Shown here: positions 1 to 64,000 of the stretch, piece by piece
How positions within the stretch are numbered: position 1 is the first letter of the stretch
Layout: each line of letters begins with the position of its first letter
Position numbers and translations under genes: made by a program
The notes under the pieces: model-generated
What the model was told of the DNA's origin: nothing
Databases searched by the model: none
The model's input: the letters and a program-made list of their open reading frames with translations, nothing else
Source of the DNA: Prolixibacteraceae bacterium
GTDB taxonomy: Bacteria; Bacteroidota; Bacteroidia; Bacteroidales; Prolixibacteraceae
DNA length: 64,000 bases
Direction of reading: 5' to 3'
NCBI GenBank assembly: GCA_019459485.1
Contig: JAIBEZ010000031.1
Coordinates: forward strand, 1 to 64,000

Positions 1-1097
1 TGGTTAAACCTCGTTACGAAGCTTCGCAAAAGTACAAATACACCAAAGGTTCATGGAGCTGGATTATGAAAATGGACGGAGCTACCGTTTACGATGTGCA
101 AAAACAATACATCGATTTTAGTGCCGCCATGGGATACGAAACTGTGTTGGTCGATGCCCTTTGGGATACACAGATCGGTCGCGAAAAAATTGCTGAACTG
201 GCTAAATATGGGGCGACCAAAAATGTTGGTCTTTATTTATGGTACAACTCGAACGGTTATTGGAACGACGCGCCTCAAGGTCCTCGTGGAATCATGGACA
301 ACACCATTGCCCGCCGCAAAGAGATGGCCTGGATGAAAAGCATCGGGGTGAAAGGGATAAAAGTTGACTTTTTTGGAGGCGACAAACAGGTAACCATCAA
401 ACAGTACGAAGATATTTTGTACGATGCCAATGATTTCGGCATTATGGTAATTTTTCACGGATGTACTTTACCGCGTGGATGGGAGCGCATGTACCCCAAC
501 TATGCTGCAAGCGAAGCAATTCTGGCCAGCGAAAACCTCCATTTTGGCCAGCGCAGTTGCGATTACGAAGCGTTCAATGCCTGCCTGCACCCGTTTATAC
601 GCAACGCTGTGGGAAGCATGGACTTTGGCGGAAGCGCGCTTAATAAGTTTTACAACTCACAAAATACACCGAATCGGGGTTCCAAACGAATTACATCTGA
701 TGTTTACGCTTTGGCTACGGCTGTTTTGTTTCAGAGCGGGGTTCAGCATTTTGCTTTGGCTCCCAACAACCTGACTGATGCTCCCGATTGGGCAATCAAC
801 TTCATGAAAGAAGTGCCTACAACCTGGGACGAGGTTCGCTTTATCGACGGCTACCCTGGGAAATATGTAGTGCTGGCCCGTCGGCATGGTGAGAAATGGT
901 ACATTGCAGGTATCAATGCCCAAAAGGAACCGTTGAAACTGAATGCCAAACTGCCAATGCTTCAGGCTGGAGCAGAACTCAAACTGTACAGTGACGACGA
1001 CCAGTTGAACGGTAAAGTTTCAACGACTAAAATGAACAACAAACAGGAAATTGAACTGACCATACCTGGCAATGGCGGGGCTTTACTTGTAAAGTAA
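1..1097 (+). CDS. Glycoside hydrolase family 97 (alpha-galactosidase/alpha-glucosidase type), C-terminal part
   Basis: The reading frame is open from base 3 through the left edge, so only the last ~364 residues are seen; full GH97 enzymes are about 650-720 residues. What remains is the later half of the (beta/alpha)8 barrel and the C-terminal beta domain. An Asp in the segment GIKVDFF (codon near 366) sits where the nucleophile of the retaining alpha-galactosidase branch of GH97 lies, and a Glu in SEAILASEN fits the acid/base strand. I infer a retaining, alpha-galactosidase-like enzyme rather than an inverting SusB-like alpha-glucosidase, but family knowledge is needed to settle this. In GH97 the enzyme is usually periplasmic and releases terminal alpha-galactose or alpha-glucose. 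It is followed on the same strand by GH67, GH9, GH43, esterase, GH10 and GH95 genes, so it is likely part of a xylan/xyloglucan locus. Confidence 0.88.
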   Translation, partial: VKPRYEASQKYKYTKGSWSWIMKMDGATVYDVQKQYIDFSAAMGYETVLVDALWDTQIGREKIAELAKYGATKNVGLYLWYNSNGYWNDAPQGPRGIMDNTIARRKEMAWMKSIGVKGIKVDFFGGDKQVTIKQYEDILYDANDFGIMVIFHGCTLPRGWERMYPNYAASEAILASENLHFGQRSCDYEAFNACLHPFIRNAVGSMDFGGSALNKFYNSQNTPNRGSKRITSDVYALATAVLFQSGVQHFALAPNNLTDAPDWAINFMKEVPTTWDEVRFIDGYPGKYVVLARRHGEKWYIAGINAQKEPLKLNAKLPMLQAGAELKLYSDDDQLNGKVSTTKMNNKQEIELTIPGNGGALLVK

Positions 1098-1100
1098 AAG

Positions 1101-1144
1101 TATTTACTATTTAGCTATTTACTATTTACCCCGGGTACTCGGGG
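1101..1144. repeat. 13-bp direct repeat and small hairpin between GH97 and GH67
   Basis: The 13-mer tatttactattta occurs at 1101-1113 and again at 1116-1128, followed by a ccccg/cgggg hairpin at 1129-1144. This lies in the 88-bp gap between two co-oriented genes. Its role is unknown; it could attenuate transcription. Confidence 0.4.
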
Positions 1145-1185
1145 CATTCAATTTAGTGCGACAATGAATTGATCCAATAAATGAT

Positions 1186-3255
1186 ATGAAAAAGATCTAC
1201 AGTAGTGTTATCCTGATTTTCCTGACCCTTTGTATATACGCAGAGGACGGGCATCAGCTTTGGCTTCGTAACTCAAGTCCAAAACCGGTGAATGTGGTTT
1301 GCCTCAAAAACTCACCGACTTTAACAATTGCCAAACAGGAACTTCAAAACGGATGGATGGGAGAGATGGGAACTTCTGTAAATCTTGTTATCAAGGCCGA
1401 CAAAGCTATTCGTGGAGATGGTTTCAGGATTAGTAAAAACACCATTCAGGCCAATACTGAAAATGGGATTTTGTATGGCGTTTACGAGCTATTGCGCCGT
1501 CAGCAAACCGGAGAGGCCATTCAGGAGGAAATTTGCAATCCTTCCTACGACCGCCGGATACTAAACCATTGGGACAATCTTGATGGCTCGATTGAGCGCG
1601 GTTATGCTGGTCAGTCTATTTTTTGGAGGAAAGGCAGTGATTCTTTGACCATTACCGAAACCGACAAAAACCTTTGGCAGGAATATGCCCGGGCAAACGC
1701 TTCTGTTGGTATAAACGGTTCTGTTCTCAATAACGTAAATGCTTCTCAATTGATGCTCACAAACGAATATCTGCAACGGGTAAAAGCTATTGCAGAAGTT
1801 CTTCGTCCCTACGGAATCAAAACATACCTTTCAGTTAGATTTTCATCGCCTGCGCAAATTGGCGGCTTGAAAACTTCGGACCCGCTAAATCCTGAAGTTG
1901 CCCAATGGTGGAAAGACAAAGCAAAAGAAATTTACAACCTTATTCCTGATTTTGGCGGATTTCTGGTGAAAGCCAACAGTGAAGGGCAACCCGGACCACA
2001 GGATTTTGGGCGCACCCATGCCGATGGAGCGAATATGCTGGCCGATGCCGTAAAACCGTTTGGTGGTATAGTGATGTGGCGGGCTTTTGTTTACAGCGCC
2101 TCAGACGAAGATCGGGCAAAACAGGCATATTTGGAATTTATGCCGTTCGACGGACAGTTTCGCGATAATGTAATCATTCAGGTAAAAAATGGCCCGATTG
2201 ACTTTCAACCGCGCGAACCATTCAGCCCGCTTTTTGGTGCTATGAAAAAAACTACAGTAATGCCCGAACTTCAAATCACTCAAGAATATCTGGGACATTC
2301 TGTTCATCTGGCCTTTTTGGCGCCCATGTGGGAAGAATTTTTGCAAAGTGATACCTATCAGAATGGTCCCGGAACTACTGTTGCACGTTGTACTGACGGC
2401 AGTATTTTTCCGCAGAAATATTCTGCAATTGCAGGAGTCGCCAATATTGGTTTGGACGCCAACTGGTGTGGACATCATTTTGGCCAGTCCAACTGGTATG
2501 CATTTGGACGTTTGGCCTGGAACAGCTCGATGAAAAGTGAGCAAATTGCCGACGAATGGATCAAACTAACCTTTGGGAAAACAACTGATAATAAAGATGA
2601 TTCAGCCATTGACTGGAATCTGAGTTTTCTTTCGCCGGTGAAGCAAATGATGTTGGATAGCCGCGAAGCAATTGTTGATTTTATGATGCCACTGGGATTG
2701 CACCACATTTTTTCAGCGAATGGACATTATGGTCCCGGCCCTTGGTGGGCGCCGAAAGGAATGCGAAAAGACTGGACTCCCCCTTACTATCACCAGGCTG
2801 ATTCGTTGGGAATTGGATTCGATCGGACCAGCTCCGGTAGTAACAACCTCAGCCAATACAAGGAACCGCTTCGTTCTGAGTATAGCGATCCTGCTACTTG
2901 TCCCGAGGCTTACCTGCTGTGGTTCCATCATTTGCCATGGGATTATAAAATGAAGAGTGGGAGAACCTTGTGGGATGAGTTATGCTATCATTATGACGGT
3001 GGTGTACAACAGGTTCGCCGGTTTCAACAGGTTTGGGATCAGGCAGAACGATTTGTTGACCGTGATCGCTTTGTGCATGTTCAGAGAAGACTGCGCGACC
3101 AAAGCCTCAATGCCTTGGAATGGAAAGACGCCTGTTTGTTGCATTTCCAGCAATTTAGCCGAAAGTCTATCCCGTACAACCTCGAGCGACCAATGTACAA
3201 TCTGGACTATTTAATTGAAAAGGATACAAAAAGGGTAGGAGTTTACCAACATTAA
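1186..3255 (+). CDS. aguA: Alpha-glucuronidase, GH67
   Basis: Secreted 689-residue enzyme with a signal peptide ending near residue 20. GH67 enzymes remove (4-O-methyl)-glucuronic acid from the non-reducing ends of glucurono-xylooligosaccharides, typically in the periplasm after a GH10 xylanase has cut the chain; a GH10 gene lies 8 kb downstream. The family-typical segment NHWDNLDGSIERGYAG is at about 127-142. Counting from the start, the residues that correspond in spacing to the catalytic acid and two bases of Cellvibrio GlcA67A are E266 (KANSEGQPGP), D339 (NGPIDFQ) and E367 (TQEYLG); all three are present. Length matches the family (~680-730). Only 17 bp separate it from the GH9 gene, so the two are probably co-transcribed. 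Identification is secure; the gene symbol follows usual naming. Confidence 0.95.
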   Translation: MKKIYSSVILIFLTLCIYAEDGHQLWLRNSSPKPVNVVCLKNSPTLTIAKQELQNGWMGEMGTSVNLVIKADKAIRGDGFRISKNTIQANTENGILYGVYELLRRQQTGEAIQEEICNPSYDRRILNHWDNLDGSIERGYAGQSIFWRKGSDSLTITETDKNLWQEYARANASVGINGSVLNNVNASQLMLTNEYLQRVKAIAEVLRPYGIKTYLSVRFSSPAQIGGLKTSDPLNPEVAQWWKDKAKEIYNLIPDFGGFLVKANSEGQPGPQDFGRTHADGANMLADAVKPFGGIVMWRAFVYSASDEDRAKQAYLEFMPFDGQFRDNVIIQVKNGPIDFQPREPFSPLFGAMKKTTVMPELQITQEYLGHSVHLAFLAPMWEEFLQSDTYQNGPGTTVARCTDGSIFPQKYSAIAGVANIGLDANWCGHHFGQSNWYAFGRLAWNSSMKSEQIADEWIKLTFGKTTDNKDDSAIDWNLSFLSPVKQMMLDSREAIVDFMMPLGLHHIFSANGHYGPGPWWAPKGMRKDWTPPYYHQADSLGIGFDRTSSGSNNLSQYKEPLRSEYSDPATCPEAYLLWFHHLPWDYKMKSGRTLWDELCYHYDGGVQQVRRFQQVWDQAERFVDRDRFVHVQRRLRDQSLNALEWKDACLLHFQQFSRKSIPYNLERPMYNLDYLIEKDTKRVGVYQH

Positions 3256-3272
3256 CTAACTAAAATAAAACA

Positions 3273-5882
3273 ATGATCAAAAGCAAAACTTCAGGCCATC
3301 GGTTACGATGGACGATAACCTTTCTGATTGCTCTTTCTTATTCATTTACAAATAGTTCCTTTGGGCAGCAGTTAATGCTCAACGATTTGGAGTATTTTGA
3401 GACACCGGGCTTAAATGTTCTTGTCTTTAGCAACCAGTACAACGGAATGTTTTTCGATGAAAAAACCGCCGGAATTGAAATTATTCATCATGGCGTACGA
3501 ACTTCAACCGGTGGTGCCATAAGGTTGCAAAATACTCCGGAACAATGGGATTTAATCCCGATTATGGTCGAAAGAAAAGTTGATAAGGCCAGCAACACCA
3601 TCAGTGTTGAAATGACATATAAAGAATTTAGCTTTAATTCAAAGGTTAGTGTCACGCCGAAAGATAACGGGTTGGAAATTAATATTTTCCTTGACAAACC
3701 ACTTCCCAAAGAATTGGAGGGGAAAGCAGGGTTTAACCTTGAATTTTTGCCATCAGCTTACTTTGAAAAAACATATCTGATGGATGGCAACCCCGGAAAT
3801 TTCCCACGGTATCCCGCCTCGAATACCCGGATTGAACCAATCAGTAAAAAAATAACTCAGTTTGCTGAACATACCACATTTGACGATAGGGGCAGGGGCG
3901 AATTTATAGTGACTGATCCAATTGCATCAGGTAAAACAATCGTTTTGGCGCCGGAAGATATTGAACGAATGGTTAAAATTCAGGCAGTTGATGCAGAATT
4001 AATGCTTTTCGACGGTCGTAATCTTGGACAAAACGGATGGTTCATTGTTCGTAGTTTGCTTCCAGCCAATAAAACCGGAAAAGTGCTTACCTGGTACCTT
4101 GAACCCAATGCGACCCCAAACTGGAAAAGAGAACCTGTAATTGGTTTCTCGCAGGTGGGATATGTGCCTCAACAGGAGAAAGTTGCGGTTATTGAACTGG
4201 ATAAAAATGATACGCCTTTGGCGAAAGCATCCGTTTTTCAGGTTACCGCCGAAGGTAAGTCCGTTGAGAAACTGGTGGGTGATGTGAACGTTTGGGGGAA
4301 ATACCTTCGGTATAATTACGCAAAGTTCGATTTCAGTTCAATAAAAAAATCAGGAATTTATTTTATACAATACGGCGATCAAAAAACAAATACATTCGCC
4401 ATTGGCCCAAATGTTTACGACAATATCTGGCACCCAACCATGGACGTATGGTTCCCGGGGCAAATGGACCATGTACAGGTGAATGAGGCTTACCGGGTTT
4501 GGCACGGAGCCCCTTTTCTGGATGATTGCCTTCAGGCTCCGGTCAATTCTCAGCATTTTGATGGCTACAGACAGGGCCCGACTACCGATACAAAATACAA
4601 ATCTCTGGAACACATCCCCGGAATGGCTGTAGGTGGCTGGTTCGATGCAGGAGACTTCGACATTCAGACCGGCTCTCACAACAGTGTTATTTCAAGTTTT
4701 GTTGAATCATGGGAGGTTTTAAAAGTTGATCGGGATCAAACGTTTATTGATCAGAAAACCCGTTTTGTGGATATTCACCGCCCCGATGGCAAACCTGATA
4801 TTTTGCAACAAATTGAGCACGGTACTTTAAATCTGGTAGCTCAATGCGAAAATATTGGTCACCCGGTCAGGGGAATCATTGTTCCAAACCTGCACCAATA
4901 CCATCATTTGGGCGATGCCATGACCGAAACCGACAACCTGATTTATAATCCAGCCCTGAAGCCTTATGAAACAGACGGTAAATACAGTGGTACATTGGAC
5001 GACAGATGGGCATTCACCAACAGAAGCTCATTTTTAGATTACCAAACTGCTACTACTTTGGCTGCGGCAAGCCGTGCACTTAAAGGTTACAACAACGAGC
5101 TGGCAGATAAAAGTTTGGCCATAGCTAAGAGGCTGGTGGAAGAGGCTGACGAAGCAAGCAAAAATACACAGAACACCAATAACGCGTTTGCAATGATGAG
5201 TAGGGGAGGTGATGTATTTGCAGTACTTCAACTGTTCATTACCACAAAAGAGAAAAAATATGCCGATAGATATCTGGAACAAATCTGGCCACTGCTTGAC
5301 CGAATGGCGGAAGGAACCGGAAGAAATTCAGGCTATTTTAATGGTTTTGGAGGTAGAAGTAGTTTTAATCACGCACTTATCGCAATTCCTTATTTGGATG
5401 CGGCATATAAAGCTAAATTGAAAGGCTATGTTTTGAAATACAAGGAAACAATCGACAACAACGTTAAGGATAATCCGTATGGAGTGCCGGTTATTACCAG
5501 CGGTTGGGGCGGAAGTTCACATGCAATAAACTGGTCGATAACCAATTATTTTGTGCACAAAGCATATCCTGAAGTGGTTAGTGCTGAATATGTTTACAAA
5601 GGACTTAATTATGTGTTGGGTTGTCACCCCTATTCAAATTTATCCTTTGTCAGTTCGGTAGGTACCAAATCGAAAAAAGTTGCATATGGAGCTAACAGAG
5701 GCGACTTTACGGCTGTTGCCGGTGGTATTGTTCCCGGATTAATTTTGCTGAAACCGGATTACCTCGAAAACAAGGATGATTGGCCTTTCTTGTGGGGCGA
5801 AAACGAATGTATCATCGATGGTGGCGCATGGTATGTTTTCCTGGCAAATGCCGTTAATGAGTTACAGAAAGAAGGTAAATAA
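3273..5882 (+). CDS. GH9 glycoside hydrolase with extra N-terminal domain and cellulase Ig-like domain
   Basis: 869 residues with a signal peptide (cleavage near residue 31). Residues ~32-285 form a beta-rich N-terminal region I do not recognise. An Ig-like CelD_N domain follows (~288-378, begins VIGFSQVGYVPQ), then the GH9 (alpha/alpha)6 barrel (~380-865). The catalytic base pair is visible as D458/D461 in WFDAGDFD, and E845 in the C-terminal ENECIIDGGAW is at the catalytic acid position. GH9 members are endoglucanases, cellobiohydrolases or exo-acting beta-glucosidases; within a xylan/xyloglucan locus a beta-1,4-glucan backbone activity is the natural guess, but the substrate is not readable from sequence. 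At 869 residues it is longer than a minimal GH9 because of the N-terminal region. It lies 17 bp after the GH67 gene and is followed by a 513-bp repeat-rich gap. Confidence 0.9.
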   Translation: MIKSKTSGHRLRWTITFLIALSYSFTNSSFGQQLMLNDLEYFETPGLNVLVFSNQYNGMFFDEKTAGIEIIHHGVRTSTGGAIRLQNTPEQWDLIPIMVERKVDKASNTISVEMTYKEFSFNSKVSVTPKDNGLEINIFLDKPLPKELEGKAGFNLEFLPSAYFEKTYLMDGNPGNFPRYPASNTRIEPISKKITQFAEHTTFDDRGRGEFIVTDPIASGKTIVLAPEDIERMVKIQAVDAELMLFDGRNLGQNGWFIVRSLLPANKTGKVLTWYLEPNATPNWKREPVIGFSQVGYVPQQEKVAVIELDKNDTPLAKASVFQVTAEGKSVEKLVGDVNVWGKYLRYNYAKFDFSSIKKSGIYFIQYGDQKTNTFAIGPNVYDNIWHPTMDVWFPGQMDHVQVNEAYRVWHGAPFLDDCLQAPVNSQHFDGYRQGPTTDTKYKSLEHIPGMAVGGWFDAGDFDIQTGSHNSVISSFVESWEVLKVDRDQTFIDQKTRFVDIHRPDGKPDILQQIEHGTLNLVAQCENIGHPVRGIIVPNLHQYHHLGDAMTETDNLIYNPALKPYETDGKYSGTLDDRWAFTNRSSFLDYQTATTLAAASRALKGYNNELADKSLAIAKRLVEEADEASKNTQNTNNAFAMMSRGGDVFAVLQLFITTKEKKYADRYLEQIWPLLDRMAEGTGRNSGYFNGFGGRSSFNHALIAIPYLDAAYKAKLKGYVLKYKETIDNNVKDNPYGVPVITSGWGGSSHAINWSITNYFVHKAYPEVVSAEYVYKGLNYVLGCHPYSNLSFVSSVGTKSKKVAYGANRGDFTAVAGGIVPGLILLKPDYLENKDDWPFLWGENECIIDGGAWYVFLANAVNELQKEGK

Positions 5883-5966
5883 TACGTTATAAAGTAATCG
5901 GGTAACAAGATTTCAATACTTTAAAAAAACTTTATTTTAACCATTAGTAATCGAATAAAATCAAAG

Positions 5967-6104
5967 TTTATCCGCTACGCGGAATCCGGACAATCGCTTA
6001 TTGTTGTTCTACAACACTTTATCCGCTACGCGGAAAGTTCTCCGTAGGAGATTTAGTATTGTAGAAAAAACAAGGCCCCCAGAAAGAAGAACCTCGGAGA
6101 GGTT
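5967..6104. repeat. Cluster of short perfect hairpins (REP-like)
   Basis: Part of the 513-bp gap between the GH9 and GH43 genes. The 17-mer tttatccgctacgcgga is present twice (5967-5983 and 6018-6034), each copy carrying a perfect tccgc-tac-gcgga hairpin. More 3-nt-loop hairpins follow: gttgt-tct-acaac (6003-6015), tctcc-gta-ggaga (6039-6051) and aacctc-gga-gaggtt (6090-6104). No T-run follows any of them, so they are not classical terminators. They resemble the intergenic palindrome arrays elsewhere in this window. Confidence 0.7.
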
Positions 6105-6171
6105 CAACAAAATGAAGGCAAACAGAGGTTCCCAAAAATTTTAATCGGTCACCAATGATTTTTAAAGAAAA

Positions 6172-6326
6172 ACCTCAGTAGAAAGGACGCGACAAATACG
6201 ATCGAACCTTATTACCATATTTCTGAAAGTTGATATATGCTTATTATTGAAAGCAAATTTTGTCGGATAAAATCCAAATAAGGTAATAAGGTTGTGGGCA
6301 ATGAGCGTGGACTTTTCTACTGAGGT
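6172..6326. repeat. 155-bp element bounded by nested inverted repeats (MITE-like or structured RNA)
   Basis: Outer arms acctcagtagaaa (6172-6184) and its exact reverse complement (6314-6326) bound the element. Inside is a second perfect pair of 12 bp, aaccttattacc (6205-6216) and ggtaataaggtt (6282-6293). The rest is AT-rich with no ORF. The outer arms remain imperfectly complementary beyond the 13 bp. It lies 70 bp upstream of the GH43 start. It could be a small non-autonomous mobile element or a folded leader; I see no obvious target-site duplication. Confidence 0.55.
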
Positions 6327-6395
6327 AACCATTTAAAATAAGGTTTCAAGAAATGGCAATAAATGTTTTTTATATAACCAATTAAAAATAAACGA

Positions 6396-7745
6396 ATGAA
6401 AATCTATAAATCACTGCTGTTAAGTTTTGTCGTGTTGGCAACAGGCAGCCTGTCAGCCCAGAATCCAATTGTTCGCGATCAGTTTTCTGCTGACCCAACT
6501 GCCAGGGTGTTTAACGGCAAAGTATATGTTTTCCCATCACATGATATTCCAACTCCCGAAGGAAAAGGCTTGAGAAAGGACTGGTTCTGTATGCCTGACT
6601 ATCATGTTTTTTCTTCTGAAAACCTGACCGACTGGACAGATCACGGTGTGATTGTTAGCCAAAACAAAGTTGCATGGGTCGATTCAACTTCGTACAGCAT
6701 GTGGGCGCCAGATTGTATTGAACGGAACGGAAAGTATTACTTCTATTTTCCGGCCAACAAAAATATCGCTGGACCTAACGGAAGGAAAGGTTTCGGTATT
6801 GGGGTTGCTGTGGCCGACAAACCTGAGGGACCTTACATTCCGCAAGCTGAACCGATTAAAGGCGTTAATGGGATCGATCCGAATGTGTTGATCGACAAAG
6901 ATGGACAAGCTTATTTGTACTGGTCGATGGGAAATCTTTTTGTGGCCAAATTAAAGGACAATATGCTGGAGCTGGAATCGGAACCGCTGATTATCGCCAA
7001 TTTGCCCGATAAAGGATTGAAGGAAGGTCCTTATACTTTTGAACGCAACGGCGTTTATTACCTTACTTTTCCGCATGTTGAAAACAAAGTTGAACGACTC
7101 GAATATGCCATTGGCGACAACCCGATGGGACCTTTCAAAATGGCGGGTGTGATTATGGATGAATCGCCCGAAAACTGCTGGACCAACCATCAATCGATTG
7201 TTCAGTATAACAATCAGTGGTATTTGTTCTACCATCACAACGACTATTCTCCGAAGTTTGATAAAAACAGGTCGATAAGGGTTGACAGTTTGTTCTTTGA
7301 TGCAGATGGTAAAATTCAGAAAGTAATACCAACATTACGTGGGGTAGGGGTGACTAAGGCTTCACAGGAAATACAAATTGACAGGTACAGCAACCTCAGC
7401 AAAAACGGTGCATCCATTGCACTTATAGATACTGTCAATACTTTTGCTGGCTGGAAGACAATTCTTAAAACTCCCGATGCCTGGGTAAAATACAATACCG
7501 TTGATTTTGGAAGTAAGAAATTGAAGACGGTTCAGGTAAAAGCCCAGTCAGAAAATGGAGGCACCTTGCAAATCAGGTTGGATAAAGCCGATGGCCCTGT
7601 GATTGCTGAAGTTAAAGTTCCAAAAGGTAAAAACTGGAATACCGTTGAAGCAAAAGTATCTAAATTTCAATCCGGAATTCATCACCTGGTTGTAGCGCTG
7701 AAAGATGAAAATAGCACTGAAATTGATTGGCTGCAGTTCAAATAA
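6396..7745 (+). CDS. GH43 beta-xylosidase/alpha-L-arabinofuranosidase family with C-terminal CBM6-like domain
   Basis: 449 residues with a signal peptide (cleavage after SLSAQ, near 22). The five-bladed propeller of GH43 covers ~25-320, with the three expected acidic residues: D33 (SADPTAR, base), D161 (NGIDPNVLID, pKa modulator) and E210 (LKEGPYTFE, acid). The last ~120 residues (325-449, ending IDWLQFK) look like a CBM6-type beta-sandwich, a domain that often binds xylan. GH43 enzymes of this layout cleave xylose or arabinofuranose side chains from arabinoxylan. The gene starts a new stretch after a 513-bp repeat-rich gap and is followed 47 bp later by an esterase-family gene. The exact sugar specificity cannot be told from sequence alone. 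Confidence 0.9.
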   Translation: MKIYKSLLLSFVVLATGSLSAQNPIVRDQFSADPTARVFNGKVYVFPSHDIPTPEGKGLRKDWFCMPDYHVFSSENLTDWTDHGVIVSQNKVAWVDSTSYSMWAPDCIERNGKYYFYFPANKNIAGPNGRKGFGIGVAVADKPEGPYIPQAEPIKGVNGIDPNVLIDKDGQAYLYWSMGNLFVAKLKDNMLELESEPLIIANLPDKGLKEGPYTFERNGVYYLTFPHVENKVERLEYAIGDNPMGPFKMAGVIMDESPENCWTNHQSIVQYNNQWYLFYHHNDYSPKFDKNRSIRVDSLFFDADGKIQKVIPTLRGVGVTKASQEIQIDRYSNLSKNGASIALIDTVNTFAGWKTILKTPDAWVKYNTVDFGSKKLKTVQVKAQSENGGTLQIRLDKADGPVIAEVKVPKGKNWNTVEAKVSKFQSGIHHLVVALKDENSTEIDWLQFK

Positions 7746-7792
7746 ATGGCCGAACACTGGAAAGTTGATATTAAACCCGATTAAATGAAGCT

Positions 7793-9538
7793 ATGAGAAC
7801 ATCATTTTGTTTTGTCGCATTATTACTTTTTACTGGCTATTTGAGTTTTGGCCAGGCAAAAGTTCCCGCAAATATTACTATTTCCAAAGTTGATATCAGA
7901 AAAGCTGGTGAGTCTGTTCCCGCTTCGGAAATTGGTGAACCTGTGGGTTCAGTAGAACTTTATGAACCCCGTTGGATTGAAGCCACGGATGCTGCCCCTG
8001 CTTATGGTATTGTTGAAGGTTCCATATTTCCCGTTGATCCAAACGGGTGGCCCATTAATTTCAGGGTGTTGTTGCCTGCCAGTTGGTCACATCGTGCCAT
8101 GCAGGCTGGTGGCGGAGGAATAAACGGTATGATCACTGTAAGGGAAGGCCGGAATCCAATGGTTGACAAAGGATTTGCCTTGTATGGCAGCGACTCCGGA
8201 CATCAGGCGGGCGGCATGGGTTTCGGCGGAGCACAGAGCAAACCATTGGCATCAGGTCCGACTTCAGGCGACGAATGGGCTTTGAATGATGAGGCAATTC
8301 GGAATCTTGGGTACATGCAAATGAAGAAAACCCATGATGCCGTTATGGTAATCATGGAGCGCGTTTATGGGAAGCGGCCTGTGTACAATTATTATGTAGG
8401 GAACTCTCAGGGTGGACGCGAAGCGCTCACTGTGGCCCAGCGATACCCAAAAGATTACAACGGAATAATTGCCAATGTTCCGATTGTAAACTTTTCGAGC
8501 TTAATGCTTGCTCCTGAACTCCTGAAAATTCAGGAAAAACCTTTGAAAAACTGGGTGACGCCCGCCAAGGTAAATGCCATCAGAGCCGAATTTCTCAGAC
8601 AAGGCGATCAGCTTGACGGACTTGCCGATGGCATAATCAGTAATTACATGGCCGCACGGGCTATTTTTAATGTGAACGATGGAATTGGCCCAACCGATCC
8701 ATGGGCTGCATTGCGGGCACCTGACAATATTGATCCTGACCCGAATGACAAATCGGAATCGGCCAAATTGACCGGCGAACAAATCAAAACAATGGAATTT
8801 GTATATAGTCCTTATCAATTTGCAACCCCATTGGCCAACGGGGTAACATCGTTTGGGATGTGGCTGCCTACCACCGAGCCCGATGGTTTCGGAATGATTA
8901 CCGGTCAACGATTTAAAGGACAGGAAGGCGCCGGAGAAAATGCGCCTGTTCACGGTTCGTTGGGAACGATTGGTGTTACAGGGTTTCTGATGCAGGACAT
9001 CAAAGCCAATCCGCTTGATTACGTTGAAGGAGGGCAATGGAACAAACGGAGAGAGCAACTATCGGAATGGCTCGATTCAACCAATCCAGATCTTTCAGCG
9101 TTTTACAAAAATGGCGGAAAGATGATCATTACCATTGGCGCAATCGATAACATAGCTTCTTGTGGCGCTCAGCTCGATTATTACCAGTCGCTGATCGACA
9201 AAATGGGACGGAAGAAAATCGATCAATTTGCCCGCTTGTATGTGGTCCCCCAGGCTGGTCATGGTTTATCGGGAAAAAGTTATAAAATGAACGGCGAAGG
9301 AAAACCTGTAGATGTTAAAAATATTCCCGGACCTGATGGCAACGATAATATGAATCTGATGATGGCTTGGGTTGAAAAAAATCAGGCACCGGCCAAAACA
9401 CTCGTTATCAATTCAAAGGGCAGAATTGGAGAGAAAAAGGAAGGTGACGGATATCTGTTGTGTTCCTATCCAAATTATCCAAAATACGTGGGTGGTCCTG
9501 CTGATCAGGTATCTTCATTTGTGAGTGAGGCTCCATAA
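7793..9538 (+). CDS. Tannase/feruloyl esterase family protein
   Basis: 581 residues with a signal peptide (ends ~20). Alpha/beta-hydrolase of the tannase family: the nucleophile elbow is GNSQGG with Ser205, the Asp region is near TIGAIDNIASCG, and the catalytic His lies in QAGHGLSG near the C-terminus. Family members hydrolyse feruloyl or galloyl esters; next to xylanase genes the likely role is removing ferulate (or related acyl groups) from arabinoxylan. Odd point: classical members have Cys just before the nucleophile Ser and Cys after the His, forming a CS-D-HC disulfide. Here the residue before Ser205 is Asn and no Cys follows the His, so the motif seems absent, which leaves the substrate open. 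It lies between the GH43 and GH10 genes with short gaps. Confidence 0.85.
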   Translation: MRTSFCFVALLLFTGYLSFGQAKVPANITISKVDIRKAGESVPASEIGEPVGSVELYEPRWIEATDAAPAYGIVEGSIFPVDPNGWPINFRVLLPASWSHRAMQAGGGGINGMITVREGRNPMVDKGFALYGSDSGHQAGGMGFGGAQSKPLASGPTSGDEWALNDEAIRNLGYMQMKKTHDAVMVIMERVYGKRPVYNYYVGNSQGGREALTVAQRYPKDYNGIIANVPIVNFSSLMLAPELLKIQEKPLKNWVTPAKVNAIRAEFLRQGDQLDGLADGIISNYMAARAIFNVNDGIGPTDPWAALRAPDNIDPDPNDKSESAKLTGEQIKTMEFVYSPYQFATPLANGVTSFGMWLPTTEPDGFGMITGQRFKGQEGAGENAPVHGSLGTIGVTGFLMQDIKANPLDYVEGGQWNKRREQLSEWLDSTNPDLSAFYKNGGKMIITIGAIDNIASCGAQLDYYQSLIDKMGRKKIDQFARLYVVPQAGHGLSGKSYKMNGEGKPVDVKNIPGPDGNDNMNLMMAWVEKNQAPAKTLVINSKGRIGEKKEGDGYLLCSYPNYPKYVGGPADQVSSFVSEAP

Positions 9539-9597
9539 TACTAAATTCAAAGCAAATTCAAGTATGCTCTTTGTTCCAAAAATGAAAAGTTTGATGT

Positions 9598-10746
9598 ATG
9601 AAAAAGATATTGCTGATAATATTTATTGCTGTTTTTCTTGTGAATTGTTCATCTCACAAAGTAGATGTCTCAAAAGACAAGACGCTAAAAGAGGTTTATA
9701 AAGAAGCTTTTAAAATAGGTTGTTCTGTCAATGATGACATTGTTAATGGTTCCGATTCGGTTTCAAAAAGACTTGTTGTTAAACAATTCAATTCCGTTAC
9801 TCCTGAAAATGTTCTGAAGGCCGAAACCGTGCATCCGAAACCTGATGTGTGGAATTTCGCACCGGGTGATGCTTTTGTCAAGTTTGGGGAAGAACACAAC
9901 ATGTTTATTGTTGGACATACACTAATTTGGCACAACCAAACACCTGATTGGTTTTTCATGGACGAGCACGGGAATCCGAAATCACACGATGCGATGGTGG
10001 AGCAAATGAGGAGCTACATTGAGCAGGTAGTGGGAAGATATACTGGCAGGATTCATGCCTGGGATGTAGTGAACGAGGTGATTGACAACGATGGTTCGTA
10101 CAGGCCAACCACTTGGGTAAAAGGTATTGGCGATGGGGACGAGCTGGTGAAATTGGCTTTCAAATTTGCCAACCAGTATGCACCTGACGCAGAATTGTAT
10201 TACAATGATTTTAACGCCTGGCGCCCTGCAAAACGTGACGGAATTGCCCGGATGGTGCGCATGCTTAAAAAAGAAGGTATCCGTATTGACGGTATTGGTA
10301 TACAGGGTCATTGGGGTTTAAATTTTCCAAAGAATGAATACATCGAAGCGGCTATTGACACCTTTGCTGCCCTGGGCGTAAAGGTCATGATTACCGAACT
10401 GGATGTAGATGTGCTTCCGGTGACCAAAGAAGGTCAGTTGATTGGTCAAATTATGAGCGATCCACAATGGCAGTTGGAAGAATTCAAAACTTTTATGGAT
10501 CCATATTCCAACGGACTTCCTGCCAATGTTGAAGAACAATTGGCTGATCGTTATGCCGAACTATTCGATATTTTTTACAGGAAACGAGATAAGATTGACC
10601 GGGTTACCTTATGGGGGCTTCACGATGGTATGTCATGGAAAAATGACTATCCGGTGCCGGGTCGAACTAATTATCCGTTGCTGTATAATAGGGATAAAAC
10701 TCCTAAACCAGCAATGGATGCAGTTTTGAATGTTCCAAAAAGGTGA
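9598..10746 (+). CDS. Endo-1,4-beta-xylanase, GH10, lipoprotein
   Basis: 382 residues with an N-terminal lipoprotein signal (lipobox VNC, Cys17), so it is probably anchored to a membrane or exported to the cell surface. It is a single GH10 (beta/alpha)8 barrel of normal length. The acid/base E160 is in WDVVNEVID and the nucleophile E267 is in ITELDVDV; the substrate-binding segment HTLIWHNQTPDWF is also present. GH10 xylanases cut the beta-1,4-xylan backbone and tolerate side chains, leaving glucurono-xylooligosaccharides that a GH67 enzyme (1186-3255) can trim. It lies 59 bp after the esterase and 50 bp before GH95, consistent with one transcription unit. Confidence 0.96.
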   Translation: MKKILLIIFIAVFLVNCSSHKVDVSKDKTLKEVYKEAFKIGCSVNDDIVNGSDSVSKRLVVKQFNSVTPENVLKAETVHPKPDVWNFAPGDAFVKFGEEHNMFIVGHTLIWHNQTPDWFFMDEHGNPKSHDAMVEQMRSYIEQVVGRYTGRIHAWDVVNEVIDNDGSYRPTTWVKGIGDGDELVKLAFKFANQYAPDAELYYNDFNAWRPAKRDGIARMVRMLKKEGIRIDGIGIQGHWGLNFPKNEYIEAAIDTFAALGVKVMITELDVDVLPVTKEGQLIGQIMSDPQWQLEEFKTFMDPYSNGLPANVEEQLADRYAELFDIFYRKRDKIDRVTLWGLHDGMSWKNDYPVPGRTNYPLLYNRDKTPKPAMDAVLNVPKR

Positions 10747-10796
10747 AATCGTATCGCAATGTAAGTTCAGAATAAAATTTAAAGCATTTAATAATT

Positions 10797-13244
10797 ATGA
10801 AGAGTATCTTTTTCTTGATTTTAAGCATTGCATTGGTTTATGAAGCCAATTCACAAAACAATTCCTTGAAACTTTGGTACGAACAGCCTGCCAAACAATG
10901 GGTTGAAGCTTTGCCGGTTGGAAATGGTCGCCTGGGAGCCATGATTTATGGTGACCCCGTAAATGAAGTGATTCAACTGAATGAAGAAACCTTATGGGCT
11001 GGACAGCCCAACCGGAACGACAATCCTGATGCAAAAGGATCGTTGGAAGAAGTCAGGAAGCTGATTTTTGATGGTAAATACAAGGAAGCCCAAGATTTGG
11101 TAAACAAGAATTTTATCACGAAAGCTTCACATGGAACGCCATACCAAACAGTTGGTAATCTGAAGTTAACATTTCCGGGACATGAGAATTATACCAATTA
11201 TTATCGTGAACTCGATTTGGAAAAGGCAGTGGTATCTTCACGCTACGAAGCAAATGGCGTAAAATACCAGACCAGTGTATTTTCTTCTTTTCCCGATCAG
11301 GTAATTGTTGTGCAGATTAAGGCCAACAAGCCGGGTTCAATATCATTTTCAGCTACTATGGACAGGCCGAAACCTTCGGTGGTAAATGTTACTGCCAATT
11401 CGGATAACGAATTGATCATGTCAGGAATTACCAGCGAATTCGAAAAGATGGCTGGAAGTATAAAGTTCGAGGCCAGGGTGAAAATCGAGGCCAAGGGAGG
11501 TAAAGTAACCGCTTCTGAATCTTCATTGGATGTTGCAAATGCTGATTTGGTAACGCTCTATATTTCAATGGCTACCAACTTTGTGAACTACCAAGATGTG
11601 AGTGCCAATGCCACCGAAAGAGTGAATGCTTATCTTCAGAAAGCCTTGAAAAAGAAGTATGATCAGGCTTTGAAAGATCATGTTGCTGATTTTCAGAGCT
11701 ATTTTAACAGGGTGAAACTTGATCTGGGTGTGACCGATGCAGCAAAAAAACCAACCAATGTTCGTTTGGCTGAGTTTGCTACTGGAAACGATCCCCAGTT
11801 TGTGAGTATATACTTCCAGTTTGGTCGTTATTTACTGATTTCATCTTCGCGGCCAGGCGGACAACCAGCCAATCTTCAGGGAATATGGGCCGATCAGTTG
11901 GCTCCGGCATGGGATAGCAAATACACGGTAAACATCAATACCGAAATGAATTACTGGCCGTCGGAAATTACCAACATGACGGAAATGAACGAACCATTGG
12001 TTCAGATGATTCGCGAACTTTCGGAAACAGGTAAAAAAACAGCTCAGGATATGTATGGTGCGCGTGGATGGGTCCTGCACCACAACACCGATATCTGGCG
12101 GATCAACGGTCCTATCGATGGAGCGACCTGGGGAATGTGGCCAATGGGTGGAGCCTGGCTTTCGCAACATCTGTTCGAAAAATATGCTTTCAGTGGCGAT
12201 AAAGAATTCCTGAAATCAGTTTATCCGGTAATTAAAGAATCGGCCATGTTTTTCCTCGACTTCTTAGTTGAAGAGCCGGTAAATCATTGGTTGGTAGTTT
12301 GTCCGTCCACTTCTCCGGAGAATAACCCGCAAGGTCGCCCATCAACTTTGGCTGCCGGAGTAACGATGGACAACCAGTTGGTATTCGATATATTCACCAG
12401 AACCATGGAAGCGGCGCAAATTCTTAACACCGATCAGGAACTGGTTGTCACACTTAGCGAGACTTTAAAAAGGATGCCTCCAATGCAAATCGGAAAATGG
12501 GGTCAGTTGCAGGAATGGATGGAAGATTTGGACAATCCAACCGATAAGCATCGCCACGTATCTCATTTGTATGGTCTTTTCCCGTCAAACCAGATCTCGC
12601 CTTACCGCAATCCTGAATTATTCAATGCAGCAAAGACTACCTTAATTGCCCGCGGCGATGCATCAACAGGATGGTCGATGGGCTGGAAAGTAAATTTCTG
12701 GGCACGTTTGCTCGATGGCGACCATGCCTATAAACTGATTACGGAACAATTGAAACCTATCCTTCCGGGTGGTAGAATGGCAGGAGGAACCTATGCCAAT
12801 CTTTTTGATGCTCACCCACCATTCCAGATTGACGGTAATTTCGGGTGTACAGCAGGAATCGCGGAAATGTTGCTGCAAAGCCAGGATGGCGCTGTACATT
12901 TGCTGCCAGCTCTTCCGTCGGTGTGGAAAGATGGAAGCGTAAGCGGACTAAAAGCCAGAGGCGGTTACGAGGTCAATATGCAATGGCAGAATGGTGAAAT
13001 AACCAAGGCGACCATTAAATCTTCAATCGGGGGAAACTGCCGCATACGTTCTTATTTTCCGTTAAAAGGTAAAGGCTTGATAGAAGCCAAAGGAGAAAAC
13101 CCCAACACATTCTTTACTGTGAATGAAATACAATCTCCGTTGAATCATGCTGAAAATAAAATAGCGGCTCCATCATTAAAGAAAATTTATGAATACGATA
13201 TTGCATCGCAAAAAGGTGATGTAATCGAAATAGGAAGGTATTAA
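10797..13244 (+). CDS. GH95 family glycosidase (alpha-L-fucosidase or alpha-L-galactosidase)
   Basis: 815 residues with a signal peptide (cleavage after EANSQ, ~20). N-terminal beta domain opening with [18 protein letters not shown], then an (alpha/alpha)6 barrel and a C-terminal beta domain. Expected active-site segments are visible: [12 protein letters not shown], the acid Glu region LQEWMEDL followed by HRHVSHLYG, and the Asp in [13 protein letters not shown]95 enzymes invert at alpha-1,2-linked fucose (or L-galactose) as found on xyloglucan side chains. This is the last gene of the + strand glycosidase group; it is followed by a palindrome array and the convergent uxs gene. Fucose versus L-galactose specificity cannot be settled here. 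Confidence 0.92.
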
Positions 13245-13254
13245 ATCTTTTTTG

Positions 13255-13432
13255 AAATCCTGAAGGGATTTAATGTCAATAGCCCCGGATGTAGTCTGGG
13301 TTAAAATAATGATAATGAACAACAACCCTTTACAGGGTTGTAAAACCTATCTTTCCCGTACCCCCTGAGTTTCACTCAGGGCTATTCATATTCAACCACG
13401 TTGTGGTTATTTTGACAAAAGGGAATTTTGTC
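13255..13432. repeat. Array of short palindromes in the convergent gap (REP-like, possible two-way terminator)
   Basis: Between the convergent GH95 and uxs genes lie five clear hairpins in a row: aaatcc/ggattt (13255-13271), acaaccct/agggttgt (13322-13341), ccctgagt/actcaggg (13363-13381), aaccac/gtggtt (13394-13408) and gacaaaa/ttttgtc (13414-13432). A decayed pair sits at about 13283-13300. The regular succession of unrelated hairpins with short loops is typical of REP-like arrays in Bacteroidota genomes (from general knowledge). They could also end transcription from both sides. Confidence 0.7.
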
Positions 13433-13464
13433 GTTCACCCGTTCTGAAAAACCAGATTGGTCGT

Positions 13465-14412
13465 TCACACTTCGCCGGACAATAACTGATCAAAATAGTG
13501 AATTGTTTTTACAAGGCCTTCGCGTAATTCAACCTTGGGTTCCCAGCCGCCCAGTTTCTCTTTTGCCAGCGAAATATCGGGTTGGCGTTGGGTTGGATCA
13601 TCGGCAGGCAAGGGGAGATAAACTATTTTTGATTTGGAACCGGTCAGTTCGATAATGTTTTGTGCCAGTTCCAGCATGGTAAATTCTCCGGGGTTCCCGA
13701 TGTTTACCGGTCCTGTGAATTCGTCACCGGTAGCCATCATCCGCACCATTCCTTCCACCAGATCAGAAACATACTGAAAACTGCGGGTTTGCTTTCCATC
13801 ACCGAAAATAGTAATGTCCTGATTTTTCAGCGCCTGAACAATGAAATTTGAAACAACCCGGCCATCATCAGGTTCCATTTTTGGCCCGTAGGTATTGAAT
13901 ATCCGTATGATTTTAATCCTAACATTGTTTTGGGTATGATAATTTACAAACAATGACTCGGCGCATCGTTTGCCTTCGTCGTAACAGGAGCGGATGCCAA
14001 TCGGGTTTACATGTCCCCAGTAATCTTCGGTTTGCGGATGTACTATCGGATCGCCGTACACCTCGCTGGTGGATGCCTGTAATATTTTTGCCCTGATTCG
14101 TTTTGCCAGGCCCAGCATATTTATAGCACCCATTACCGAAGTTTTGATCGTTTTGATCGGGTTGTACTGATAATGAACTGGCGATGCCGGACATGCCAGA
14201 TTGTAAATTTCATCAACTTCGACATAGTACGGCATTGTAACATCGTGGCGGATCAGTTCAAAATAGGGATTGTTGAGCAGATGGACGATTTTTTGTTTTT
14301 TGCCTGTAAAGTAGTTGTCCATACAAACCACCTCGTTGCCGTCGTTCAACAGTCTTTCGCACAGGTGCGATCCCACAAATCCGGCTCCTCCGGTTACAAG
14401 TATTCGTTTCAT
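13465..14412 (-). CDS. uxs: UDP-glucuronate decarboxylase (UDP-xylose synthase)
   Basis: 315-residue extended short-chain dehydrogenase. It has the NAD-binding GGAGFVGSH motif at 8-16, the TSE triad segment at 115-117 and the YxxxK active-site pair Y144/K148 in CYDEGK. The segment [15 protein letters not shown] is typical of UXS. It converts UDP-glucuronate to UDP-xylose in the cytoplasm with bound NAD+. Its ATG overlaps the end of ugd by 4 bp, so the two act in sequence (UDP-glucose to UDP-glucuronate to UDP-xylose). The product could feed the exopolysaccharide glycosyltransferases further along the window. Identification is firm; the choice between UXS and a close dTDP-sugar epimerase is clear from the motifs. 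Confidence 0.93.
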
Positions 14413-15749
14413 GTAGTTGTTTTTATAATAACTGTTTTCCTACCGATGCTGTAATAATTAAATTTCAAATCCTGCATTTCTTCAGGTTCATAAATGTTGC
14501 GTCCGTCAAAAATGGTTTTGTTTTTAAGCAGCTTTTCAAGTACCCTGAAGTTTGGCATTCTGAATTCAGGCCATTCAGTAACAACAATCAAAGCATCAGC
14601 ATCAATACAGGCATCGTACTCGTCCTTGGCATAAATGATTGTATCTCCAAGTATCCGATGGGCTTCTTCCTGTGCAACCGGATCGAAAGCCACTACCGAT
14701 GCGCCTTCTTTCAAAAGTTTGTCAATGATTACAAGGGAAGGGGCTTCGCGCATGTCGTCGGTTTTTGGTTTAAACGACAGTCCCCACATCGCGAATTTTA
14801 ATCCTTTCAGATCGTCGCCAAAATGTGATTTTATTTTTTTGACCAACACTTCCTTCTGCCGGTAATTTACCGCTTCAACAGCTTTCAGGATATCAAGTGA
14901 ATGGCCGTATTCGTCGGCGGTGCGCACCAGGGCCTGAACATCTTTCGGAAAGCACGAGCCGCCATATCCTGTTCCGGGGTAAATAAATTTGTTGCCGATA
15001 CGTGCATCGGAACCAATGCCTTTGCGCACCATGCTGACATCGGCGCCAACCAATTCGCACAGGTTTGCAATATCGTTCATGAAACTTATTTTCGTTGCCA
15101 GCATTGAGTTTGCTGCATATTTGGTCATTTCCGAAGAGAAAATATCCATGAACAAAATAGGATGGCCGTTCAGAAGAAAGGCTTTGTATAATTTGCGCAT
15201 TGTTTTTTCAGCTTCCGGCGATTCGATACCAACCACAATCCTGTCGGGTTTTAGGAAATCGTCCACAGCGCTTCCTTCTTTCAGAAATTCAGGATTTGAA
15301 GCGACGTCAAATGGTATGTCTGTATTCCGTATTTTTAATTCATCCAGAATGGCGGCTTTAACTTTTAGCGAGGTGCCGACCGGAACTGTGCTTTTGGTTA
15401 CAATCACCATGTAATGATCGATGTGACGGCCAATTTCACGGGCAACACCCAAAACATATTTCAAATCGGCGCTGCCATCTTCATCGGGCGGAGTTCCCAC
15501 GGCAATAAATACAGCTTCAGCATCAGCGAGGCTGTCTTTCAGGTTTGTAGTAAAAGTAAGGCGTCCTTTCTCAACATTGTATTTGAAAATATCTTCGAGA
15601 CCGGGCTCGTAAATGGGTATTTGGCCATTGTTCAGCATATTGATTTTTCGTTCATCAACATCAACGCAGACAACATCAATTCCCGTTTGTGAAAAACAAG
15701 TGCCGGAAACCAATCCGACATAACCAGTACCAACTACTACTATTTTCAT
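14409..15749 (-). CDS. ugd: UDP-glucose 6-dehydrogenase
   Basis: 446 residues, the usual length. N-terminal Rossmann fold ([12 protein letters not shown], 5-16), central helical dimerisation domain and a C-terminal UDP-binding domain. The catalytic Cys266 is in [10 protein letters not shown] and the conserved Lys/Asn segments are present. It oxidises UDP-glucose to UDP-glucuronate with two NAD+. It is the first gene of a two-gene operon with uxs (4-bp overlap). UDP-glucuronate and its product UDP-xylose are precursors for surface polysaccharides. It is preceded by a 426-bp gap full of inverted repeats that separates it from the kinase gene on the same strand. Confidence 0.95.
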
Positions 15750-15867
15750 CTTAATTAATTTTTGTGATTAGGCAACGAAATGACTCATTGAAAACAGAAT
15801 CGTTTCAGGTTTTAAAATAAGACATTTCTGGTTAATAATGAAGATAAGATTGGCATTTTTTTTAGTG

Positions 15868-16159
15868 AGCTTTCCCAAAGTTTTTTTCAGTTTAAAACAA
15901 ATGGATATCCGTTTGCGTACCCAATCTATCCTTTGCCGTCAGCTTCAGCTGACGGACAAATAAGAGATCACAGGCAAAGGCTTTAGGGCTAAAGCCCAGC
16001 TCCCTCATGTTCATTTTACCCGTTGACTGAAGTCAACGGCAAAGGATATCGCCTCATCATTCAGCTGTTTAGGTAAATAAACGGATATTCAATAAAATAA
16101 ACTTATGCTATTAGCTTTCCCAAAGTTTTTTTGAGTTTATAATAAACTTTGGGAAAGCT
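15868..16159. repeat. Nested inverted/direct repeat block between ugd and a sensor kinase
   Basis: This 426-bp gap holds no gene. A 20-mer agctttcccaaagttttttt is present at 15868-15887 and 16113-16132. The second copy forms a 16-bp perfect stem with 16144-16159 (15-nt loop). Inside are a 10-bp pair (15905-15914 with 16079-16088) and a 12-bp pair, atcctttgccgt (15928-15939) with 16036-16047. At the core are three near-loopless palindromes: 15936-15955 (ccgtcagct/agctgacgg), 15979-15996 (ggctttag/ctaaagcc) and 16020-16039 (ccgttgact/agtcaacgg). The symmetric layering suggests a REP-type or MITE-like element. The hairpin at 16113-16159 lies just downstream of the kinase stop and may also end its transcript. 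Confidence 0.7.
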
Positions 16160-16175
16160 TTAACACTATTCGCTG

Positions 16176-19100
16176 TTAATTTACTGGTATCGTAAAATAA
16201 AACGCACTGCCGTTGGCTTCGGTACTTTCTACCCATATTTTTCCGCCCATTAAGCCAACCAGGTTTTTTGTAATGGCCAATCCAAGTCCATTGCCACCGT
16301 ATTTGCGGTTTTTTGCATCTTCCACCTGCCTAAAACGATCAAATATTTTGTGGTGAAAGGAAGCCGGAATCCCGATGCCGGTATCTTTGACGAAAAACTC
16401 CACCATTTCACCTTTGTGTCGGTATCCAATTTCGATTTTACCTTCCGAAGTGAATTTAAAGGCATTGCCAATCAGGTTGTTAAATATTTGCATCAACCTT
16501 TCGGCATCGGCAAAAATTTCTGTTTCATTGTCGTCGTCCGGAAGGTTTAGTACAAGCTCATGCTTGTGAATTCCGGCCTGAAAAGAAAATTGTTCATAAA
16601 CGCCTGAAAGATATTTCCGGGCATTGAGGTGTTTTTTTCGGATGGTAATTTCACCTGATTCCATCTTTGAGATATCCATGATATCACTGATAATGTTCAA
16701 AAGGTTATTCCCACTGGCAATGATGTGTTGAATAAAGTCATTTTTCTGATCCTCGTCAAAATCCGGATCTAGCAGCAATTCAGAAAAGCCGATGATGCTG
16801 TTTAACGGCGTGCGGACTTCATGACTCATATTGGCCAGAAAAGCCGATTTTAAACGGTCGCTTTCCTGGGCTTTTTCTTTGGCTGTAATTAGTTCATTTT
16901 CTTCAAGTTTGCGCTCGGTAATATCGCTTGAAATTCCTATTACTCCTGCCAATTCCTCTTTTGAATTGAAAAATGGGGCATTGGTTGCCGTGGCCGGAAA
17001 AATACTGCCGTTTTTTCTTTTAGCCATAAATTCTCCGGTCCACAAATCGCCCTCACTTATTTTTTTCTTTATCTCTGCGTCTTGCTCCTGTATTAATTGT
17101 GTCGGTGTTAGGCTTATAATGTTTTGTCCAATTACTTCTGCGGAAGACCAGCCATAAATCTTCTCAGCCGCATTGTTCCAGTATATTATATTTCCTGACA
17201 AATCAGTTGCGATTATTGCCTGACCGACATTGTTTAACAAGTTTGCCTGAAATTTTATTTCATTTTGAATTTTCTTACGCTCGGTGATATCACGGACAAT
17301 CGCCAATGTAAATTGATTGCCGTTAATTTCTACCGGTTCAAGCATAATTTCTGTTGGAAACCCGCTTCCACCCTTTCGCTGTGCAAACAATTCTTTCCCA
17401 ACCCCCATGGCCCTGCTTTTGGGTTCAGCGTTAAATTCATGTCGAAAATTGATATGCTGTTTCCTGAATTGTTTTGGAATTAAGTCTTCCATTGTGCAGT
17501 TAAGCATCTCGTCGATATTGTAATCAAATGTTTTCATTGCAATTTCGTTGCAAAAGACAATTCGTCCACGGGAATCGACAACAAGCACAGGATCAGGTAA
17601 AGAGTTTATCAGATTTCTGAATTTAGCTTCGCTCTGGCGCAGTACTTCTTCTGCGTTTTTACGCTTGGTGATGACATCAAATGTTGTAACAAAATGCTCA
17701 TTTACAGGGCTATATACGGAGATGGAATACCACATCTTTAAAGCCTCCATGTATATTTCAATCGTTTCAGGTTTACCGGTTAATGCAACCCTGCCATAAA
17801 CTTCGAACAAAACAGGATCTGATTTCCTGATACCAGGTATAACGTCAGAAACTTTTTTGCCAATTACATCTTTTAATCCTGTCAGTATTTCAAACGAATT
17901 GTTCACAGCAAGATAGATGAAGTCTTGTGGACGCCCATCTTCGTAAATCATCTTGCAATAAGCAAATCCGTTTAGCATATTCTCAAATAAGCTGCGATAC
18001 AATTGCTCACTTTTTTTTAGTGCTTTTTCAGAATCTTTGCGTTCGGTAATGTCACGAATAATCATGCTGCAGCGTTCAAGCCCCTCTTGATTTTTGAAAG
18101 CGGCTGTTGAAATTTCAGCAGGAAAGCGAGTCCCGTCTTTCCGGAGTAATGTTAATTCACCCCTCGATTTTCCGGTTAATTTTCGTTCATGCATTAAAAC
18201 TGAAATCCGGGGATCTGACAGATCAAGGACGGCTGATTTGCCCAAACGGATAAGTTCATCTTCCGTATGCCCAAACATAACGCATGATGCCTGGTTGGCT
18301 GCCAGTATTTTTCCATCAGGACTGGTCAAAAGTATTGCGTCCATGCTGTTTTCAAAAAATGCACGGTATTTTATTTCGCTTTCAAGCATTGCATCTTCAG
18401 ATTTCTTGCGTTCGGTAATATCCCGTCCTATTCCCAAAACACCAATCAGCATTCCGTCTGAATCGTACATCGGGGTTTTGATGGTTTCCAGAAATGCACG
18501 ATGGCCATCGTCAGCAAAAGGAATCCATTCTTCGTTGCTGGTGGGTTTACCCGCTTCCATTGCTTTTCGGTCATTCGCGCGGAAAGAGTCAGCCAATTCA
18601 CGGTCAACAAAGTCGTAATCGGTTTTTCCGGCAATGTCAGCTTCCCTGGCACCGAAAAAACGCTCAAACATATTGTTACACGTGAGGTACACCCCATTCG
18701 TGTCTTTCAGCCAGATCAGATCGGGGATCGTTTGCAGGAGTGTGCGAAGGTGGGTTTCACTATTGCGCAAAGCCAACTCCGATTGTTTTCGTTCGGTTGT
18801 TTCACGAATATTACACTGTATTACTTTCTTTTTGTTTTCAAAATAGCTATTGCTGACGAATTCCACACTGATCTTTCTTCCATCGGCAGTTTCAAGTGGC
18901 AGGTCGTCATAACGCACATATCCTTTCTGTTGTAATTCTGAGAATTTATCCTGATTGGAAAATAAATCTTTAAAGAATCCTATTTCCCATATTGCTTTAT
19001 CAAGGAATTGCTGTTTGGGATAGCCCAACATCTCAATCATAAATGGATTTACATCTGCAATCATTCCGGTTTCGGCATCGAGAATCAGAATCCCATCTTT

Positions 19101-19355
19101 GGCCGACTCAAAAAGTCTGCGATAGCGGCTTTCAGATGCCATAATCGATTCTTCGGCCCGCCTGCGTTCGCTGAAAATGGACATCAGTTCTTCATTCTGC
19201 ATTTCAAGCTCAATCTGGTGCACCTCCAGCTCGTGCATAATTTTCTGCATTTCAGCTTGAACAATGATCGAACTTGATTTTGACGGGTTCCTTTTTATCA
19301 GTTCTTCAGCCCGTTGTCGAAAATTTGCGGCTTCTGATTTGTTGTTTTTTTCCAT
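16176..19355 (-). CDS. Multi-PAS sensor histidine kinase (six PAS domains), cytoplasmic
   Basis: The ATG at 19355 (MEKNNKSEA...) is chosen over an upstream non-conserved extension because the paralog at 25397-27889 aligns from this point; this gives ~1059 residues. No membrane segment is seen. Order: a coiled coil with the repeat-like HQIELEMQNEEL (~35-60), six PAS/PAC units (~65-180, 190-310, 320-435, 440-560, 565-685, 690-810; several end in DITERK), a HisKA domain with His in ANMSHEVRTPLNS, and an HATPase domain with NLIGNAFKFT, DTGIGIP and GNGLGLAI. It has no receiver domain, so it must signal to a separate regulator. The likely input is a soluble ligand, redox or energy cue read by the PAS units. 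A 44-nt sequence shared with two other kinase genes lies 82 bp upstream of the start. Confidence 0.93.
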   Translation of the reverse strand: MEKNNKSEAANFRQRAEELIKRNPSKSSSIIVQAEMQKIMHELEVHQIELEMQNEELMSIFSERRRAEESIMASESRYRRLFESAKDGILILDAETGMIADVNPFMIEMLGYPKQQFLDKAIWEIGFFKDLFSNQDKFSELQQKGYVRYDDLPLETADGRKISVEFVSNSYFENKKKVIQCNIRETTERKQSELALRNSETHLRTLLQTIPDLIWLKDTNGVYLTCNNMFERFFGAREADIAGKTDYDFVDRELADSFRANDRKAMEAGKPTSNEEWIPFADDGHRAFLETIKTPMYDSDGMLIGVLGIGRDITERKKSEDAMLESEIKYRAFFENSMDAILLTSPDGKILAANQASCVMFGHTEDELIRLGKSAVLDLSDPRISVLMHERKLTGKSRGELTLLRKDGTRFPAEISTAAFKNQEGLERCSMIIRDITERKDSEKALKKSEQLYRSLFENMLNGFAYCKMIYEDGRPQDFIYLAVNNSFEILTGLKDVIGKKVSDVIPGIRKSDPVLFEVYGRVALTGKPETIEIYMEALKMWYSISVYSPVNEHFVTTFDVITKRKNAEEVLRQSEAKFRNLINSLPDPVLVVDSRGRIVFCNEIAMKTFDYNIDEMLNCTMEDLIPKQFRKQHINFRHEFNAEPKSRAMGVGKELFAQRKGGSGFPTEIMLEPVEINGNQFTLAIVRDITERKKIQNEIKFQANLLNNVGQAIIATDLSGNIIYWNNAAEKIYGWSSAEVIGQNIISLTPTQLIQEQDAEIKKKISEGDLWTGEFMAKRKNGSIFPATATNAPFFNSKEELAGVIGISSDITERKLEENELITAKEKAQESDRLKSAFLANMSHEVRTPLNSIIGFSELLLDPDFDEDQKNDFIQHIIASGNNLLNIISDIMDISKMESGEITIRKKHLNARKYLSGVYEQFSFQAGIHKHELVLNLPDDDNETEIFADAERLMQIFNNLIGNAFKFTSEGKIEIGYRHKGEMVEFFVKDTGIGIPASFHHKIFDRFRQVEDAKNRKYGGNGLGLAITKNLVGLMGGKIWVESTEANGSAFYFTIPVN

Positions 19356-19436
19356 TGGAAATTGTATTTGGAGCGCATGTTCACCACTCACCATTAATAA
19401 ATACTGATTGTGGCAAGTTATGCAAGCGCAGAACCA

Positions 19437-19480
19437 CAAGTGTTATATAACTTTGGAAAAGATTTGTAAGATTCACACAT
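19437..19480 (-). promoter_or_regulatory. Shared upstream element, copy A
   Basis: Read on the minus strand it starts atgtgtgaatcttacaaatc and ends in ttatataacacttg. It aligns without gaps to 27972-28015 and 56122-56165, each upstream of a minus-strand sensor-kinase gene. Common core: TGTGAA, then a TTT-CC stretch, then ATATAAC. It is a candidate operator, promoter part or leader; the exact role is unknown. Confidence 0.55.
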
Positions 19481-19716
19481 GAGTTAAGAATGACAATAGA
19501 TGACTTTTTAAGTTACTAAAGGAGGCAGGATGCGCTGATTTTGCTACCCATTTTGCAAATTCAAAAAAGGGCATTATCTGCAGGACAGTCACACAAGAAA
19601 CACAAAAAAGCGAAAAGGACTAATAAATAAACGGAGGCGAGGGGGCAGTTTATACCGGAAACTCCACTTCGGAAGTGCGGATGCAACTTTTTTAAAGTGA
19701 TTAATAATAACTCCCG

Positions 19717-20070
19717 CTATTGTATAATGGTAAAAAGAACATTAATCGTTGACGATGACGATTTTACGGAATTGTAGTCTGAAATGCTTAGTGTGTAAGT
19801 TAATTGATGGCCAACATTTACACCGATTCCGGTATTGCACGTACCTATATTGCTGATTAATACCTGAGGGATGTTTGTCAGAATCAGATTTCCGGCTGGT
19901 ATTCCCGGATTGCTACCTTCGGTTCCGCTGTAAGCGCCAGCCTGTAACTGGATTTGAAGTCCTTCGGAAATAGTGCCTGATGTGATTTCGGCAGTAACTG
20001 ATTTCATATTCCTTTGGAATGCCCGTATCATACACCCTGACGGTCCAAAGTCCCGGGCGAAGGCTTTCAA
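19717..20070 (-). pseudogene. C-terminal remnant of a secreted beta-sandwich surface protein
   Basis: The last ~95 residues (from about MKSVTAEITSG at 20007 to LFTIIQ) read like the end of an exported Ser/Thr/Gly-rich beta-sandwich protein, with GHQLTYTLSI and a final strand before the stop. There is no signal peptide. Upstream the frame runs into TTG or internal ATG codons and a sequence of different character that contains a 16-bp inverted repeat. I infer that the 5' part of a larger gene was lost or replaced here. It lies on the same strand as, and just downstream of, a fimbrillin gene, so it may have belonged to the same surface-structure locus. Alternatively it is a short intact gene of unknown type. 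No function can be assigned. Confidence 0.4.
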
Positions 20071-20080
20071 ACGAAAAATG

Positions 20081-20146
20081 CCGATAGACCAACAAAGGAG
20101 CAGATTGAACGTAGTGACAATATGCGATATTTTGTTGGTCTATCGG
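20081..20146. repeat. 16-bp perfect inverted repeat with 34-bp loop
   Basis: Arm ccgatagaccaacaaa (20081-20096) and its exact complement (20131-20146); the arms extend further with one mismatch. A second small hairpin (ctgaac/gttcag, 20156-20175) is adjacent. It sits at the apparent 5' break of the surface-protein remnant and may mark a recombination or insertion scar, or a stable RNA hairpin. Confidence 0.6.
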
Positions 20147-20225
20147 TATTAGATACTGAACGCAAAAATGTTCAGTATATCCTTGTGCTTTCACTCAAAA
20201 CGATTCCGTGTATTATTGTGGCTGA

Positions 20226-21173
20226 TTAGTTAATCGTTAATGCGTCTTTAGTTACTGGACTCCAATCAGTTATAAATGGATCTGAAATTTGAAGTTCAGT
20301 ACCTTCTAAGTTTATGGTATAGATATATTGCTTGCCTTTTTCCAACGTAATTGCTGCGCTATTGGTTGTTGAATAGTCTACTCCATCAATTGTGAAAGTA
20401 AATTTCAAGCCCAGACTACTAATTTCAGTTGTCGGAATTGTCAACGTAGTTGCATTTACCACAGTGGGAAGAGTCGCAGATAACGTAACCGATGGAGCAA
20501 GAGTTCTCGTAAGGCTTCCTACTGCGCCTCCTCCAATTGTTCCGTTTGTAATATTCATTGTTAAGTCAGTGCCGGTTTTAATAAATTCTGTTGAACCTGC
20601 ATCTTCAATTATAAATTTGGTAAAAGTGCCGGTTCCGGAGTAGTTGGTTTTGTAAACTATAAATGACACCTGGGCTAAAGCGTGGTTCATCACCAAATCT
20701 ATAGATGGTGCAGCATTATTGACAGTAGCAGGGGTTGCATACATGTAGTCTGTTTCTGCTCCTGTTGTTATTTCCGGGGTAATTGTAACAGGAATTGTAT
20801 TAAAAAGTGCGTCGTTAGATGCAACATCAACATATGGATAATATGCATAAATATTTCCTTCAGCACTTGTCAGATAAAACGGTGTTATTGTGGTCCATGT
20901 GTCGCCTTTGGTATATTTGATATTTGTGAGAGCTCCGTCCTGATAAATACTTGCGTCTTTAAGAACCTGAACACCAATCTCTGCCTCGGGATCGAAGGCA
21001 GATCCGATAATTATTGATTTGGTCATGATAGATGGATCTACCATAATTCCAGCCTTTACAGAAAGTGCAACATTCTGATTTTCTGGATTTAAATCTTGAT
21101 CCTTTGTGCAGGATAATAACGCAGTTACTGCCAACGCAGTTACTGACAATGTAATAAGTAGTAATTTTTTCAT
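20226..21173 (-). CDS. Fimbrillin family lipoprotein (FimA/Mfa-like)
   Basis: The ATG at 21173 (MKKLLLITLSVTALAV...) is preferred to an earlier in-frame codon because it begins a clear lipoprotein signal with lipobox LLSC (Cys22). The mature protein (~294 residues) is beta-rich and Thr/Ser-rich, with the conserved MNHALAQVSFIV segment seen in Bacteroidota fimbrillins, and ends in a strand-like DPFITDWSPVTKDALTIN. Such proteins are exported as lipoproteins, trimmed by a gingipain-like protease and assembled into type V pili or tip adhesins through strand exchange. No FimB-E homologues are present next to it; the remnant at 19717-20070 is the only other surface-type sequence nearby. It could be a pilus stalk, an accessory subunit or a stand-alone adhesin. 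A 42-bp repeat lies upstream at 21264-21305. Confidence 0.8.
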   Translation of the reverse strand: MKKLLLITLSVTALAVTALLSCTKDQDLNPENQNVALSVKAGIMVDPSIMTKSIIIGSAFDPEAEIGVQVLKDASIYQDGALTNIKYTKGDTWTTITPFYLTSAEGNIYAYYPYVDVASNDALFNTIPVTITPEITTGAETDYMYATPATVNNAAPSIDLVMNHALAQVSFIVYKTNYSGTGTFTKFIIEDAGSTEFIKTGTDLTMNITNGTIGGGAVGSLTRTLAPSVTLSATLPTVVNATTLTIPTTEISSLGLKFTFTIDGVDYSTTNSAAITLEKGKQYIYTINLEGTELQISDPFITDWSPVTKDALTIN

Positions 21174-21263
21174 GTTTTTTTTTAAATTTAAAGACCCGTG
21201 TATAAATAATATAAAAAATTGTTTTAAATATTTAGATGTAAAAGTATCGTGCCAGTCAAGGCC

Positions 21264-21305
21264 AAACAATAGGCTAAGTGCTGAAACACGCTTCATCATT
21301 GCGGA
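21264..21305. repeat. 42-bp diverged repeat, copy 1 (upstream of fimbrillin)
   Basis: This segment (aaacaataggctaagtgctg...) matches 22231-22272 at 34 of 42 positions by eye, without gaps. It lies about 90 bp upstream of the fimbrillin start on the minus strand. It may be a shared promoter or leader region. Confidence 0.5.
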
Positions 21306-21437
21306 TTCTGAAGGTGGTTAATCCTGAATGGCCGGAAATAAATCCTAATGTGAGTGGATTAAAAGCCGATAGGCGTCTTCACAATTTCTGACAATCCAAT
21401 TCAAGAAAGCTGACAAACAACTTCAGGAATAATTAAA

Positions 21438-21827
21438 TCAAGCCAGGATTTCGAGTTCATTAAATATGGATTTAAGCGTTTCTATTTGAAATGGCTTGGT
21501 CATAAAATCATCCATACCATACGATAAACATTTATCACGATCGTTGTCCATTGTATTTGAGGTGAGCGCTATAATTGGTGTTCTTTTATCAAAATTATCT
21601 GAACTCTCGATTTCCCTTATCTTGACTGTTGCTTCGAGCCCATCCATAACCGGCATCATGATATCCATTAAAACCAGGTCATATTTATGCTCACGAAATT
21701 TTTCTACTGCTTCAACACCATTGTTAGCGATCGTCACAACGTGATTGAACTTCTTTAAACTAAACAACACAACATGTTGATTTAAAAGATTGTCCTCAAC
21801 CAATAATATATTTAAACCTTCTTTCAT
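21438..21827 (-). CDS. Single-domain response regulator (CheY-like receiver)
   Basis: 129 residues forming one receiver domain: acidic pair near EDN (10-12), phospho-acceptor Asp in LVLMDIMMPVMDG, Thr/Ser switch in IIALTSN and the conserved Lys in FMTKPFQ. No output domain, so it works by protein-protein interaction or as a phosphate relay or sink. The sequence type (LVEDNLLNQHVV) is like receivers split from hybrid histidine kinases. Several kinases without receivers are encoded within 10 kb (16176-19355, 25397-27889, 28049-29686) and are possible partners, which is inference only. It stands alone, with 757 bp of non-coding DNA upstream. Confidence 0.92.
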   Translation of the reverse strand: MKEGLNILLVEDNLLNQHVVLFSLKKFNHVVTIANNGVEAVEKFREHKYDLVLMDIMMPVMDGLEATVKIREIESSDNFDKRTPIIALTSNTMDNDRDKCLSYGMDDFMTKPFQIETLKSIFNELEILA

Positions 21828-21875
21828 ATTTACGCTGTGTTTGAACTTTGAATTGATATGTTAAATATTTATAAG

Positions 21876-21950
21876 CTCTCATGCCCTCCTGCTCTCTTCG
21901 CCAAAGCTATAGCGAGGTGAGAGCAGGGCGAGCCAGAGAACTCTCATGCC
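21876..21950. repeat. Imperfect hairpin flanked by a 10-bp direct repeat
   Basis: In the 757-bp gap 21828-22584. The 10-mer ctctcatgcc is at 21876-21885 and 21941-21950; between them cctgctctc (21888-21896) pairs with gagagcagg (21919-21927). The structure resembles a small REP-like unit. Its function is unknown. Confidence 0.45.
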
Positions 21951-22230
21951 GGGAAGTTTCCACTTTTGAAATTAATTCCCATCCTGATTTTGCACAATCC
22001 ACCTTTGAAATTATCTCCGCGGCATGTTCGTTTCGTTGTTCAATATTTTGGTGTTAGTTTCAACGCAGAATAAAAGCCATTAAACAGGATACTGTCTCAC
22101 CTTATTTTTGAAGATTGATCCGGAGGTTTACCTAAAAAAAGTAATTGTTTTTTTTCATGTTCGTAAAATTTATATTGTGTGAAATTTGTTTCAATTCTTT
22201 ACTGACAAAGAAAGATAGTGGGAGGAATCA

Positions 22231-22272
22231 AAACAATAGGCCAGGCGCTGAAACCGACTTCACTATTGCGGA
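22231..22272. repeat. 42-bp diverged repeat, copy 2
   Basis: Second copy of the segment at 21264-21305, here about 400 bp upstream of the receiver gene at 21438-21827 and in the same orientation. Similarity seems to continue weakly for ~100 bp on the right, ending near words such as aacttcag. It could be a remnant of a duplicated promoter/leader or of a small duplicated segment. Confidence 0.5.
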
Positions 22273-22399
22273 ATATAAGTGTGTTTATTGCTGAATTAGG
22301 TGTATGAAAGACTGATTGACAGCTTCACTTTTTCTGAGTCAAAGGTTAATGAAACTGATAAATGAACTTCAGAAAAACTTAGGAACTGTGGCTTTTCAA

Positions 22400-22425
22400 T
22401 TGCCTCCAGCTTAAGCTGGAGGCAA
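22400..22425. repeat. 26-bp perfect palindrome
   Basis: Two 13-bp arms meet without a loop (left arm ttgcctccagctt). Same style as the palindromes at 15936-16039. It lies in the gap upstream of the unknown gene at 22585. Probably a REP-like unit. Confidence 0.65.
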
Positions 22426-22463
22426 ATAAAGTGAAAATTAAATGTGCAACTTTTCTACCAGGG

Positions 22464-22477
22464 TTAACAGCTGTTAA
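22464..22477. promoter_or_regulatory. 14-bp perfect palindrome upstream of gene 22585 (possible operator)
   Basis: ttaacagctgttaa lies 108 bp before the start codon. It is followed by taacttttg, which is close to the Bacteroidota -7 box TAnnTTTG (one base off). The palindrome could be a regulator binding site. This rests on position and symmetry only. Confidence 0.3.
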
Positions 22478-22584
22478 TTTTTTGTTAATAACTTTTGTGG
22501 ATTACTTATCAATTTATTTGCTACGGTTCACGAACTTTAGTAAATAATAATTCTTCTAACTATTAACCCACAAAATTTTAAATT

Positions 22585-23364
22585 ATGGCAAGTAATTCGG
22601 AATCAGGCCACGTCAAAAATGTGGCAAACTTTGAGAGTTTAATGTTGGTTATTTCTGGTTTTGGCGGGGTTTACAACCCTTCCAACGCTTCAATTACTTT
22701 GGAGAGGTTAAGCATTCTTGCAAAAAATGCAAGTGATTCTTTGAATCTGGTAAACAGTGTGTCTGGTAAAAAAAGTCTGGCTATTGCTGCACGGGCAGAA
22801 GCCATTAAGCCACTGAGCAAACTGACAACCCGTATTCTCAATGCCCTGCGTTCGAGTGGATGCCCTGCGCAAATTGTAGATTCTGCGCAATCGTTGGTCC
22901 GTAAAATTCAGGGACAAAGGGCCACCCCAAAGTTAACGGAAGAACAAAAGACTGCGCTTTCTGCAGAAGGGAGTGTTAAAAAGGAAGTATCTTCATCGCA
23001 AATGAGCTTTGACAATCGTATTGACAGTTTTGACAAATTAATCCAGCTCCTGATTGGTATTTCGCAATACACCCCGAACGAAACAGAACTGCAGGTAGCC
23101 ACTCTAACCAATTATTACAATACATTAAAAACGCTAAACACTGAGGCAGGTGCGGTTGAAACCGAACTAAGCAATGCCCGGTTATCGCGTAACGAAATCC
23201 TTTACAGGCCGGGCTCTGGCCTGGTTGATACGGCTACAGCCGCAAAAATGTATATTAAGTCCCTTTTTGAAGCCACCAGCCCAAGGTACAAACAAGTTTC
23301 AGGTCTGGCATTCACTTCCATTCCGAAAAACAAGATTCCAAATGAAGTACTTCTAACGGATTAG
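22585..23364 (+). CDS. Unrecognised cytoplasmic helical protein, 259 residues
   Basis: I do not recognise a family. The protein lacks a signal peptide and membrane segments; it is rich in Ala, Ser, Leu and Asn and looks mostly alpha-helical. Two stretches of similar length, ~20-115 and ~140-235, may be related helical halves joined by a Lys/Glu-rich linker (~110-135), but this is a guess. There is a single Cys in RSSGCPAQIV. Similar proteins of this size are, as far as I recall, found as uncharacterised proteins in Bacteroidota. It has its own upstream palindrome/promoter-like sequence and a strong terminator right after the stop, so it forms a single-gene unit, which fits an abundant, independently regulated protein. 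Neighbours are two-component genes on the opposite strand. Confidence 0.75.
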   Translation: MASNSESGHVKNVANFESLMLVISGFGGVYNPSNASITLERLSILAKNASDSLNLVNSVSGKKSLAIAARAEAIKPLSKLTTRILNALRSSGCPAQIVDSAQSLVRKIQGQRATPKLTEEQKTALSAEGSVKKEVSSSQMSFDNRIDSFDKLIQLLIGISQYTPNETELQVATLTNYYNTLKTLNTEAGAVETELSNARLSRNEILYRPGSGLVDTATAAKMYIKSLFEATSPRYKQVSGLAFTSIPKNKIPNEVLLTD

Positions 23365-23383
23365 GTTCTGGTGTAAGAATTGT

Positions 23384-23426
23384 AATCGCAGCCCGGAAAT
23401 ATTTTAGGGCTGCGATTTTTTGTTTT
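23384..23426 (+). terminator. Rho-independent terminator after gene 22585
   Basis: Perfect 11-bp GC-rich stem, aatcgcagccc (23384-23394) with gggctgcgatt (23407-23417), 12-nt loop, followed by a T-rich tract (ttttttgttttt). It is a textbook terminator 20 bp after the stop. Confidence 0.9.
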
Positions 23427-23650
23427 TACCCTTCCGGAAATATATAACTTCAACCTCCAGTTTATTTTATTGCACCTTCAGGTTTAAAACTACCTGCAAA
23501 GATTATAATTATTGCAATCCAAAGTATAATACCAATGCATTAGTCTATATTTCTTTGATTTCGAGATTGTTTTTTCTCACCTCAATTTATATTTCTATAA
23601 TCACGAAATTATTTTCATGCACATCCAAGTTTCAGACAGTAAGGATGGGA

Positions 23651-24298
23651 CTATCCGATGCTAACAATACCTTTTCGGATGGCATACTTTATTAAACCGG
23701 CAGTTGACTGGAGATTTAGCTTTTCGAGTACATGTTGTTTGTGGGTGCCAACAGTTTTTACACTGATAAAAAGCAAATCAGCAATTTCGCGGGTCGATTT
23801 TCCTTCAGCAATCAGTCGCAGAATTTCTGATTCCCGTTCTGAAAGTTCCGGACTTTTGTCCTGAATTTCTTCATCCCTGTTCAGATAATCGTGAATAAGT
23901 ACTTCGGTAATTTTGTTGCTTAAGTACTTTTTACCCTGATAAACCGTGTTGATGGCTTCGATCAATTGGTCGTAGGTGCAGTCTTTAAACAAATAACCAA
24001 AAGCTCCGGCTTCCAATGCTTCTTTGATGTAGTTCTTATCGGCATGCATCGAAAGTACCAGCACTTTTGTTGCCGGTACTTCCTTGCGTAAAATTCTGGT
24101 AGCATCTACACCATTGATAACAGGCAGGCTTAAATCCATGATCACAATATCGGGTTTTAACTGCTTCGCTTTTTCAATGGCTTGCTGTCCATTTTCTGCC
24201 TGGCCCACAATTTCTATTTGCGGAGAAGCCGAAAGCAGATTGGCGATTCCTTCCCTGAATAGTTGATGATCATCTGTAATTAATATTCGGATAGTCAT
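23651..24298 (-). CDS. NarL/FixJ-type response regulator (receiver + LuxR HTH)
   Basis: The ATG at 24298 (MTIRILITDDHQLF) is chosen; an in-frame TTG 9 bp upstream is possible but less likely. About 215 residues. Receiver domain ~1-120 with DD at 8-9, phospho-Asp in DIVIMDLSLPVING, and the Lys in YLFKDC. LuxR-type helix-turn-helix ~145-210 with ELSEREXEILRLIAEGKSTREIA-like spacing and TVGTHKQHVLEKL. It binds DNA as a dimer when phosphorylated by a HisKA_3-type kinase. The kinase gene at 24311-25360 lies 12 bp upstream in the same operon and is of exactly that type, so they form a cognate pair. The targets are unknown. Confidence 0.94.
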   Translation of the reverse strand: MTIRILITDDHQLFREGIANLLSASPQIEIVGQAENGQQAIEKAKQLKPDIVIMDLSLPVINGVDATRILRKEVPATKVLVLSMHADKNYIKEALEAGAFGYLFKDCTYDQLIEAINTVYQGKKYLSNKITEVLIHDYLNRDEEIQDKSPELSERESEILRLIAEGKSTREIADLLFISVKTVGTHKQHVLEKLNLQSTAGLIKYAIRKGIVSIG

Positions 24299-24310
24299 TT
24301 TTGTCAATTT

Positions 24311-25360
24311 TTAGATGGGTACAGTGAGTGTAATTCTGGTACCTTTTGTTGGCTCTGAATCAATCTCCATAGATCCTTGAAGGGCATCGAGCCGTTCGTT
24401 AATGCTAAACAAACCAAATCCGCCCAATTCTGAAAGGGCTTTGCCTTGTCTCAAATCAAAACCTTTTCCATTATCAATCACCTTGACTGTAATGCTTTGG
24501 GCATTTTTCCTGATTTCTACCGTGATTAAGTTGGCTCCGGCGTGTTTAATTGTATTATTCAGCAATTCGCAAATCATGCGGAAAATTAGAATTTTCATAT
24601 CTGTTTTAAGCGCAATTGAATTTTCTTCGAACCGGAATTCGGTGATGACACCAATTTTTTTTTCAATTTGATCGAGTTTCCATTTAATTGCGGCAATCAG
24701 GCCAAGTTCATACAATATTGGAGGACTTAAATCATAAACCAATGTTCTGGATTCATTTATGGCATTGCGCAAGAGTTCCGCCGACTCGTCCAATGTTTTT
24801 TTCACCGCTGGCGACAGTTCTCCCCTGGCAATGGAGGATAGTTTGATCGAAGCAATCGAAATTGTTTGTCCAAGTCCGTCGTGCAGATATTCTGCTATTT
24901 TCCTTCTCTCTTTTTCTTCAGCAATGGTCAGTTCAAAATAAAGGTTCTTGAGCTTTTCGTTCCGATTTCTCAACCTGTCTTCGGCAAATTTGATGCGCAA
25001 CATGACATTTATCTGTGCCTTAAGTTCTTCCCTCTTGAAAGGCCTGGACATATAAGCATCGGCACCGGTATTTAAACCTTTAATCCTGATACTCGAATCG
25101 TTCATTGCCGAAACCATTATAATCGGGATGTGTTGGGTAAATATATCGCGCTTTAAAATATCACATACTTCAAATCCATCCATACCGGGCATCAAAATAT
25201 CGAGCAAAATGGTGTCGGGTGATTCCCGTTTGGCTATTTCAATTCCCTCGCTGCCCGATTGCGACAGCAATACCTGACAATCAGGAAAATCAGCATTCAG
25301 GATTGCAAATATCAATTGCAGATTGGCCGGATTGTCATCAATTGCGAGAATCTTCTTCAT
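24311..25360 (-). CDS. Receiver-histidine kinase (REC + HisKA_3/HATPase), NarX-like
   Basis: 349 residues: an N-terminal receiver (~1-120; VLAIDDNPANLQL-like start, phospho-Asp in TILLDILMPGMDG, Lys in MSRPFKREEL), a short coiled coil, a HisKA_3 dimerisation domain with phospho-His in EYLHDGLGQTIS (~163), and an HATPase domain (ELLNNTIKHAGA, DNGKGFD). HisKA_3 kinases typically pair with NarL-type regulators, and one is encoded 12 bp downstream. The N-terminal receiver indicates input from another kinase, perhaps the PAS kinase at 25397-27889 just upstream on the same strand (36-bp gap); that would make a small phosphorelay. This link is inference. No membrane segments. Confidence 0.93.
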   Translation of the reverse strand: MKKILAIDDNPANLQLIFAILNADFPDCQVLLSQSGSEGIEIAKRESPDTILLDILMPGMDGFEVCDILKRDIFTQHIPIIMVSAMNDSSIRIKGLNTGADAYMSRPFKREELKAQINVMLRIKFAEDRLRNRNEKLKNLYFELTIAEEKERRKIAEYLHDGLGQTISIASIKLSSIARGELSPAVKKTLDESAELLRNAINESRTLVYDLSPPILYELGLIAAIKWKLDQIEKKIGVITEFRFEENSIALKTDMKILIFRMICELLNNTIKHAGANLITVEIRKNAQSITVKVIDNGKGFDLRQGKALSELGGFGLFSINERLDALQGSMEIDSEPTKGTRITLTVPI

Positions 25361-25396
25361 TTTATTCTTATAGGTTTAACTCAAAGTAATTTGCAG

Positions 25397-27889
25397 TTAA
25401 TTCACGGGCAACGTAAAATAGAATGCACTGCCTTTGCCTTCTTCGCTTTCTAACCAGATTTTTCCACCCATTAAGACGACGAGATTTTTTGTAATCGCCA
25501 ATCCAAGTCCATTACCTCCGTATTTGCGGTTTTTTTCAACATCCACCTGCCTGAAACGGTCAAAAATTTTGTCTAGATATGAAGCTGGAATTCCGATGCC
25601 GGTATCTTTAACGAAAAACTCCACCATTTCACCTTTGGGGCGGTATCCAATTTCGATGCTGCCTTTTGCAGTAAACTTAAAGGCATTGCCAATCAGATTA
25701 TTAAATATTTGCTTGAGCCTCTCTGCATCGGCATATATTTCTATTTCTGTATCGTTGTCGGGAAGGTTTAGTATAAGTTCGAACTTGTGGGTTTCCGCCT
25801 GTAAAGAAAATTGTTCATAAATGCCCAACACATATTTATGAGCATCGATAGGTTTTTTTCGGATGGTAACTTCTCCTGATTCCATTTTTGATATGTCCAT
25901 TATATCGCTGATAATGGTCAAAAGGTTATTCCCACTGGCAATGATATGCTGAATGAATTCAGTTTTCTGATCCTCCTCAAAATCCGGATCGGTAAGCAAT
26001 TCAGAAAACCCGATGATGCTGTTTAACGGTGTGCGCACTTCGTGCGACATATTGGCCAGAAAAGCAGATTTTAAACGGTCGCTTTCTTCGGCTTTTTCTT
26101 TGGAAATGATCAACTCTGCTGCGCGTTTTTCCTTTTCATCGTTTTGAAATACCAACTCTTTGTTGGCAATAATTAAATTCTGTTCTGCTCTTTTTCGCTC
26201 AGTATTGTCGCTTGAAATTCCCATTATACCGATCAATTCTCCGCTTGTGTCGATAATTGGTGTATCGGTTACATAAGCCGGAAAACTGCTGCCATCTTTT
26301 CTTCCCATCTGAAACTCACCGGACCATGACATTCCATGACTTAAATTTTCAGAAAGTTCTCTGGCTTGCTTTTTTGTTGGATTGGTAGGTATTAAAGTGA
26401 CTAAATTTTGTCCCATTGCTTCATCCGACGACCAGCCAAATATTCTTTGTGCCGCATTGTTCCAATAAATCACCCGATCGTGCAAGTCACTTGCAATCAC
26501 CGCCTGACCTACATTGTTTAACAAGTCAGCCTGAAATTTTATCTCGTTTTGAATATTCTTCTGCCCGGTAATATCATCAACCATTCCTATGATTTCCGTT
26601 GGCAACCCATTTTTGTCATTTAGCGTTGTAACAAAAAGATTGCCCCATATCACATTTCCATTTTTATGGATGTATCTTTTTTCCATATTATACCATGCAA
26701 TTTTTCCTGTGACTAAATCGGTGAACTGACTCATATCCTTATCAATATCTTCAGGATAGGTGAATTCTGTAAACTTCATTTTAGCCAATTCTTCGCTGCT
26801 GTATCCAACCATTTCAGACAAAGGTAAATTTGAAATAATTGGATAGCCTTGCATATCAATCAGAGCAATTGCAATTGGAGCCTGATCAAAGATGGCTTGA
26901 AACCGTCTCTGATTTGCCAGAATTAATTCCCATGATTGCTTGCGCTCGGTAATATCCCTTCCAATACCCAGCACTCCGAGCAATGTTCCTTCTGAATCGT
27001 ACATAGGAGTTTTTAGCGTATCCATAAAAGCACGATGCCCATCATCGGCAAAAGTAATCCATTCTTCATTGGTGGTCGATTTGCCTGTTTTAATAACTTT
27101 CCGGTCATGCGCAACGAAATAGTCAGCCAGTTCGCGGTCGACAAAGTCATGGTCGGATTTACCAACGATGTCAGCTTCCCTGGCTCCGAAAAATCGTTCA
27201 AACATCGGATTACACGAGAGGTACAAACCATTCGTGTCTTTCAGCCAAATTAAGTCGGGGATAGATTGCACAAGTGTGCGGAGGTGAGATTCACTTTTTC
27301 GCAGCGCCAACTCCGATTGTTTTCGAATGGTTGTTTCGCGTATATTGCACTGAATTACTTTGTTATTGTCTTCAGAATAGCTATTGCTGATGAACTCCAC
27401 ACTGATTTTTCGTCCGTCCGTCGTTTCGAGCGGAAGGTCGTCATAATGTATATATTCTTTCTGTTGTAATTCTGAAAATTTATCCGGATTGGCAACTATA
27501 TCATTAAAGAACCCGATTTCCCATATTGCTCTATCCAGAAATTGATCCTCCGGATAGCCAAGCATTTCAATTAAAAATGGGTTCACATCTGTAATCATCC
27601 CGGTTTCGGCATCGAGAATCAGAATCCCGTCTTTGGCCGATTCGAAAAGTCTGCGGTAGCGTTTTTCTGATGCATTAAGCGATTCTTCGGCCCGCTTGCG
27701 TTCGATGAGCGCGGTTCTGAGTTCTTCATTCTGCATTTCCAACTCAATCTGGTGTACTTCAAGCTCGTGAATCTGTTTCAGCATCTCAGATTCAATTGTC
27801 ACTGAAACTGATTTTGATGGTTCCTTTTTTATCAATTCTTCTGCCTTTTGCCGCAAATTTGCATTTTCTGATTTGTTGTCTTTTCCCAT
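25397..27889 (-). CDS. Multi-PAS sensor histidine kinase (four PAS domains), paralog of 16176-19355
   Basis: The ATG at 27889 (MGKDNKSENANLRQ) aligns with the start of the paralog; ~830 residues. No membrane segments. Order: coiled coil with HQIELEMQNEEL, PAS 1 (~60-180), PAS 2 (~190-310), PAS 3 (~320-435, ending DITGQKN), PAS 4 (~440-560), a further coiled coil, HisKA with His in ANMSHEVRTPLNS, and HATPase (NLIGNAFKFT, GNGLGLAI). The first two PAS units, the last PAS unit and the kinase core are near-identical in type to 16176-19355; that gene has two additional central PAS units. It has no receiver. The receiver-kinase at 24311-25360 follows 36 bp downstream and may be its partner. Copy B of the 44-nt upstream element lies 83 bp before the start. 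Confidence 0.93.
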   Translation of the reverse strand: MGKDNKSENANLRQKAEELIKKEPSKSVSVTIESEMLKQIHELEVHQIELEMQNEELRTALIERKRAEESLNASEKRYRRLFESAKDGILILDAETGMITDVNPFLIEMLGYPEDQFLDRAIWEIGFFNDIVANPDKFSELQQKEYIHYDDLPLETTDGRKISVEFISNSYSEDNNKVIQCNIRETTIRKQSELALRKSESHLRTLVQSIPDLIWLKDTNGLYLSCNPMFERFFGAREADIVGKSDHDFVDRELADYFVAHDRKVIKTGKSTTNEEWITFADDGHRAFMDTLKTPMYDSEGTLLGVLGIGRDITERKQSWELILANQRRFQAIFDQAPIAIALIDMQGYPIISNLPLSEMVGYSSEELAKMKFTEFTYPEDIDKDMSQFTDLVTGKIAWYNMEKRYIHKNGNVIWGNLFVTTLNDKNGLPTEIIGMVDDITGQKNIQNEIKFQADLLNNVGQAVIASDLHDRVIYWNNAAQRIFGWSSDEAMGQNLVTLIPTNPTKKQARELSENLSHGMSWSGEFQMGRKDGSSFPAYVTDTPIIDTSGELIGIMGISSDNTERKRAEQNLIIANKELVFQNDEKEKRAAELIISKEKAEESDRLKSAFLANMSHEVRTPLNSIIGFSELLTDPDFEEDQKTEFIQHIIASGNNLLTIISDIMDISKMESGEVTIRKKPIDAHKYVLGIYEQFSLQAETHKFELILNLPDNDTEIEIYADAERLKQIFNNLIGNAFKFTAKGSIEIGYRPKGEMVEFFVKDTGIGIPASYLDKIFDRFRQVDVEKNRKYGGNGLGLAITKNLVVLMGGKIWLESEEGKGSAFYFTLPVN

Positions 27890-27971
27890 TGGTAAATTGT
27901 ATTTGACGAGCATATACACCAGTCGCCTTTGATAACTTCTGATTTTGGCAAGTTATACAAGCGCCAAACCA

Positions 27972-28015
27972 TACGTGTTATATAACTTTGGGAAAGAGTT
28001 ACATGATTCACAGAT
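27972..28015 (-). promoter_or_regulatory. Shared upstream element, copy B
   Basis: On the minus strand it starts atctgtgaatcatgtaactc and ends in ttatataacacgta. It is gaplessly alignable with 19437-19480 and 56122-56165 and lies 83 bp before the kinase start, almost the same distance as copy A (82 bp). The sequence between element and start codon is also similar in A and B. Confidence 0.55.
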
Positions 28016-28048
28016 GTTGCAGGATTCTGATTAGATACAGCGATAAGT

Positions 28049-29686
28049 TTAAATATCCGTTGAAGTTAAAATTGGCATGGGCAACGTAAAATAGAATGTG
28101 CTGCCTTTGCCTTCTTCGCTTTCTAACCAGATTTTTCCGCCGTGTTTTTCCACAAATTCTTTGCAAAGCATCAGGCCCAATCCGGTGCTGGGTTCGCCAT
28201 CGGTTCCTTTTCTGTTGGCATTGGTATCAATCCGGAACAGTTTGTCAACCATTTCGCTGCTCATCCCAATACCTGTATCCTGAATGGCTATCCCGATGTT
28301 TTTGTCATTGCTTGCATTGACTGACAGACTTATGCGACCTCCTTTGTTTGTATATTTTATGGCATTTGAGACAAGGTTCCTGACAATGGTTTGAAGCATG
28401 TTGCTATCGGCAAAAGCCACTGTGCCATCAGGAATATCAGTTGCTATTTCAATTCCCTTATTTTTAGCCTGTTCCTGAATCATTTCGATGCTTTCACCTA
28501 TCACTAAACCAATTTGAACTTCTTCAGGATTGAATGGGATGGTACCTTTTTGTATCTGCGACCAGTTCAACAGGTTTTCGAGCAGCCGGAAAAGGTTTGT
28601 GGCCGATTTGTTCATCCCCGCTGCCATTTCCTGTAACTGTGACATCGTCAGGTTGGGCAATTCTTCGGCCATAATTTCGGTAAGTCCCAAAAAACTATTG
28701 AAAGGGCTGCGAAGGTCGTGGGCAATGATGGAGAAAAACTTGTCTTTGGTTGCATTCAGATTAATAAGTTCCTCATTTTTAAGTTGAATTTCTGCTTCGT
28801 TCTGCATTTGTCTGGTAATATCAACGATTAGTCCGTGCCACAAAATATCTCCGCTTTCCAATTGCTCGGGCAAGGATCTGATGTGTAGCCACCTGACTTC
28901 TCCTTTCACAATAACACGCCCTTTCCAGTCGAATGGTCGTTTTAAAAATATTCCTTCCTGATTTAATCTGGCAAAATTATTCAAATCATCGGGGTGAATC
29001 GCTTTGAAAATGGTTTCTTTAACTGTAAGAAGGCTTTCAATACTCAAATCGAGCATTTCTGCCATTCGCGGACTGACATATTCAAGGGCAAAAGTACCAT
29101 CAGGTTTGGTTTTCAGGATATAAACACCAACGGGAATTTTCGAAACCAGGTTGTCATACTGCTGCTTGCTGTTTAGTATTGCTTCTTCTGCCTGTTTGCG
29201 CGCGCTGATATTTCTGGCCAAACCGGTTGCACCTATAATTTCATTGTTTTCATTGAAGATTGGATTAAAAAAACTCTCATAATAAGCCAGCATTAAATCG
29301 CCGTATATCCTAATATTCGAATGAGTTTCGCCATTCAGCGCGCGGTCATAATTGTCTTTTGCCGCTTTTCTGTCTGCTCCGGAAGTAATACAATCCAGAA
29401 TATTCATTCCCAATGAAACATCCATATTGTATGCATTTTTCATAGCATCCGAATGTGCTTTGTTGAAATACAAATATTTGTATTCCTGATCGATGGAGAA
29501 AAGTATGGTGTTTCTCTGGCTTTCAATACTGGCTTTCAACAGTAACTGCGATTTCTTAAGCGCTTCCACTGATTGTTTGAGATCGGAGATGTCTTTTCCG
29601 CTTGATTTTCTGAGCTTTTTATTGTCCTCCCGTAATTGCTGCAACTCTTTAATGAGTTCAGATTTGGTTTTGTCCTGATCGTTCAT
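28049..29686 (-). CDS. PAS sensor histidine kinase, cytoplasmic
   Basis: 545 residues, no membrane segments. N-terminal coiled coil (~1-55, Lys/Glu/Leu-rich), PAS 1 (~60-170, ends ARNISARKQ), PAS 2 (~180-310, PAS_3-like with YVSPRMAEML and HPDDLNNF, ends DITRQMQ), HisKA with phospho-His in SIIAHDLRSPFNS (~340), HATPase with NLVSNAIKYT, DTGIGMS and GLGLMLC; it ends a few residues after FYFTLP. No receiver, so it signals to an unlinked regulator. It lies upstream of the PAS kinase 25397-27889 on the same strand and just downstream of the GH172 gene (26-bp gap), which suggests possible co-transcription with GH172 but no clear functional tie. Confidence 0.93.
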   Translation of the reverse strand: MNDQDKTKSELIKELQQLREDNKKLRKSSGKDISDLKQSVEALKKSQLLLKASIESQRNTILFSIDQEYKYLYFNKAHSDAMKNAYNMDVSLGMNILDCITSGADRKAAKDNYDRALNGETHSNIRIYGDLMLAYYESFFNPIFNENNEIIGATGLARNISARKQAEEAILNSKQQYDNLVSKIPVGVYILKTKPDGTFALEYVSPRMAEMLDLSIESLLTVKETIFKAIHPDDLNNFARLNQEGIFLKRPFDWKGRVIVKGEVRWLHIRSLPEQLESGDILWHGLIVDITRQMQNEAEIQLKNEELINLNATKDKFFSIIAHDLRSPFNSFLGLTEIMAEELPNLTMSQLQEMAAGMNKSATNLFRLLENLLNWSQIQKGTIPFNPEEVQIGLVIGESIEMIQEQAKNKGIEIATDIPDGTVAFADSNMLQTIVRNLVSNAIKYTNKGGRISLSVNASNDKNIGIAIQDTGIGMSSEMVDKLFRIDTNANRKGTDGEPSTGLGLMLCKEFVEKHGGKIWLESEEGKGSTFYFTLPMPILTSTDI

Positions 29687-29712
29687 GCCAGCTTAATAAA
29701 AGATTGGGAAAA

Positions 29713-30873
29713 CTAATTAACTTCCAGCTCCTTCCAGTTTAGCATTTTAGGAAATTTTTCGTGCGGATCGGTCTGGTACCAGAAACAGACGGATGAAATA
29801 TCAGATTGCTGTGCCAGATATCTGCCGCCCTGCCGCCATCCCAAATCCTGAATGGTGATTTTCAGATCTTTTTCGAAGCGCACCGGATCCATGATGTGCC
29901 AGCGGTAAAGTCCAAATCGCTGCTGCGATTTATAGGCACCGTCGGGGCGGATAACCTGATGGAGACCAGCATAAGGAGTGCAAAATTCTTTGTATTGACC
30001 ATCCCTGTCGAAATTGTAGGAACCGCAGAAATAATCTTCGGTGCCGGTTCCGCAAATTGTCGGAAACTTGCCATCGCCGTCGATGAAGAATTTGATTTCC
30101 CCTTCGCCCCACCAGCCATTGTTGTTGACACCCCAGGCCATGTAAACCCCCACAAACTGGCCTTTTCCTTTGATGTTGTCAACAATCGTATAATCGGAAG
30201 TTGTGTTGGTGTTTAACCGTCTGAATTGCGCATGAAAATAGGCTGCATCGGCCGGAACGTCGGTTAAAGTGTAGTCAATCTGGTAGTACAAAGTCATTTG
30301 ATCTTTGTCGTTTATGTTTTCCATGGTAATTTTGCATTTTTTGCGGAACGGCATCATCCAGTAGCAATTAAAAGCGCTTCCCGGATTGACACAAACGGCC
30401 AGCGAATTGAGCGGCGCGTATTGGTTCCAACCCATTCCGAAGAAGTCGCCCACCGGACATTCGACCGAAGGTTCGGTTTCATCGTCCCAATAAATGCGAA
30501 GGATGGAGAACCGCCAGTTTCCGGTTGGAGTCATCCAGATGTGCTGGATGGCACCCGGACCTTCAATTTCGGCAAGTGTCAAGGTTTCGCCCGGATTGAT
30601 CTTCACGTATGGATTCACTTTCCAGCCCTGTCCAAGATCACGGGCTGCATTGGTAGCGTTTGCCGTGTTTGGGGCAGCTTTGTCGTCGGGAATTGCCATG
30701 CCGCCTTTGCCCTTTTCTCCGGTAAAATTTTCAGGACTAATGGAACGGGTTTTTGCATCGGACAACCGATACAGGTTTCCCAAATTCATATCAAGGCCAT
30801 TGAATCCCTTTTGTGAAAATCCGTCGATTGTAAGCAGGCAGATTAATGCTAAAAAAAGAAGTGAAGTTTTCAT
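29713..30873 (-). CDS. GH172 (former DUF2961) glycosidase
   Basis: 386 residues with a signal peptide (cleavage after DGFSQ, ~21). It is typical of DUF2961/GH172: AEIEGPGAIQHIWMT near 104-118, WDDETEPSVECPVGDFFG, and the acidic segment CGTGTEDYFCGSYNF. Characterised members act on difructose anhydrides and on D-arabinofuranosyl linkages; the fold is a jelly-roll hexamer. This copy stands alone rather than in the main glycosidase group, so the substrate cannot be guessed. The length matches family members that have only the catalytic domain. A TAnnTTTG -7 box lies 29 bp upstream. Confidence 0.9.
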   Translation of the reverse strand: MKTSLLFLALICLLTIDGFSQKGFNGLDMNLGNLYRLSDAKTRSISPENFTGEKGKGGMAIPDDKAAPNTANATNAARDLGQGWKVNPYVKINPGETLTLAEIEGPGAIQHIWMTPTGNWRFSILRIYWDDETEPSVECPVGDFFGMGWNQYAPLNSLAVCVNPGSAFNCYWMMPFRKKCKITMENINDKDQMTLYYQIDYTLTDVPADAAYFHAQFRRLNTNTTSDYTIVDNIKGKGQFVGVYMAWGVNNNGWWGEGEIKFFIDGDGKFPTICGTGTEDYFCGSYNFDRDGQYKEFCTPYAGLHQVIRPDGAYKSQQRFGLYRWHIMDPVRFEKDLKITIQDLGWRQGGRYLAQQSDISSVCFWYQTDPHEKFPKMLNWKELEVN

Positions 30874-30901
30874 AGTCTGAGGTTTAAGTGGTTTGAATTC
30901 T

Positions 30902-30909
30902 CAAATATA
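30902..30909 (-). promoter_or_regulatory. Bacteroidota-type -7 promoter box for GH172
   Basis: On the minus strand the octamer tatatttg matches the Bacteroidota -7 consensus TAnnTTTG exactly, 29 bp before the start codon. No good -33 TTTG was found at the usual spacing, so this is tentative. Confidence 0.35.
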
Positions 30910-31083
30910 TCATCAAATTTCCAGAAAATATGTGAATGCAAAAATTATTGATTTTTAGTCTGCGTTTGTTTTGCGTTTGTGCCGAATGTGTAAACAAAAG
31001 TCGATTCAGCTTGTTCTGGAATCCAACAGCACGGAAATGTTTTAAAATCACAGTGCGCGCATTTTATACAGACACAAAATAAC

Positions 31084-32016
31084 ATGTCAGAAAGAATAAT
31101 AGAAGTTAAGCATCTCTCGAAACAATTTGGTCGGTTTACAGCGGTTGAGGATGTTAGCTTTGATGTTTATCGCGGCGACGTTTTTGGATTTCTGGGACCC
31201 AACGGAGCCGGAAAAAGTACCACCATCCGCGCCATGCTTTCTTTGATCACCCCAACTTCAGGAGAAATAAATTTATTCGGAAAATCGCTTCAGGCAAACA
31301 GAAGCCACATTCTTGCCAAGATTGGCTGTATCGTCGAAAAACCCGATTTCTACAAATACCTTTCAGCCGAAAAGAACCTTGAAATTTTCGCACGTATCTC
31401 CGGATCGGCTGTTTCGAAATCTAAAATTCATGAAATGATTGAATTTGTTGGACTAAAAGGCAGGGAGAAAGACAAGGTGGGGCATTTTTCGCATGGAATG
31501 AAACAGCGGCTTGGAATTGCCCAAACCATACTTCACGATCCGGATCTGATCATACTGGATGAGCCCAATACCGGTCTCGATCCGCAGGGAAGCATCGATA
31601 TCAGGAACCTGATTCTGAAACTTAAAAATGAGCAAAACAAAACCATTCTGCTTTCGTCGCATATTCTGTCGGAAATCGAAATCATCGCCAACCGCATGGT
31701 AATCATCGCGAAAGGAAACTCAATTGTGCAGGGAAACGTTGCTGAACTGCTCAATAGTCAGGATCTGATTGTTTATTTTGAAGTGGATCAGCCTGAAAAA
31801 GCAAGTCATATTATCAGCGAAGATTTGTCGGCAGACATTATTGGCGACATTGAGAAAAATATTATCCAATTGCACATCGCGCATCAGGATATTCCGCGGA
31901 TAAATAGTTTATTGACTGAAAACGGGCTGAATGTGTATGGAATTGAGTCAAAACGGAAACTTGAAGATTACTTTTTAAAACTGGTAGGCAAAGATGTTCT
32001 GGAAAAGCACGTATAA
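31084..32016 (+). CDS. ABC transporter ATP-binding protein
   Basis: 310 residues. Walker A GPNGAGKST at 38-46, Q-loop region near 85, signature SHGMKQRLGIAQ, Walker B LIILDEP followed by the D-loop NTGLDP, and switch His in SSHILSE. The first ~225 residues are the nucleotide-binding domain; the remaining ~85 form a C-terminal accessory domain as in CcmA/NatA-type ATPases that pair with ABC-2 permeases. Its end overlaps the permease gene by 23 bp, and a LolA-like gene follows, so the three form one operon. It is probably an exporter of a lipid, lipoprotein or small compound at the inner membrane; the substrate is unknown. Confidence 0.94.
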   Translation: MSERIIEVKHLSKQFGRFTAVEDVSFDVYRGDVFGFLGPNGAGKSTTIRAMLSLITPTSGEINLFGKSLQANRSHILAKIGCIVEKPDFYKYLSAEKNLEIFARISGSAVSKSKIHEMIEFVGLKGREKDKVGHFSHGMKQRLGIAQTILHDPDLIILDEPNTGLDPQGSIDIRNLILKLKNEQNKTILLSSHILSEIEIIANRMVIIAKGNSIVQGNVAELLNSQDLIVYFEVDQPEKASHIISEDLSADIIGDIEKNIIQLHIAHQDIPRINSLLTENGLNVYGIESKRKLEDYFLKLVGKDVLEKHV

Positions 32017-32836
32017 CGAATTCATAAAAATCGCGGCCAAACCGCGTTCCTATATTGGTCTGGCTGCAATTACCGCGCTGGTTAGCGTGATTTTGTTCGC
32101 CATGAAGGTTGACGGACTTACGTATATCTCCTTCATTACCGCATCGTTCGAGCAAACTTTGTCGTTCGAAGGCAATGTTCTGAATGGCAATCTGATGGCT
32201 TTCATCATCCTCCAAACCCTGATTATTCAGATCCCGCTTTTGGTGGCGCTGGTTACCGGCGACCTTGTTTCGGGTGAGGCCGACATGGGGAGTTTGCGAA
32301 TGCTGGCAACCAAACCGATATCGCGGACCCAATTGTTGTTGTCGAAATTTTTGGCGGGAAATGCCTATACACTGTTGATTTTGGTCTGGCTGGGAGTGAT
32401 GGCGCTGGGGTTTGGCCGTTTGCTTTTTGGCGACGGCGATATGATGATTCTAAAAAGCGACGGTCTGGTAATTCTTAAAAGTGATGATGTGATGTGGCGG
32501 TTCCTGAGTGGTTTTGCGATTGCTTTTCTGGCCTTGGTTACAATCGCCAACTTGTCGGTCACGCTTTCGTGTTTTACCGACAATTCCATTGGACCAATTG
32601 TAACCACCATGGCAATTATCATACTTTTTACGATTATCGGTACCTTGGATGTGCCCGTTTTCGATCCCGTCAGGCCCTTGCTTTTTACAACTCACATGGC
32701 TGCCTGGCGCAGTTTTTTCGACGATCCGGTTCCAATACGCGATATTGTTAATTCCATCGTGGTGCTAGTTGTTCACAATGTGATTTTGCTGAGTATTGCC
32801 TTGTTCAAATTTAATAAGAAAGATATTTTATCATGA
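31994..32836 (+). CDS. ABC-2 type transporter permease
   Basis: 280 residues with about six membrane helices (near 18-35, 70-95, 110-135, 165-190, 200-220 and 245-270). Between helices 2 and 3 lies the conserved cytoplasmic segment SGEADMGSLRMLATKPISR, characteristic of ABC-2 permeases where the ATPase docks. Homodimers of such a permease with the ATPase encoded just upstream (23-bp overlap) would make the full transporter. The next gene overlaps its stop by 4 bp. The substrate is unknown. Confidence 0.92.
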   Translation: MFWKSTYNEFIKIAAKPRSYIGLAAITALVSVILFAMKVDGLTYISFITASFEQTLSFEGNVLNGNLMAFIILQTLIIQIPLLVALVTGDLVSGEADMGSLRMLATKPISRTQLLLSKFLAGNAYTLLILVWLGVMALGFGRLLFGDGDMMILKSDGLVILKSDDVMWRFLSGFAIAFLALVTIANLSVTLSCFTDNSIGPIVTTMAIIILFTIIGTLDVPVFDPVRPLLFTTHMAAWRSFFDDPVPIRDIVNSIVVLVVHNVILLSIALFKFNKKDILS

Positions 32837-33537
32837 TGATTTTAAGCCGGACCTTGAAGGTTCTTGTTTTTTTTGCGCTGTTACTGGCCTTTGCGGAAAC
32901 AAAAGCGCAGCAATCGCCCAACCAATTGTTGCAGAAGGTTCACCGCAAAATGATGACGGTGAAGGATTATACCGTTGATGCCGGAATAAAAGCAGATATT
33001 CCCTTGATTAAAATTTTGCCGGTAAAGGCTGTGATCTATTTCAAACAGCCCGATAAAATGAAGTTGGAATCTAAAAGCATTGCGGTAATGCCCCGACAAG
33101 GTTTCAGCGATGTAGCTAAAATTATTATGGACAGTACTTCTTACACCTCAGTTTCAACCGGCTTCGAAACCATTGGCAGTGTCCAGGCACAAGTTGTAAC
33201 TGTGATTCCTTCAGCCGAATCAGGCGACCTGGTTTTGGCTAAATTTTGGATTGACGCTTCTTCAGCGCTGATCTTGAAATCGCAGCTTACCACCCGCGCC
33301 AACGGCACCATGATGATTGAATACTTTTACGGAATACATGCATCTTTTGGCTTGCCCGACAAAATGATTTTTACGGTGGATGTCAGGAAATTCAAGATAC
33401 CAAAAGCCCTTGCAACCGATCTTCATAACCAGAGCAGAGCGCCGGTTGCAGATGATAAAAAGGACAAAAAGGGGCAGATCGTGATTAACTTGCAGAACTA
33501 TAAAATCAACGGAGGACTGAACGATTCAATTTTTTAG
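32833..33537 (+). CDS. LolA-like periplasmic lipoprotein carrier/outer-membrane lipoprotein-sorting-type protein
   Basis: 234 residues with a signal peptide (ends near TKAQ, ~25). The pattern of LolA/LolB-like half-barrels is visible: NQLLQKVHRKMMTVKDYTVDA, then KPDKMKLESKSIAVMPR and a run of beta strands ending FTVDVRKFKIPKA. It contains no lipobox, so it is probably soluble in the periplasm. LolA-type proteins carry lipoproteins or lipids between membranes. Encoded directly after an ABC ATPase and permease (4-bp overlap), it is likely to take a lipid-like cargo from that transporter. It overlaps the convergent PPTase gene by 4 bp at the 3' ends. The match is by fold and context, so the cargo is inference. 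Confidence 0.72.
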   Translation: MMILSRTLKVLVFFALLLAFAETKAQQSPNQLLQKVHRKMMTVKDYTVDAGIKADIPLIKILPVKAVIYFKQPDKMKLESKSIAVMPRQGFSDVAKIIMDSTSYTSVSTGFETIGSVQAQVVTVIPSAESGDLVLAKFWIDASSALILKSQLTTRANGTMMIEYFYGIHASFGLPDKMIFTVDVRKFKIPKALATDLHNQSRAPVADDKKDKKGQIVINLQNYKINGGLNDSIF

Positions 33538-34214
33538 GTTTTGATTACCACAAAAAACCTGATTGGTTGATCTTTTCTGTAAACGATACTTCCGGTTTCG
33601 CCATTGGGGCATGTAAATGTTTTTGAATTCAATTTCAACCGGCTGATATCATTTCCAGTCGTTCCGGTTACTGTAATTGCGGTGAGCTGATCAACCAATC
33701 CTATGCCTGCAGCTTTCAGTAATGCTTCTTTTCTTGTCCAGACTTCGGTAAATCGTTCGGCCAAATTGCCGTTGTTGCAATAGTTCGTTTCGGCATCCGA
33801 AAACGCATACCGAATCAGCAATTGTAAATCCTCTTTCCCTGTCAGCATTTCGATGTCAACGCCAATTCTTCCGGAGGAATTAAAAGCGAGTAGAAATGAA
33901 CGGTTTGTGTGACTCACGTTAAAACACAAATTAGTCCCGACTATAAATGGTTTTCCGAATCTTCCTTTTCTGAATTCAATTTCGATGGGTGGTTTTTTAA
34001 GGTAGCTCCCAAGAATCAACCGCAATGCTGACCTGCACGATAACCAGGTGCTTTTTTGTCCTGATCCTTTGAGCCGGTCAGCGTAAATCAATTCTTCTGG
34101 TGTCAGGATTTCGTGTAGATCAGGATTTTCAGCCATTGAATTGGTTCCGTAAACAATCACCAAATCATTGCTGCCGGTTATTTCCTGAAGACTATCCGAT
34201 TTCAGCCAATTCAT
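33534..34214 (-). CDS. 4'-phosphopantetheinyl transferase (Sfp type)
   Basis: 226 residues, the usual Sfp length. The Mg-binding motif IGVDIEML (~104-111) and the second motif FTEVWTRKEALLKAAGIGL (~152-170) are present, with the N-terminal segment NVSHTNRSFLLAF before them. It transfers phosphopantetheine from CoA to a Ser on a carrier domain. Its start codon overlaps the stop of the NRPS gene by 4 bp, which strongly suggests it is the dedicated activator of that NRPS's carrier domain (Ser1101). It is the last gene of the exopolysaccharide operon. Confidence 0.95.
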   Translation of the reverse strand: MNWLKSDSLQEITGSNDLVIVYGTNSMAENPDLHEILTPEELIYADRLKGSGQKSTWLSCRSALRLILGSYLKKPPIEIEFRKGRFGKPFIVGTNLCFNVSHTNRSFLLAFNSSGRIGVDIEMLTGKEDLQLLIRYAFSDAETNYCNNGNLAERFTEVWTRKEALLKAAGIGLVDQLTAITVTGTTGNDISRLKLNSKTFTCPNGETGSIVYRKDQPIRFFVVIKT

Positions 34215-37200
34215 AATTTCATGTTCGATTCTATTTCGTCAAGTCTTTTATCCAGCACTTCAGCAAAATACTGATCGTTTGGTGGTGCGAAAATGCGCGA
34301 ATGTTCATCAGGCAAAGTATGTACAATCACCCCTTTACGGGCAAAACGATTCCATCCGTAGTCTTTCCTGTTTGGGATGTAGAAGGTTGGTTTTCCTGCC
34401 CTAAAAAGATCGAGCTGAATTTCAGCCGGTTTTAATTCATATTTGATAAGGGCTTCGGTCATTGCCATTTCTACGTTATCCGACAAAAACATGGGCTTTC
34501 CGTCTTCTACCGTAATTTTACGATCTTTCTCTTTCATTATTCCCAACTGTATCAGCTTGAAAATGATGGAGAACCGGATGCTTTTGTATTTGTTGTGCAG
34601 GAGCCGTCGTTTTCCTGCCCAAGGTTCTTTCAGCAGCAGCCAGGTAACGTAAAATGGCTTTATGGCCGAAACTTTAAGGTTAAACAGTCGCTCTTCCGTT
34701 GGCGATTGCAGGTGTTTGGCCATCGACGAAACCGAGTCGATTACCCCGGCAAAGCTAACTTCATTGCCTTTGTTCGCCAGTTTCTTTGCCATATCGAACG
34801 CAATAAATCCTCCCAGCGAGAATCCCAGCAACATGTATGGCCCGTTTGGCTGAACTTTTTTTATTTCTTCGATATAGTCATCGGCCATTTCTTCGATGTT
34901 GTTGCTCAGTTCCCTGCTTCCATCTAAACCTTTTGCCTGGAAAGCGTAAATGGGCCGGTCGTCTTTTAAGTGGTGGGTAAGCGATTGATAGAGAAGTACA
35001 TTTAGTCCGGCGCCATGAATAAGGAAAAGTGGCGTTTTGGTTCCTTTTGGACGAATAGGCACCAAACATTGCCAGAAGCTATCCTTGTCTTCGGAAGTTA
35101 GCAAAGGCGCAAATGTGCGGACAGTTGAATTTTGTATCAGCGATGCCAATGGAATATTGATGTCTTTCAGCTTTTTGATTTCGGCCATCAGTTGAACGGC
35201 TTTCAGCGAATGACCACCTAAATCAAAGAAATCGTCGTCGATACCCATCGAGTCAATTGAAAGTACTTTTTTCCAAAGGCCAAGCACGAATTCTTCGGTT
35301 TCGTTGGTTGGTTTTGCACTTTCGTTGGTCGATTGTGCCAATTTTTCTTTGGCAGTATTGATTAAACTTCTTTTGTCAACTTTACCGTTGCTGGTCAATG
35401 GGATTTGCGCTACCGGCACAATCATTTCAGGAACCATGTAGGCCGGAAGTTTTTTCTTTAATTCCTCTTTTATGGTCTGGGCGCTCACTGGTTCGCTTTT
35501 TTCGGTATAAAATGCAAAGAGCGACTTTTCTCCGGAAGCATTTGTCGAAATGGCCACAACACATGTTTCAACTCCATCGAACGAACAGATTTGTTGCTCA
35601 ATTTCGCCCGGTTCTACGCGATATCCCCTGATTTTCACCTGTGCATCAACCCGTCCCTGGTAATAGATCAGACCATTCTGACCGGCTATAACCAGATCGC
35701 CGGTGCAATAACAGCGCTGAAGTCCGTTATCCGGCGTTTCGAACCAAATGAAAGCCTTGTTTTGTTCCGGCTCACGGTTCAGATAGCCAAGCGCTAAACT
35801 ATCGCCGGCAACCAGTAATTCGCCTGCAATTCCTTCCGGAACCATTTGTCGGTTGGCGTCAGTGATGTATATCCGGTATCCCGGCAACGGCTGACCAATC
35901 GGTACAGTTGTTTCGGGTTGATAGCCTACCTTTATTTCGAAAGCAAGCGCAACCACCGTAGTTTCGGTTGGCCCGTATGTGTTAAACAAGCGGTGTTTGG
36001 TTTCGCGTTTGTTCCAAAGGGTAACATCGGTAGTAGAGACGGCCTCGCCGCCAATAATTACCAGTCGCAGGCTTTCCGGAAGTGGCTGGTTCAGGTAACC
36101 GTCGGATTGGATAACCTGACGCCAGTAGGCGGTTGGCAAATCCCAGACTGAAATTTGATGCTGATGCGAAAAACGCAATAATTCATCGGTCACCAGCATT
36201 TCAGCAGTTCGCAGGTAAATGCCGGCTCCTGAACAAAATGAACAGAAAATTTCTTCAATACTGGCATCAAACGCCAGACTAGAAAATTGTAAAACATGGT
36301 CGTTGCTTGTAAATTCGTACAAGCCTATTGCTCCTGAAATGAAATTGGCGAGTGCTTTACGCGATATTTTTACCCCTTTGGGTATTCCGGTCGATCCGCT
36401 GGTGTAAATGATATAGGCAACACTATCAGGATGGTATGATATTTTTGGGAGGTCTCCAACAGAGGGGTTCTCTTTGATTTTTGAAACATCGAGTACCGGG
36501 ATATTTTCAACCAAATCAGAAACTTCACTGTCAATCAGGATTAATGAAACACTGGCATCGGTGCAGAAAAACTGTTTCCGCTCCGTTGGCATGGTTGGGT
36601 CGATGGGAAGAAAGCTGGCTCCACAGCGCAGCGTTGCCATGATGGCGGTAAAGTAATTGTAATTGCGTCCAATAACCACCGCAACGATTTGGCCGGGTTT
36701 AATTCCCATTCCAATCATTGTGGCCGACAGGTTTTCAATGTCGTTCGCGAATGTGTTGTACGAATACGTAATTCCGGAATCGAAAATTGCAGTCTGGTCA
36801 CGAAAAACATCTGCGACTTTGGTAAACTGGGTGAAAACGTCTTCCATTGTCACTGCTTTCCCAATCGCCTCATTAATATTTTTGGTGATTTCCAGTGCCT
36901 TTTCTGCTGAAATCAGCTCTATTTCATTTACTTGTTTAGCAGGAGCTTCAACCAGATTTTGAAGGAACATTTCGAAACTTTCGGCAATTGAACCGACACC
37001 GGAATATTTCGTTCCGGATGGGATATGATAACTTATTTCGTTGTTAATAAGGTTGATAACAATGCTGTCGTTGTTCAGTAAATTGGTTTCTGCCGAAGCT
37101 TTGGAAATGATTATTTCCGGCAGGTCAGCTGCATTGTTTCTTAATTCAGGATAGCGTATCCGGGTTGACCGGGTGAAAGTTTCCGATTTCTCCGCTTTTT

Positions 37201-38506
37201 TTATACCGGGTAGCATCTTACCAATTTCAGCCGAAACAGAATTCGTAGGATCAATGGAGGCGTTTAGTGGTACCCAGGTATTATAAATTCCTTCGAAGCT
37301 TTTAATTTTTTCAGGTAAATCGCCCGATACAAAACCCAGTGTTCCAGAAGTTTGGTTCGACAAACGAAGGAAGAAAAGCATCAAAGCCGCAGAAATTACA
37401 TCTTCAGCTTTTTGCTCCGGAAACAGAATATCCAACTGTGAAATGGTCTTTTCATTCAGTGTTGTTTTCGTAACCGATGGGCTATCTGCTCCGGTTACGA
37501 CCGGCCAAATCAAAAATTCGGTTTTGGCCAGTTCCTTTTTCCAGAAAGGTTCAAAGCGGGCCATGCTTCCAAAACGAACCAATGCATTTTGAGCTACTTT
37601 CTTATCAGTTTCGGGCATTTGAGTGCCAATTTCCAGAAGATTTTCAACAGGGGTCTTCACACCGTTTTTATCGTACAAGACTTCAGGAAGTACCAACCCA
37701 TCCGCACAATAAAATCCTCTTTTCCCATTAAAATCAATGATTTGGCCAGCATTGCCCTTCTGATTAAAATCAACCGATGCTTTGGCAACCACAAAATATT
37801 CGTTTCGGATGTAAAGCAATGGCAGCGTAAACTCGTTGGCATAATGACTGCTGAAATTTGTTGCCCGAATCAGCGTGTCAATCGATTTCGCTGATCTGTC
37901 GCAGGTAATCAATCCGAAATTTTCCGGACGGGCAGCCAAAGGATAATAGGTTCGGTTGGCCAGATTTTGGGCTACCGGCGTTAATTTCCGGTTGACGATT
38001 GATGTAACCAGTTCACCAAAACTTTTTAGCGCGGCTTCAAAACAGCGGGTGTTTATCGAAAGGGCAGTATCGTTTGGCAATACCGGAATTAACTGACCGG
38101 CAACGATATCTCCGGCATCAATTTCATCAACCACTTCGTGCCACGAAACGCCGTGTTCTGTTTCGCCGTTCATTGTTGCCCAGTTGCTGGCATACATTCC
38201 GGCATAGCGGGGGAGTGGGGCATCGTGGTAATTGATGGCCATGATGCGCGCCAGCGAGGTAAATTGTTTTTTCAGAATCAGGCTATTGTTGATACTGAAG
38301 ATATAATCGACCGGTTCGAAAACCGATAAATTGCTGAGGTTGCTGTATTTTGGGAAGGTTTCTGAGGCATTTTCACGGATCAGCCATTCATCGCCCGAAA
38401 CCAATGCCTGAATACTGATTCCTTGTTCTTTTAAAATGGCCATGCACTTTTGAGGGAGATGTCCTTCTCCAACTACAATGCATGTTATTCTATTCTGATT
38501 TTCCAT
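34211..38506 (-). CDS. Single-module NRPS: formyltransferase - half condensation - adenylation - carrier - thioesterase
   Basis: About 1431 residues; ATG at 38506 is chosen over the adjacent GTG. Domains: (1) a methionyl-tRNA formyltransferase-like domain, ~1-295, with N93/H95 in INYHDAPLPRYAG and D131 in EIDAGD matching the FMT catalytic Asn-His-Asp; (2) ~320-545, resembling only the C-terminal half of a condensation domain, with no HHxxxDG; (3) adenylation domain ~555-1050, with YTSGSTGIPKG (702-712), FDASIEEIF (747-755), NTYGPTETT (843-851) and Lys in NGKVDK; (4) carrier domain with Ser1101 in DLGGHSLKA; (5) thioesterase with LIHGAG and nucleophile Ser1231 in GFSLGG. It should activate one amino acid, perhaps formylate it on the carrier, and release it to an acceptor. 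It sits inside an exopolysaccharide operon, with its own PPTase next to it. The amino acid is not readable with confidence. Confidence 0.93.
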   Translation of the reverse strand: MENQNRITCIVVGEGHLPQKCMAILKEQGISIQALVSGDEWLIRENASETFPKYSNLSNLSVFEPVDYIFSINNSLILKKQFTSLARIMAINYHDAPLPRYAGMYASNWATMNGETEHGVSWHEVVDEIDAGDIVAGQLIPVLPNDTALSINTRCFEAALKSFGELVTSIVNRKLTPVAQNLANRTYYPLAARPENFGLITCDRSAKSIDTLIRATNFSSHYANEFTLPLLYIRNEYFVVAKASVDFNQKGNAGQIIDFNGKRGFYCADGLVLPEVLYDKNGVKTPVENLLEIGTQMPETDKKVAQNALVRFGSMARFEPFWKKELAKTEFLIWPVVTGADSPSVTKTTLNEKTISQLDILFPEQKAEDVISAALMLFFLRLSNQTSGTLGFVSGDLPEKIKSFEGIYNTWVPLNASIDPTNSVSAEIGKMLPGIKKAEKSETFTRSTRIRYPELRNNAADLPEIIISKASAETNLLNNDSIVINLINNEISYHIPSGTKYSGVGSIAESFEMFLQNLVEAPAKQVNEIELISAEKALEITKNINEAIGKAVTMEDVFTQFTKVADVFRDQTAIFDSGITYSYNTFANDIENLSATMIGMGIKPGQIVAVVIGRNYNYFTAIMATLRCGASFLPIDPTMPTERKQFFCTDASVSLILIDSEVSDLVENIPVLDVSKIKENPSVGDLPKISYHPDSVAYIIYTSGSTGIPKGVKISRKALANFISGAIGLYEFTSNDHVLQFSSLAFDASIEEIFCSFCSGAGIYLRTAEMLVTDELLRFSHQHQISVWDLPTAYWRQVIQSDGYLNQPLPESLRLVIIGGEAVSTTDVTLWNKRETKHRLFNTYGPTETTVVALAFEIKVGYQPETTVPIGQPLPGYRIYITDANRQMVPEGIAGELLVAGDSLALGYLNREPEQNKAFIWFETPDNGLQRCYCTGDLVIAGQNGLIYYQGRVDAQVKIRGYRVEPGEIEQQICSFDGVETCVVAISTNASGEKSLFAFYTEKSEPVSAQTIKEELKKKLPAYMVPEMIVPVAQIPLTSNGKVDKRSLINTAKEKLAQSTNESAKPTNETEEFVLGLWKKVLSIDSMGIDDDFFDLGGHSLKAVQLMAEIKKLKDINIPLASLIQNSTVRTFAPLLTSEDKDSFWQCLVPIRPKGTKTPLFLIHGAGLNVLLYQSLTHHLKDDRPIYAFQAKGLDGSRELSNNIEEMADDYIEEIKKVQPNGPYMLLGFSLGGFIAFDMAKKLANKGNEVSFAGVIDSVSSMAKHLQSPTEERLFNLKVSAIKPFYVTWLLLKEPWAGKRRLLHNKYKSIRFSIIFKLIQLGIMKEKDRKITVEDGKPMFLSDNVEMAMTEALIKYELKPAEIQLDLFRAGKPTFYIPNRKDYGWNRFARKGVIVHTLPDEHSRIFAPPNDQYFAEVLDKRLDEIESNMKL

Positions 38507-38523
38507 CACATTTTTCTTTTGAA

Positions 38524-40203
38524 CTATAATATTATAAATTTTCCTGATTCGGAAAGCTTCTCTGAACGGATTAAATAAATATAAATACCCGGAACAAGGT
38601 GGGAAACATTGACTTCTGCGATTCTTTTTTCAGGCTTGATACCCGATTGCTGAAGGACATTGACGCCTTGCAGATTAAAAATTTCCAAATAAATATCGAA
38701 CCCAAATTCTTGCTGAATACTGATTTTCAATTGGTCTTTTACCGGATTTTGTAACAATCGGCTTTTCCTGTGGGTATTTTGAGGCTGAATCAGGCTGGAA
38801 GTTGATCCATCGTATTCGAAGGCTCCAACATCTGATTGGGCACCATAAGGACGGAGTATTCCCGAAAAATCGAACCCGACGACATTGCTTTCATCCGCAA
38901 CATCAATTAGCGGAGAACCTTTTGTTAGTTTAAAATCGTTGGGCAACTGCATATCTGGCGATACAAAACCTGCCAGATCTGCATTCCGTGCAAGGTAATT
39001 ATTCAACATAGTCGCATCAGAGGCGGTATATTGAAACATGATGTAGGAATCTTTTCCTTTAAAGCTGGTATTGTCGTTTTCGTAATAATCGAAATTTCCC
39101 GGATTGATAATCACGTTGGACGAAATCTGGCTCCCCTTGCTTTTTACGCTGGAGAACCGGATACCCTCAGACTTTGGATTGATAATATTGTTGTGCAGAA
39201 TATAAAAAGCGGCGTCGGCCTGAACCGAAACATCGGTAACAAAAATACCGTGTTTCATTTGCGTCAAATCGGTTGGCCGAAAGCTGCGGCCAGCATCCAA
39301 AATAATGTTGTTGAAAATTTTGTATTCGCCCAGGCCGTGACTTTCGATTCCGTTTCCTTTGCCCTGACTGATGAAATTGTTGTAGCAATCGCACTTTGAG
39401 CCTCCGCCAATGGTGATGCCCGACATTTGTGATTCGGTTTGCAACTGACTGTCGTACAGAACGGTATTGTTGTATATCTGGCAATCGTTGGATGCAGAAC
39501 TTACCTGAATTCCATCCCATCCCGAATATTTGATGATGTTGTTGTAGATTCTTACTCCATCGAGCAAACTGGGCATCAGAAGAACATCCTTTCCATCGCA
39601 TTGCACGGTTTGTCCAAAGTATTTGGTGTTGCCCACATACAATCCTTCGTCGCCCACATTGGCAATGTAATTGTCGTGAATACTGGTATTGTACTGGGTA
39701 AATGTTCCTCTGACCGAGGCCAAGGTACAATCTGGATCGGTTTTGGCATAGATGCCGCCAATCATGCAGTTTTCTATGGAAACATGTTCAATCTCAAAGT
39801 TTGTACTCAGTTCTCCGATTCCCATTCCGCCGCCATTGGCCACTCTTTTTATCTGAAACCCATAAGTTATTCCGGGGTCGCCGGTACCGGTAAATTTAAA
39901 ATTGCTGCAATTCTGAATGGAAATACCAAAATAGTGATCGGTGTCGATGGTAACCGCACCACCCGAATTGATCATGACAATTGGTCTGAATGTGCTTCCC
40001 TTGAAATTCTTTATCAGCAAATATTTGCGGTTTCCGGCAGCAAAGTAGAGGGTGTCGCCGGGCCCAACTTCGTTGTAAGCTGCATCGTTTCCATCAAGAT
40101 AAATTATTTCCGGTCCGATAAGGAAACTGGTTTTCTGACCAACAGCCAATTGAATAGTTATCGGTAAAATTCCCAAAAGTAGTATGGCAAGCTTTTTTAT
40201 CAT
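38524..40203 (-). CDS. Right-handed parallel beta-helix protein with T9SS sorting domain
   Basis: 559 residues with a signal peptide (ends near AVGQ, ~23). The middle (~100-420) has the Asn-rich repeats of a right-handed parallel beta-helix (segments such as IYNNIIKYSGWDGIQV and CYNNFISQGKGNGIES). A C-terminal ~80-residue domain (LLQNPVKDQLKIS ... VPGIYIYLI) is a type A T9SS sorting domain, which sends the protein across the outer membrane. Beta-helix proteins in polysaccharide clusters are often lyases, epimerases or binding proteins that act on the finished polymer. I see no clear catalytic motif. It lies between the NRPS and a GT2 with gaps of 17 and 3 bp, so it is made with the polysaccharide. 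Confidence 0.88.
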   Translation of the reverse strand: MIKKLAILLLGILPITIQLAVGQKTSFLIGPEIIYLDGNDAAYNEVGPGDTLYFAAGNRKYLLIKNFKGSTFRPIVMINSGGAVTIDTDHYFGISIQNCSNFKFTGTGDPGITYGFQIKRVANGGGMGIGELSTNFEIEHVSIENCMIGGIYAKTDPDCTLASVRGTFTQYNTSIHDNYIANVGDEGLYVGNTKYFGQTVQCDGKDVLLMPSLLDGVRIYNNIIKYSGWDGIQVSSASNDCQIYNNTVLYDSQLQTESQMSGITIGGGSKCDCYNNFISQGKGNGIESHGLGEYKIFNNIILDAGRSFRPTDLTQMKHGIFVTDVSVQADAAFYILHNNIINPKSEGIRFSSVKSKGSQISSNVIINPGNFDYYENDNTSFKGKDSYIMFQYTASDATMLNNYLARNADLAGFVSPDMQLPNDFKLTKGSPLIDVADESNVVGFDFSGILRPYGAQSDVGAFEYDGSTSSLIQPQNTHRKSRLLQNPVKDQLKISIQQEFGFDIYLEIFNLQGVNVLQQSGIKPEKRIAEVNVSHLVPGIYIYLIRSEKLSESGKFIIL

Positions 40204-40206
40204 TGA

Positions 40207-41397
40207 TTATTTTCCTCTTTTTGCCCGTTCCCAGTTGACAGTTTGCGAGCCTTTCAAATATCGTTTAAATCCCAGAAAAACAGATAGATTCATGATGAAA
40301 AAGTAATACGGTATGAACAAAAGTTTTACTTTTATCGATTTGTTTTCGAGGTACCAGCCCAGCAGCGCGCTTACGTAAAACACCACCTGAAGCCAAAATA
40401 AAATGCTGTAAAATCCGAAGTTTGTTATTCCTTCGTTTACTGCCAGAACTGTTCCGGCCGGAATCAAAAACAGCAATGAAAGTGGTGCCAGGGTCCAACG
40501 TAAAACGCGATGAGAAATATACTGAAAAGAAAGTGTTCCGTACTTAAAAATATTTAGCAGCGAATTTAGGCGGACAACCGACTGAATCCCTCCAGCAGAA
40601 ATCCGTATTTTACGTTTCAGTTCCTCTTTTACGTCAGCTGAAGCTGTTTCAATTGCATAAGCTTCAGGATCATACTGAATGGTATAGCCGTTTTGGGCAA
40701 CCCGAAGCGAAATAATAAAATCGTCGAGCAAAGTGTCTTTTTCAACTTCCTGAAAGAGTTCTGTACGAATGGCAAACAACTCGCCAGCTGCGCCAACCAC
40801 AGAATAAAGCTCGGCATCCCATTTTTTTAATGTCGATTCGTATTTCCAGTAAAGACCTTCACCGGCACCTGCGGCGGCATCTTTTTCTTTCCCGAAAATG
40901 CGCTTTTCGCCCGAAACACAACCCACTTTCGGGTCGCTAAACAGGTTGACAATCCGGCGGATGGATTCTTTGCCCAGCATTGTATTGGCATCGCAGAACA
41001 CCACGATGGGTGTTTTCACCAGTTTCATTCCACGGTTCATGGCGCCAATTTTTCCGTTTCGCTCCGGAACGTGATGCACTTCAACGTCAATGTATTGCCG
41101 CAGCAACTCAGGAGTTCCGTCATTCGATCCGTCGGTCACCCAAACTTTGTGCAGTTTCTCCGCCGGATAATCCAGCTCGCGCGAGTTTTTTATTTTTGCA
41201 TCCACAAAGTCCTTCTCGTTGTAGGCAGCAATAAACAAAGTCACTTCTGGTTCGTATCCGGGGTCAGGAACCTGCATTCTTTTTAAGCCAAACATCCGGC
41301 GAATTCTGACGATGATAAAAAGCAGGATACCGTAACCCACATAAGCGTAGAATACAATGAAAAGAAAGATCCAGAATAGAATTTCAATTGCTGCCAT
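40207..41397 (-). CDS. Membrane glycosyltransferase family 2
   Basis: 396 residues: one N-terminal membrane helix (~5-30), a GT2 domain (~50-280) and three to four C-terminal helices (~295-375). UDP-sugar binding segments are visible: FIAAYNEKDF, CDANTMLGKES (DxN/D-type metal site) and the acceptor-side DDFIISLR. The layout is that of hyaluronan/cellulose-synthase-like inner membrane GT2s. It should add a sugar to the growing lipid-linked unit or polymer at the cytoplasmic face. The typical processive Q-x-x-R-W is not clear here. It is co-transcribed with neighbours (3- and 9-bp gaps). Confidence 0.9.
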   Translation of the reverse strand: MAAIEILFWIFLFIVFYAYVGYGILLFIIVRIRRMFGLKRMQVPDPGYEPEVTLFIAAYNEKDFVDAKIKNSRELDYPAEKLHKVWVTDGSNDGTPELLRQYIDVEVHHVPERNGKIGAMNRGMKLVKTPIVVFCDANTMLGKESIRRIVNLFSDPKVGCVSGEKRIFGKEKDAAAGAGEGLYWKYESTLKKWDAELYSVVGAAGELFAIRTELFQEVEKDTLLDDFIISLRVAQNGYTIQYDPEAYAIETASADVKEELKRKIRISAGGIQSVVRLNSLLNIFKYGTLSFQYISHRVLRWTLAPLSLLFLIPAGTVLAVNEGITNFGFYSILFWLQVVFYVSALLGWYLENKSIKVKLLFIPYYFFIMNLSVFLGFKRYLKGSQTVNWERAKRGK

Positions 41398-41406
41398 AGA
41401 TCAGTT

Positions 41407-42183
41407 TTAGTAGTTTCTCAACTTTTTAGCATACATGTTAAATTTGTCAACTTTGCCAAATTCGAATACCGCTATTTCTTTCAAAGTATCGGTTATCGGA
41501 AACTGACCACTGTGATAATCTTCAATGATCAGGGTTATTTGCGGATAAAACCTTATAAATTCCATAGCTCCGCGAAGGGCTTCCGTTTCCATTCCTTCAA
41601 TGTCGATTTTCATAAAAATAGCTTCCTCCGGTTCAATTCCCAACGAAGGCATCAGGTCGTCCAATCGTCGTATTTCGGCTTTGTTCTCACCTGGTCTTTT
41701 GTCTTTGTGTAACCTCGATGCGCCAGTATTCAGCGGGTCAAATTTGTAACTGGTTTGGTAATTGTATTCTCCCAAACCATAAGGAAGTATTCTGACTGTA
41801 TTTTGTAAGTTATTTAATCTTAGGTTTTTCATTAATGTTTTTATGTTGTCGGAAACCGGTTCAAAAGCGAAACACCGCTTGTCCATTTTTGCCAGCAGAA
41901 TACAATAATCGCCTATACACGAGCCGGCATCAATGAAAACCGAGAATTCTTTTTTACGTTTCAGAATAAATCTTTTTACGCCCCATTCGTATGCCAGGTT
42001 TGCAAACTGGAAATCGTTGGTGTTGTTGCGGCAAAAGAAGGTTCCGATTGAAGTACGGATAATCCGGTCGTTTTTGTGCGACGTGTTAAAAAGTACATAT
42101 TGCACAGACGTTATAATTGACCTGATATCCCCGTGTTTCAGGTATTCAAAAAAATATCTTAAATAGGTTATCAGTTGCCTCAT
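41407..42183 (-). CDS. FkbM-family methyltransferase
   Basis: 258 residues with an FkbM-type SAM-dependent methyltransferase core: glycine-rich motif VFIDAGSCIGDYCILLAK (~93-110), acidic residue in CFAFEPVSDN, and a later MKIDIEGMETEALRG segment, which is the diagnostic FkbM motif. In polysaccharide clusters these enzymes O-methylate sugar residues. The N-terminal ~80 residues are basic and may bind the membrane or the acceptor. It is in the operon, 9 bp from each neighbour. The acceptor is unknown. Confidence 0.9.
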   Translation of the reverse strand: MRQLITYLRYFFEYLKHGDIRSIITSVQYVLFNTSHKNDRIIRTSIGTFFCRNNTNDFQFANLAYEWGVKRFILKRKKEFSVFIDAGSCIGDYCILLAKMDKRCFAFEPVSDNIKTLMKNLRLNNLQNTVRILPYGLGEYNYQTSYKFDPLNTGASRLHKDKRPGENKAEIRRLDDLMPSLGIEPEEAIFMKIDIEGMETEALRGAMEFIRFYPQITLIIEDYHSGQFPITDTLKEIAVFEFGKVDKFNMYAKKLRNY

Positions 42184-42192
42184 TTTTCGCTT

Positions 42193-42813
42193 TTAAACGG
42201 TCACTCTTTCCCAAATTCCGGTTTGTGGGTTGTATTGTTTAATTACCCTTGCCGGATTCCCAACAGCAACCGAATAGGGCGGTATATTTTTGGTTACTAC
42301 CGAACCTGCTGCAATTACCGAATGTTTCCCGATGGTCACGCCTGCAACTACCACCGAATTGGCGCCAATCCATACTTCATCTTCCAGCGTTATTTTCTTT
42401 TTGGTAACAGGTTGTTTGTGAGGCACGATGTTAATGTCTTCGTAGCCGTGGTTTAGTCCTGAAAGCACAATGTTCTGGGCAAGCATTACATCGTTTCCAA
42501 TGGTCACCGGACCAATCAGCACGTTGCTCATACCAATGCGCACGCGGTCGCCAATCAGCACATCGCCAACACCGTTGTTGATGGTGGTAAAATCTTCGAT
42601 CGTCGAGTCGTTGCCCAGCACAAAATTATTGAATGGCATCACATCCATTCGGGTAAACCGGCAAATGCGCGAGTTTTTACCTTTCGTATGTTTGAACGGA
42701 TTCAAAAATATTTTCACCCAAAGTCGTGGCCGCGACTGGTTTTTCGGCATCATGGCCTTCAATGCCAGTCTCTTCAGCTTCGGATTTGCTTTGATTCTTT
42801 CAATTATGCTCAT
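42193..42813 (-). CDS. Left-handed beta-helix (hexapeptide) acyltransferase
   Basis: 206 residues dominated by hexapeptide repeats ([LIV]-G-x4), from NFVLGNDSTIEDFTTI to GKHSVIAAGSVV. It ends in the typical AVGNPARVIKQY. A His in LSGLNHGYED is in the position of the catalytic base. Trimers of this fold transfer acetyl or other acyl groups from acyl-CoA to sugars. In this operon it probably O-acetylates a sugar of the exopolysaccharide. The short basic N-terminus (KRLALKAMMPKNQ) could contact the membrane. Confidence 0.9.
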   Translation of the reverse strand: MSIIERIKANPKLKRLALKAMMPKNQSRPRLWVKIFLNPFKHTKGKNSRICRFTRMDVMPFNNFVLGNDSTIEDFTTINNGVGDVLIGDRVRIGMSNVLIGPVTIGNDVMLAQNIVLSGLNHGYEDINIVPHKQPVTKKKITLEDEVWIGANSVVVAGVTIGKHSVIAAGSVVTKNIPPYSVAVGNPARVIKQYNPQTGIWERVTV

Positions 42814-42815
42814 GT

Positions 42816-44018
42816 TTAAGGTCTTGATTTTTGAACGGTTTCAAGCGCTTTGGCAATTTCGTTCACGTTGTTTTCCCAGGTATGTTCGCGGGCAAATTCT
42901 TCCCGTTTCCGGCGAACTTTTTCATTGTCTTCCTGAAGTGCCTTTTCAATGCATTCGATGTATTCTTCTTTGTTCTCAGCCAGATAGGTGAACCCGGAAA
43001 AAACACTCATTGCTTCTGTTTTGGTGGCAACAGTCGGTTTTCCCATTGCCAGGTATTCATCTATTTTGCGTGGATAATTGCCAATTGTTACCGGACTCAG
43101 CACCTGCGGATTAATGGCCACATCAAACTGCTTGAGGTAGGAGGGAAGTTCGTTCCCGTTTTTGTTACCCAAAAAGTAAACGTTTTTAAGCTGATGAAGC
43201 TTGCTTGACCTGAATTTGTCGTCTTCCGGGCCGACCAGTACCACGCTCCATTCCGGGCGGCTTTCGGCAATGTGTTCCAATACCTGAATGTCGAGCCGAA
43301 GCGACAACAATGCACCAATGTATCCAATAATTGGTTTCGGAATGTTTTTTATATCATCAGGAATTGTAGTAACCAGGTTGGTGTCAAACAAACTCACGTC
43401 GCAGCCTTGTCCTACGTAAAATGAGTTAGGGTTGTGTTTTTGTGCCAAAGCAGCCAGATAGGTTGAGTTGGCCACTACCAGATTGGCTTTTTTCATGTGC
43501 AGGGCTTCCACCCGAATACCTTGCTTTTTCCAGTAATCAACAGCAATCAGGTTGTCGCGGGTATAGTAAATATAGGATTCAGGTTTCAGAAGTTCTTTCA
43601 TATAAAAACTTCGGAACATGTCGCTATCGTTAAAAATGATAAAATTTTTAAACCCAAGTTCGCCGATTGCCCACGAAATTTGTTTTGCAAACCGTTTGTT
43701 GTTGATCCGGTTAAGCCAGTCGAACAAACCAGCCGGTCCAATCCAGTTGATGGATTCGATTAATTTGGCGGGATAAAGGTTCCATATATTTTTAGAGACC
43801 TCCACCAGTTGAGGTTTTCCATCCTTCACAATTTTGGTGCGTTTTCTTATACTCTCCAGATTTTGGTGCCTGTATCTCGAAATGCGGTCTAATGGTGAAT
43901 TCACGTAGAGGACACGGTTCTTTTTGGCTAATTCTTCAGCAATATTTTTGCAATTACTGCCAATTTCAATGTCCCATGCCTGAATTCCAAGTACAATAAT
44001 ATCGCGGTTTTCTATCAT
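42816..44018 (-). CDS. Glycosyltransferase (GT-B fold, GT4/GT1-like)
   Basis: The ATG at 44018 (MIENRDIIVLGIQAWD) is chosen because it overlaps the upstream stop as ATGA; a longer in-frame reading would run deep into the previous gene. About 400 residues. N-terminal Rossmann half with LGIQAWDIEIGSN, then the nucleotide-sugar half with PIIGYIGALLSLRLD, VVLVGPEDDKF and YPRKIDEYLAMGKPTVA, the last being the typical C-terminal donor-binding stretch. It probably acts at the cytoplasmic membrane on lipid-linked sugar. It is the eleventh gene counting from the receiver at 54421; neighbours are another GT-B enzyme and an acyltransferase. Confidence 0.88.
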   Translation of the reverse strand: MIENRDIIVLGIQAWDIEIGSNCKNIAEELAKKNRVLYVNSPLDRISRYRHQNLESIRKRTKIVKDGKPQLVEVSKNIWNLYPAKLIESINWIGPAGLFDWLNRINNKRFAKQISWAIGELGFKNFIIFNDSDMFRSFYMKELLKPESYIYYTRDNLIAVDYWKKQGIRVEALHMKKANLVVANSTYLAALAQKHNPNSFYVGQGCDVSLFDTNLVTTIPDDIKNIPKPIIGYIGALLSLRLDIQVLEHIAESRPEWSVVLVGPEDDKFRSSKLHQLKNVYFLGNKNGNELPSYLKQFDVAINPQVLSPVTIGNYPRKIDEYLAMGKPTVATKTEAMSVFSGFTYLAENKEEYIECIEKALQEDNEKVRRKREEFAREHTWENNVNEIAKALETVQKSRP

Positions 44019-45184
44019 AGCCCGGTTTTTAGCTTGTTTTGAGGGCCAATTTCCTGATAAATTTTTAGCACATTTTCGGCCATTGCTTTCCACGAAAAAA
44101 GTGCGGCTTGCTGATAGCCCAGTTTTATTTTGCTTCCACGCAACGTACTGTCTGTGGTGAGCTGAATCATGGCGGCAGTAATTTCTTCGGGTTTATACGG
44201 ATCAATGATCAATGCTGCATCGCCTGCAATTTCGGGCATTGACGATGTATTTGAGGTGATGACCGGAACTCCGCAACCCATCGCTTCCAATATCGGAATG
44301 CCAAAACTTTCGCGCAACGATGGGTACAGAAATACCCCGCACTGACTGTAAATCGCCGGAAGATCAGTATTTACAACATATCCGGTGAGATGAATCCTCC
44401 CGATCAATTCAGGTGCCCCGATTTCAGAAAGTATCTTTTTAAGTTCGTTTTGGTCGTAGTCGAGCATTAAAAGCTGCATCTCGCTGTTGGTTTGCTTCAC
44501 AAAATCGGCATAAGCTTTCAAGGTGCCTTTTGTATTTTTTTTCGGGTCGGTATTTCCTAAAAAGAAAAAGAAATGATCCGGAAGGTGGTATTTTTCTTTC
44601 ACGCGGGTAAGTTCTTCCCGATCGGCAACTGGTTTAAAATGTTCGCCTACTCCGTTGTAAACAGCCGTTAAGCGCGAATCGCCTTTCATCCCGAAAAAAT
44701 CGGCAATCCGGTTTTTTTCGAAATGAGAAACGGTGATGATTTTTCTGCTTTTCCTTACAATCCGGGGCACAATAAGTTTACGATACACGTTTCCAAATTT
44801 CTGATAGGGTGTTCCGCTGCCTTGCAGTATTTTTAAATAGCTGTGCTCCATGTAAATAATATCGTGCAGCGTATCTACAACCGGAATAGAGGAAAATATG
44901 GGCGCTGTGTTCGATGTGCAATGCAGAATGTCGCAACCTTCGCGGGCGGCGGCTCTGGGCAAGGCAATTTGTTCCCACAAAGGGTAAAAACCACCGTCGA
45001 GTTTCACAATTTTAAAGTTGGGTGTTTCCTGAATAACCTGATCGTCTTCATCGGGTTTTACGAAAATAACATACTCGTTTTCACGATCGATCAATTGCAG
45101 GTTACGAATCAGTTCGAGCGCCACCATGTCCATTCCGTGTTTTTTCCTGCGGAAAAGTCGTTGTCCTTCAATAGCTATCTTCAT
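44015..45184 (-). CDS. Glycosyltransferase family 4
   Basis: 389 residues, GT-B fold. The donor-binding half has FFLGNTDPKKNTKG, the SLRESFGIPILEAMGCG stretch with the E-x7-E pair typical of retaining GT4 enzymes, and SMPEIAGDAALIIDP. It uses a nucleotide sugar to extend the lipid-linked repeat unit. The start is clear (ATG, 2 bp after the upstream stop) and the end overlaps the next gene by 4 bp. The specific sugar is unknown. Confidence 0.92.
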   Translation of the reverse strand: MKIAIEGQRLFRRKKHGMDMVALELIRNLQLIDRENEYVIFVKPDEDDQVIQETPNFKIVKLDGGFYPLWEQIALPRAAAREGCDILHCTSNTAPIFSSIPVVDTLHDIIYMEHSYLKILQGSGTPYQKFGNVYRKLIVPRIVRKSRKIITVSHFEKNRIADFFGMKGDSRLTAVYNGVGEHFKPVADREELTRVKEKYHLPDHFFFFLGNTDPKKNTKGTLKAYADFVKQTNSEMQLLMLDYDQNELKKILSEIGAPELIGRIHLTGYVVNTDLPAIYSQCGVFLYPSLRESFGIPILEAMGCGVPVITSNTSSMPEIAGDAALIIDPYKPEEITAAMIQLTTDSTLRGSKIKLGYQQAALFSWKAMAENVLKIYQEIGPQNKLKTGL

Positions 45185-45186
45185 GT

Positions 45187-46446
45187 TCAGGTTTTTAGTT
45201 GATGACCATTATTTTTCGTTGGTGGAGCTTCAGTTTCCGGGTGATCGCCATGAACGGTATGGATGAACTTTTTGTTTGCCCCTTTTAATTTGAACAAGGA
45301 GCCAAACATCAGTAAAAATGCACGTGGCAGGCTTGAAATTGCCTTCAACGTTCGGTAACTGAAAAATTGCCGGGGAGTTGAAAGCAGAAGGGTCAGTCCG
45401 GTTACGATAAATAATCCGGTCCAAAAGAGCCAATTTGTAAAAAAATTACTTTCAATAAATGGCAGTGAAAGCAAATTTGCCGCGATAGAAACAGCGCTGC
45501 AAAGGAATAACACGCCCAAAAGCAATACGCGTGGAAGAAAGGCAAGTTGGAGAACTTTGTCGAAAAAATCGATATTTCCCTTCAGGAAAAGGTGTTTCAG
45601 GCCGCTTCCAAGATAGTTTGAGAAGTAAATGAATTGAGCTGAAAGCCAGCGTTTTCGTTGTCGTTGGAAATTATCGGCTTTTTGCGTTTTTTCGTCGTAA
45701 ACCAGCGCGTTTTCCAGATAGCCAATGGTTTGACGGTCGCGCAGTAGTTTCAGTTCCAGTTCCTTGTCAAATCCACCAATTGCTTTAATATCAGCCATCA
45801 TATTCTTGAAAAACAGGTATTCAAAAGCCATTCCGGAGCCAATAAGCGCCGACGAAAGGCCCAAAACGCGGTGTCCTTTTCTGAAAATGTGGTTGTTAAT
45901 TTCTTCGCTGATCGCGTCCAGAATTGCAAACGAAGTATCGGTGTTTTTGGCGACCCGGTGCCCTTGAATTACCCTGAAACCCTGATTAAAACCTTCATTT
46001 ATTTTTGTGAGGAAATCGGCGGCCATGAGGTTGTCGGCATCTAAAATCACCGCGATCTCATAATCGTCGGGGATTTGCGACATGGTTTTGTTGAGCGCTT
46101 TCGATTTGGTGCTGTTTTCGAAAGCCACTTCCACCACCCGGACGGGCATTTCGCTGAGTTTCTGCAAGGTTTCGGCGCTAAACGAATCGGCAATAACAAT
46201 CACTTCGTACATTTCTTTCGGGTAGTCCTGCCGGAGTGAGACTTCGGCTGTTTGCAGGATAACTTTATCTTCTTTATACCCAGGAATTAAAACTGCAATT
46301 TTACGCAACCGGTTTTCCTTTGTCTTGCGGTTTTTCAGCGGAAACAATCCGGCCAATGCATAAATCAGGTTATAAATAACTGTGATTCCGAGGTATCCGG
46401 CCAGAATGTATTGGAGTATATTGATGATCAGTTTAAGTGTATTCAT
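45187..46446 (-). CDS. Processive-type membrane glycosyltransferase family 2
   Basis: 419 residues: N-terminal membrane helix (~8-30), GT2 domain (~45-270) and several C-terminal helices (~290-370). It has VLIPGYKED, metal-binding VILDADN and the QRQRKRWLSAQ segment, which carries the Q-x-x-R-W signature of processive beta-glycosyltransferases such as cellulose or hyaluronan synthases. Such an enzyme may make a homopolymer stretch or act as an N-acetylglucosaminyltransferase (Alg/PgaC type). The 46446 ATG overlaps the upstream stop by 4 bp. Its presence beside a Wzx-type flippase is worth noting because processive synthases usually do not need one. Confidence 0.9.
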   Translation of the reverse strand: MNTLKLIINILQYILAGYLGITVIYNLIYALAGLFPLKNRKTKENRLRKIAVLIPGYKEDKVILQTAEVSLRQDYPKEMYEVIVIADSFSAETLQKLSEMPVRVVEVAFENSTKSKALNKTMSQIPDDYEIAVILDADNLMAADFLTKINEGFNQGFRVIQGHRVAKNTDTSFAILDAISEEINNHIFRKGHRVLGLSSALIGSGMAFEYLFFKNMMADIKAIGGFDKELELKLLRDRQTIGYLENALVYDEKTQKADNFQRQRKRWLSAQFIYFSNYLGSGLKHLFLKGNIDFFDKVLQLAFLPRVLLLGVLFLCSAVSIAANLLSLPFIESNFFTNWLFWTGLFIVTGLTLLLSTPRQFFSYRTLKAISSLPRAFLLMFGSLFKLKGANKKFIHTVHGDHPETEAPPTKNNGHQLKT

Positions 46447-47387
46447 CTTCCGGATTGGTTAAGTGGTGGATTGCAGTGAATATTTTCATTCCCGAGATTT
46501 TTGAGATGCCAGATTAATCCGTTCCAATAAGATTTGAAATGCTTCTTTTCACCCTTTGCCAAATGAAGTAGCAGATTTTTTGTTCCGGCAATCAATATCT
46601 GGTAAGCAAGGCTGATCCATTTTTGTAAACCCTTGCTATTCCGGCGGGTAAACAAAATCCGGTTTCGTGCCATGTAGTAGGTTTTAAGCGGGCTGTTTTT
46701 TCCTGTCGAAATAGATTCTTTGTGAAAAATCACTGAATTTCCCACGTAATAGTTCTGATAACCAGCTTTTCTGATTTTCCATCCCCAATCGATTTCTTCG
46801 TAATATAGAAAATAAATGTCGGGCATCATCCCCACTTTTTCAATTACTTTTCGCGGAACCATCATGGCTGCACCATGACCAAAAGCTGTTTGACGGTCGG
46901 TGTCATACTGGTTGTTGTCAATTTCTTTGTAACCAATACTGAAATTGCGTATGGTGTATGGATTCAATTCTGAATATCCGGCATACTGGATCATTTCTGG
47001 AGTATGGTGATAACGGATTTTGGGGCTAACTACTCCGGCATCGGGATGCGCCTGGAAAAAGGCAACAAGCGGCTCCAGAAACCCTGCCGGAACTTCAGTG
47101 TCATTGTTGATGAACAAAAGGTAATCGCCTGTTGATTTTTCGATGCCAAGGTTATTTCCACCTGCAAAACCGAGATTTTTCGAACTCTTTATCAAGGTAA
47201 TTTCAGGAAAATTGCTTTTAATCGAATCAGGATTGTCGTTGGGCGAAGCATTATCGACGACAATGATCTCGATATTGAGGTAACTTATTTTTCGCAGCGA
47301 TGCCAGCAAGTCGAATGTAACCTGCGATTGATTGTAATTTACTGTAATAACTGAAACCAATGGCCAATCGCGTGCAGAGTCTTTCAT
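46443..47387 (-). CDS. Glycosyltransferase family 2 (rhamnosyltransferase-like)
   Basis: 314 residues, GT-A fold without membrane helices. SVITVNYNQSQVTFDLL at the start, VVDNASPNDN, LLFINNDTEVPAGF (metal-binding NND) and YYEEIDWGWKIRKAGY near ~200 are typical of the WcaA/rhamnosyltransferase group. It transfers an activated sugar, often dTDP-rhamnose, to the lipid-linked unit. It is 21 bp from the upstream polymerase/ligase gene and overlaps the next by 4 bp. Confidence 0.92.
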   Translation of the reverse strand: MKDSARDWPLVSVITVNYNQSQVTFDLLASLRKISYLNIEIIVVDNASPNDNPDSIKSNFPEITLIKSSKNLGFAGGNNLGIEKSTGDYLLFINNDTEVPAGFLEPLVAFFQAHPDAGVVSPKIRYHHTPEMIQYAGYSELNPYTIRNFSIGYKEIDNNQYDTDRQTAFGHGAAMMVPRKVIEKVGMMPDIYFLYYEEIDWGWKIRKAGYQNYYVGNSVIFHKESISTGKNSPLKTYYMARNRILFTRRNSKGLQKWISLAYQILIAGTKNLLLHLAKGEKKHFKSYWNGLIWHLKNLGNENIHCNPPLNQSGR

Positions 47388-47408
47388 ATTTTATGGTTCA
47401 GTTTATAT

Positions 47409-48878
47409 TTATGCTAAAAGTATTGAATTTTGCCCATTTTGTTCCTCTAATTCTTTATCGAATTTTTCGGCCATGAACAGGAATGCCATGCTCATGTAAA
47501 TAATAATTCCGGTTGGCATCTGCCCCAATACACCGTTCCCGTAGGAGGCGACCATTATTCCGAAAAAACCGCAGATGAGCGCAATCATCCTGAACCGCAG
47601 CCAATCGTTCCTGATCTTGAACATCAATACAAAAGCACTTTTTATCAAAACATAAAAAAGGATGAACAGGTGCAGAAGCAGACCAACAATTCCCTGTTCG
47701 GCCCATATCGCAACATACCAGCTATCGGTTGGTGTATTGGCCAAAAATGTATTTGGCGAAAAGCGTTTGCCCCAGTTTCCGGCAGAACCCAGTCCTCCGC
47801 CAAAGGGGCGGGAGGCAAGATAAGTCTTTAGGTTTCGCTGATTTTCGAGCCGAACCTGTAACGAAGGATCATTTGGATCGAAGGCAGAACGCATTCGGCG
47901 TATTTGATAGTTTCCCTGAGCGATGGTGGTGTATTTAAAAAATACAAAAACGGAAATCCCCATTATTGCTCCAAATATCATCATCTTCAGATTTTTTATC
48001 AAAACAAAATAGAGTGCAAAGCCCATAATAGGTACGGCAATGGCGCCACGTGTCCCTGAAATTATCATTCCGTAGATGCCTGCCAGCGCAACAATTGTGT
48101 AAAATACCCGGAGCCTGGTGTTTTTCACATGCAGGGCCAGAATTCCAAATACCACTCCGGCGTATGCCTGCGATGCGCCGAACTGTCCTGCATCGGTATA
48201 AAACGAAAAAATGCGCAATTTGCCGAGCAGCAAATGGGTTACGGCACCACCTTCGTTCAGCCATTGCTGTTCGAATGGATCGACCCCGATAAAAAGCTGC
48301 ATCATTCCTTTGAGGGTTCCCAAAAGAGAAAAAGTACCCCAAAGAATAAAAATGAGGTTCAGATCTTTTTGCCTGTTCAGGATGATGAACGTCAAAGGAA
48401 TGGTAAGTATCATATAAAGCGACATCCCGCGCATGGCATAAAACCAGGCAGCACGCGACACCGCTTCAGGATTTAAAAGCTGGAAAAGCGCGTAACCAAA
48501 CCAAATGCCTGCCAGCAGTGTGAGATCTGATTTTGCCAGTGACCAGTTAACCGGTTGGTCAAAGCTTTTGAAAAACAGCGATAAATAGGTAAGTACCAAT
48601 AACCCGTCAACAGTTAAGCCCAGTGGACCGGGAATGTAACGATTGAGTCCGAGTACAAAAAAGTTGGCAACGAAAACAATCAAAAAACTAAAATAAGGGG
48701 CATTGAAAATCCGGTTCAAAACGATGAGCATCACTGGCAAAAGGGTCAGCAGCAAACCAATAATTATTCCTCCTTTGACTATCACAAATGCAGATACGAT
48801 TGCAAGAATCACCATCAGTATGATAAAAAAAGGACTTCTTATCCTATCGGAGCCAAAAACCGGATCAAACTTATCCAT
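47409..48878 (-). CDS. O-antigen ligase/polymerase-like (Wzy/WaaL) membrane protein
   Basis: 489 residues with 10-12 predicted membrane helices and the Wzy_C type large periplasmic loop around residues 310-390, containing RMRSAFDPNDPSLQVRLENQ and PFGGGLGSAGNWG, which is the conserved R-x-x-H/G-rich area of O-antigen ligases. In a Wzx/Wzy pathway it polymerises repeat units in the periplasm. The only flippase in the operon overlaps its start by 8 bp. Whether it is the polymerase or a ligase cannot be decided from sequence; polymerase is the more natural role here. Confidence 0.88.
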   Translation of the reverse strand: MDKFDPVFGSDRIRSPFFIILMVILAIVSAFVIVKGGIIIGLLLTLLPVMLIVLNRIFNAPYFSFLIVFVANFFVLGLNRYIPGPLGLTVDGLLVLTYLSLFFKSFDQPVNWSLAKSDLTLLAGIWFGYALFQLLNPEAVSRAAWFYAMRGMSLYMILTIPLTFIILNRQKDLNLIFILWGTFSLLGTLKGMMQLFIGVDPFEQQWLNEGGAVTHLLLGKLRIFSFYTDAGQFGASQAYAGVVFGILALHVKNTRLRVFYTIVALAGIYGMIISGTRGAIAVPIMGFALYFVLIKNLKMMIFGAIMGISVFVFFKYTTIAQGNYQIRRMRSAFDPNDPSLQVRLENQRNLKTYLASRPFGGGLGSAGNWGKRFSPNTFLANTPTDSWYVAIWAEQGIVGLLLHLFILFYVLIKSAFVLMFKIRNDWLRFRMIALICGFFGIMVASYGNGVLGQMPTGIIIYMSMAFLFMAEKFDKELEEQNGQNSILLA

Positions 48879-50223
48879 GCTTTTTGATTATAAATTGGTG
48901 GTACACATCGGTGTAAAATTGCCAGCCGTTCCTGAATATTTCCGTGAATTCAAGCTTTATTTCCTTGTTCAGGAAAAAGTAGCCGAAATACATGCCAATC
49001 AGCGTAAAAACTACAGTAGCCAGTGCAACAAAAAATAATGATTTAAATACAAAAACAGCAATTAAATCTCCTATTACATTGGCAGTAAGCATTATTAAAA
49101 CCTTGTATAAATTGCTTTTTGGCTTGTTGAGGCTATCCAAAGCAACCCCGGAGAGCCTGTCCAAAGGCAAAAGGATTCCGTAAATGCAGAAGATCCGGAA
49201 AACATTGCCAATCAGGTCAGCAGAATCCTTGTATTCACTACCTCCCAGAATCCAAATAAAATCGGCAGCAAAAACAAATGCGATCACTATAAATGGAACC
49301 AAGAGTATCGTAATTGCGCCCGAATAGGTGTAAAATATCTTTTTGAATCCGGCGGTATCGTTTAACATACTGGCTCTTGCCATTTTAGGAAATGCAGTTG
49401 CCACAAAACTACGGATAGGGATTTCGAAGAATTCAGTAAATTTCATCGGAATAGCGTAAAGTGCAATGCCGGTTGATCCCAGAACCGGACTCAATCCGAT
49501 GATAAATGTATCTGCACTTTTAAGCAAACTGCTGCCGAGACTGGTTCCCATCGAGTATTTTCCGAAATGAAACAGTTTTAAAACGGTTTCGCGGGTACTC
49601 GAAAAAATATCGGTCAGACCGTCCCACTTTTGATAAATGGAAACCAATGAAGCTAAGATATTTGTCGCAATTTGCACCATGATAATTGCCTCGATGCCAA
49701 GCTGAAAGAAAAAGAAATTCAGGATAAGGAAAAGCAGGAAACTTCCAGCATTAATGGTAGTTAGCCACAATATCCGCTGAAATTTCTGTTCAGCCTGAAG
49801 GAATGCAATTGCATTGTTCCAGGGTAAACTGGCCAATGCTACCAATGGATACCATTTAAAGAAATAGGCATAACCATTGCCCGAAATGTCGCCAAAAAAA
49901 AGAAAATAGGCAGGGGTAAGCAGCACAAAGCAAATACCTGCCAAAATTAATCCGATCAAAAAACTTGAACCTAAAAATTGCCGTTTTTCATTTTCGTCTG
50001 AACCCGAAATAAATCGTGTAATTGCAGTACGGGTAAGGCCAAAACGAAATAAATCGACAGTTGTGCCCAATGCGGTAAAAAGAACAAAATCGCCAAAGTC
50101 TGATTTGCCCAAACTTCTGGTTAAGATAATAAAACTCAGTATCCCGATGACAGAAAAGCTAAGGTTTCCGGCCAGCGACAGAAAATTGTTTTCCTTTACT
50201 ATTTTTTTTAGAAACGGAATCAT
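48871..50223 (-). CDS. Wzx-type polysaccharide flippase (MATE/MVF superfamily)
   Basis: 450 residues with 12-14 membrane helices, starting MIPFLKKIVKEN then LAGNLSFSVIGILSFIILTRSLGKSDFGDFV, the typical Wzx N-terminus. It moves undecaprenyl-PP-linked repeat units to the periplasmic leaflet. Its start overlaps the last base of the Wzz/BY-kinase-like gene stop (1-bp overlap) and its end overlaps the ligase/polymerase by 8 bp, so the three are tightly coupled. The family is well conserved in layout even though sequence identity is low. Confidence 0.92.
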   Translation of the reverse strand: MIPFLKKIVKENNFLSLAGNLSFSVIGILSFIILTRSLGKSDFGDFVLFTALGTTVDLFRFGLTRTAITRFISGSDENEKRQFLGSSFLIGLILAGICFVLLTPAYFLFFGDISGNGYAYFFKWYPLVALASLPWNNAIAFLQAEQKFQRILWLTTINAGSFLLFLILNFFFFQLGIEAIIMVQIATNILASLVSIYQKWDGLTDIFSSTRETVLKLFHFGKYSMGTSLGSSLLKSADTFIIGLSPVLGSTGIALYAIPMKFTEFFEIPIRSFVATAFPKMARASMLNDTAGFKKIFYTYSGAITILLVPFIVIAFVFAADFIWILGGSEYKDSADLIGNVFRIFCIYGILLPLDRLSGVALDSLNKPKSNLYKVLIMLTANVIGDLIAVFVFKSLFFVALATVVFTLIGMYFGYFFLNKEIKLEFTEIFRNGWQFYTDVYHQFIIKKHG

Positions 50224-52430
50224 CAGATGATTCTTGTGGTGGTGCGAAACTGAAACCGGATGAGTTTTTTGAGCAGGATTCTGAAAGCTGATCTTTTCTT
50301 TGGAATTTCGCCCACATAAGCTTCCATGACCGAAACATCAACGCCATTCAGTATAATTTCAGGAGTTGTTTTTACGAGCGATTTCTGAAGCATGTTCAGC
50401 GAATTCTGATCGGCAATAGTCCATTCACGGTTAGCGCTGCACACCAGATAGGCCTGATCAAACAGTTTCATCAACTTGTTGGGGAAACTGTTGTTCAACA
50501 AATCAGGCATTTCAATGATCACAAAATCGAAATTCGATAATTCGGTCTTATTCAAACCCGAATCGCTCAAATAATCAGCCGCTTCCGGAAATTTTTCATC
50601 AGGAAGTATGTTCTTCAGAATAAGATCCTGACTATCGGATTCGATTTTACTTGAGTAATTTAGATAGAAAACACGTTTCCCGTAAGTTGTCAGCTTTTTC
50701 GATAGGGTAGTACCTATTGTGGTTTTGCCTTCTTCAGCTTGTGTACTGAAGATTAAAATATGATTTGGCAAAGGCTGTGCAGGATTTTCAGTCACTTTTT
50801 GTGCTACATTCTGAGCCAGCCAGTCAATGGCCCTGGTTTCGATAAAGCCAATGTCGCCGAACTTTTTGTTTTTTTTGCGAACCGGATAGGAAACTGCAAC
50901 TTTTAGTCCGGTTTCTTTTTCAATCCTGCCCGGCGTTTTAATGTTCGAATCAAAATATTCCATCAGAATAATGGCGAATGCTACCATTATAAAACCGAAC
51001 ATCCCGGCAATCAGTACCAGTATTTTACGTTTCGAAGGTTCCGGTTTGATTGGGAAATAGGGTGGATCAATGGGTTTAATGTTCGACGATAACTGAAGGT
51101 CCTGTTGTTTCAGTTTGGCCAGTGAGAGTCCGTGCAGCAGTGAAAGGTATTCCTGCTCGGCTACATTTATTTCGCGTTCTATCCGCTTCAGTATCGCTCC
51201 CAGTGGCGCAAAGGTGTCGTATTCCTTCTGGAAATCCTTGATACGGGTTTCCATCACCATTATACGGGCTTTCGATTCTTCAAAAACTACGGTGTTGTTT
51301 AACCAGTCAGCCAGTATCTGATCGGATGTGAGTCCTCCTTTCTCATTTTTATACATGAAAACGGTTTGAACTGAAGCATTTAACTCATCGGTTATCTTTT
51401 TCGCCTGGGCTTTGAGCTTCTGAAGTTCTGCTGTTTTTGAACCCAGGGAGTCGGCATAAATTTCCAGAAAGGCAATTGATGCAGTAATTCTTGACAATTC
51501 GTTTCGTTTGGCGGTAATTTCGTCATTCTTCAGTATTATTTTCTGCGTATTGGTTAGCTTCTCGTCCAAACTGTTAATGACCGATTCGGCGCCTTTTTGT
51601 GCCATCAACTCGGTTTGATACCTCAATTCCAGATCTGTTTTCTGACCTGAAATTGATTTGGTTTGCTCGTAATAGTTAATGATACTATTTTCCTGATTGA
51701 ATCGTAACAACAAATCTTCGGATTTTTTCAGCCGGAGGTTTGAATTGTTGAGCTGATCTTCGAAATAAGAAACTACCGCATCGGTTTGGTTGGCTTTTAT
51801 TCCTGAATAATTTTTGATGATTACACCCGAAATAATCTCCAGGGTTGACATGCAGATTCCGGGATCGGTTGATTCGTAGGAGATTTCAATCATGTCGCTC
51901 GACGAAACGCGGAACGCCCGGATGTCGGAAATCGCGTCAATGCTGAAAAACGGATGGTCAAGGTTTACCAGTTCGTAAACGAAATTGGTGGCATCCTTAT
52001 TCATCATTTCTTTCAGGTTTTTTACCGACTTTTCAAGAGAAGATTTATCAATTAAGGATTTAACGTCAGCAGGTACAATTGATTGCAATTCGCTGAACGA
52101 TTTCTCGGAAATTAAATGCGGACTGGCGTTTTCGAGCATCATGCACCTGGCAAACAACGTGAGCGATACTTCTTCCAGTGTACTCCGGCTGTTAATAACG
52201 TTGATCAGGTTGTCGAAAGCATTGTTTGCGCCAAAATAGTCGATGCCCGAACTACTCTGCGACCCGATGGAGTAACCCGATGCAATTCCGGTATAAATGG
52301 TGGTGTTGGATCGGTATGTTTTGGCCTGATTTTTAGTCAGTAAAAATACCAACCCCGCAAGCATGAGGGGGACAATCAGCAGAACGATAATATTTCGTTG
52401 GAAGATCCGGATGAATTGTATAAGGTTCAA
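50223..52430 (-). CDS. Wzz/BY-kinase-like polysaccharide co-polymerase
   Basis: 735 residues. The start is a TTG at 52430; no in-frame ATG lies between the upstream stop and the first membrane helix. Layout: helix 1 (~12-32), a long coiled-coil periplasmic region (~200-440), helix 2 (~460-485) followed by the Pro-rich Wzz tail EKETGLKVAVSYP, then a BY-kinase-like ATPase (~560-690) with Walker A-like AEEGKTTIG and FVIIEMPD as Walker A'/B. BY-kinases autophosphorylate on a C-terminal Tyr cluster; here the tail ends FQFRTTTRII without Tyr, so the kinase activity may be lost or may act on another protein. It controls chain length and export together with the TolC-like protein encoded just upstream. 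Confidence 0.88.
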   Translation of the reverse strand: MNLIQFIRIFQRNIIVLLIVPLMLAGLVFLLTKNQAKTYRSNTTIYTGIASGYSIGSQSSSGIDYFGANNAFDNLINVINSRSTLEEVSLTLFARCMMLENASPHLISEKSFSELQSIVPADVKSLIDKSSLEKSVKNLKEMMNKDATNFVYELVNLDHPFFSIDAISDIRAFRVSSSDMIEISYESTDPGICMSTLEIISGVIIKNYSGIKANQTDAVVSYFEDQLNNSNLRLKKSEDLLLRFNQENSIINYYEQTKSISGQKTDLELRYQTELMAQKGAESVINSLDEKLTNTQKIILKNDEITAKRNELSRITASIAFLEIYADSLGSKTAELQKLKAQAKKITDELNASVQTVFMYKNEKGGLTSDQILADWLNNTVVFEESKARIMVMETRIKDFQKEYDTFAPLGAILKRIEREINVAEQEYLSLLHGLSLAKLKQQDLQLSSNIKPIDPPYFPIKPEPSKRKILVLIAGMFGFIMVAFAIILMEYFDSNIKTPGRIEKETGLKVAVSYPVRKKNKKFGDIGFIETRAIDWLAQNVAQKVTENPAQPLPNHILIFSTQAEEGKTTIGTTLSKKLTTYGKRVFYLNYSSKIESDSQDLILKNILPDEKFPEAADYLSDSGLNKTELSNFDFVIIEMPDLLNNSFPNKLMKLFDQAYLVCSANREWTIADQNSLNMLQKSLVKTTPEIILNGVDVSVMEAYVGEIPKKRSAFRILLKKLIRFQFRTTTRII

Positions 52431-52441
52431 ATGCTTGGTAT

Positions 52442-53194
52442 TTAAGGGTTAAACTTCACGCCTGTTATTTCCTGCAAAAGCTGAAAGGATGTATTGAATT
52501 CAGATTTTGCAGTTTCAAATTCGATCTCAGATTTTGATTGCATTTCCCTGATTCTTGCTAGTTCCACAATATCAACCTTATTGTTGGTGAATTCTTTTTC
52601 GGTCATATTGAGTTGGAGGTTTTGTGATTGGAGATTGTTGTTGCTGATAAGCAATATCTTGTGCTTCAGTAATAAATCGTTGTATTGGATAATCACGAGT
52701 TTACGCAATTCTTCGGATATTTTTTCTTTTTCGTACCGGGTTTGATCCACCATCTCCTGTCCAATCCTGATTTCGTGTTTCCGGCTGAAAATTTCAGAAA
52801 TTGGCAATTTTAATGATACCCCTGTTGAATAACGGGTTTGTTTGTTTGTGCTCAAAACGCTGTTTGCCAAAGGATCTTCGGCATCGGGGTTCAGCAGTAT
52901 ATTTCCAAACATGCCATACTGATACGAGGACTCAATGTTGATATTTTTTATCCACGCAGTTTTCGATATTTTTAATCTTAATTCATTGATATCAATGTTT
53001 GCCTGCTGTGATAACAAAATCGGCGAATTTTTGCAGGTTGAATCAATGAGCGCTTCCATGCCTGGTATTTTTTTTCTGAAGAGTTCGCTGGCCAGTCCAA
53101 TATCATTCATATCATCAGTTTGAGCAACTGAAAAAAATGTAATTCCGGTAAACAGAATTAAACTGACAATTTTTGAAAGTAGGTTAAGTCTCAT
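52442..53194 (-). CDS. Short TolC/outer-membrane-efflux-like protein
   Basis: 250 residues with a signal peptide (ends near FFSVAQ, ~25). The sequence has the heptad-rich helices of the outer-membrane efflux protein family, with the segment NIESSYQYGMFG and YSTGVSLKLPISEIFSRKHEIRIGQ resembling the beta-strand/helix turn, then a long coiled coil to the end (VKFNP). TolC proteins are usually ~430-480 residues with two repeats; this has about one repeat. It may assemble as a hexamer-type channel or be a periplasmic accessory. No Wza-type exporter is seen in the operon, so this could be the outer-membrane or periplasmic part of export. Stop and start neighbours are 11 and 5 bp away. Confidence 0.7.
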   Translation of the reverse strand: MRLNLLSKIVSLILFTGITFFSVAQTDDMNDIGLASELFRKKIPGMEALIDSTCKNSPILLSQQANIDINELRLKISKTAWIKNINIESSYQYGMFGNILLNPDAEDPLANSVLSTNKQTRYSTGVSLKLPISEIFSRKHEIRIGQEMVDQTRYEKEKISEELRKLVIIQYNDLLLKHKILLISNNNLQSQNLQLNMTEKEFTNNKVDIVELARIREMQSKSEIEFETAKSEFNTSFQLLQEITGVKFNP

Positions 53195-53199
53195 CTTTT

Positions 53200-54408
53200 T
53201 TATACGTTTTCTTTCTGAAATATTGCCGGTATCGTTCGTAAAATAATCCAGATATCCTTCCAGAATGAATAGCTGCTGTTTGCGATTTCCGAATATTTGT
53301 TGTCTAAACTTTTGCGTTCTTCAGGCGACATTTTGCTCGATTTTCCGCGGGCTTCAACCTGCCACAGACCGGTAATTCCAGCCGGGCCGTGAAAACGGTC
53401 AATCCAGTCGTCGGTAGTCAGCAATTCAGCTTCGTACATCGGGAGCGGACGGTTTCCAACAATCGACATGTCGCCTTTAATCACATTGATTAACTGAGGA
53501 AGCTCATCAATGCTAAGTTTGCGGATGATTTGACCAACTTTGGTAATCCGGGGATCATTCTCAAATTTCACAAAGGCAGTATCCTGTTTCTCTTTTCTTG
53601 CTTTGATGTGGTCTGATTCCGCAATGTTACTTTCGTCGCCTATCAGGGTAGAGCCTTCAATTCGGGTTTGATGTAAGTTCTGATTTCCATACTGATCGGG
53701 TTTTTCTGAATTTGAAGGATGTGTTTCTTTCAGGTATTGGTTCAAATGCGAGAGTTCTTTTAAACGCTGATCTGCATTGGTGTACATCGATCTTAATTTA
53801 TAAAAATCGAATACTCTGTATCCTGAACCAACCCGTTTTGAGGTATAATATACTTTCCCTTTTGATTCGATCCTGATCGCGATGACGAAAATAATAAGCA
53901 AAGGCGAAATCAACAGCAATCCTAAAGTGGCTGAAACAATATCGAATGCCCTTTTGAAGAATGGTGTTTTGTAGGGTTTAAATGCGGGACTTTTTGATAT
54001 TTCAAACTTATTGGCCAATGGCTTGATCTTCTTCAGAATCAGAATCCGGCTGATGATTGTTTCTGCTTTGGTTGGTTTGATGTAAACGTCATCAATTTTT
54101 TTCTCAATGGCTTTTGCGATTGTTTCCTGATTTTTTTCATCGACAAGCAAAATGAACGGAATACTTTTTTTAGTGTCAAATTGTTCTATCCAAAAATCAT
54201 AGAACCCAAATCCATTGCTGCCGGGAAGTGTTTTTTCGCAGATGACCGCATCGGGCATTCCATTTTCAGCTATCCACTTGCTTGCCGAAAACGGATTGTC
54301 AGCCGAACTGATTTCAGCCTGAATATTTTCGAATCCAACAGTTGAATTAAATTCAGGATCGGCACCGATGTGCAGAATTTTCAATTTGTTCTGAATGTTG
54401 GTTTCCAC
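53200..54408 (-). CDS. Priming sugar transferase (WcaJ/PglC-like) with N-terminal degenerate receiver domain
   Basis: 402 residues with a GTG start (only candidate; the previous stop lies 12 bp upstream in the same frame). Residues 1-130 look like a receiver domain, but the usual phospho-Asp position has Glu (VICEKTLPG) and a Lys remains in YIKPTKAE. Then comes a membrane helix (~155-180) and the bacterial sugar transferase domain (to ~395) with KRAFDIVSATLG, FYKLRSMY, DELPQLINVIKGDMSIVGNRP and FHGPAGITGLWQV. The enzyme moves a sugar-1-phosphate from a UDP-sugar to undecaprenyl phosphate, the first step of unit synthesis. A ~60-residue stretch (230-290) in the catalytic domain looks like an inserted, flexible region. 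Fusion to a receiver is unusual and suggests direct control by neighbouring receivers or kinases. Confidence 0.88.
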   Translation of the reverse strand: METNIQNKLKILHIGADPEFNSTVGFENIQAEISSADNPFSASKWIAENGMPDAVICEKTLPGSNGFGFYDFWIEQFDTKKSIPFILLVDEKNQETIAKAIEKKIDDVYIKPTKAETIISRILILKKIKPLANKFEISKSPAFKPYKTPFFKRAFDIVSATLGLLLISPLLIIFVIAIRIESKGKVYYTSKRVGSGYRVFDFYKLRSMYTNADQRLKELSHLNQYLKETHPSNSEKPDQYGNQNLHQTRIEGSTLIGDESNIAESDHIKARKEKQDTAFVKFENDPRITKVGQIIRKLSIDELPQLINVIKGDMSIVGNRPLPMYEAELLTTDDWIDRFHGPAGITGLWQVEARGKSSKMSPEERKSLDNKYSEIANSSYSFWKDIWIILRTIPAIFQKENV

Positions 54409-54420
54409 AAATACAAGTTA

Positions 54421-54786
54421 TTATCGACGTAAAATTTTCTCGATGCGAATTAACAGCTCTTCAGGATTAAAGGGCTTGATCACATAGTCTTCGGCGCCAA
54501 GTTTTAGGCACTGAACCCGGTCGGCGCTGCTGTCTTTACTGCTTAATACTATAATCGGAATGTCTCTGAAGTAACCACTTTCTTTCATTCTCCTGATTAA
54601 TTCAGCCCCATCCATATTGGGCATTTGTAAATCAGTAATTACCAAATCGGGCATGTTTCCCTGCTGAAGCCAGGTTAGAGCTTCCACACCATCTTCTCTT
54701 GTTTCAACAATGTATTGCTTGTTCAGAAACTGAACCAGCAGGTTGCTTATGGATGTTTTGTCATCTACGATCAGTATCTTCTTCAT
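54421..54786 (-). CDS. Single-domain response regulator
   Basis: 121 residues forming one receiver: VDDKTS at 7-12, phospho-Asp in LVITDLQMPNMDG, Ser/Thr switch in IIVLSSKDSS, and Lys in YVIKPFNPEE. No output domain. It is encoded between a receiver-kinase (65 bp upstream) and the receiver-fused priming transferase (12 bp downstream), so it may pass the signal to the polysaccharide machinery by protein contact. That is inference from position. Confidence 0.93.
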   Translation of the reverse strand: MKKILIVDDKTSISNLLVQFLNKQYIVETREDGVEALTWLQQGNMPDLVITDLQMPNMDGAELIRRMKESGYFRDIPIIVLSSKDSSADRVQCLKLGAEDYVIKPFNPEELLIRIEKILRR

Positions 54787-54851
54787 ACTAACATATAATT
54801 AACGATCAAAATTTTTAAGTGACCGATTTCACAAAAATACCGATTTTATCT

Positions 54852-55982
54852 CTAATTACCGCCGGACGGTAATTCAATCGTAAATGAACTGCCTTTCCCT
54901 TGTTTGCTCTCAACAAATAAGCGTCCATGGTTACTTTTAACGAAGTTTTGGCATAAAATAAGCCCTAATCCGCTTCCGGATTCTTTATTGGTTCCATAGG
55001 TGGTCAGGTGTTGTTTTTCATCAAATATTTTCAACTGGTTTTCTGCCGAAATGCCGACGCCATTATCAGACACGATAATATTTACCATCTCGTTGGTCGA
55101 TGTGGAACTTACCCTTACAATTCCTCCTTCGGGTGTGAATTTGATCGCATTTGACAATAGATTTCGAATGACTGTTTTTAGCATATTTAAATCGGCATGT
55201 ACTACAATGTCATCTCCGATGGTTTGTTCGAAATGTACCTTTTTTTGAAAAAAACTACCCTTGTGTAATAAATAAACACTGTTAATTAACTCGCTGACTT
55301 TGATGTCTTCGGGCACAACTGCAAGATTTCCACTTTGTGATTTGGCCCATCCGAGCAGATTCTCCAACAGACCGAAAACTTCATCTGTCGTTTGTGCAAG
55401 CGTATCAATCGTAGCACGGAAATCTTCAATTTTATATTGCTTACCGAGATCGCTTTTCAGAAAGTCAAGTGTCATTTTAATGCTGCCAACAGGCGAGCGT
55501 AAATCATGTCCGATCACAGAGAACATTTTATCTTTAATCGAATTGAGGCCGATCAGGTGATTGGTAGTTTCCTGTAATTCGTCCCTGGTAAATTTTAATT
55601 CCAAATGTGTTTTTATCCGACTTGTTAATTCTTCTTTATTGAACGGTTTGGTAATATAATCTACACCTCCAACTTCAAAGCCTTTTACGATGTTGACCTT
55701 TTCGCTCATGGCGGTTAAAAAGATCACCGGTATGTTTTTGTTTTCAGGTTTTGATTTGATGATTTCGCAGGCTTCAAATCCATCCATTCCGGGCATCATT
55801 ACGTCTAAAAGTACCAAATCAGGGCGAGCCCTTTCAACAAGATCAATTGCACTGTTGCCATTGACAGCGATGATGATTTTATATTTTAACTCGCGCAGAA
55901 TTAAAGCAATAATTTGTACGTTCTTCGGATTATCATCTACGACAAGTACTGTCGGATTATTGTTTATAACATCTGCTTTCAT
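54852..55982 (-). CDS. Receiver-histidine kinase, head of the exopolysaccharide operon
   Basis: The ATG at 55982 (MKADVINNN) is preferred to an upstream TTG. About 376 residues: receiver (~10-130) with VVDDNPKN, phospho-Asp in DLVLLDVMMPGMDG and Lys in ITKPFNKEEL; then HisKA with His in MFSVIGHDLRSPVGS (~165), and HATPase with NLLSNAIKFTPEGG, DNGVGIS and GSGLGLILC. No membrane segment. The receiver suggests it sits downstream of another kinase. It is the first gene of the cluster that leads to the single receiver, priming transferase and the rest of the polysaccharide genes. A copy of the 44-nt element lies 140 bp upstream. Confidence 0.93.
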   Translation of the reverse strand: MKADVINNNPTVLVVDDNPKNVQIIALILRELKYKIIIAVNGNSAIDLVERARPDLVLLDVMMPGMDGFEACEIIKSKPENKNIPVIFLTAMSEKVNIVKGFEVGGVDYITKPFNKEELTSRIKTHLELKFTRDELQETTNHLIGLNSIKDKMFSVIGHDLRSPVGSIKMTLDFLKSDLGKQYKIEDFRATIDTLAQTTDEVFGLLENLLGWAKSQSGNLAVVPEDIKVSELINSVYLLHKGSFFQKKVHFEQTIGDDIVVHADLNMLKTVIRNLLSNAIKFTPEGGIVRVSSTSTNEMVNIIVSDNGVGISAENQLKIFDEKQHLTTYGTNKESGSGLGLILCQNFVKSNHGRLFVESKQGKGSSFTIELPSGGN

Positions 55983-56121
55983 AAATGTAAAATGCAAATT
56001 GAATCAACTGATTATTTTCCTGTTATCAACCTTAGCTTTAGTTTTTGCCAGTCAATTCCTGTCTTTCTTTTCAGTAGCAGTATGTGTCTGTAAAGGCGCA
56101 AAAGTAAGAAGAATCTCTTTT

Positions 56122-56165
56122 CAAAAGTTATATGTTTCCGGCAAAAGATTACATGTTTCACACAT
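56122..56165 (-). promoter_or_regulatory. Shared upstream element, copy C
   Basis: Minus-strand sequence starting atgtgtgaaacatgtaatct and ending catataacttttg; aligns without gaps with copies at 19437-19480 and 27972-28015. It lies in the 331-bp divergent gap between the receiver-kinase (54852-55982, minus) and the hybrid kinase (56314-59271, plus), 140 bp before the minus-strand start. No other structure was seen in this gap. Confidence 0.5.
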
Positions 56166-56313
56166 CTCGACGCACTATTCAACAAGTACGATATGATCCG
56201 ATGAAGGTTTTAATCATATCCGTATTTGATTGAAATATATTACTATACCTTTGGTCTTTTATGTCACAACGAAGACACCGGTCGCCTGGAAGTTCTCACT
56301 AGAAAAAAGACAC

Positions 56314-59271
56314 ATGGACAAGGATATTGAATTGCTAAAAAGCAAGTTAGAGTATGAAAGATTGGCCAGAATACAGGCTGAGAAATTTCTTGAAGAGAAA
56401 TCACTCGAACTATATCAATCAAATCAAAAGCTTGAGGAACTGAATCTGGATCTTGAAAATTTGATTCAGGAAAAAAAACAGAAGCTGGAAGCTGCCGAAA
56501 ACGAATACAAGATATCTGACCTGAAACTGGCTCTGTTGGAATTGGAGAAAAGCGAGCGGCGTTACCGTGAATTGACAGAATTTCTGCCTGAATTGATATG
56601 CGAAATTGACAACGCCGGGAAATTGATTTACGTCAATCAATTCGCACTTGATAAATTTGGATATACCAATGAAGAAGTATGGAATGGTTCTTTCAATTTT
56701 CTGGATATTTTCGACCCGGCAGACCAGCCTCAGATTGTTGCCAATGTGAAAAATCTGCTTCAGAATGGAGGTCAACTTTCCAATGAATACAATGCTGTCA
56801 AAAAGAATGGTGAACATTTCCCTGTCATTGTTTATTCAGCGCCAATTTATAAACAGGACACAATTGCCGGAATTCGGGGCGTAATGGTCGATATCACCGA
56901 CAGGAAAAATGATGAACTTGAAATCGCCAGAAATCTTCGTCAGCAGGAAATACTCTCAAACATCTCGCAGAACTATAATTCAACGCTGGATTTTGAGGAA
57001 AAAACATCTGAAGCCCTTCGAATCATTGGTGAACATACAAAGGTTAGCCGGGTATATATTTTTAAAGATAGTGATGACGGATTGTTAACCAGCAATACTT
57101 ATGAGTGGTGTAATACTGGCATTGAACGGCAAATAGCCAAATTACAGGATATCCCGTACAGCCTGATTCCATCATGGAAACCGATATTGCTCGGGAAAGG
57201 AATTATTTATTCTGAGAATATTTCGGAGTTGCCGCAGGATCTAAGAGACATGCTTGAGCCACAGGGAATTAAGTCAATTATTGTTCTTCCTTTGTTTCTC
57301 GATGGTCGTTTTTTTGGATTCATAGGCATTGACGAATGCACAAAAAACAGGGAATGGTCAAAGTCAGAGATAGAACTATTGCGCACAATTTCCAATATCC
57401 TGTCAAATGCTTTCCTCCGAAACATTATTAACATTGAATTGATTAATAGTGTAAATGAAAATAAGGGTATCATCGATTCAATTCCCGATCAGATCATTCG
57501 AATTTCTGATTCCGGAAAAATATTGTCTTCATTTAAGCCCAAGGAAAAAGGCTTGTTTGGGAAATTTATCTTTGGCGAAAATGATCGCATCGATAATTTG
57601 CTGAATGAAGAACTCAGCGTTTCATTCATGTCGGCCATTAAAGAATGCCTTGCCGATGGCACCTTTAAATTTGATTTTACTTTCCTTAACTGGGAAAATC
57701 TGGAATATTATGAAGCCCGTCTGGTAAAGCTGAAGGAGAATGAGGTTTTGGTCATCATTCGCGATGTGACCGATTCGAAAGAAAAAGAAAAGGAACTGCA
57801 ATTCGCCAAAGTTAAAGCTGAAGAGGCTTCGCGGTCGAAGTCTGAATTTCTTGCGAATATTTCTCACGAAATACGGACACCAATGAATGCCATTCTGGGT
57901 TTTAGCGAATGGCTTTTCGAAAATGTGGCCGATTCGCAACACAAAAGTTACCTGCATACAATTTTAACAAGCGGGCGCAATTTACTGGCTTTAATCAACG
58001 ATATTCTCGATTTATCGAAGATTGAATCAGGAAAAATGAATATTGAATTGGAACCGATGCAATGCAATGTTGTAATTCAGGAAATCAGTCAGGTATTACA
58101 GCAAAAAATAGAAGCAAAAAATCTGGCATTTAACATCTACATCGATCCTTCGGTGCCAGAGTATATTTACATGGATGAAATCCGCTTCTATCAGATCTTG
58201 TTCAATATTGTTGGCAATGCAATTAAATTTACACCAAAAGGATATATTAATGTCTCGGTGTATGCCACCAAAACAATTTCAAACAATCTGATCAATCTGA
58301 TTATTAATGTTGAAGATACCGGTATTGGAATTAAGGAGGATCAGCAAGAGAAAATTTTCACCGCCTTTACACAGCAAAGCGGACAAAGCAACAGGTACTA
58401 TGAGGGAACCGGATTAGGTTTGGCCATTGTTTGCGGATTATTGAAGAAACTGAATGGTGAGATCAAGATTAAAAGTAAGGTTGGAAAAGGTTCAACTTTT
58501 ACAATCACAATAAAAGACGTCAAGGTTGCCGAGATTACTGAAAAGACAATTACGGCAAACGAAAGTAAGTACAATCTCATTCTTGAACCCTGCACAATAT
58601 TGATTGTTGATGACGTCGATTTTAACATTCAGGTATTGAAACGTATCATTGGTTTTGAAAATGTCACTTATCTGGAAGCAAAAAGTGGGGAACATGCACT
58701 TGAAATTCTCCATTCCGAAAATCCGGACATTATTTTTATGGATATCCGCATGCCCGGAATTAATGGATATGATGTGACAGAAATAATAAAGAACAACGAA
58801 AATCATAAAAAAATACCGGTAATTGCATTTACTGCTTCTACCATGAGTGATGAAAAGGATCGCATTGAGAATATTTTTGACTCATTTCTTCAGAAACCGG
58901 TATTTAAAAAGGATGTGATGAATGTTCTAAAGCGGTTTCTTCCGTATAAATACAAAATGCCTGAAAAGATCGAATCAGATGAAGTACACAAGGCAATATC
59001 GCCCGAGTGTTTGGCAAATTTGCCTGATGTAATTCAAACTCTTGAAAATGAATTTCTAACTGAATGGGATTCAATAAAAAATGACCTGATAATTTTTGAT
59101 ATTGAAGATTTCAACAGTCGGTTGTTAGAATATGCCTCAAATAATTCATGTGGGTTTTTAGACACCTATTGCCGGGAATTAAATCAGGGGTTACTGACTT
59201 TCGATATTGAATTGATAGAAAAGAAACTCTCTGAATTTCCGGGATTGATCTCAAAATTGAAATCATTGTAA
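56314..59271 (+). CDS. Hybrid sensor histidine kinase (coiled coil-PAS-GAF-HisKA-HATPase-REC)
   Basis: The ATG at 56314 (MDKDIELLKSKLEYERL) is chosen; an earlier TTG reading adds 28 residues of poor quality. About 985 residues, no membrane helix. Coiled coil (~1-80), PAS (~85-205, ends DITDRKN), GAF (~225-375, with the conserved IIVLPLFLDGRFFGFIGIDEC), a PAS-like unit (~385-495), HisKA with His in EFLANISHEIRTPMNA (~520), HATPase (NIVGNAIKFTPKG, DTGIGI, GLGLAIV), receiver (~760-880, phospho-Asp in IIFMDIRMPGING, Lys in FLQKPVF). The last ~95 residues are helical but have no HPt-type His. It is divergent from the exopolysaccharide operon, so it could supply phosphate to its head kinase, which is a hypothesis. 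A stop-distal hairpin follows. Confidence 0.93.
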   Translation: MDKDIELLKSKLEYERLARIQAEKFLEEKSLELYQSNQKLEELNLDLENLIQEKKQKLEAAENEYKISDLKLALLELEKSERRYRELTEFLPELICEIDNAGKLIYVNQFALDKFGYTNEEVWNGSFNFLDIFDPADQPQIVANVKNLLQNGGQLSNEYNAVKKNGEHFPVIVYSAPIYKQDTIAGIRGVMVDITDRKNDELEIARNLRQQEILSNISQNYNSTLDFEEKTSEALRIIGEHTKVSRVYIFKDSDDGLLTSNTYEWCNTGIERQIAKLQDIPYSLIPSWKPILLGKGIIYSENISELPQDLRDMLEPQGIKSIIVLPLFLDGRFFGFIGIDECTKNREWSKSEIELLRTISNILSNAFLRNIINIELINSVNENKGIIDSIPDQIIRISDSGKILSSFKPKEKGLFGKFIFGENDRIDNLLNEELSVSFMSAIKECLADGTFKFDFTFLNWENLEYYEARLVKLKENEVLVIIRDVTDSKEKEKELQFAKVKAEEASRSKSEFLANISHEIRTPMNAILGFSEWLFENVADSQHKSYLHTILTSGRNLLALINDILDLSKIESGKMNIELEPMQCNVVIQEISQVLQQKIEAKNLAFNIYIDPSVPEYIYMDEIRFYQILFNIVGNAIKFTPKGYINVSVYATKTISNNLINLIINVEDTGIGIKEDQQEKIFTAFTQQSGQSNRYYEGTGLGLAIVCGLLKKLNGEIKIKSKVGKGSTFTITIKDVKVAEITEKTITANESKYNLILEPCTILIVDDVDFNIQVLKRIIGFENVTYLEAKSGEHALEILHSENPDIIFMDIRMPGINGYDVTEIIKNNENHKKIPVIAFTASTMSDEKDRIENIFDSFLQKPVFKKDVMNVLKRFLPYKYKMPEKIESDEVHKAISPECLANLPDVIQTLENEFLTEWDSIKNDLIIFDIEDFNSRLLEYASNNSCGFLDTYCRELNQGLLTFDIELIEKKLSEFPGLISKLKSL

Positions 59272-59290
59272 TAAAAAATCGGGACTGATT

Positions 59291-59309
59291 TGCAAAATTG
59301 GATTTTGCA
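59291..59309. terminator. Hairpin in the convergent gap (possible terminator)
   Basis: Perfect 8-bp stem tgcaaaat-tgg-attttgca lies 20 bp after the hybrid-kinase stop and before the convergent receiver gene. No T-run follows, so a terminator function is only possible. Confidence 0.3.
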
Positions 59310-59372
59310 GGTCGGCCGGTTTTGATATCGGTGCTGAACGTTCGGTTTCATCCCAATAAATACCACTGAGCG

Positions 59373-59750
59373 CTATACTTCCAGAGTTCTGATTTTTTCT
59401 TTCAGCATTATAAAATCCACCGGTTTGGTCAGGAAATCATCTGCGCCCAGTTCCATAGCCCGTTTGTAGTTTTCGGAATCTCCGTACGCTGTTATCATCA
59501 TAAACACTGGTGGGGGAGTGCAAATTTTTTGTTTAATCCTGCCGAGTAATTCCAAACCGCTCATTCCCGGCATATTAATATCCGACAAAATTAATATCCC
59601 CTGGTGCTTGAATCTCTCCATGCATACCAGGGCTTCTTCGCCGGAGAAGGCAAAAGCAAATTCCATCACCTTATCCCTGATTTCTTTACGAAACCGTTGT
59701 TCAAACAATGTTTGAATGTCTCTTTCGTCGTCAACAACTAAGATTTTCAT
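59373..59750 (-). CDS. Single-domain response regulator
   Basis: 125 residues, one receiver domain: VVDDERD at 5-11, phospho-Asp in GILILSDINMPGMSG, Thr switch in MMITAYGDS, and Lys in FLTKPVDF. The sequence after the start (DIQTLFEQRFRKEIRDK) is typical of receivers paired with membrane kinases of the type encoded next upstream (59921-61312). It has no output domain and therefore acts through protein contacts. A run of TGAC/GTCA words with a 15-bp inverted repeat lies just upstream. Confidence 0.92.
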   Translation of the reverse strand: MKILVVDDERDIQTLFEQRFRKEIRDKVMEFAFAFSGEEALVCMERFKHQGILILSDINMPGMSGLELLGRIKQKICTPPPVFMMITAYGDSENYKRAMELGADDFLTKPVDFIMLKEKIRTLEV

Positions 59751-59803
59751 CTGAATGTTTTTTTATATATGAATATTCATAATTATTACCCAATGTCATA
59801 AAA

Positions 59804-59860
59804 GTCATTCGATTGTCATTTGGTAGTCACTAAGTTGCCAGGAATTGACAATCGAATGAC
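59804..59860. repeat. 15-bp inverted repeat within a cluster of GTCA/TGAC words
   Basis: gtcattcgattgtca (59804-59818) and its exact complement (59846-59860) are separated by 27 bp. Further gtca/tgac words continue on both sides (59794-59880), giving about nine in 90 bp. It lies between two minus-strand regulators, 54 bp upstream of the receiver gene. It may be a multi-site operator or a hairpin attenuator. Confidence 0.5.
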
Positions 59861-59920
59861 AACTAATGACCACAATTGACTGACACAAAATGTAAAAATA
59901 GGTATGTAAACGGTCAATCA

Positions 59921-61312
59921 TTATTTTTTATGCGCGAGAAGCGGAAGAACTATCGTGAATTTAGCGCCACCGCCCGGATTATTCTCTACTTTCAACTCTC
60001 CTCCATGTCCTTTGGTTACAATTTCGTAACTCATGCTCAGTCCCAGACCTGTTCCCTGTCCGGCTGGTTTTGTAGTGAAGAATGGCTGAAATATTTTATC
60101 CATTGCAGCCTGAGGTATTCCATTGCCATTGTCTTCGACCGTAATTTTCACGTGGTCTCCCATTTTTTTTGTAGAAACGATGACCGTGGGATTGTAATCC
60201 GGTTGTTTGTGTGGTGTTTGTTGTAGAGACAAGGCATGCCTTGTCTCTACCTGCACCGCATAAAATGCGTTTGTAATCAAATTCAGAATCACCCGGCCGA
60301 TGTCCTGGGGAATGACATTGATTTTTCCAAGGGTTTCGTCAAAATCGGTTTTCATGGTTGCGTTGAACGATTTGTCTTTTGCCCTTAAACCGTGATAGGC
60401 CAAACGTAAATATTCATCTGCCAGGGCATTGATATCTGTCAATTCTTTTTTCCCAGTTGAAGAACGCGAATGTTGCAACATCCCTTTTACGATGGCTTCC
60501 GCACGTTTGCCGTGGTGATTTATTTTTTCGAGGTTTTGTTTTATATCATCTGCAATTTCAGCTGCCGACTGCAAACTTCCGGCTGCCAATTCGTCCTTCA
60601 TTTCGTCGATTAATTCACTGTTTATTTCCGAAAAGTTATTCACAAAATTGAGAGGGTTTTGAATTTCGTGTGCAATACCGGCAGTAAGTTCACCCAGCGA
60701 AGCCATTTTCTCGGATTGGATAAGTTGTGCCTGGGTGGCGCGTAATTCGTCCAAAGTATGCTCTAATTCTTCTTTCTGATGCGTAAGTTCAGCTGTACGT
60801 TCGGCAACAAGGCCTTCAAGCTCAACCTTTCTGATGGCTATTGCCCGGTTAATCTCATCTTCTTTCTGTCGCTGTATCCGTTCCTTTTCGGCTGCCTTGT
60901 TCTGTCGGTGCTGGCTAAAGAGAATTGCTGCGAGCCAGATAACCGACAACATTAGGGCAGTGTCGAAATAAGGATTCATGCGATTATAAAAATCCTTTGC
61001 GATAAATGCTGTTAAATTGTTGATGAGCGCTACTACGACATACGGTACAAAAGCCATTAAAAACATACGCAAGGGACGCATTTCGTTTTGTCGCAAAGCA
61101 AAAAGAAGGCATGAAAACAGAAAGATATTCCAAATCCACTGGGTGCTAAATGAATTGGAAAGTGCAAACCCTGCAATAAACAGAAAAATCGAGAAAAACT
61201 TTGCATAACTAAACCACTTCACCCATTGTTGATGGTCGTTTATTTTTGAAAAGCGGATCAATCGTTGCGTAAGTAAAAGACTAAATATAAAAGGGAAAAT
61301 AGATTGTTGCAT
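59921..61312 (-). CDS. Membrane histidine kinase (7TM-like N-terminus, HisKA, HATPase)
   Basis: 463 residues. About five hydrophobic segments in ~1-145, then a coiled coil (~150-220), HisKA with phospho-His in ELTAGIAHEIQNPLNF (~232), and HATPase (~350-455) with NLITNAFYAV, DNGNGIP and GTGLGLSM. Between the N-box and the next strand, residues VETRHALSLQQ are encoded by a perfect 28-bp palindrome (60223-60250) that has been inserted in frame; homologous kinases have a short loop there. The protein stays open, so it is probably functional. The receiver 59373-59750 downstream is the likely partner. Confidence 0.9.
   Translation of the reverse strand: MQQSIFPFIFSLLLTQRLIRFSKINDHQQWVKWFSYAKFFSIFLFIAGFALSNSFSTQWIWNIFLFSCLLFALRQNEMRPLRMFLMAFVPYVVVALINNLTAFIAKDFYNRMNPYFDTALMLSVIWLAAILFSQHRQNKAAEKERIQRQKEDEINRAIAIRKVELEGLVAERTAELTHQKEELEHTLDELRATQAQLIQSEKMASLGELTAGIAHEIQNPLNFVNNFSEINSELIDEMKDELAAGSLQSAAEIADDIKQNLEKINHHGKRAEAIVKGMLQHSRSSTGKKELTDINALADEYLRLAYHGLRAKDKSFNATMKTDFDETLGKINVIPQDIGRVILNLITNAFYAVQVETRHALSLQQTPHKQPDYNPTVIVSTKKMGDHVKITVEDNGNGIPQAAMDKIFQPFFTTKPAGQGTGLGLSMSYEIVTKGHGGELKVENNPGGGAKFTIVLPLLAHKK
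60223..60250. repeat. 28-bp perfect palindrome inside the kinase coding sequence
   Basis: Two 14-bp arms meet without a loop (arm gtagagacaaggca). It lies in the HATPase coding region and adds about ten codons in frame. Such palindromes normally lie between genes, so this is a REP-like unit that has entered a gene. Confidence 0.85.
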
Positions 61313-61336
61313 GGTCTTTTATGTTTTCTTTTAAAA

Positions 61337-61669
61337 TCACTGGTTTTCAAGAGCTTCTTCCTGTGTGTCGAAAATTTTGAATAAATTCGAAAATCCGGAT
61401 ATTCTGAAAATTTCATGAATGGCGGGTTGCATATTGCACAGATAAAGTTTTCCTTTTAATGGAATTACTTTTTTTTGTGTAACCAGAAATACCCTTAATC
61501 CTGAACTGCTGATGTAATCCATTCCGCTGCAATTAAAAATCAAATTTTTCTCTCCGTTGTCAAGTAGCTGGTTGACTTCAAGTTCTAGAGCAGAAGAGTG
61601 AACGGTATCGATTCTTCCTTTGATTTTTAGAACTGAAAAATTGCCAATTTTTTCTTTTTTAATATTCAT
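61337..61669 (-). CDS. STAS-domain anti-sigma factor antagonist (SpoIIAA/RsbV-like)
   Basis: 110 residues, one STAS domain. Starts IKKEKIGNFSVLKIKGRID and contains the phosphorylatable Ser region GMDYISSSGLRVFL. In its unphosphorylated state such a protein binds an RsbW/SpoIIAB-like kinase and frees its target. The gene for such a kinase ends 1 bp upstream (61671-62090), so they form a partner-switching pair. The target (a sigma factor or other protein) is not in the window. Confidence 0.92.
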   Translation of the reverse strand: MNIKKEKIGNFSVLKIKGRIDTVHSSALELEVNQLLDNGEKNLIFNCSGMDYISSSGLRVFLVTQKKVIPLKGKLYLCNMQPAIHEIFRISGFSNLFKIFDTQEEALENQ

Positions 61670-61670
61670 A

Positions 61671-62090
61671 TCAGATACTTTTATTTAATGTCAAAATGTT
61701 TTGATTTTTTTGCCTGGCATAATGCATTTCATCCATAATCTGCGATATCAGAAAAATTCCAAGTCCTCCAACAGGCCTATCCTCAGCAGGTAAATTAATA
61801 TCGGGTTGTTCCTGTGCCAAAGGATTGAACGGGATGCCATCGTCTGTAATTTTGATGGTAAGAAGGCTGTTTTCAAGAGATATTGAAATTCCGATTTCGT
61901 GTTTGTCGTTGTCATTAAAAGCATAAAATATAATGTTGGAAACCGCTTCTTCAATCACCAGGTTGATATTCATGGCCAACGTCTGCGACAACTCCCATTT
62001 TTCTGCCAGATCTTCAATTTTCTCAGCCAATGCCGACAGTTCTTCAATCCGGTTTTCAATAACGAAATGCTTATTTTTACTGTTTCCCAT
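61671..62090 (-). CDS. RsbW/SpoIIAB-like ATPase (anti-sigma factor serine kinase)
   Basis: The ATG at 62090 (MGNSKNKHFVIENR) is preferred over a longer reading that would lie inside the ABC transporter gene. About 139 residues: single GHKL ATPase with N-box INLVIEEAVSNIIFYAF, G1 TDDGIPFNP and G2 GGLGIFLISQ. It phosphorylates the STAS protein encoded directly downstream and binds a partner such as a sigma factor. Its start overlaps the ABC transporter gene by 14 bp, linking the pair to transport. Confidence 0.9.
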   Translation of the reverse strand: MGNSKNKHFVIENRIEELSALAEKIEDLAEKWELSQTLAMNINLVIEEAVSNIIFYAFNDNDKHEIGISISLENSLLTIKITDDGIPFNPLAQEQPDINLPAEDRPVGGLGIFLISQIMDEMHYARQKNQNILTLNKSI

Positions 62091-64000
62091 TTTTAAAGAA
62101 ACTTTTAAGGTTCTTAAATTGAGCCGATATTTGAAGCAGTTTCCGCAGCCAGTTGTAATAAAGGGCAATGTATAAAAATGTACTCATCAGCCATATTATT
62201 CCAACGTTAAAAACAAAGGTGTCAACAGCATATCCAAACAGGTTTTTTTCTGAAGCCATAAAATGTGCCCTGCCGTTTGTGAAATCCGGATCCTTATAAA
62301 TCGGGGCTATTTTTTGCATATAGCCATCAGGTGTTTCGCGGTAAAATTCTTTTGTTTCAGAGTTGAGTACCAATACTTCAAGCGATTTGTTGTGAAATTT
62401 CATCTTCTGATTGTAGAGAAACTGATCGCCTTTTTCTTTGTTCAACTGGTTGATCAACTGGTCTTTTTCTGATTTGATTATGAGATATCGTTTATTGTGA
62501 AAGGACTTCAGTTGGTCAAGGTACGTTTTTGTAAGTTCTGCAATTTCGTTATTGAATTTGCCGGGTATCAGGCTCTCAGTAAACTGAAATTCGGGCAGAA
62601 CTTTTTCAACATTCAATTTTTCGATTTCATTTTTTATGATATTTAGTTTCCGTGAAATGTCATCGGCAGGCTTGTTCAATCTTGTCCATCCGTCAACGAG
62701 GTCAATCTGGCCGATCAACTCAGTGGTAAGAATATCGGAACGAAAGCGGGCCTGTGCCATTTCTTTTTCCATATCGAAAAAACCGGCCATGTACCTGTTT
62801 TCTTTATACTGCTCAACCGCAAGCGCTTCAAAAGCCCAGCGGGAAGCCATGATTTCGCCTGTAAGCGGAACCGCATCTTTGCCGGCCTTTTTATTCTGTA
62901 AATCATCGAATTTTACAACGACTCCACAAAGCAATATTTGCGGTATCAATAGCAATGGAACCAAAATGTAGATGGTTACAACCGAATCGAATGCCGATGA
63001 AATATTTAGACCCAAAAGGTTAGAGAAAACCGCCACCGAAAAAAGAATGAGCCAGTATGCCATCGTCATATCATGAATTCCCAGGATGAGGTTTCCGATA
63101 TAAACGAAGCTGAACGATTGAAATGCAGAAAGTAAAATCAGGAACAGGATTTTTGAATTTAAATAGCTGAACCTGCTGAGGTTGAGGAACGATTCGCGCT
63201 GCAATATTTTTCGGTCCTTGATAATTTCCTCGGCACTGACACTCATTCCCATGAACAGTAATACCACAACAGACATGAAAAGGTAGGAGATTAAACTTTT
63301 ATTTTCGAAAAAGATATAGTTGTCTCCTTCCGAGAAACGGGTGAACGAGGCAACAATTACCGCCAGTACCGGGGCTTCGAGCAGGTTGATGAACAAGTAT
63401 TGCCGGTCGGTGATTTTTATCCTTAAGTTCCGCTCGAAGAATATTTTGAACTGTTTCAGCAATCCTGGTTTTTTTGAATCCGTTGGAGGTAACAAGGTTG
63501 GCGGACCCTGAATTTCCTCTTTTTTCACCTTTGCATTTTTTCGGTACTGCTCGTACCAATACTCAGGCGGAAAACGGCGTTCAGGAAGAAAATTTCCTGA
63601 ATTATCTATTTTTTTTGTTTCTACAATTTCGAGTACCTGTTCGGGATTTACATTTCCGCAAACCACGCATTCACAAATTTCGGCATTGACATGGTTAACC
63701 TCTCTTTTGAAATAGATGATGCCGTCGAGCGGATTACCTGTGTAAATAGGGCGCCCTCCCGAATCCATAATCCACAACTTGTCGAACAGCTTAAAAATGG
63801 CCGATGATGGCTGATGAATATTTACAATGATGAGTTTTCCTTTGCGGGCCTGCTGTTTTAGCAGAAGCACAACTTTTTCAGAGTCGGTGGATGATAATCC
63901 TGATGTAGGTTCATCCACAAAAAGAATGGCTGGTTCCCTGATCAGTTCAAGCGCCACATTCAGCCTTTTTCGCTGGCCCCCGCTGATAATCTTTTTTAAC
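62077..64000 (-). CDS. ABCG-type ABC transporter with fused permease (N-terminal end cut by window edge)
   Basis: The frame is open through base 64000. Visible are the signature SGGQRKRLNVALEL, Walker B ILFVDEPTSGLSS, the H-loop VNIHQPSS and then a permease part with about six to seven membrane helices (from LLEAPVLAVIVASF near 63360 to the C-terminal IIWLMSTFLYIALYY). A ~170-residue soluble coiled-coil insertion (~62230-62800) sits between the last two helices. The domain order NBD-TMD is that of ABCG half-transporters; bacterial versions of this type are, in general knowledge, poorly characterised and may export lipids or antibiotics. A short Cys-x2-Cys segment (CECVVCGN) after the NBD could bind metal. 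It overlaps the RsbW-like gene by 14 bp. Confidence 0.85.
   Translation of the reverse strand, partial: LKKIISGGQRKRLNVALELIREPAILFVDEPTSGLSSTDSEKVVLLLKQQARKGKLIIVNIHQPSSAIFKLFDKLWIMDSGGRPIYTGNPLDGIIYFKREVNHVNAEICECVVCGNVNPEQVLEIVETKKIDNSGNFLPERRFPPEYWYEQYRKNAKVKKEEIQGPPTLLPPTDSKKPGLLKQFKIFFERNLRIKITDRQYLFINLLEAPVLAVIVASFTRFSEGDNYIFFENKSLISYLFMSVVVLLFMGMSVSAEEIIKDRKILQRESFLNLSRFSYLNSKILFLILLSAFQSFSFVYIGNLILGIHDMTMAYWLILFSVAVFSNLLGLNISSAFDSVVTIYILVPLLLIPQILLCGVVVKFDDLQNKKAGKDAVPLTGEIMASRWAFEALAVEQYKENRYMAGFFDMEKEMAQARFRSDILTTELIGQIDLVDGWTRLNKPADDISRKLNIIKNEIEKLNVEKVLPEFQFTESLIPGKFNNEIAELTKTYLDQLKSFHNKRYLIIKSEKDQLINQLNKEKGDQFLYNQKMKFHNKSLEVLVLNSETKEFYRETPDGYMQKIAPIYKDPDFTNGRAHFMASEKNLFGYAVDTFVFNVGIIWLMSTFLYIALYYNWLRKLLQISAQFKNLKSFFKNGKQ

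Follow-up and report, generated by a model that had tools for sequence, protein, structure and literature searches.

Among the described non-ribosomal peptide synthetases (NRPSs) that begin with formylation, the initiation module of the linear gramicidin synthetase LgrA (FT-A-T) places a formyltransferase (FT) ahead of an adenylation (A) domain and a carrier domain, and feeds a multimodular peptide line. As compared with the NRPS presented here, it lacks a half condensation domain between FT and A as well as a thioesterase (TE), and its FT is presumably the shorter of the two. Formylation in the loading module, equally like the present case, is described in the consulted excerpts for the anabaenopeptilide, kolossin, discodermin and halicylindramide NRPSs, which, unlike it, are multimodular peptide lines (PMC8949500, PMC12858407, PMC11705928), and the excerpted review refers to F domains as very scarce and always part of the initiation module (PMC8949500). 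A truncated starter condensation domain has also been published, namely C* of the thermoactinoamide synthetase ThdA, N-terminally shortened, probably inactive and situated ahead of the first A domain like the half condensation domain (hC) discussed below, although the excerpt at hand mentions no FT for ThdA (PMC7253712).

The window analysed, a stretch of 64,000 nucleotides of a Prolixibacteraceae bacterium (contig JAIBEZ010000031.1), encodes on the minus strand (34211-38509 with a GTG start, or up to 38506 with an ATG start) a single-module NRPS of 1432 amino acids with the domain order FT, hC, A, carrier (T) and TE, as read from Pfam, motifs and orthologues. The FT region (residues ~1-300, 37610-38509) matches Formyl_trans_N at residues 67-160 (62.6 bits) and comprises, by Pfam and alignment, the catalytic domain with N93/H95/D131 and a following stretch which matches Formyl_trans_C in some homologues. 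Further downstream are the C-terminal condensation lobe (residues ~306-550, 36860-37594), the A domain (35381-36823; AMP-binding 563-910, AMP-binding_C 969-1043), the carrier domain with Ser1101 (35108-35290; PP-binding 1074-1134) and a type I TE with Ser1231 (34214-35032; Thioesterase 1160-1262). Orthologues with 92, 74, 69 and 64% identity are encoded by four other Prolixibacteraceae genomes; the motifs of the FT triad, the carrier serine and the TE serine are conserved in all five FT-type proteins, the candidate Ser, Asp and His of the TE are retained across the five orthologues, and the FT triad in 14 of 15 aligned homologues. The positions which a preliminary description of this DNA had given for N93/H95, Ser1101 and Ser1231 proved correct, and the coordinates reproduce its 4-bp overlap between the NRPS stop and the start of a phosphopantetheinyl transferase (PPTase) gene. 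In the PDB, the best sequence match of the FT is ArnA (67.1 bits), with linear gramicidin synthetase at 28.6 bits, whereby kinship to LgrA, ArnA and FMT was judged by bit scores alone. An intact Asn-His-Asp FT thus precedes an A and a carrier domain as in a formylating starter; there is no downstream condensation domain to feed, the TE is part of the same protein and the window operon holds no second NRPS gene.

The half condensation domain between FT and A is real, consists of the C-lobe only and lies directly ahead of the A domain; the HHxxxDG N-lobe of an active condensation domain is absent from the protein, in which Pfam Condensation gives no match at E<=0.1. Behind the FT of homologues, Condensation matches are confined to the latter half of the profile (456 positions in all), at positions 189-456 in L034 (E 2.6e-9, above the cut-off), 192-455 in L047 (E 1e-6, below the cut-off) and 257-326 in L044 (E 0.014, below the cut-off). 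A profile of 13 FT-hC rows, from which L029, L030 and L044 were left out as the FT motif search missed their FT, matched a profile of 34 C domains with E 2.2e-8 (P 95%), beginning after HHxxxDG, with controls at E 0.088 (reversed) and E 0.47-0.95 (ten column shuffles); when the profile was restricted to the window protein and the three orthologues nearest to it, only E 7e-4 (P 26%) was reached. A structure predicted for residues 300-560 (pLDDT 73), from an alignment in which 22 of 26 rows had been picked for being C-domain lobes (out of 31 available), retrieved NRPS/PKS proteins that contain C or C-like domains, judged by titles in the 50 listed of 575 matches, at rmsd 9.8-18.6 Å and a query TM of at most 0.52; a model of residues 1-560 built from four sequences was discarded (pLDDT 48). 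Homologue Pfam matches, profile comparison and model search together bear out the half domain without HHxxxDG claimed beforehand and rule out that the region 320-545 is unrelated to condensation domains, as the preliminary description had considered.

The suggestion that an FT in place of the condensation N-lobe makes a distinct architecture, on the other hand, finds no support. In a tblastn search of PLSDB, 40 of 320 matching records covered the FT-hC query to 80% or more, and at E<=1e-30 the query matched 14 of 349 genomes from one phylum (that of an Acinetobacter) and 5 of 199 from another (that of an Aminicenantes genome), some not across the full half-C; 15 phage records showed matches of formyltransferase size only, none reaching 80% coverage. 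A restriction of FT-hC to the window system is ruled out, as it recurs in other Bacteroidota and other phyla, also within multimodular NRPSs. Of the relatives outside, L050 and L028 come closest (42% and 34% identity over ~1415 amino acids); they share the A-domain pocket and are extended at the front by an additional A domain and an intact C domain, and their FT-hC belongs to a second module behind a full C domain, in contrast to the statement of the review excerpt (PMC8949500).

The NRPS and PPTase are the closing genes of a tightly packed operon on the minus strand, in which gaps and overlaps stay below 80 bp as far as 54852. The operon combines an initiating sugar-phosphate transferase (Bac_transf, 53200-54408), a Pfam OEP (outer membrane efflux protein) match with a role in export suggested by its position (52442-53194), a Wzz-like chain-length protein (50223-52430; Wzz and GNVR matched weakly, under the cut-offs), a Wzx-like flippase (48871-50223), a Wzy-like polymerase (47409-48878), the GT2 glycosyltransferases GT2a (46443-47387) and GT2b (45187-46446; Pfam), a GT4 glycosyltransferase (44015-45184; Pfam), the group 1 glycosyltransferase GTb (42816-44093), the hexapeptide-repeat acyltransferase HexAT (42193-42813), an FkbM-family methyltransferase (41407-42183; Pfam), a third GT2 glycosyltransferase, GT2c (40207-41397; Pfam), and a beta-helix protein with a type IX secretion tail (38524-40203; Pfam), the gene of which lies 14 bp from the NRPS gene. 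With initiating transferase, flippase, polymerase and glycosyltransferases together this is a Wzx/Wzy polysaccharide locus. The final gene encodes an Sfp-type PPTase (33534-34214; Pfam), besides which the genome holds one further ACPS-family match. From the other side, on the plus strand, genes for an ABC transporter and a LolA/MucB-like protein (31084-33537) converge on the PPTase gene.

Across the family, the search gave matches in 19 of 140 genomes, 18 of which were tabulated; G034 (40% over 340 residues, 3238-aa frame) was dropped and second beta-helix copies elsewhere (frames of 1042-1289 aa, one of 481 aa) were excluded, while G012, G015 and G794 were admitted at 50-56% beta-helix identity. 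GT2c and the beta-helix gene are adjacent in all 18 loci and GT4 is present in 17; GT2c, which occurs order-wide, shows 77-97% identity in the 17 other loci and is spread over two frames in G793. NRPS genes accompany 12 of the 18 loci, with the PPTase inside the locus in 11 of these and the twelfth (G789) split over contigs. Their architectures vary: five loci carry the FT-hC-A-T-TE type, five a dimodular gene of 2202-2225 aa (G735, G784, G734, G732 and G029, the latter with an A-T-TE gene beside it), G789 a sixth dimodular gene cut by the contig end, G786 a one-module NRPS and G792 a 1376-aa frame with a complete first C domain, and most of the sibling NRPSs begin with hC without an FT. So does their position, either upstream of GT2c or behind the beta-helix gene (window, G009, G778, G793, G735), and at the locus of another family (L142) the NRPS occupies yet another position, ahead of GT2a. 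The recurrence of NRPS genes in 12 of the 18 loci of the family and also in L142 therefore makes the link with the glycan more than a single chance insertion and, together with the Wzx/Wzy genes, substantiates the exopolysaccharide context proposed earlier.

Six family loci show no NRPS in view, whereby in G785 and G787 an upstream NRPS might be missed because the contig ends near GT4. For the order, GT2c was found at E<=1e-130 in 64 of 295 genomes, and the best-matching 40 loci were fetched, one per genome; this set leaves out 24 matching genomes, includes the family genome G032 and contains several loci cut by contig ends. In 39 of the 40, no NRPS was in view, defined as no BLAST match to two reference NRPSs at E<=1e-10. 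The polymer therefore does not require the NRPS, which is what would be expected of a passenger, an unrelated biosynthetic gene behind the operon and merely co-transcribed with it. Five orthologues with 64-92% identity occupy the same place with retained catalytic motifs, though, and different NRPSs enter the same locus, in nearly every case with their PPTase, so that we regard a passenger as very improbable. GTb, GT2a and HexAT as NRPS-specific partners were also considered and rejected. Within the family, the NRPS occurs together with GTb at 70% identity or more in 12/12 loci against 0/6 without NRPS (Fisher p 5e-5), with GT2a in 12/12 against 0/4 with the region in view (p 5e-4) and with HexAT in 10/12 against 0/6 (p 0.0015); order-wide the association fails, with GTb or HexAT in 28 of the 39 NRPS-less loci and GTb at 71% identity in L165, where no NRPS is in view, and on trees only two well-supported independent pairs were available (p 0.5).

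The code of the A-domain pocket, DAEAIGTVVK at positions set by PheA numbering, makes lysine or arginine, both cationic, the predicted substrate. DAEAIGTV agrees at 6 of 8 positions with BacB-Lys (DAESIGSV; code from an excerpt of PMC3207962), and the full code at 7 of 10 with the lysine code DGEDHGTVVK, but likewise at 7 of 10 with the arginine cluster of the same excerpt (PMC12283262), which weakens lysine as the sole substrate; a literature search for the exact code gave no match. Among PDB matches of the A domain, LgrA ranks first when whole sequences are scored, its score being accumulated from two A domains (the best one 255 bits), whereas the best single stretch is A1 of the anabaenopeptin synthetase ApnA (305 bits). 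Pockets of sibling modules at the family loci are either similar to the window code or glycine-like, the latter in the dimodular siblings (DILVLGMVWK against DILQLGMIWK, 8 of 10; excerpt of PMC12283262).

A cationic pocket behind the FT-hC of window-type modules raises the question of which nitrogen is formylated. The formyl group could go to a nitrogen of the side chain (N-epsilon in lysine, N-delta in ornithine), or another residue could receive it, with a product that keeps its free alpha-amine; NRPSs are known to use N-delta-formyl ornithine as a building block according to the excerpted source (PMC12283262), and in L028 and L050, where FT-hC follows an intact C domain, the alpha-amine is expected to be needed for condensation, so that there the FT may act on a side chain or an upstream residue. 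FT-hC starters elsewhere nevertheless precede pockets close to those for leucine (L046, DAWLLGNVV against DAWFLGNVV; excerpt of PMC7253712) and threonine (L043, DFWSIGMVHK against DFWNIGMVHK; PMC4169593), amino acids without a side-chain amine, which makes alpha-formylation likelier, and cis-acting F domains formylate the N-terminal amino acid only, as stated in the review excerpt (PMC8949500). Formylation away from the alpha-amine of the loaded residue consequently appears improbable to us.

Domain order, intact motifs, orthologues and the recurrence of NRPS genes at a polysaccharide locus are established at the level of sequence, and the locus suggests decoration of the sugar coat by a formyl-capped cationic amino acid. 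While the operon would produce a Wzx/Wzy-type exported polysaccharide, the PPTase would activate the carrier domain, the A domain would load lysine or arginine and the FT would formylate the alpha-amine from formyl-tetrahydrofolate like FT starter domains, with hC as a putative non-catalytic platform for A and FT. The TE, in what is the most conjectural step, might then transfer the N-formyl-aminoacyl group to the glycan, be it to a sugar hydroxyl or amine or to the lipid-linked repeat unit, resulting in a charged side chain. That an accessory one-module line makes formyl-aminoacyl groups for the exported glycan, with attachment as the conjectural part, has in our estimate an even chance.

Indigoidine-type synthetases are single-module NRPSs with a TE that release free products, and a free small molecule such as N-formyl-lysine or N-formyl-arginine, a lactam or a short oligomer may instead be made alongside the polymer and never be attached to the glycan, serving for instance as a signal or staying trapped in the matrix. 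No polysaccharide genes were noticed or recognised, among neighbours known as ORFs only, around the FT-A-T-TE single module of L029 (same family, 27% identical) or around the larger relatives in L028 and L050; of the homologues in non-polysaccharide contexts with a known product, which the preliminary description had held against its own reading, L029 provides the context only. The transporter converging on the PPTase would also suit a free product, but it is on the opposite strand, and a search of 11 loci, several of them ending shortly behind the PPTase, did not find it. With NRPSs of varied architecture and position recurring at one polysaccharide locus, in this family and in another, a free molecule seems unlikely, if less so than the alternatives above. 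Counting against decoration are the NRPS-less order-wide loci with GTb or HexAT and the location of L029, L050 and L028 away from recognised polysaccharide genes. Decoration as a wider principle, with some family members equipping a conserved surface polysaccharide with exchangeable NRPS-built groups, be they amino acids or short peptides (lysine/arginine-like, with or without a formyl cap, or a dipeptide of glycine-like type), the modules being swapped in and out in a serotype-like manner, is put forward tentatively, with rather less than even confidence.

Bacterial glycans are known from chemical work to carry amino acids, for example as lysine amides in Proteus O-antigens, and we know of no structure for any of the glycans concerned here. 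If true, an NRPS line making such groups would connect natural-product biosynthesis with cell-surface glycans in a new way. The locus constitutes a natural comparison, with the same backbone genes accompanied by an FT-NRPS, another NRPS or none in view, so that the effect on polymer chemistry is directly testable among related genomes, and the FT-hC unit is a test case for NRPS formylation.

What is new is the setting of the NRPS in a polysaccharide locus rather than the FT-hC fusion; among the papers listed by a literature search, judged by titles and the beginnings of abstracts, none was recognised as a relevant precedent for the former. Rhizobial, Mycetohabitans and other NRPSs share FT-hC ahead of the A domain, with 25-31% identity over that part, but often start longer NRPS or NRPS/PKS genes and differ in their pockets, and in the six annotated stretches around them (a seventh carries no annotation) no polysaccharide genes are annotated. 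Surface polysaccharide loci of the Wzx/Wzy type with variable decoration genes resemble the present one in combining a constant backbone with exchangeable modification genes, whereas the exchangeable part here includes complete NRPS modules and a PPTase.

The nonribosomal peptide synthetase (NRPS; 1432 aa, 34211-38509, minus strand) belongs to a single tight minus-strand operon, which runs in the 64-kb window from about 55997 to 33534 and encodes, from start to end, regulators, an initiating sugar transferase, an OEP-type protein, a Wzz-like protein, a flippase and a polymerase, followed by glycosyltransferases, a hexapeptide-repeat acyltransferase (HexAT), an FkbM methyltransferase, the GT2 glycosyltransferase GT2c (40207-41397), a beta-helix protein (38524-40203), the NRPS and a phosphopantetheinyl transferase (PPTase, 33534-34214). 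The beta-helix gene ends 14 bp before the NRPS start, and the NRPS and PPTase genes overlap by 4 bp. On both sides, the operon is flanked by many histidine kinases and response regulators (16176-30873 and 54421-63957); a fimbrillin-like protein (20226-21299) and a DUF2961 protein (29713-30873) are encoded there as well. Convergent with the PPTase gene, an ABC transporter ATPase, a permease and a LolA/MucB-like protein are encoded on the plus strand (31084-33537); they were found in none of the 11 other loci searched.

The analysis bears out the domain order of the preliminary description, formyltransferase (FT), C-terminal half of a condensation domain (hC), adenylation (A), carrier (T) and thioesterase (TE) domain, and N93/H95, Ser1101 and Ser1231 are present where it had placed them. 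The triad N93, H95 and D131 is conserved in 14 of 15 aligned homologues, the exception being L030, a 4598-aa NRPS (3631-17424) with an FT-like stretch in its second module which has lost the catalytic Asn and Asp; none of the five orthologues from the polysaccharide loci has lost the triad or the serine motifs of the carrier and TE domains. The half condensation domain is borne out via relatives. The window protein itself has no Pfam Condensation match at E<=0.1; in relatives, only the latter half of that profile is matched, as for L034 (residues 338-574 on profile positions 189-456 of 456, E 2.6e-9) and, below the cut-off, L047 (residues 550-796 on 192-455, E 1e-6). In the stretch that separates the FT catalytic domain from hC, L034, L044, L028 and L047 match Formyl_trans_C, L034 alone above the cut-off. 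A profile of 13 FT-hC rows matched one of 34 C domains with E 2.2e-8 (reversed alignment, E 0.088; ten shuffles, E 0.47 or more), while a narrower profile of the window NRPS and three orthologues gave E 7e-4 (P 26%). Among the best 50 of 575 structural matches, a model of residues 300-560 (pLDDT 73) retrieved C and C-like domains, judged by their titles; as its alignment leans on C-domain lobes and it fits its matches only loosely (rmsd 9.8-18.6 A), it is supporting rather than independent evidence.

A search with the beta-helix protein matched 19 of 140 Prolixibacteraceae genomes at E<=1e-40, and 18 loci were tabulated, including those of two named metagenome-assembled genomes, Mariniphaga sp. 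(G778) and Tangfeifania diversioriginum (G735), both genera of this family. The beta-helix protein, which carries a type IX secretion tail, adjoins GT2c in all 18; shorter matches lie within larger open frames (1042-1289 aa) elsewhere in several family genomes. GT2c conservation is unusually high for a polysaccharide locus, with identities of up to 82% outside the window's genome among the order-wide matches; in G793 (L091:10752-11957) the gene is split across two open frames, likely by a frameshift or assembly error. Twelve of the 18 loci contain an NRPS: FT-type in the window's genome (G000), G009, G778, G793 and G735, dimodular in G735, G784, G734, G732, G029 (beside a separate A-T-TE gene) and G789 (cut at the contig end), single-module in G786, and a 1376-aa open frame in G792. 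Of the eight proteins of dimodular type (the six dimodular loci, G786 and G792), six show the C-lobe start motif within the first 30 residues; that of G732 is without it, yet its A domain is preceded by an equally short stretch, and that of G792 starts with a full C domain. G734 has a further A-T-C-A-T-TE gene at the end of another contig (L102:111-5993), 54% identical to the A-T part of the window NRPS and with no FT in the open frame. No NRPS is in view in G781, G785, G787, G794, G012 and G015, of which two lie on short contigs. A PPTase lies within 11 of the 12 NRPS loci and was seen in none of these six; those of G784, G786 and G792 are distant relatives (31-36%), thus different PPTases have joined the locus.

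Neighbouring genes co-occur with the NRPS within the family, the group 1 glycosyltransferase GTb at >=70% identity in 12/12 NRPS-bearing versus 0/6 NRPS-less loci (Fisher p 5.4e-5), the GT2 glycosyltransferase GT2a in 12/12 versus 0/4 with the region in view (p 5.5e-4) and HexAT in 10/12 versus 0/6 (p 0.0015), all with kinship ignored. On quick trees NRPS presence changes five (GT2c) or four times (beta-helix), with just two independent pairs on well-supported branches, so that significance is unreachable in a tree-based test. GT2c matched at E<=1e-130 in 64 of 295 Bacteroidales genomes, and among 40 loci fetched from the best matches one, L142 of another family, has NRPS genes and a PPTase (7396-19901), located upstream of GT2a as a third position in this kind of polysaccharide locus. 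The other 39 have no NRPS in view, and 28 of them carry GTb or HexAT (L165 has no NRPS in view, yet GTb at 71%), so that these genes do not require the NRPS. As order-wide loci are mostly without it, the NRPS is an accessory and not a core part of a widespread polysaccharide locus.

Among PDB sequences, ApnA A1, which accepts arginine and tyrosine, gave the highest-scoring single match to the A domain (305 bits). The pocket code of the window NRPS and its orthologues, DAEAIGTV(V or I)K, agrees in 6/8 positions with DAESIGSV of BacB-Lys (PMC3207962), and in 7/10 each with the lysine-domain code DGEDHGTVVK and the arginine cluster of PMC12283262. Lysine and arginine codes both fit, and the predicted substrate is most safely given as a cationic amino acid. 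The A-T-TE pocket of G029 reads DAESIGTVI, the L102 pockets are lysine/arginine-like, then glycine-like, and those of the dimodular siblings, DILV(I or L)G..., are near glycine codes such as DILQLGMIWK and DILQVGLIWK.

Since FT-hC relatives elsewhere start lines with pockets near Leu and Thr codes, formylation of the alpha-amino group would be likelier than that of the side chain. The latter is kept as an option by L028 (9187-16650) and L050 (1414-9918, ending in a second TE), nearest relatives found outside the family (34% and 42% identity over about 1415 aa) and from the same order: both are A-T-C-FT-hC-A-T-TE proteins with the window pocket code, in whose second module FT-hC follows a C domain that retains HHxxxDG. 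The second carrier of L028 is without the usual GGHS. Because a C domain is absent, the TE could hand the formyl-aminoacyl group to water, its own side chain or a sugar. The recurrence of NRPS and PPTase at varying positions in one polysaccharide locus makes the glycan the likeliest candidate acceptor, with roughly even chances of being right, while a free product is the main rival, possible but distinctly less probable.

The overall observation of the preliminary description is confirmed. Its proposal of a distinct architecture proved less novel than thought, as the same fusion occurs in PLSDB records and other phyla; FT-hC is not very unusual. A tblastn search of PLSDB matched 320 records, 40 of which cover at least 80% of the query, and the 30 listed are mostly from rhizobia, several being annotated as NRPS or NRPS/PKS. 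At E<=1e-30, 14/349 genomes sampled from the phylum of an Acinetobacter genome and 5/199 from that of an Aminicenantes genome matched, not all to the end of the half C domain; in the Bacteroidota sample, 8/395 matched at E<=1e-15, two of which (G000 and G416) span FT and hC. Open frames of 1491-1640 aa with an FT-hC match occur in 13 of the 14 matching genomes from the phylum of the Acinetobacter, with domains checked in L044 (9013-13626), a Shinella plasmid protein in which FT-hC-A is broken by a luciferase-like monooxygenase domain, followed by the remaining A and T. Truncated starter C domains (PMC7253712) and FT starter modules (PMC8949500, PMC12858407, PMC11705928) have already been published. 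The polysaccharide-locus setting of the NRPS is more interesting than the window alone could reveal.
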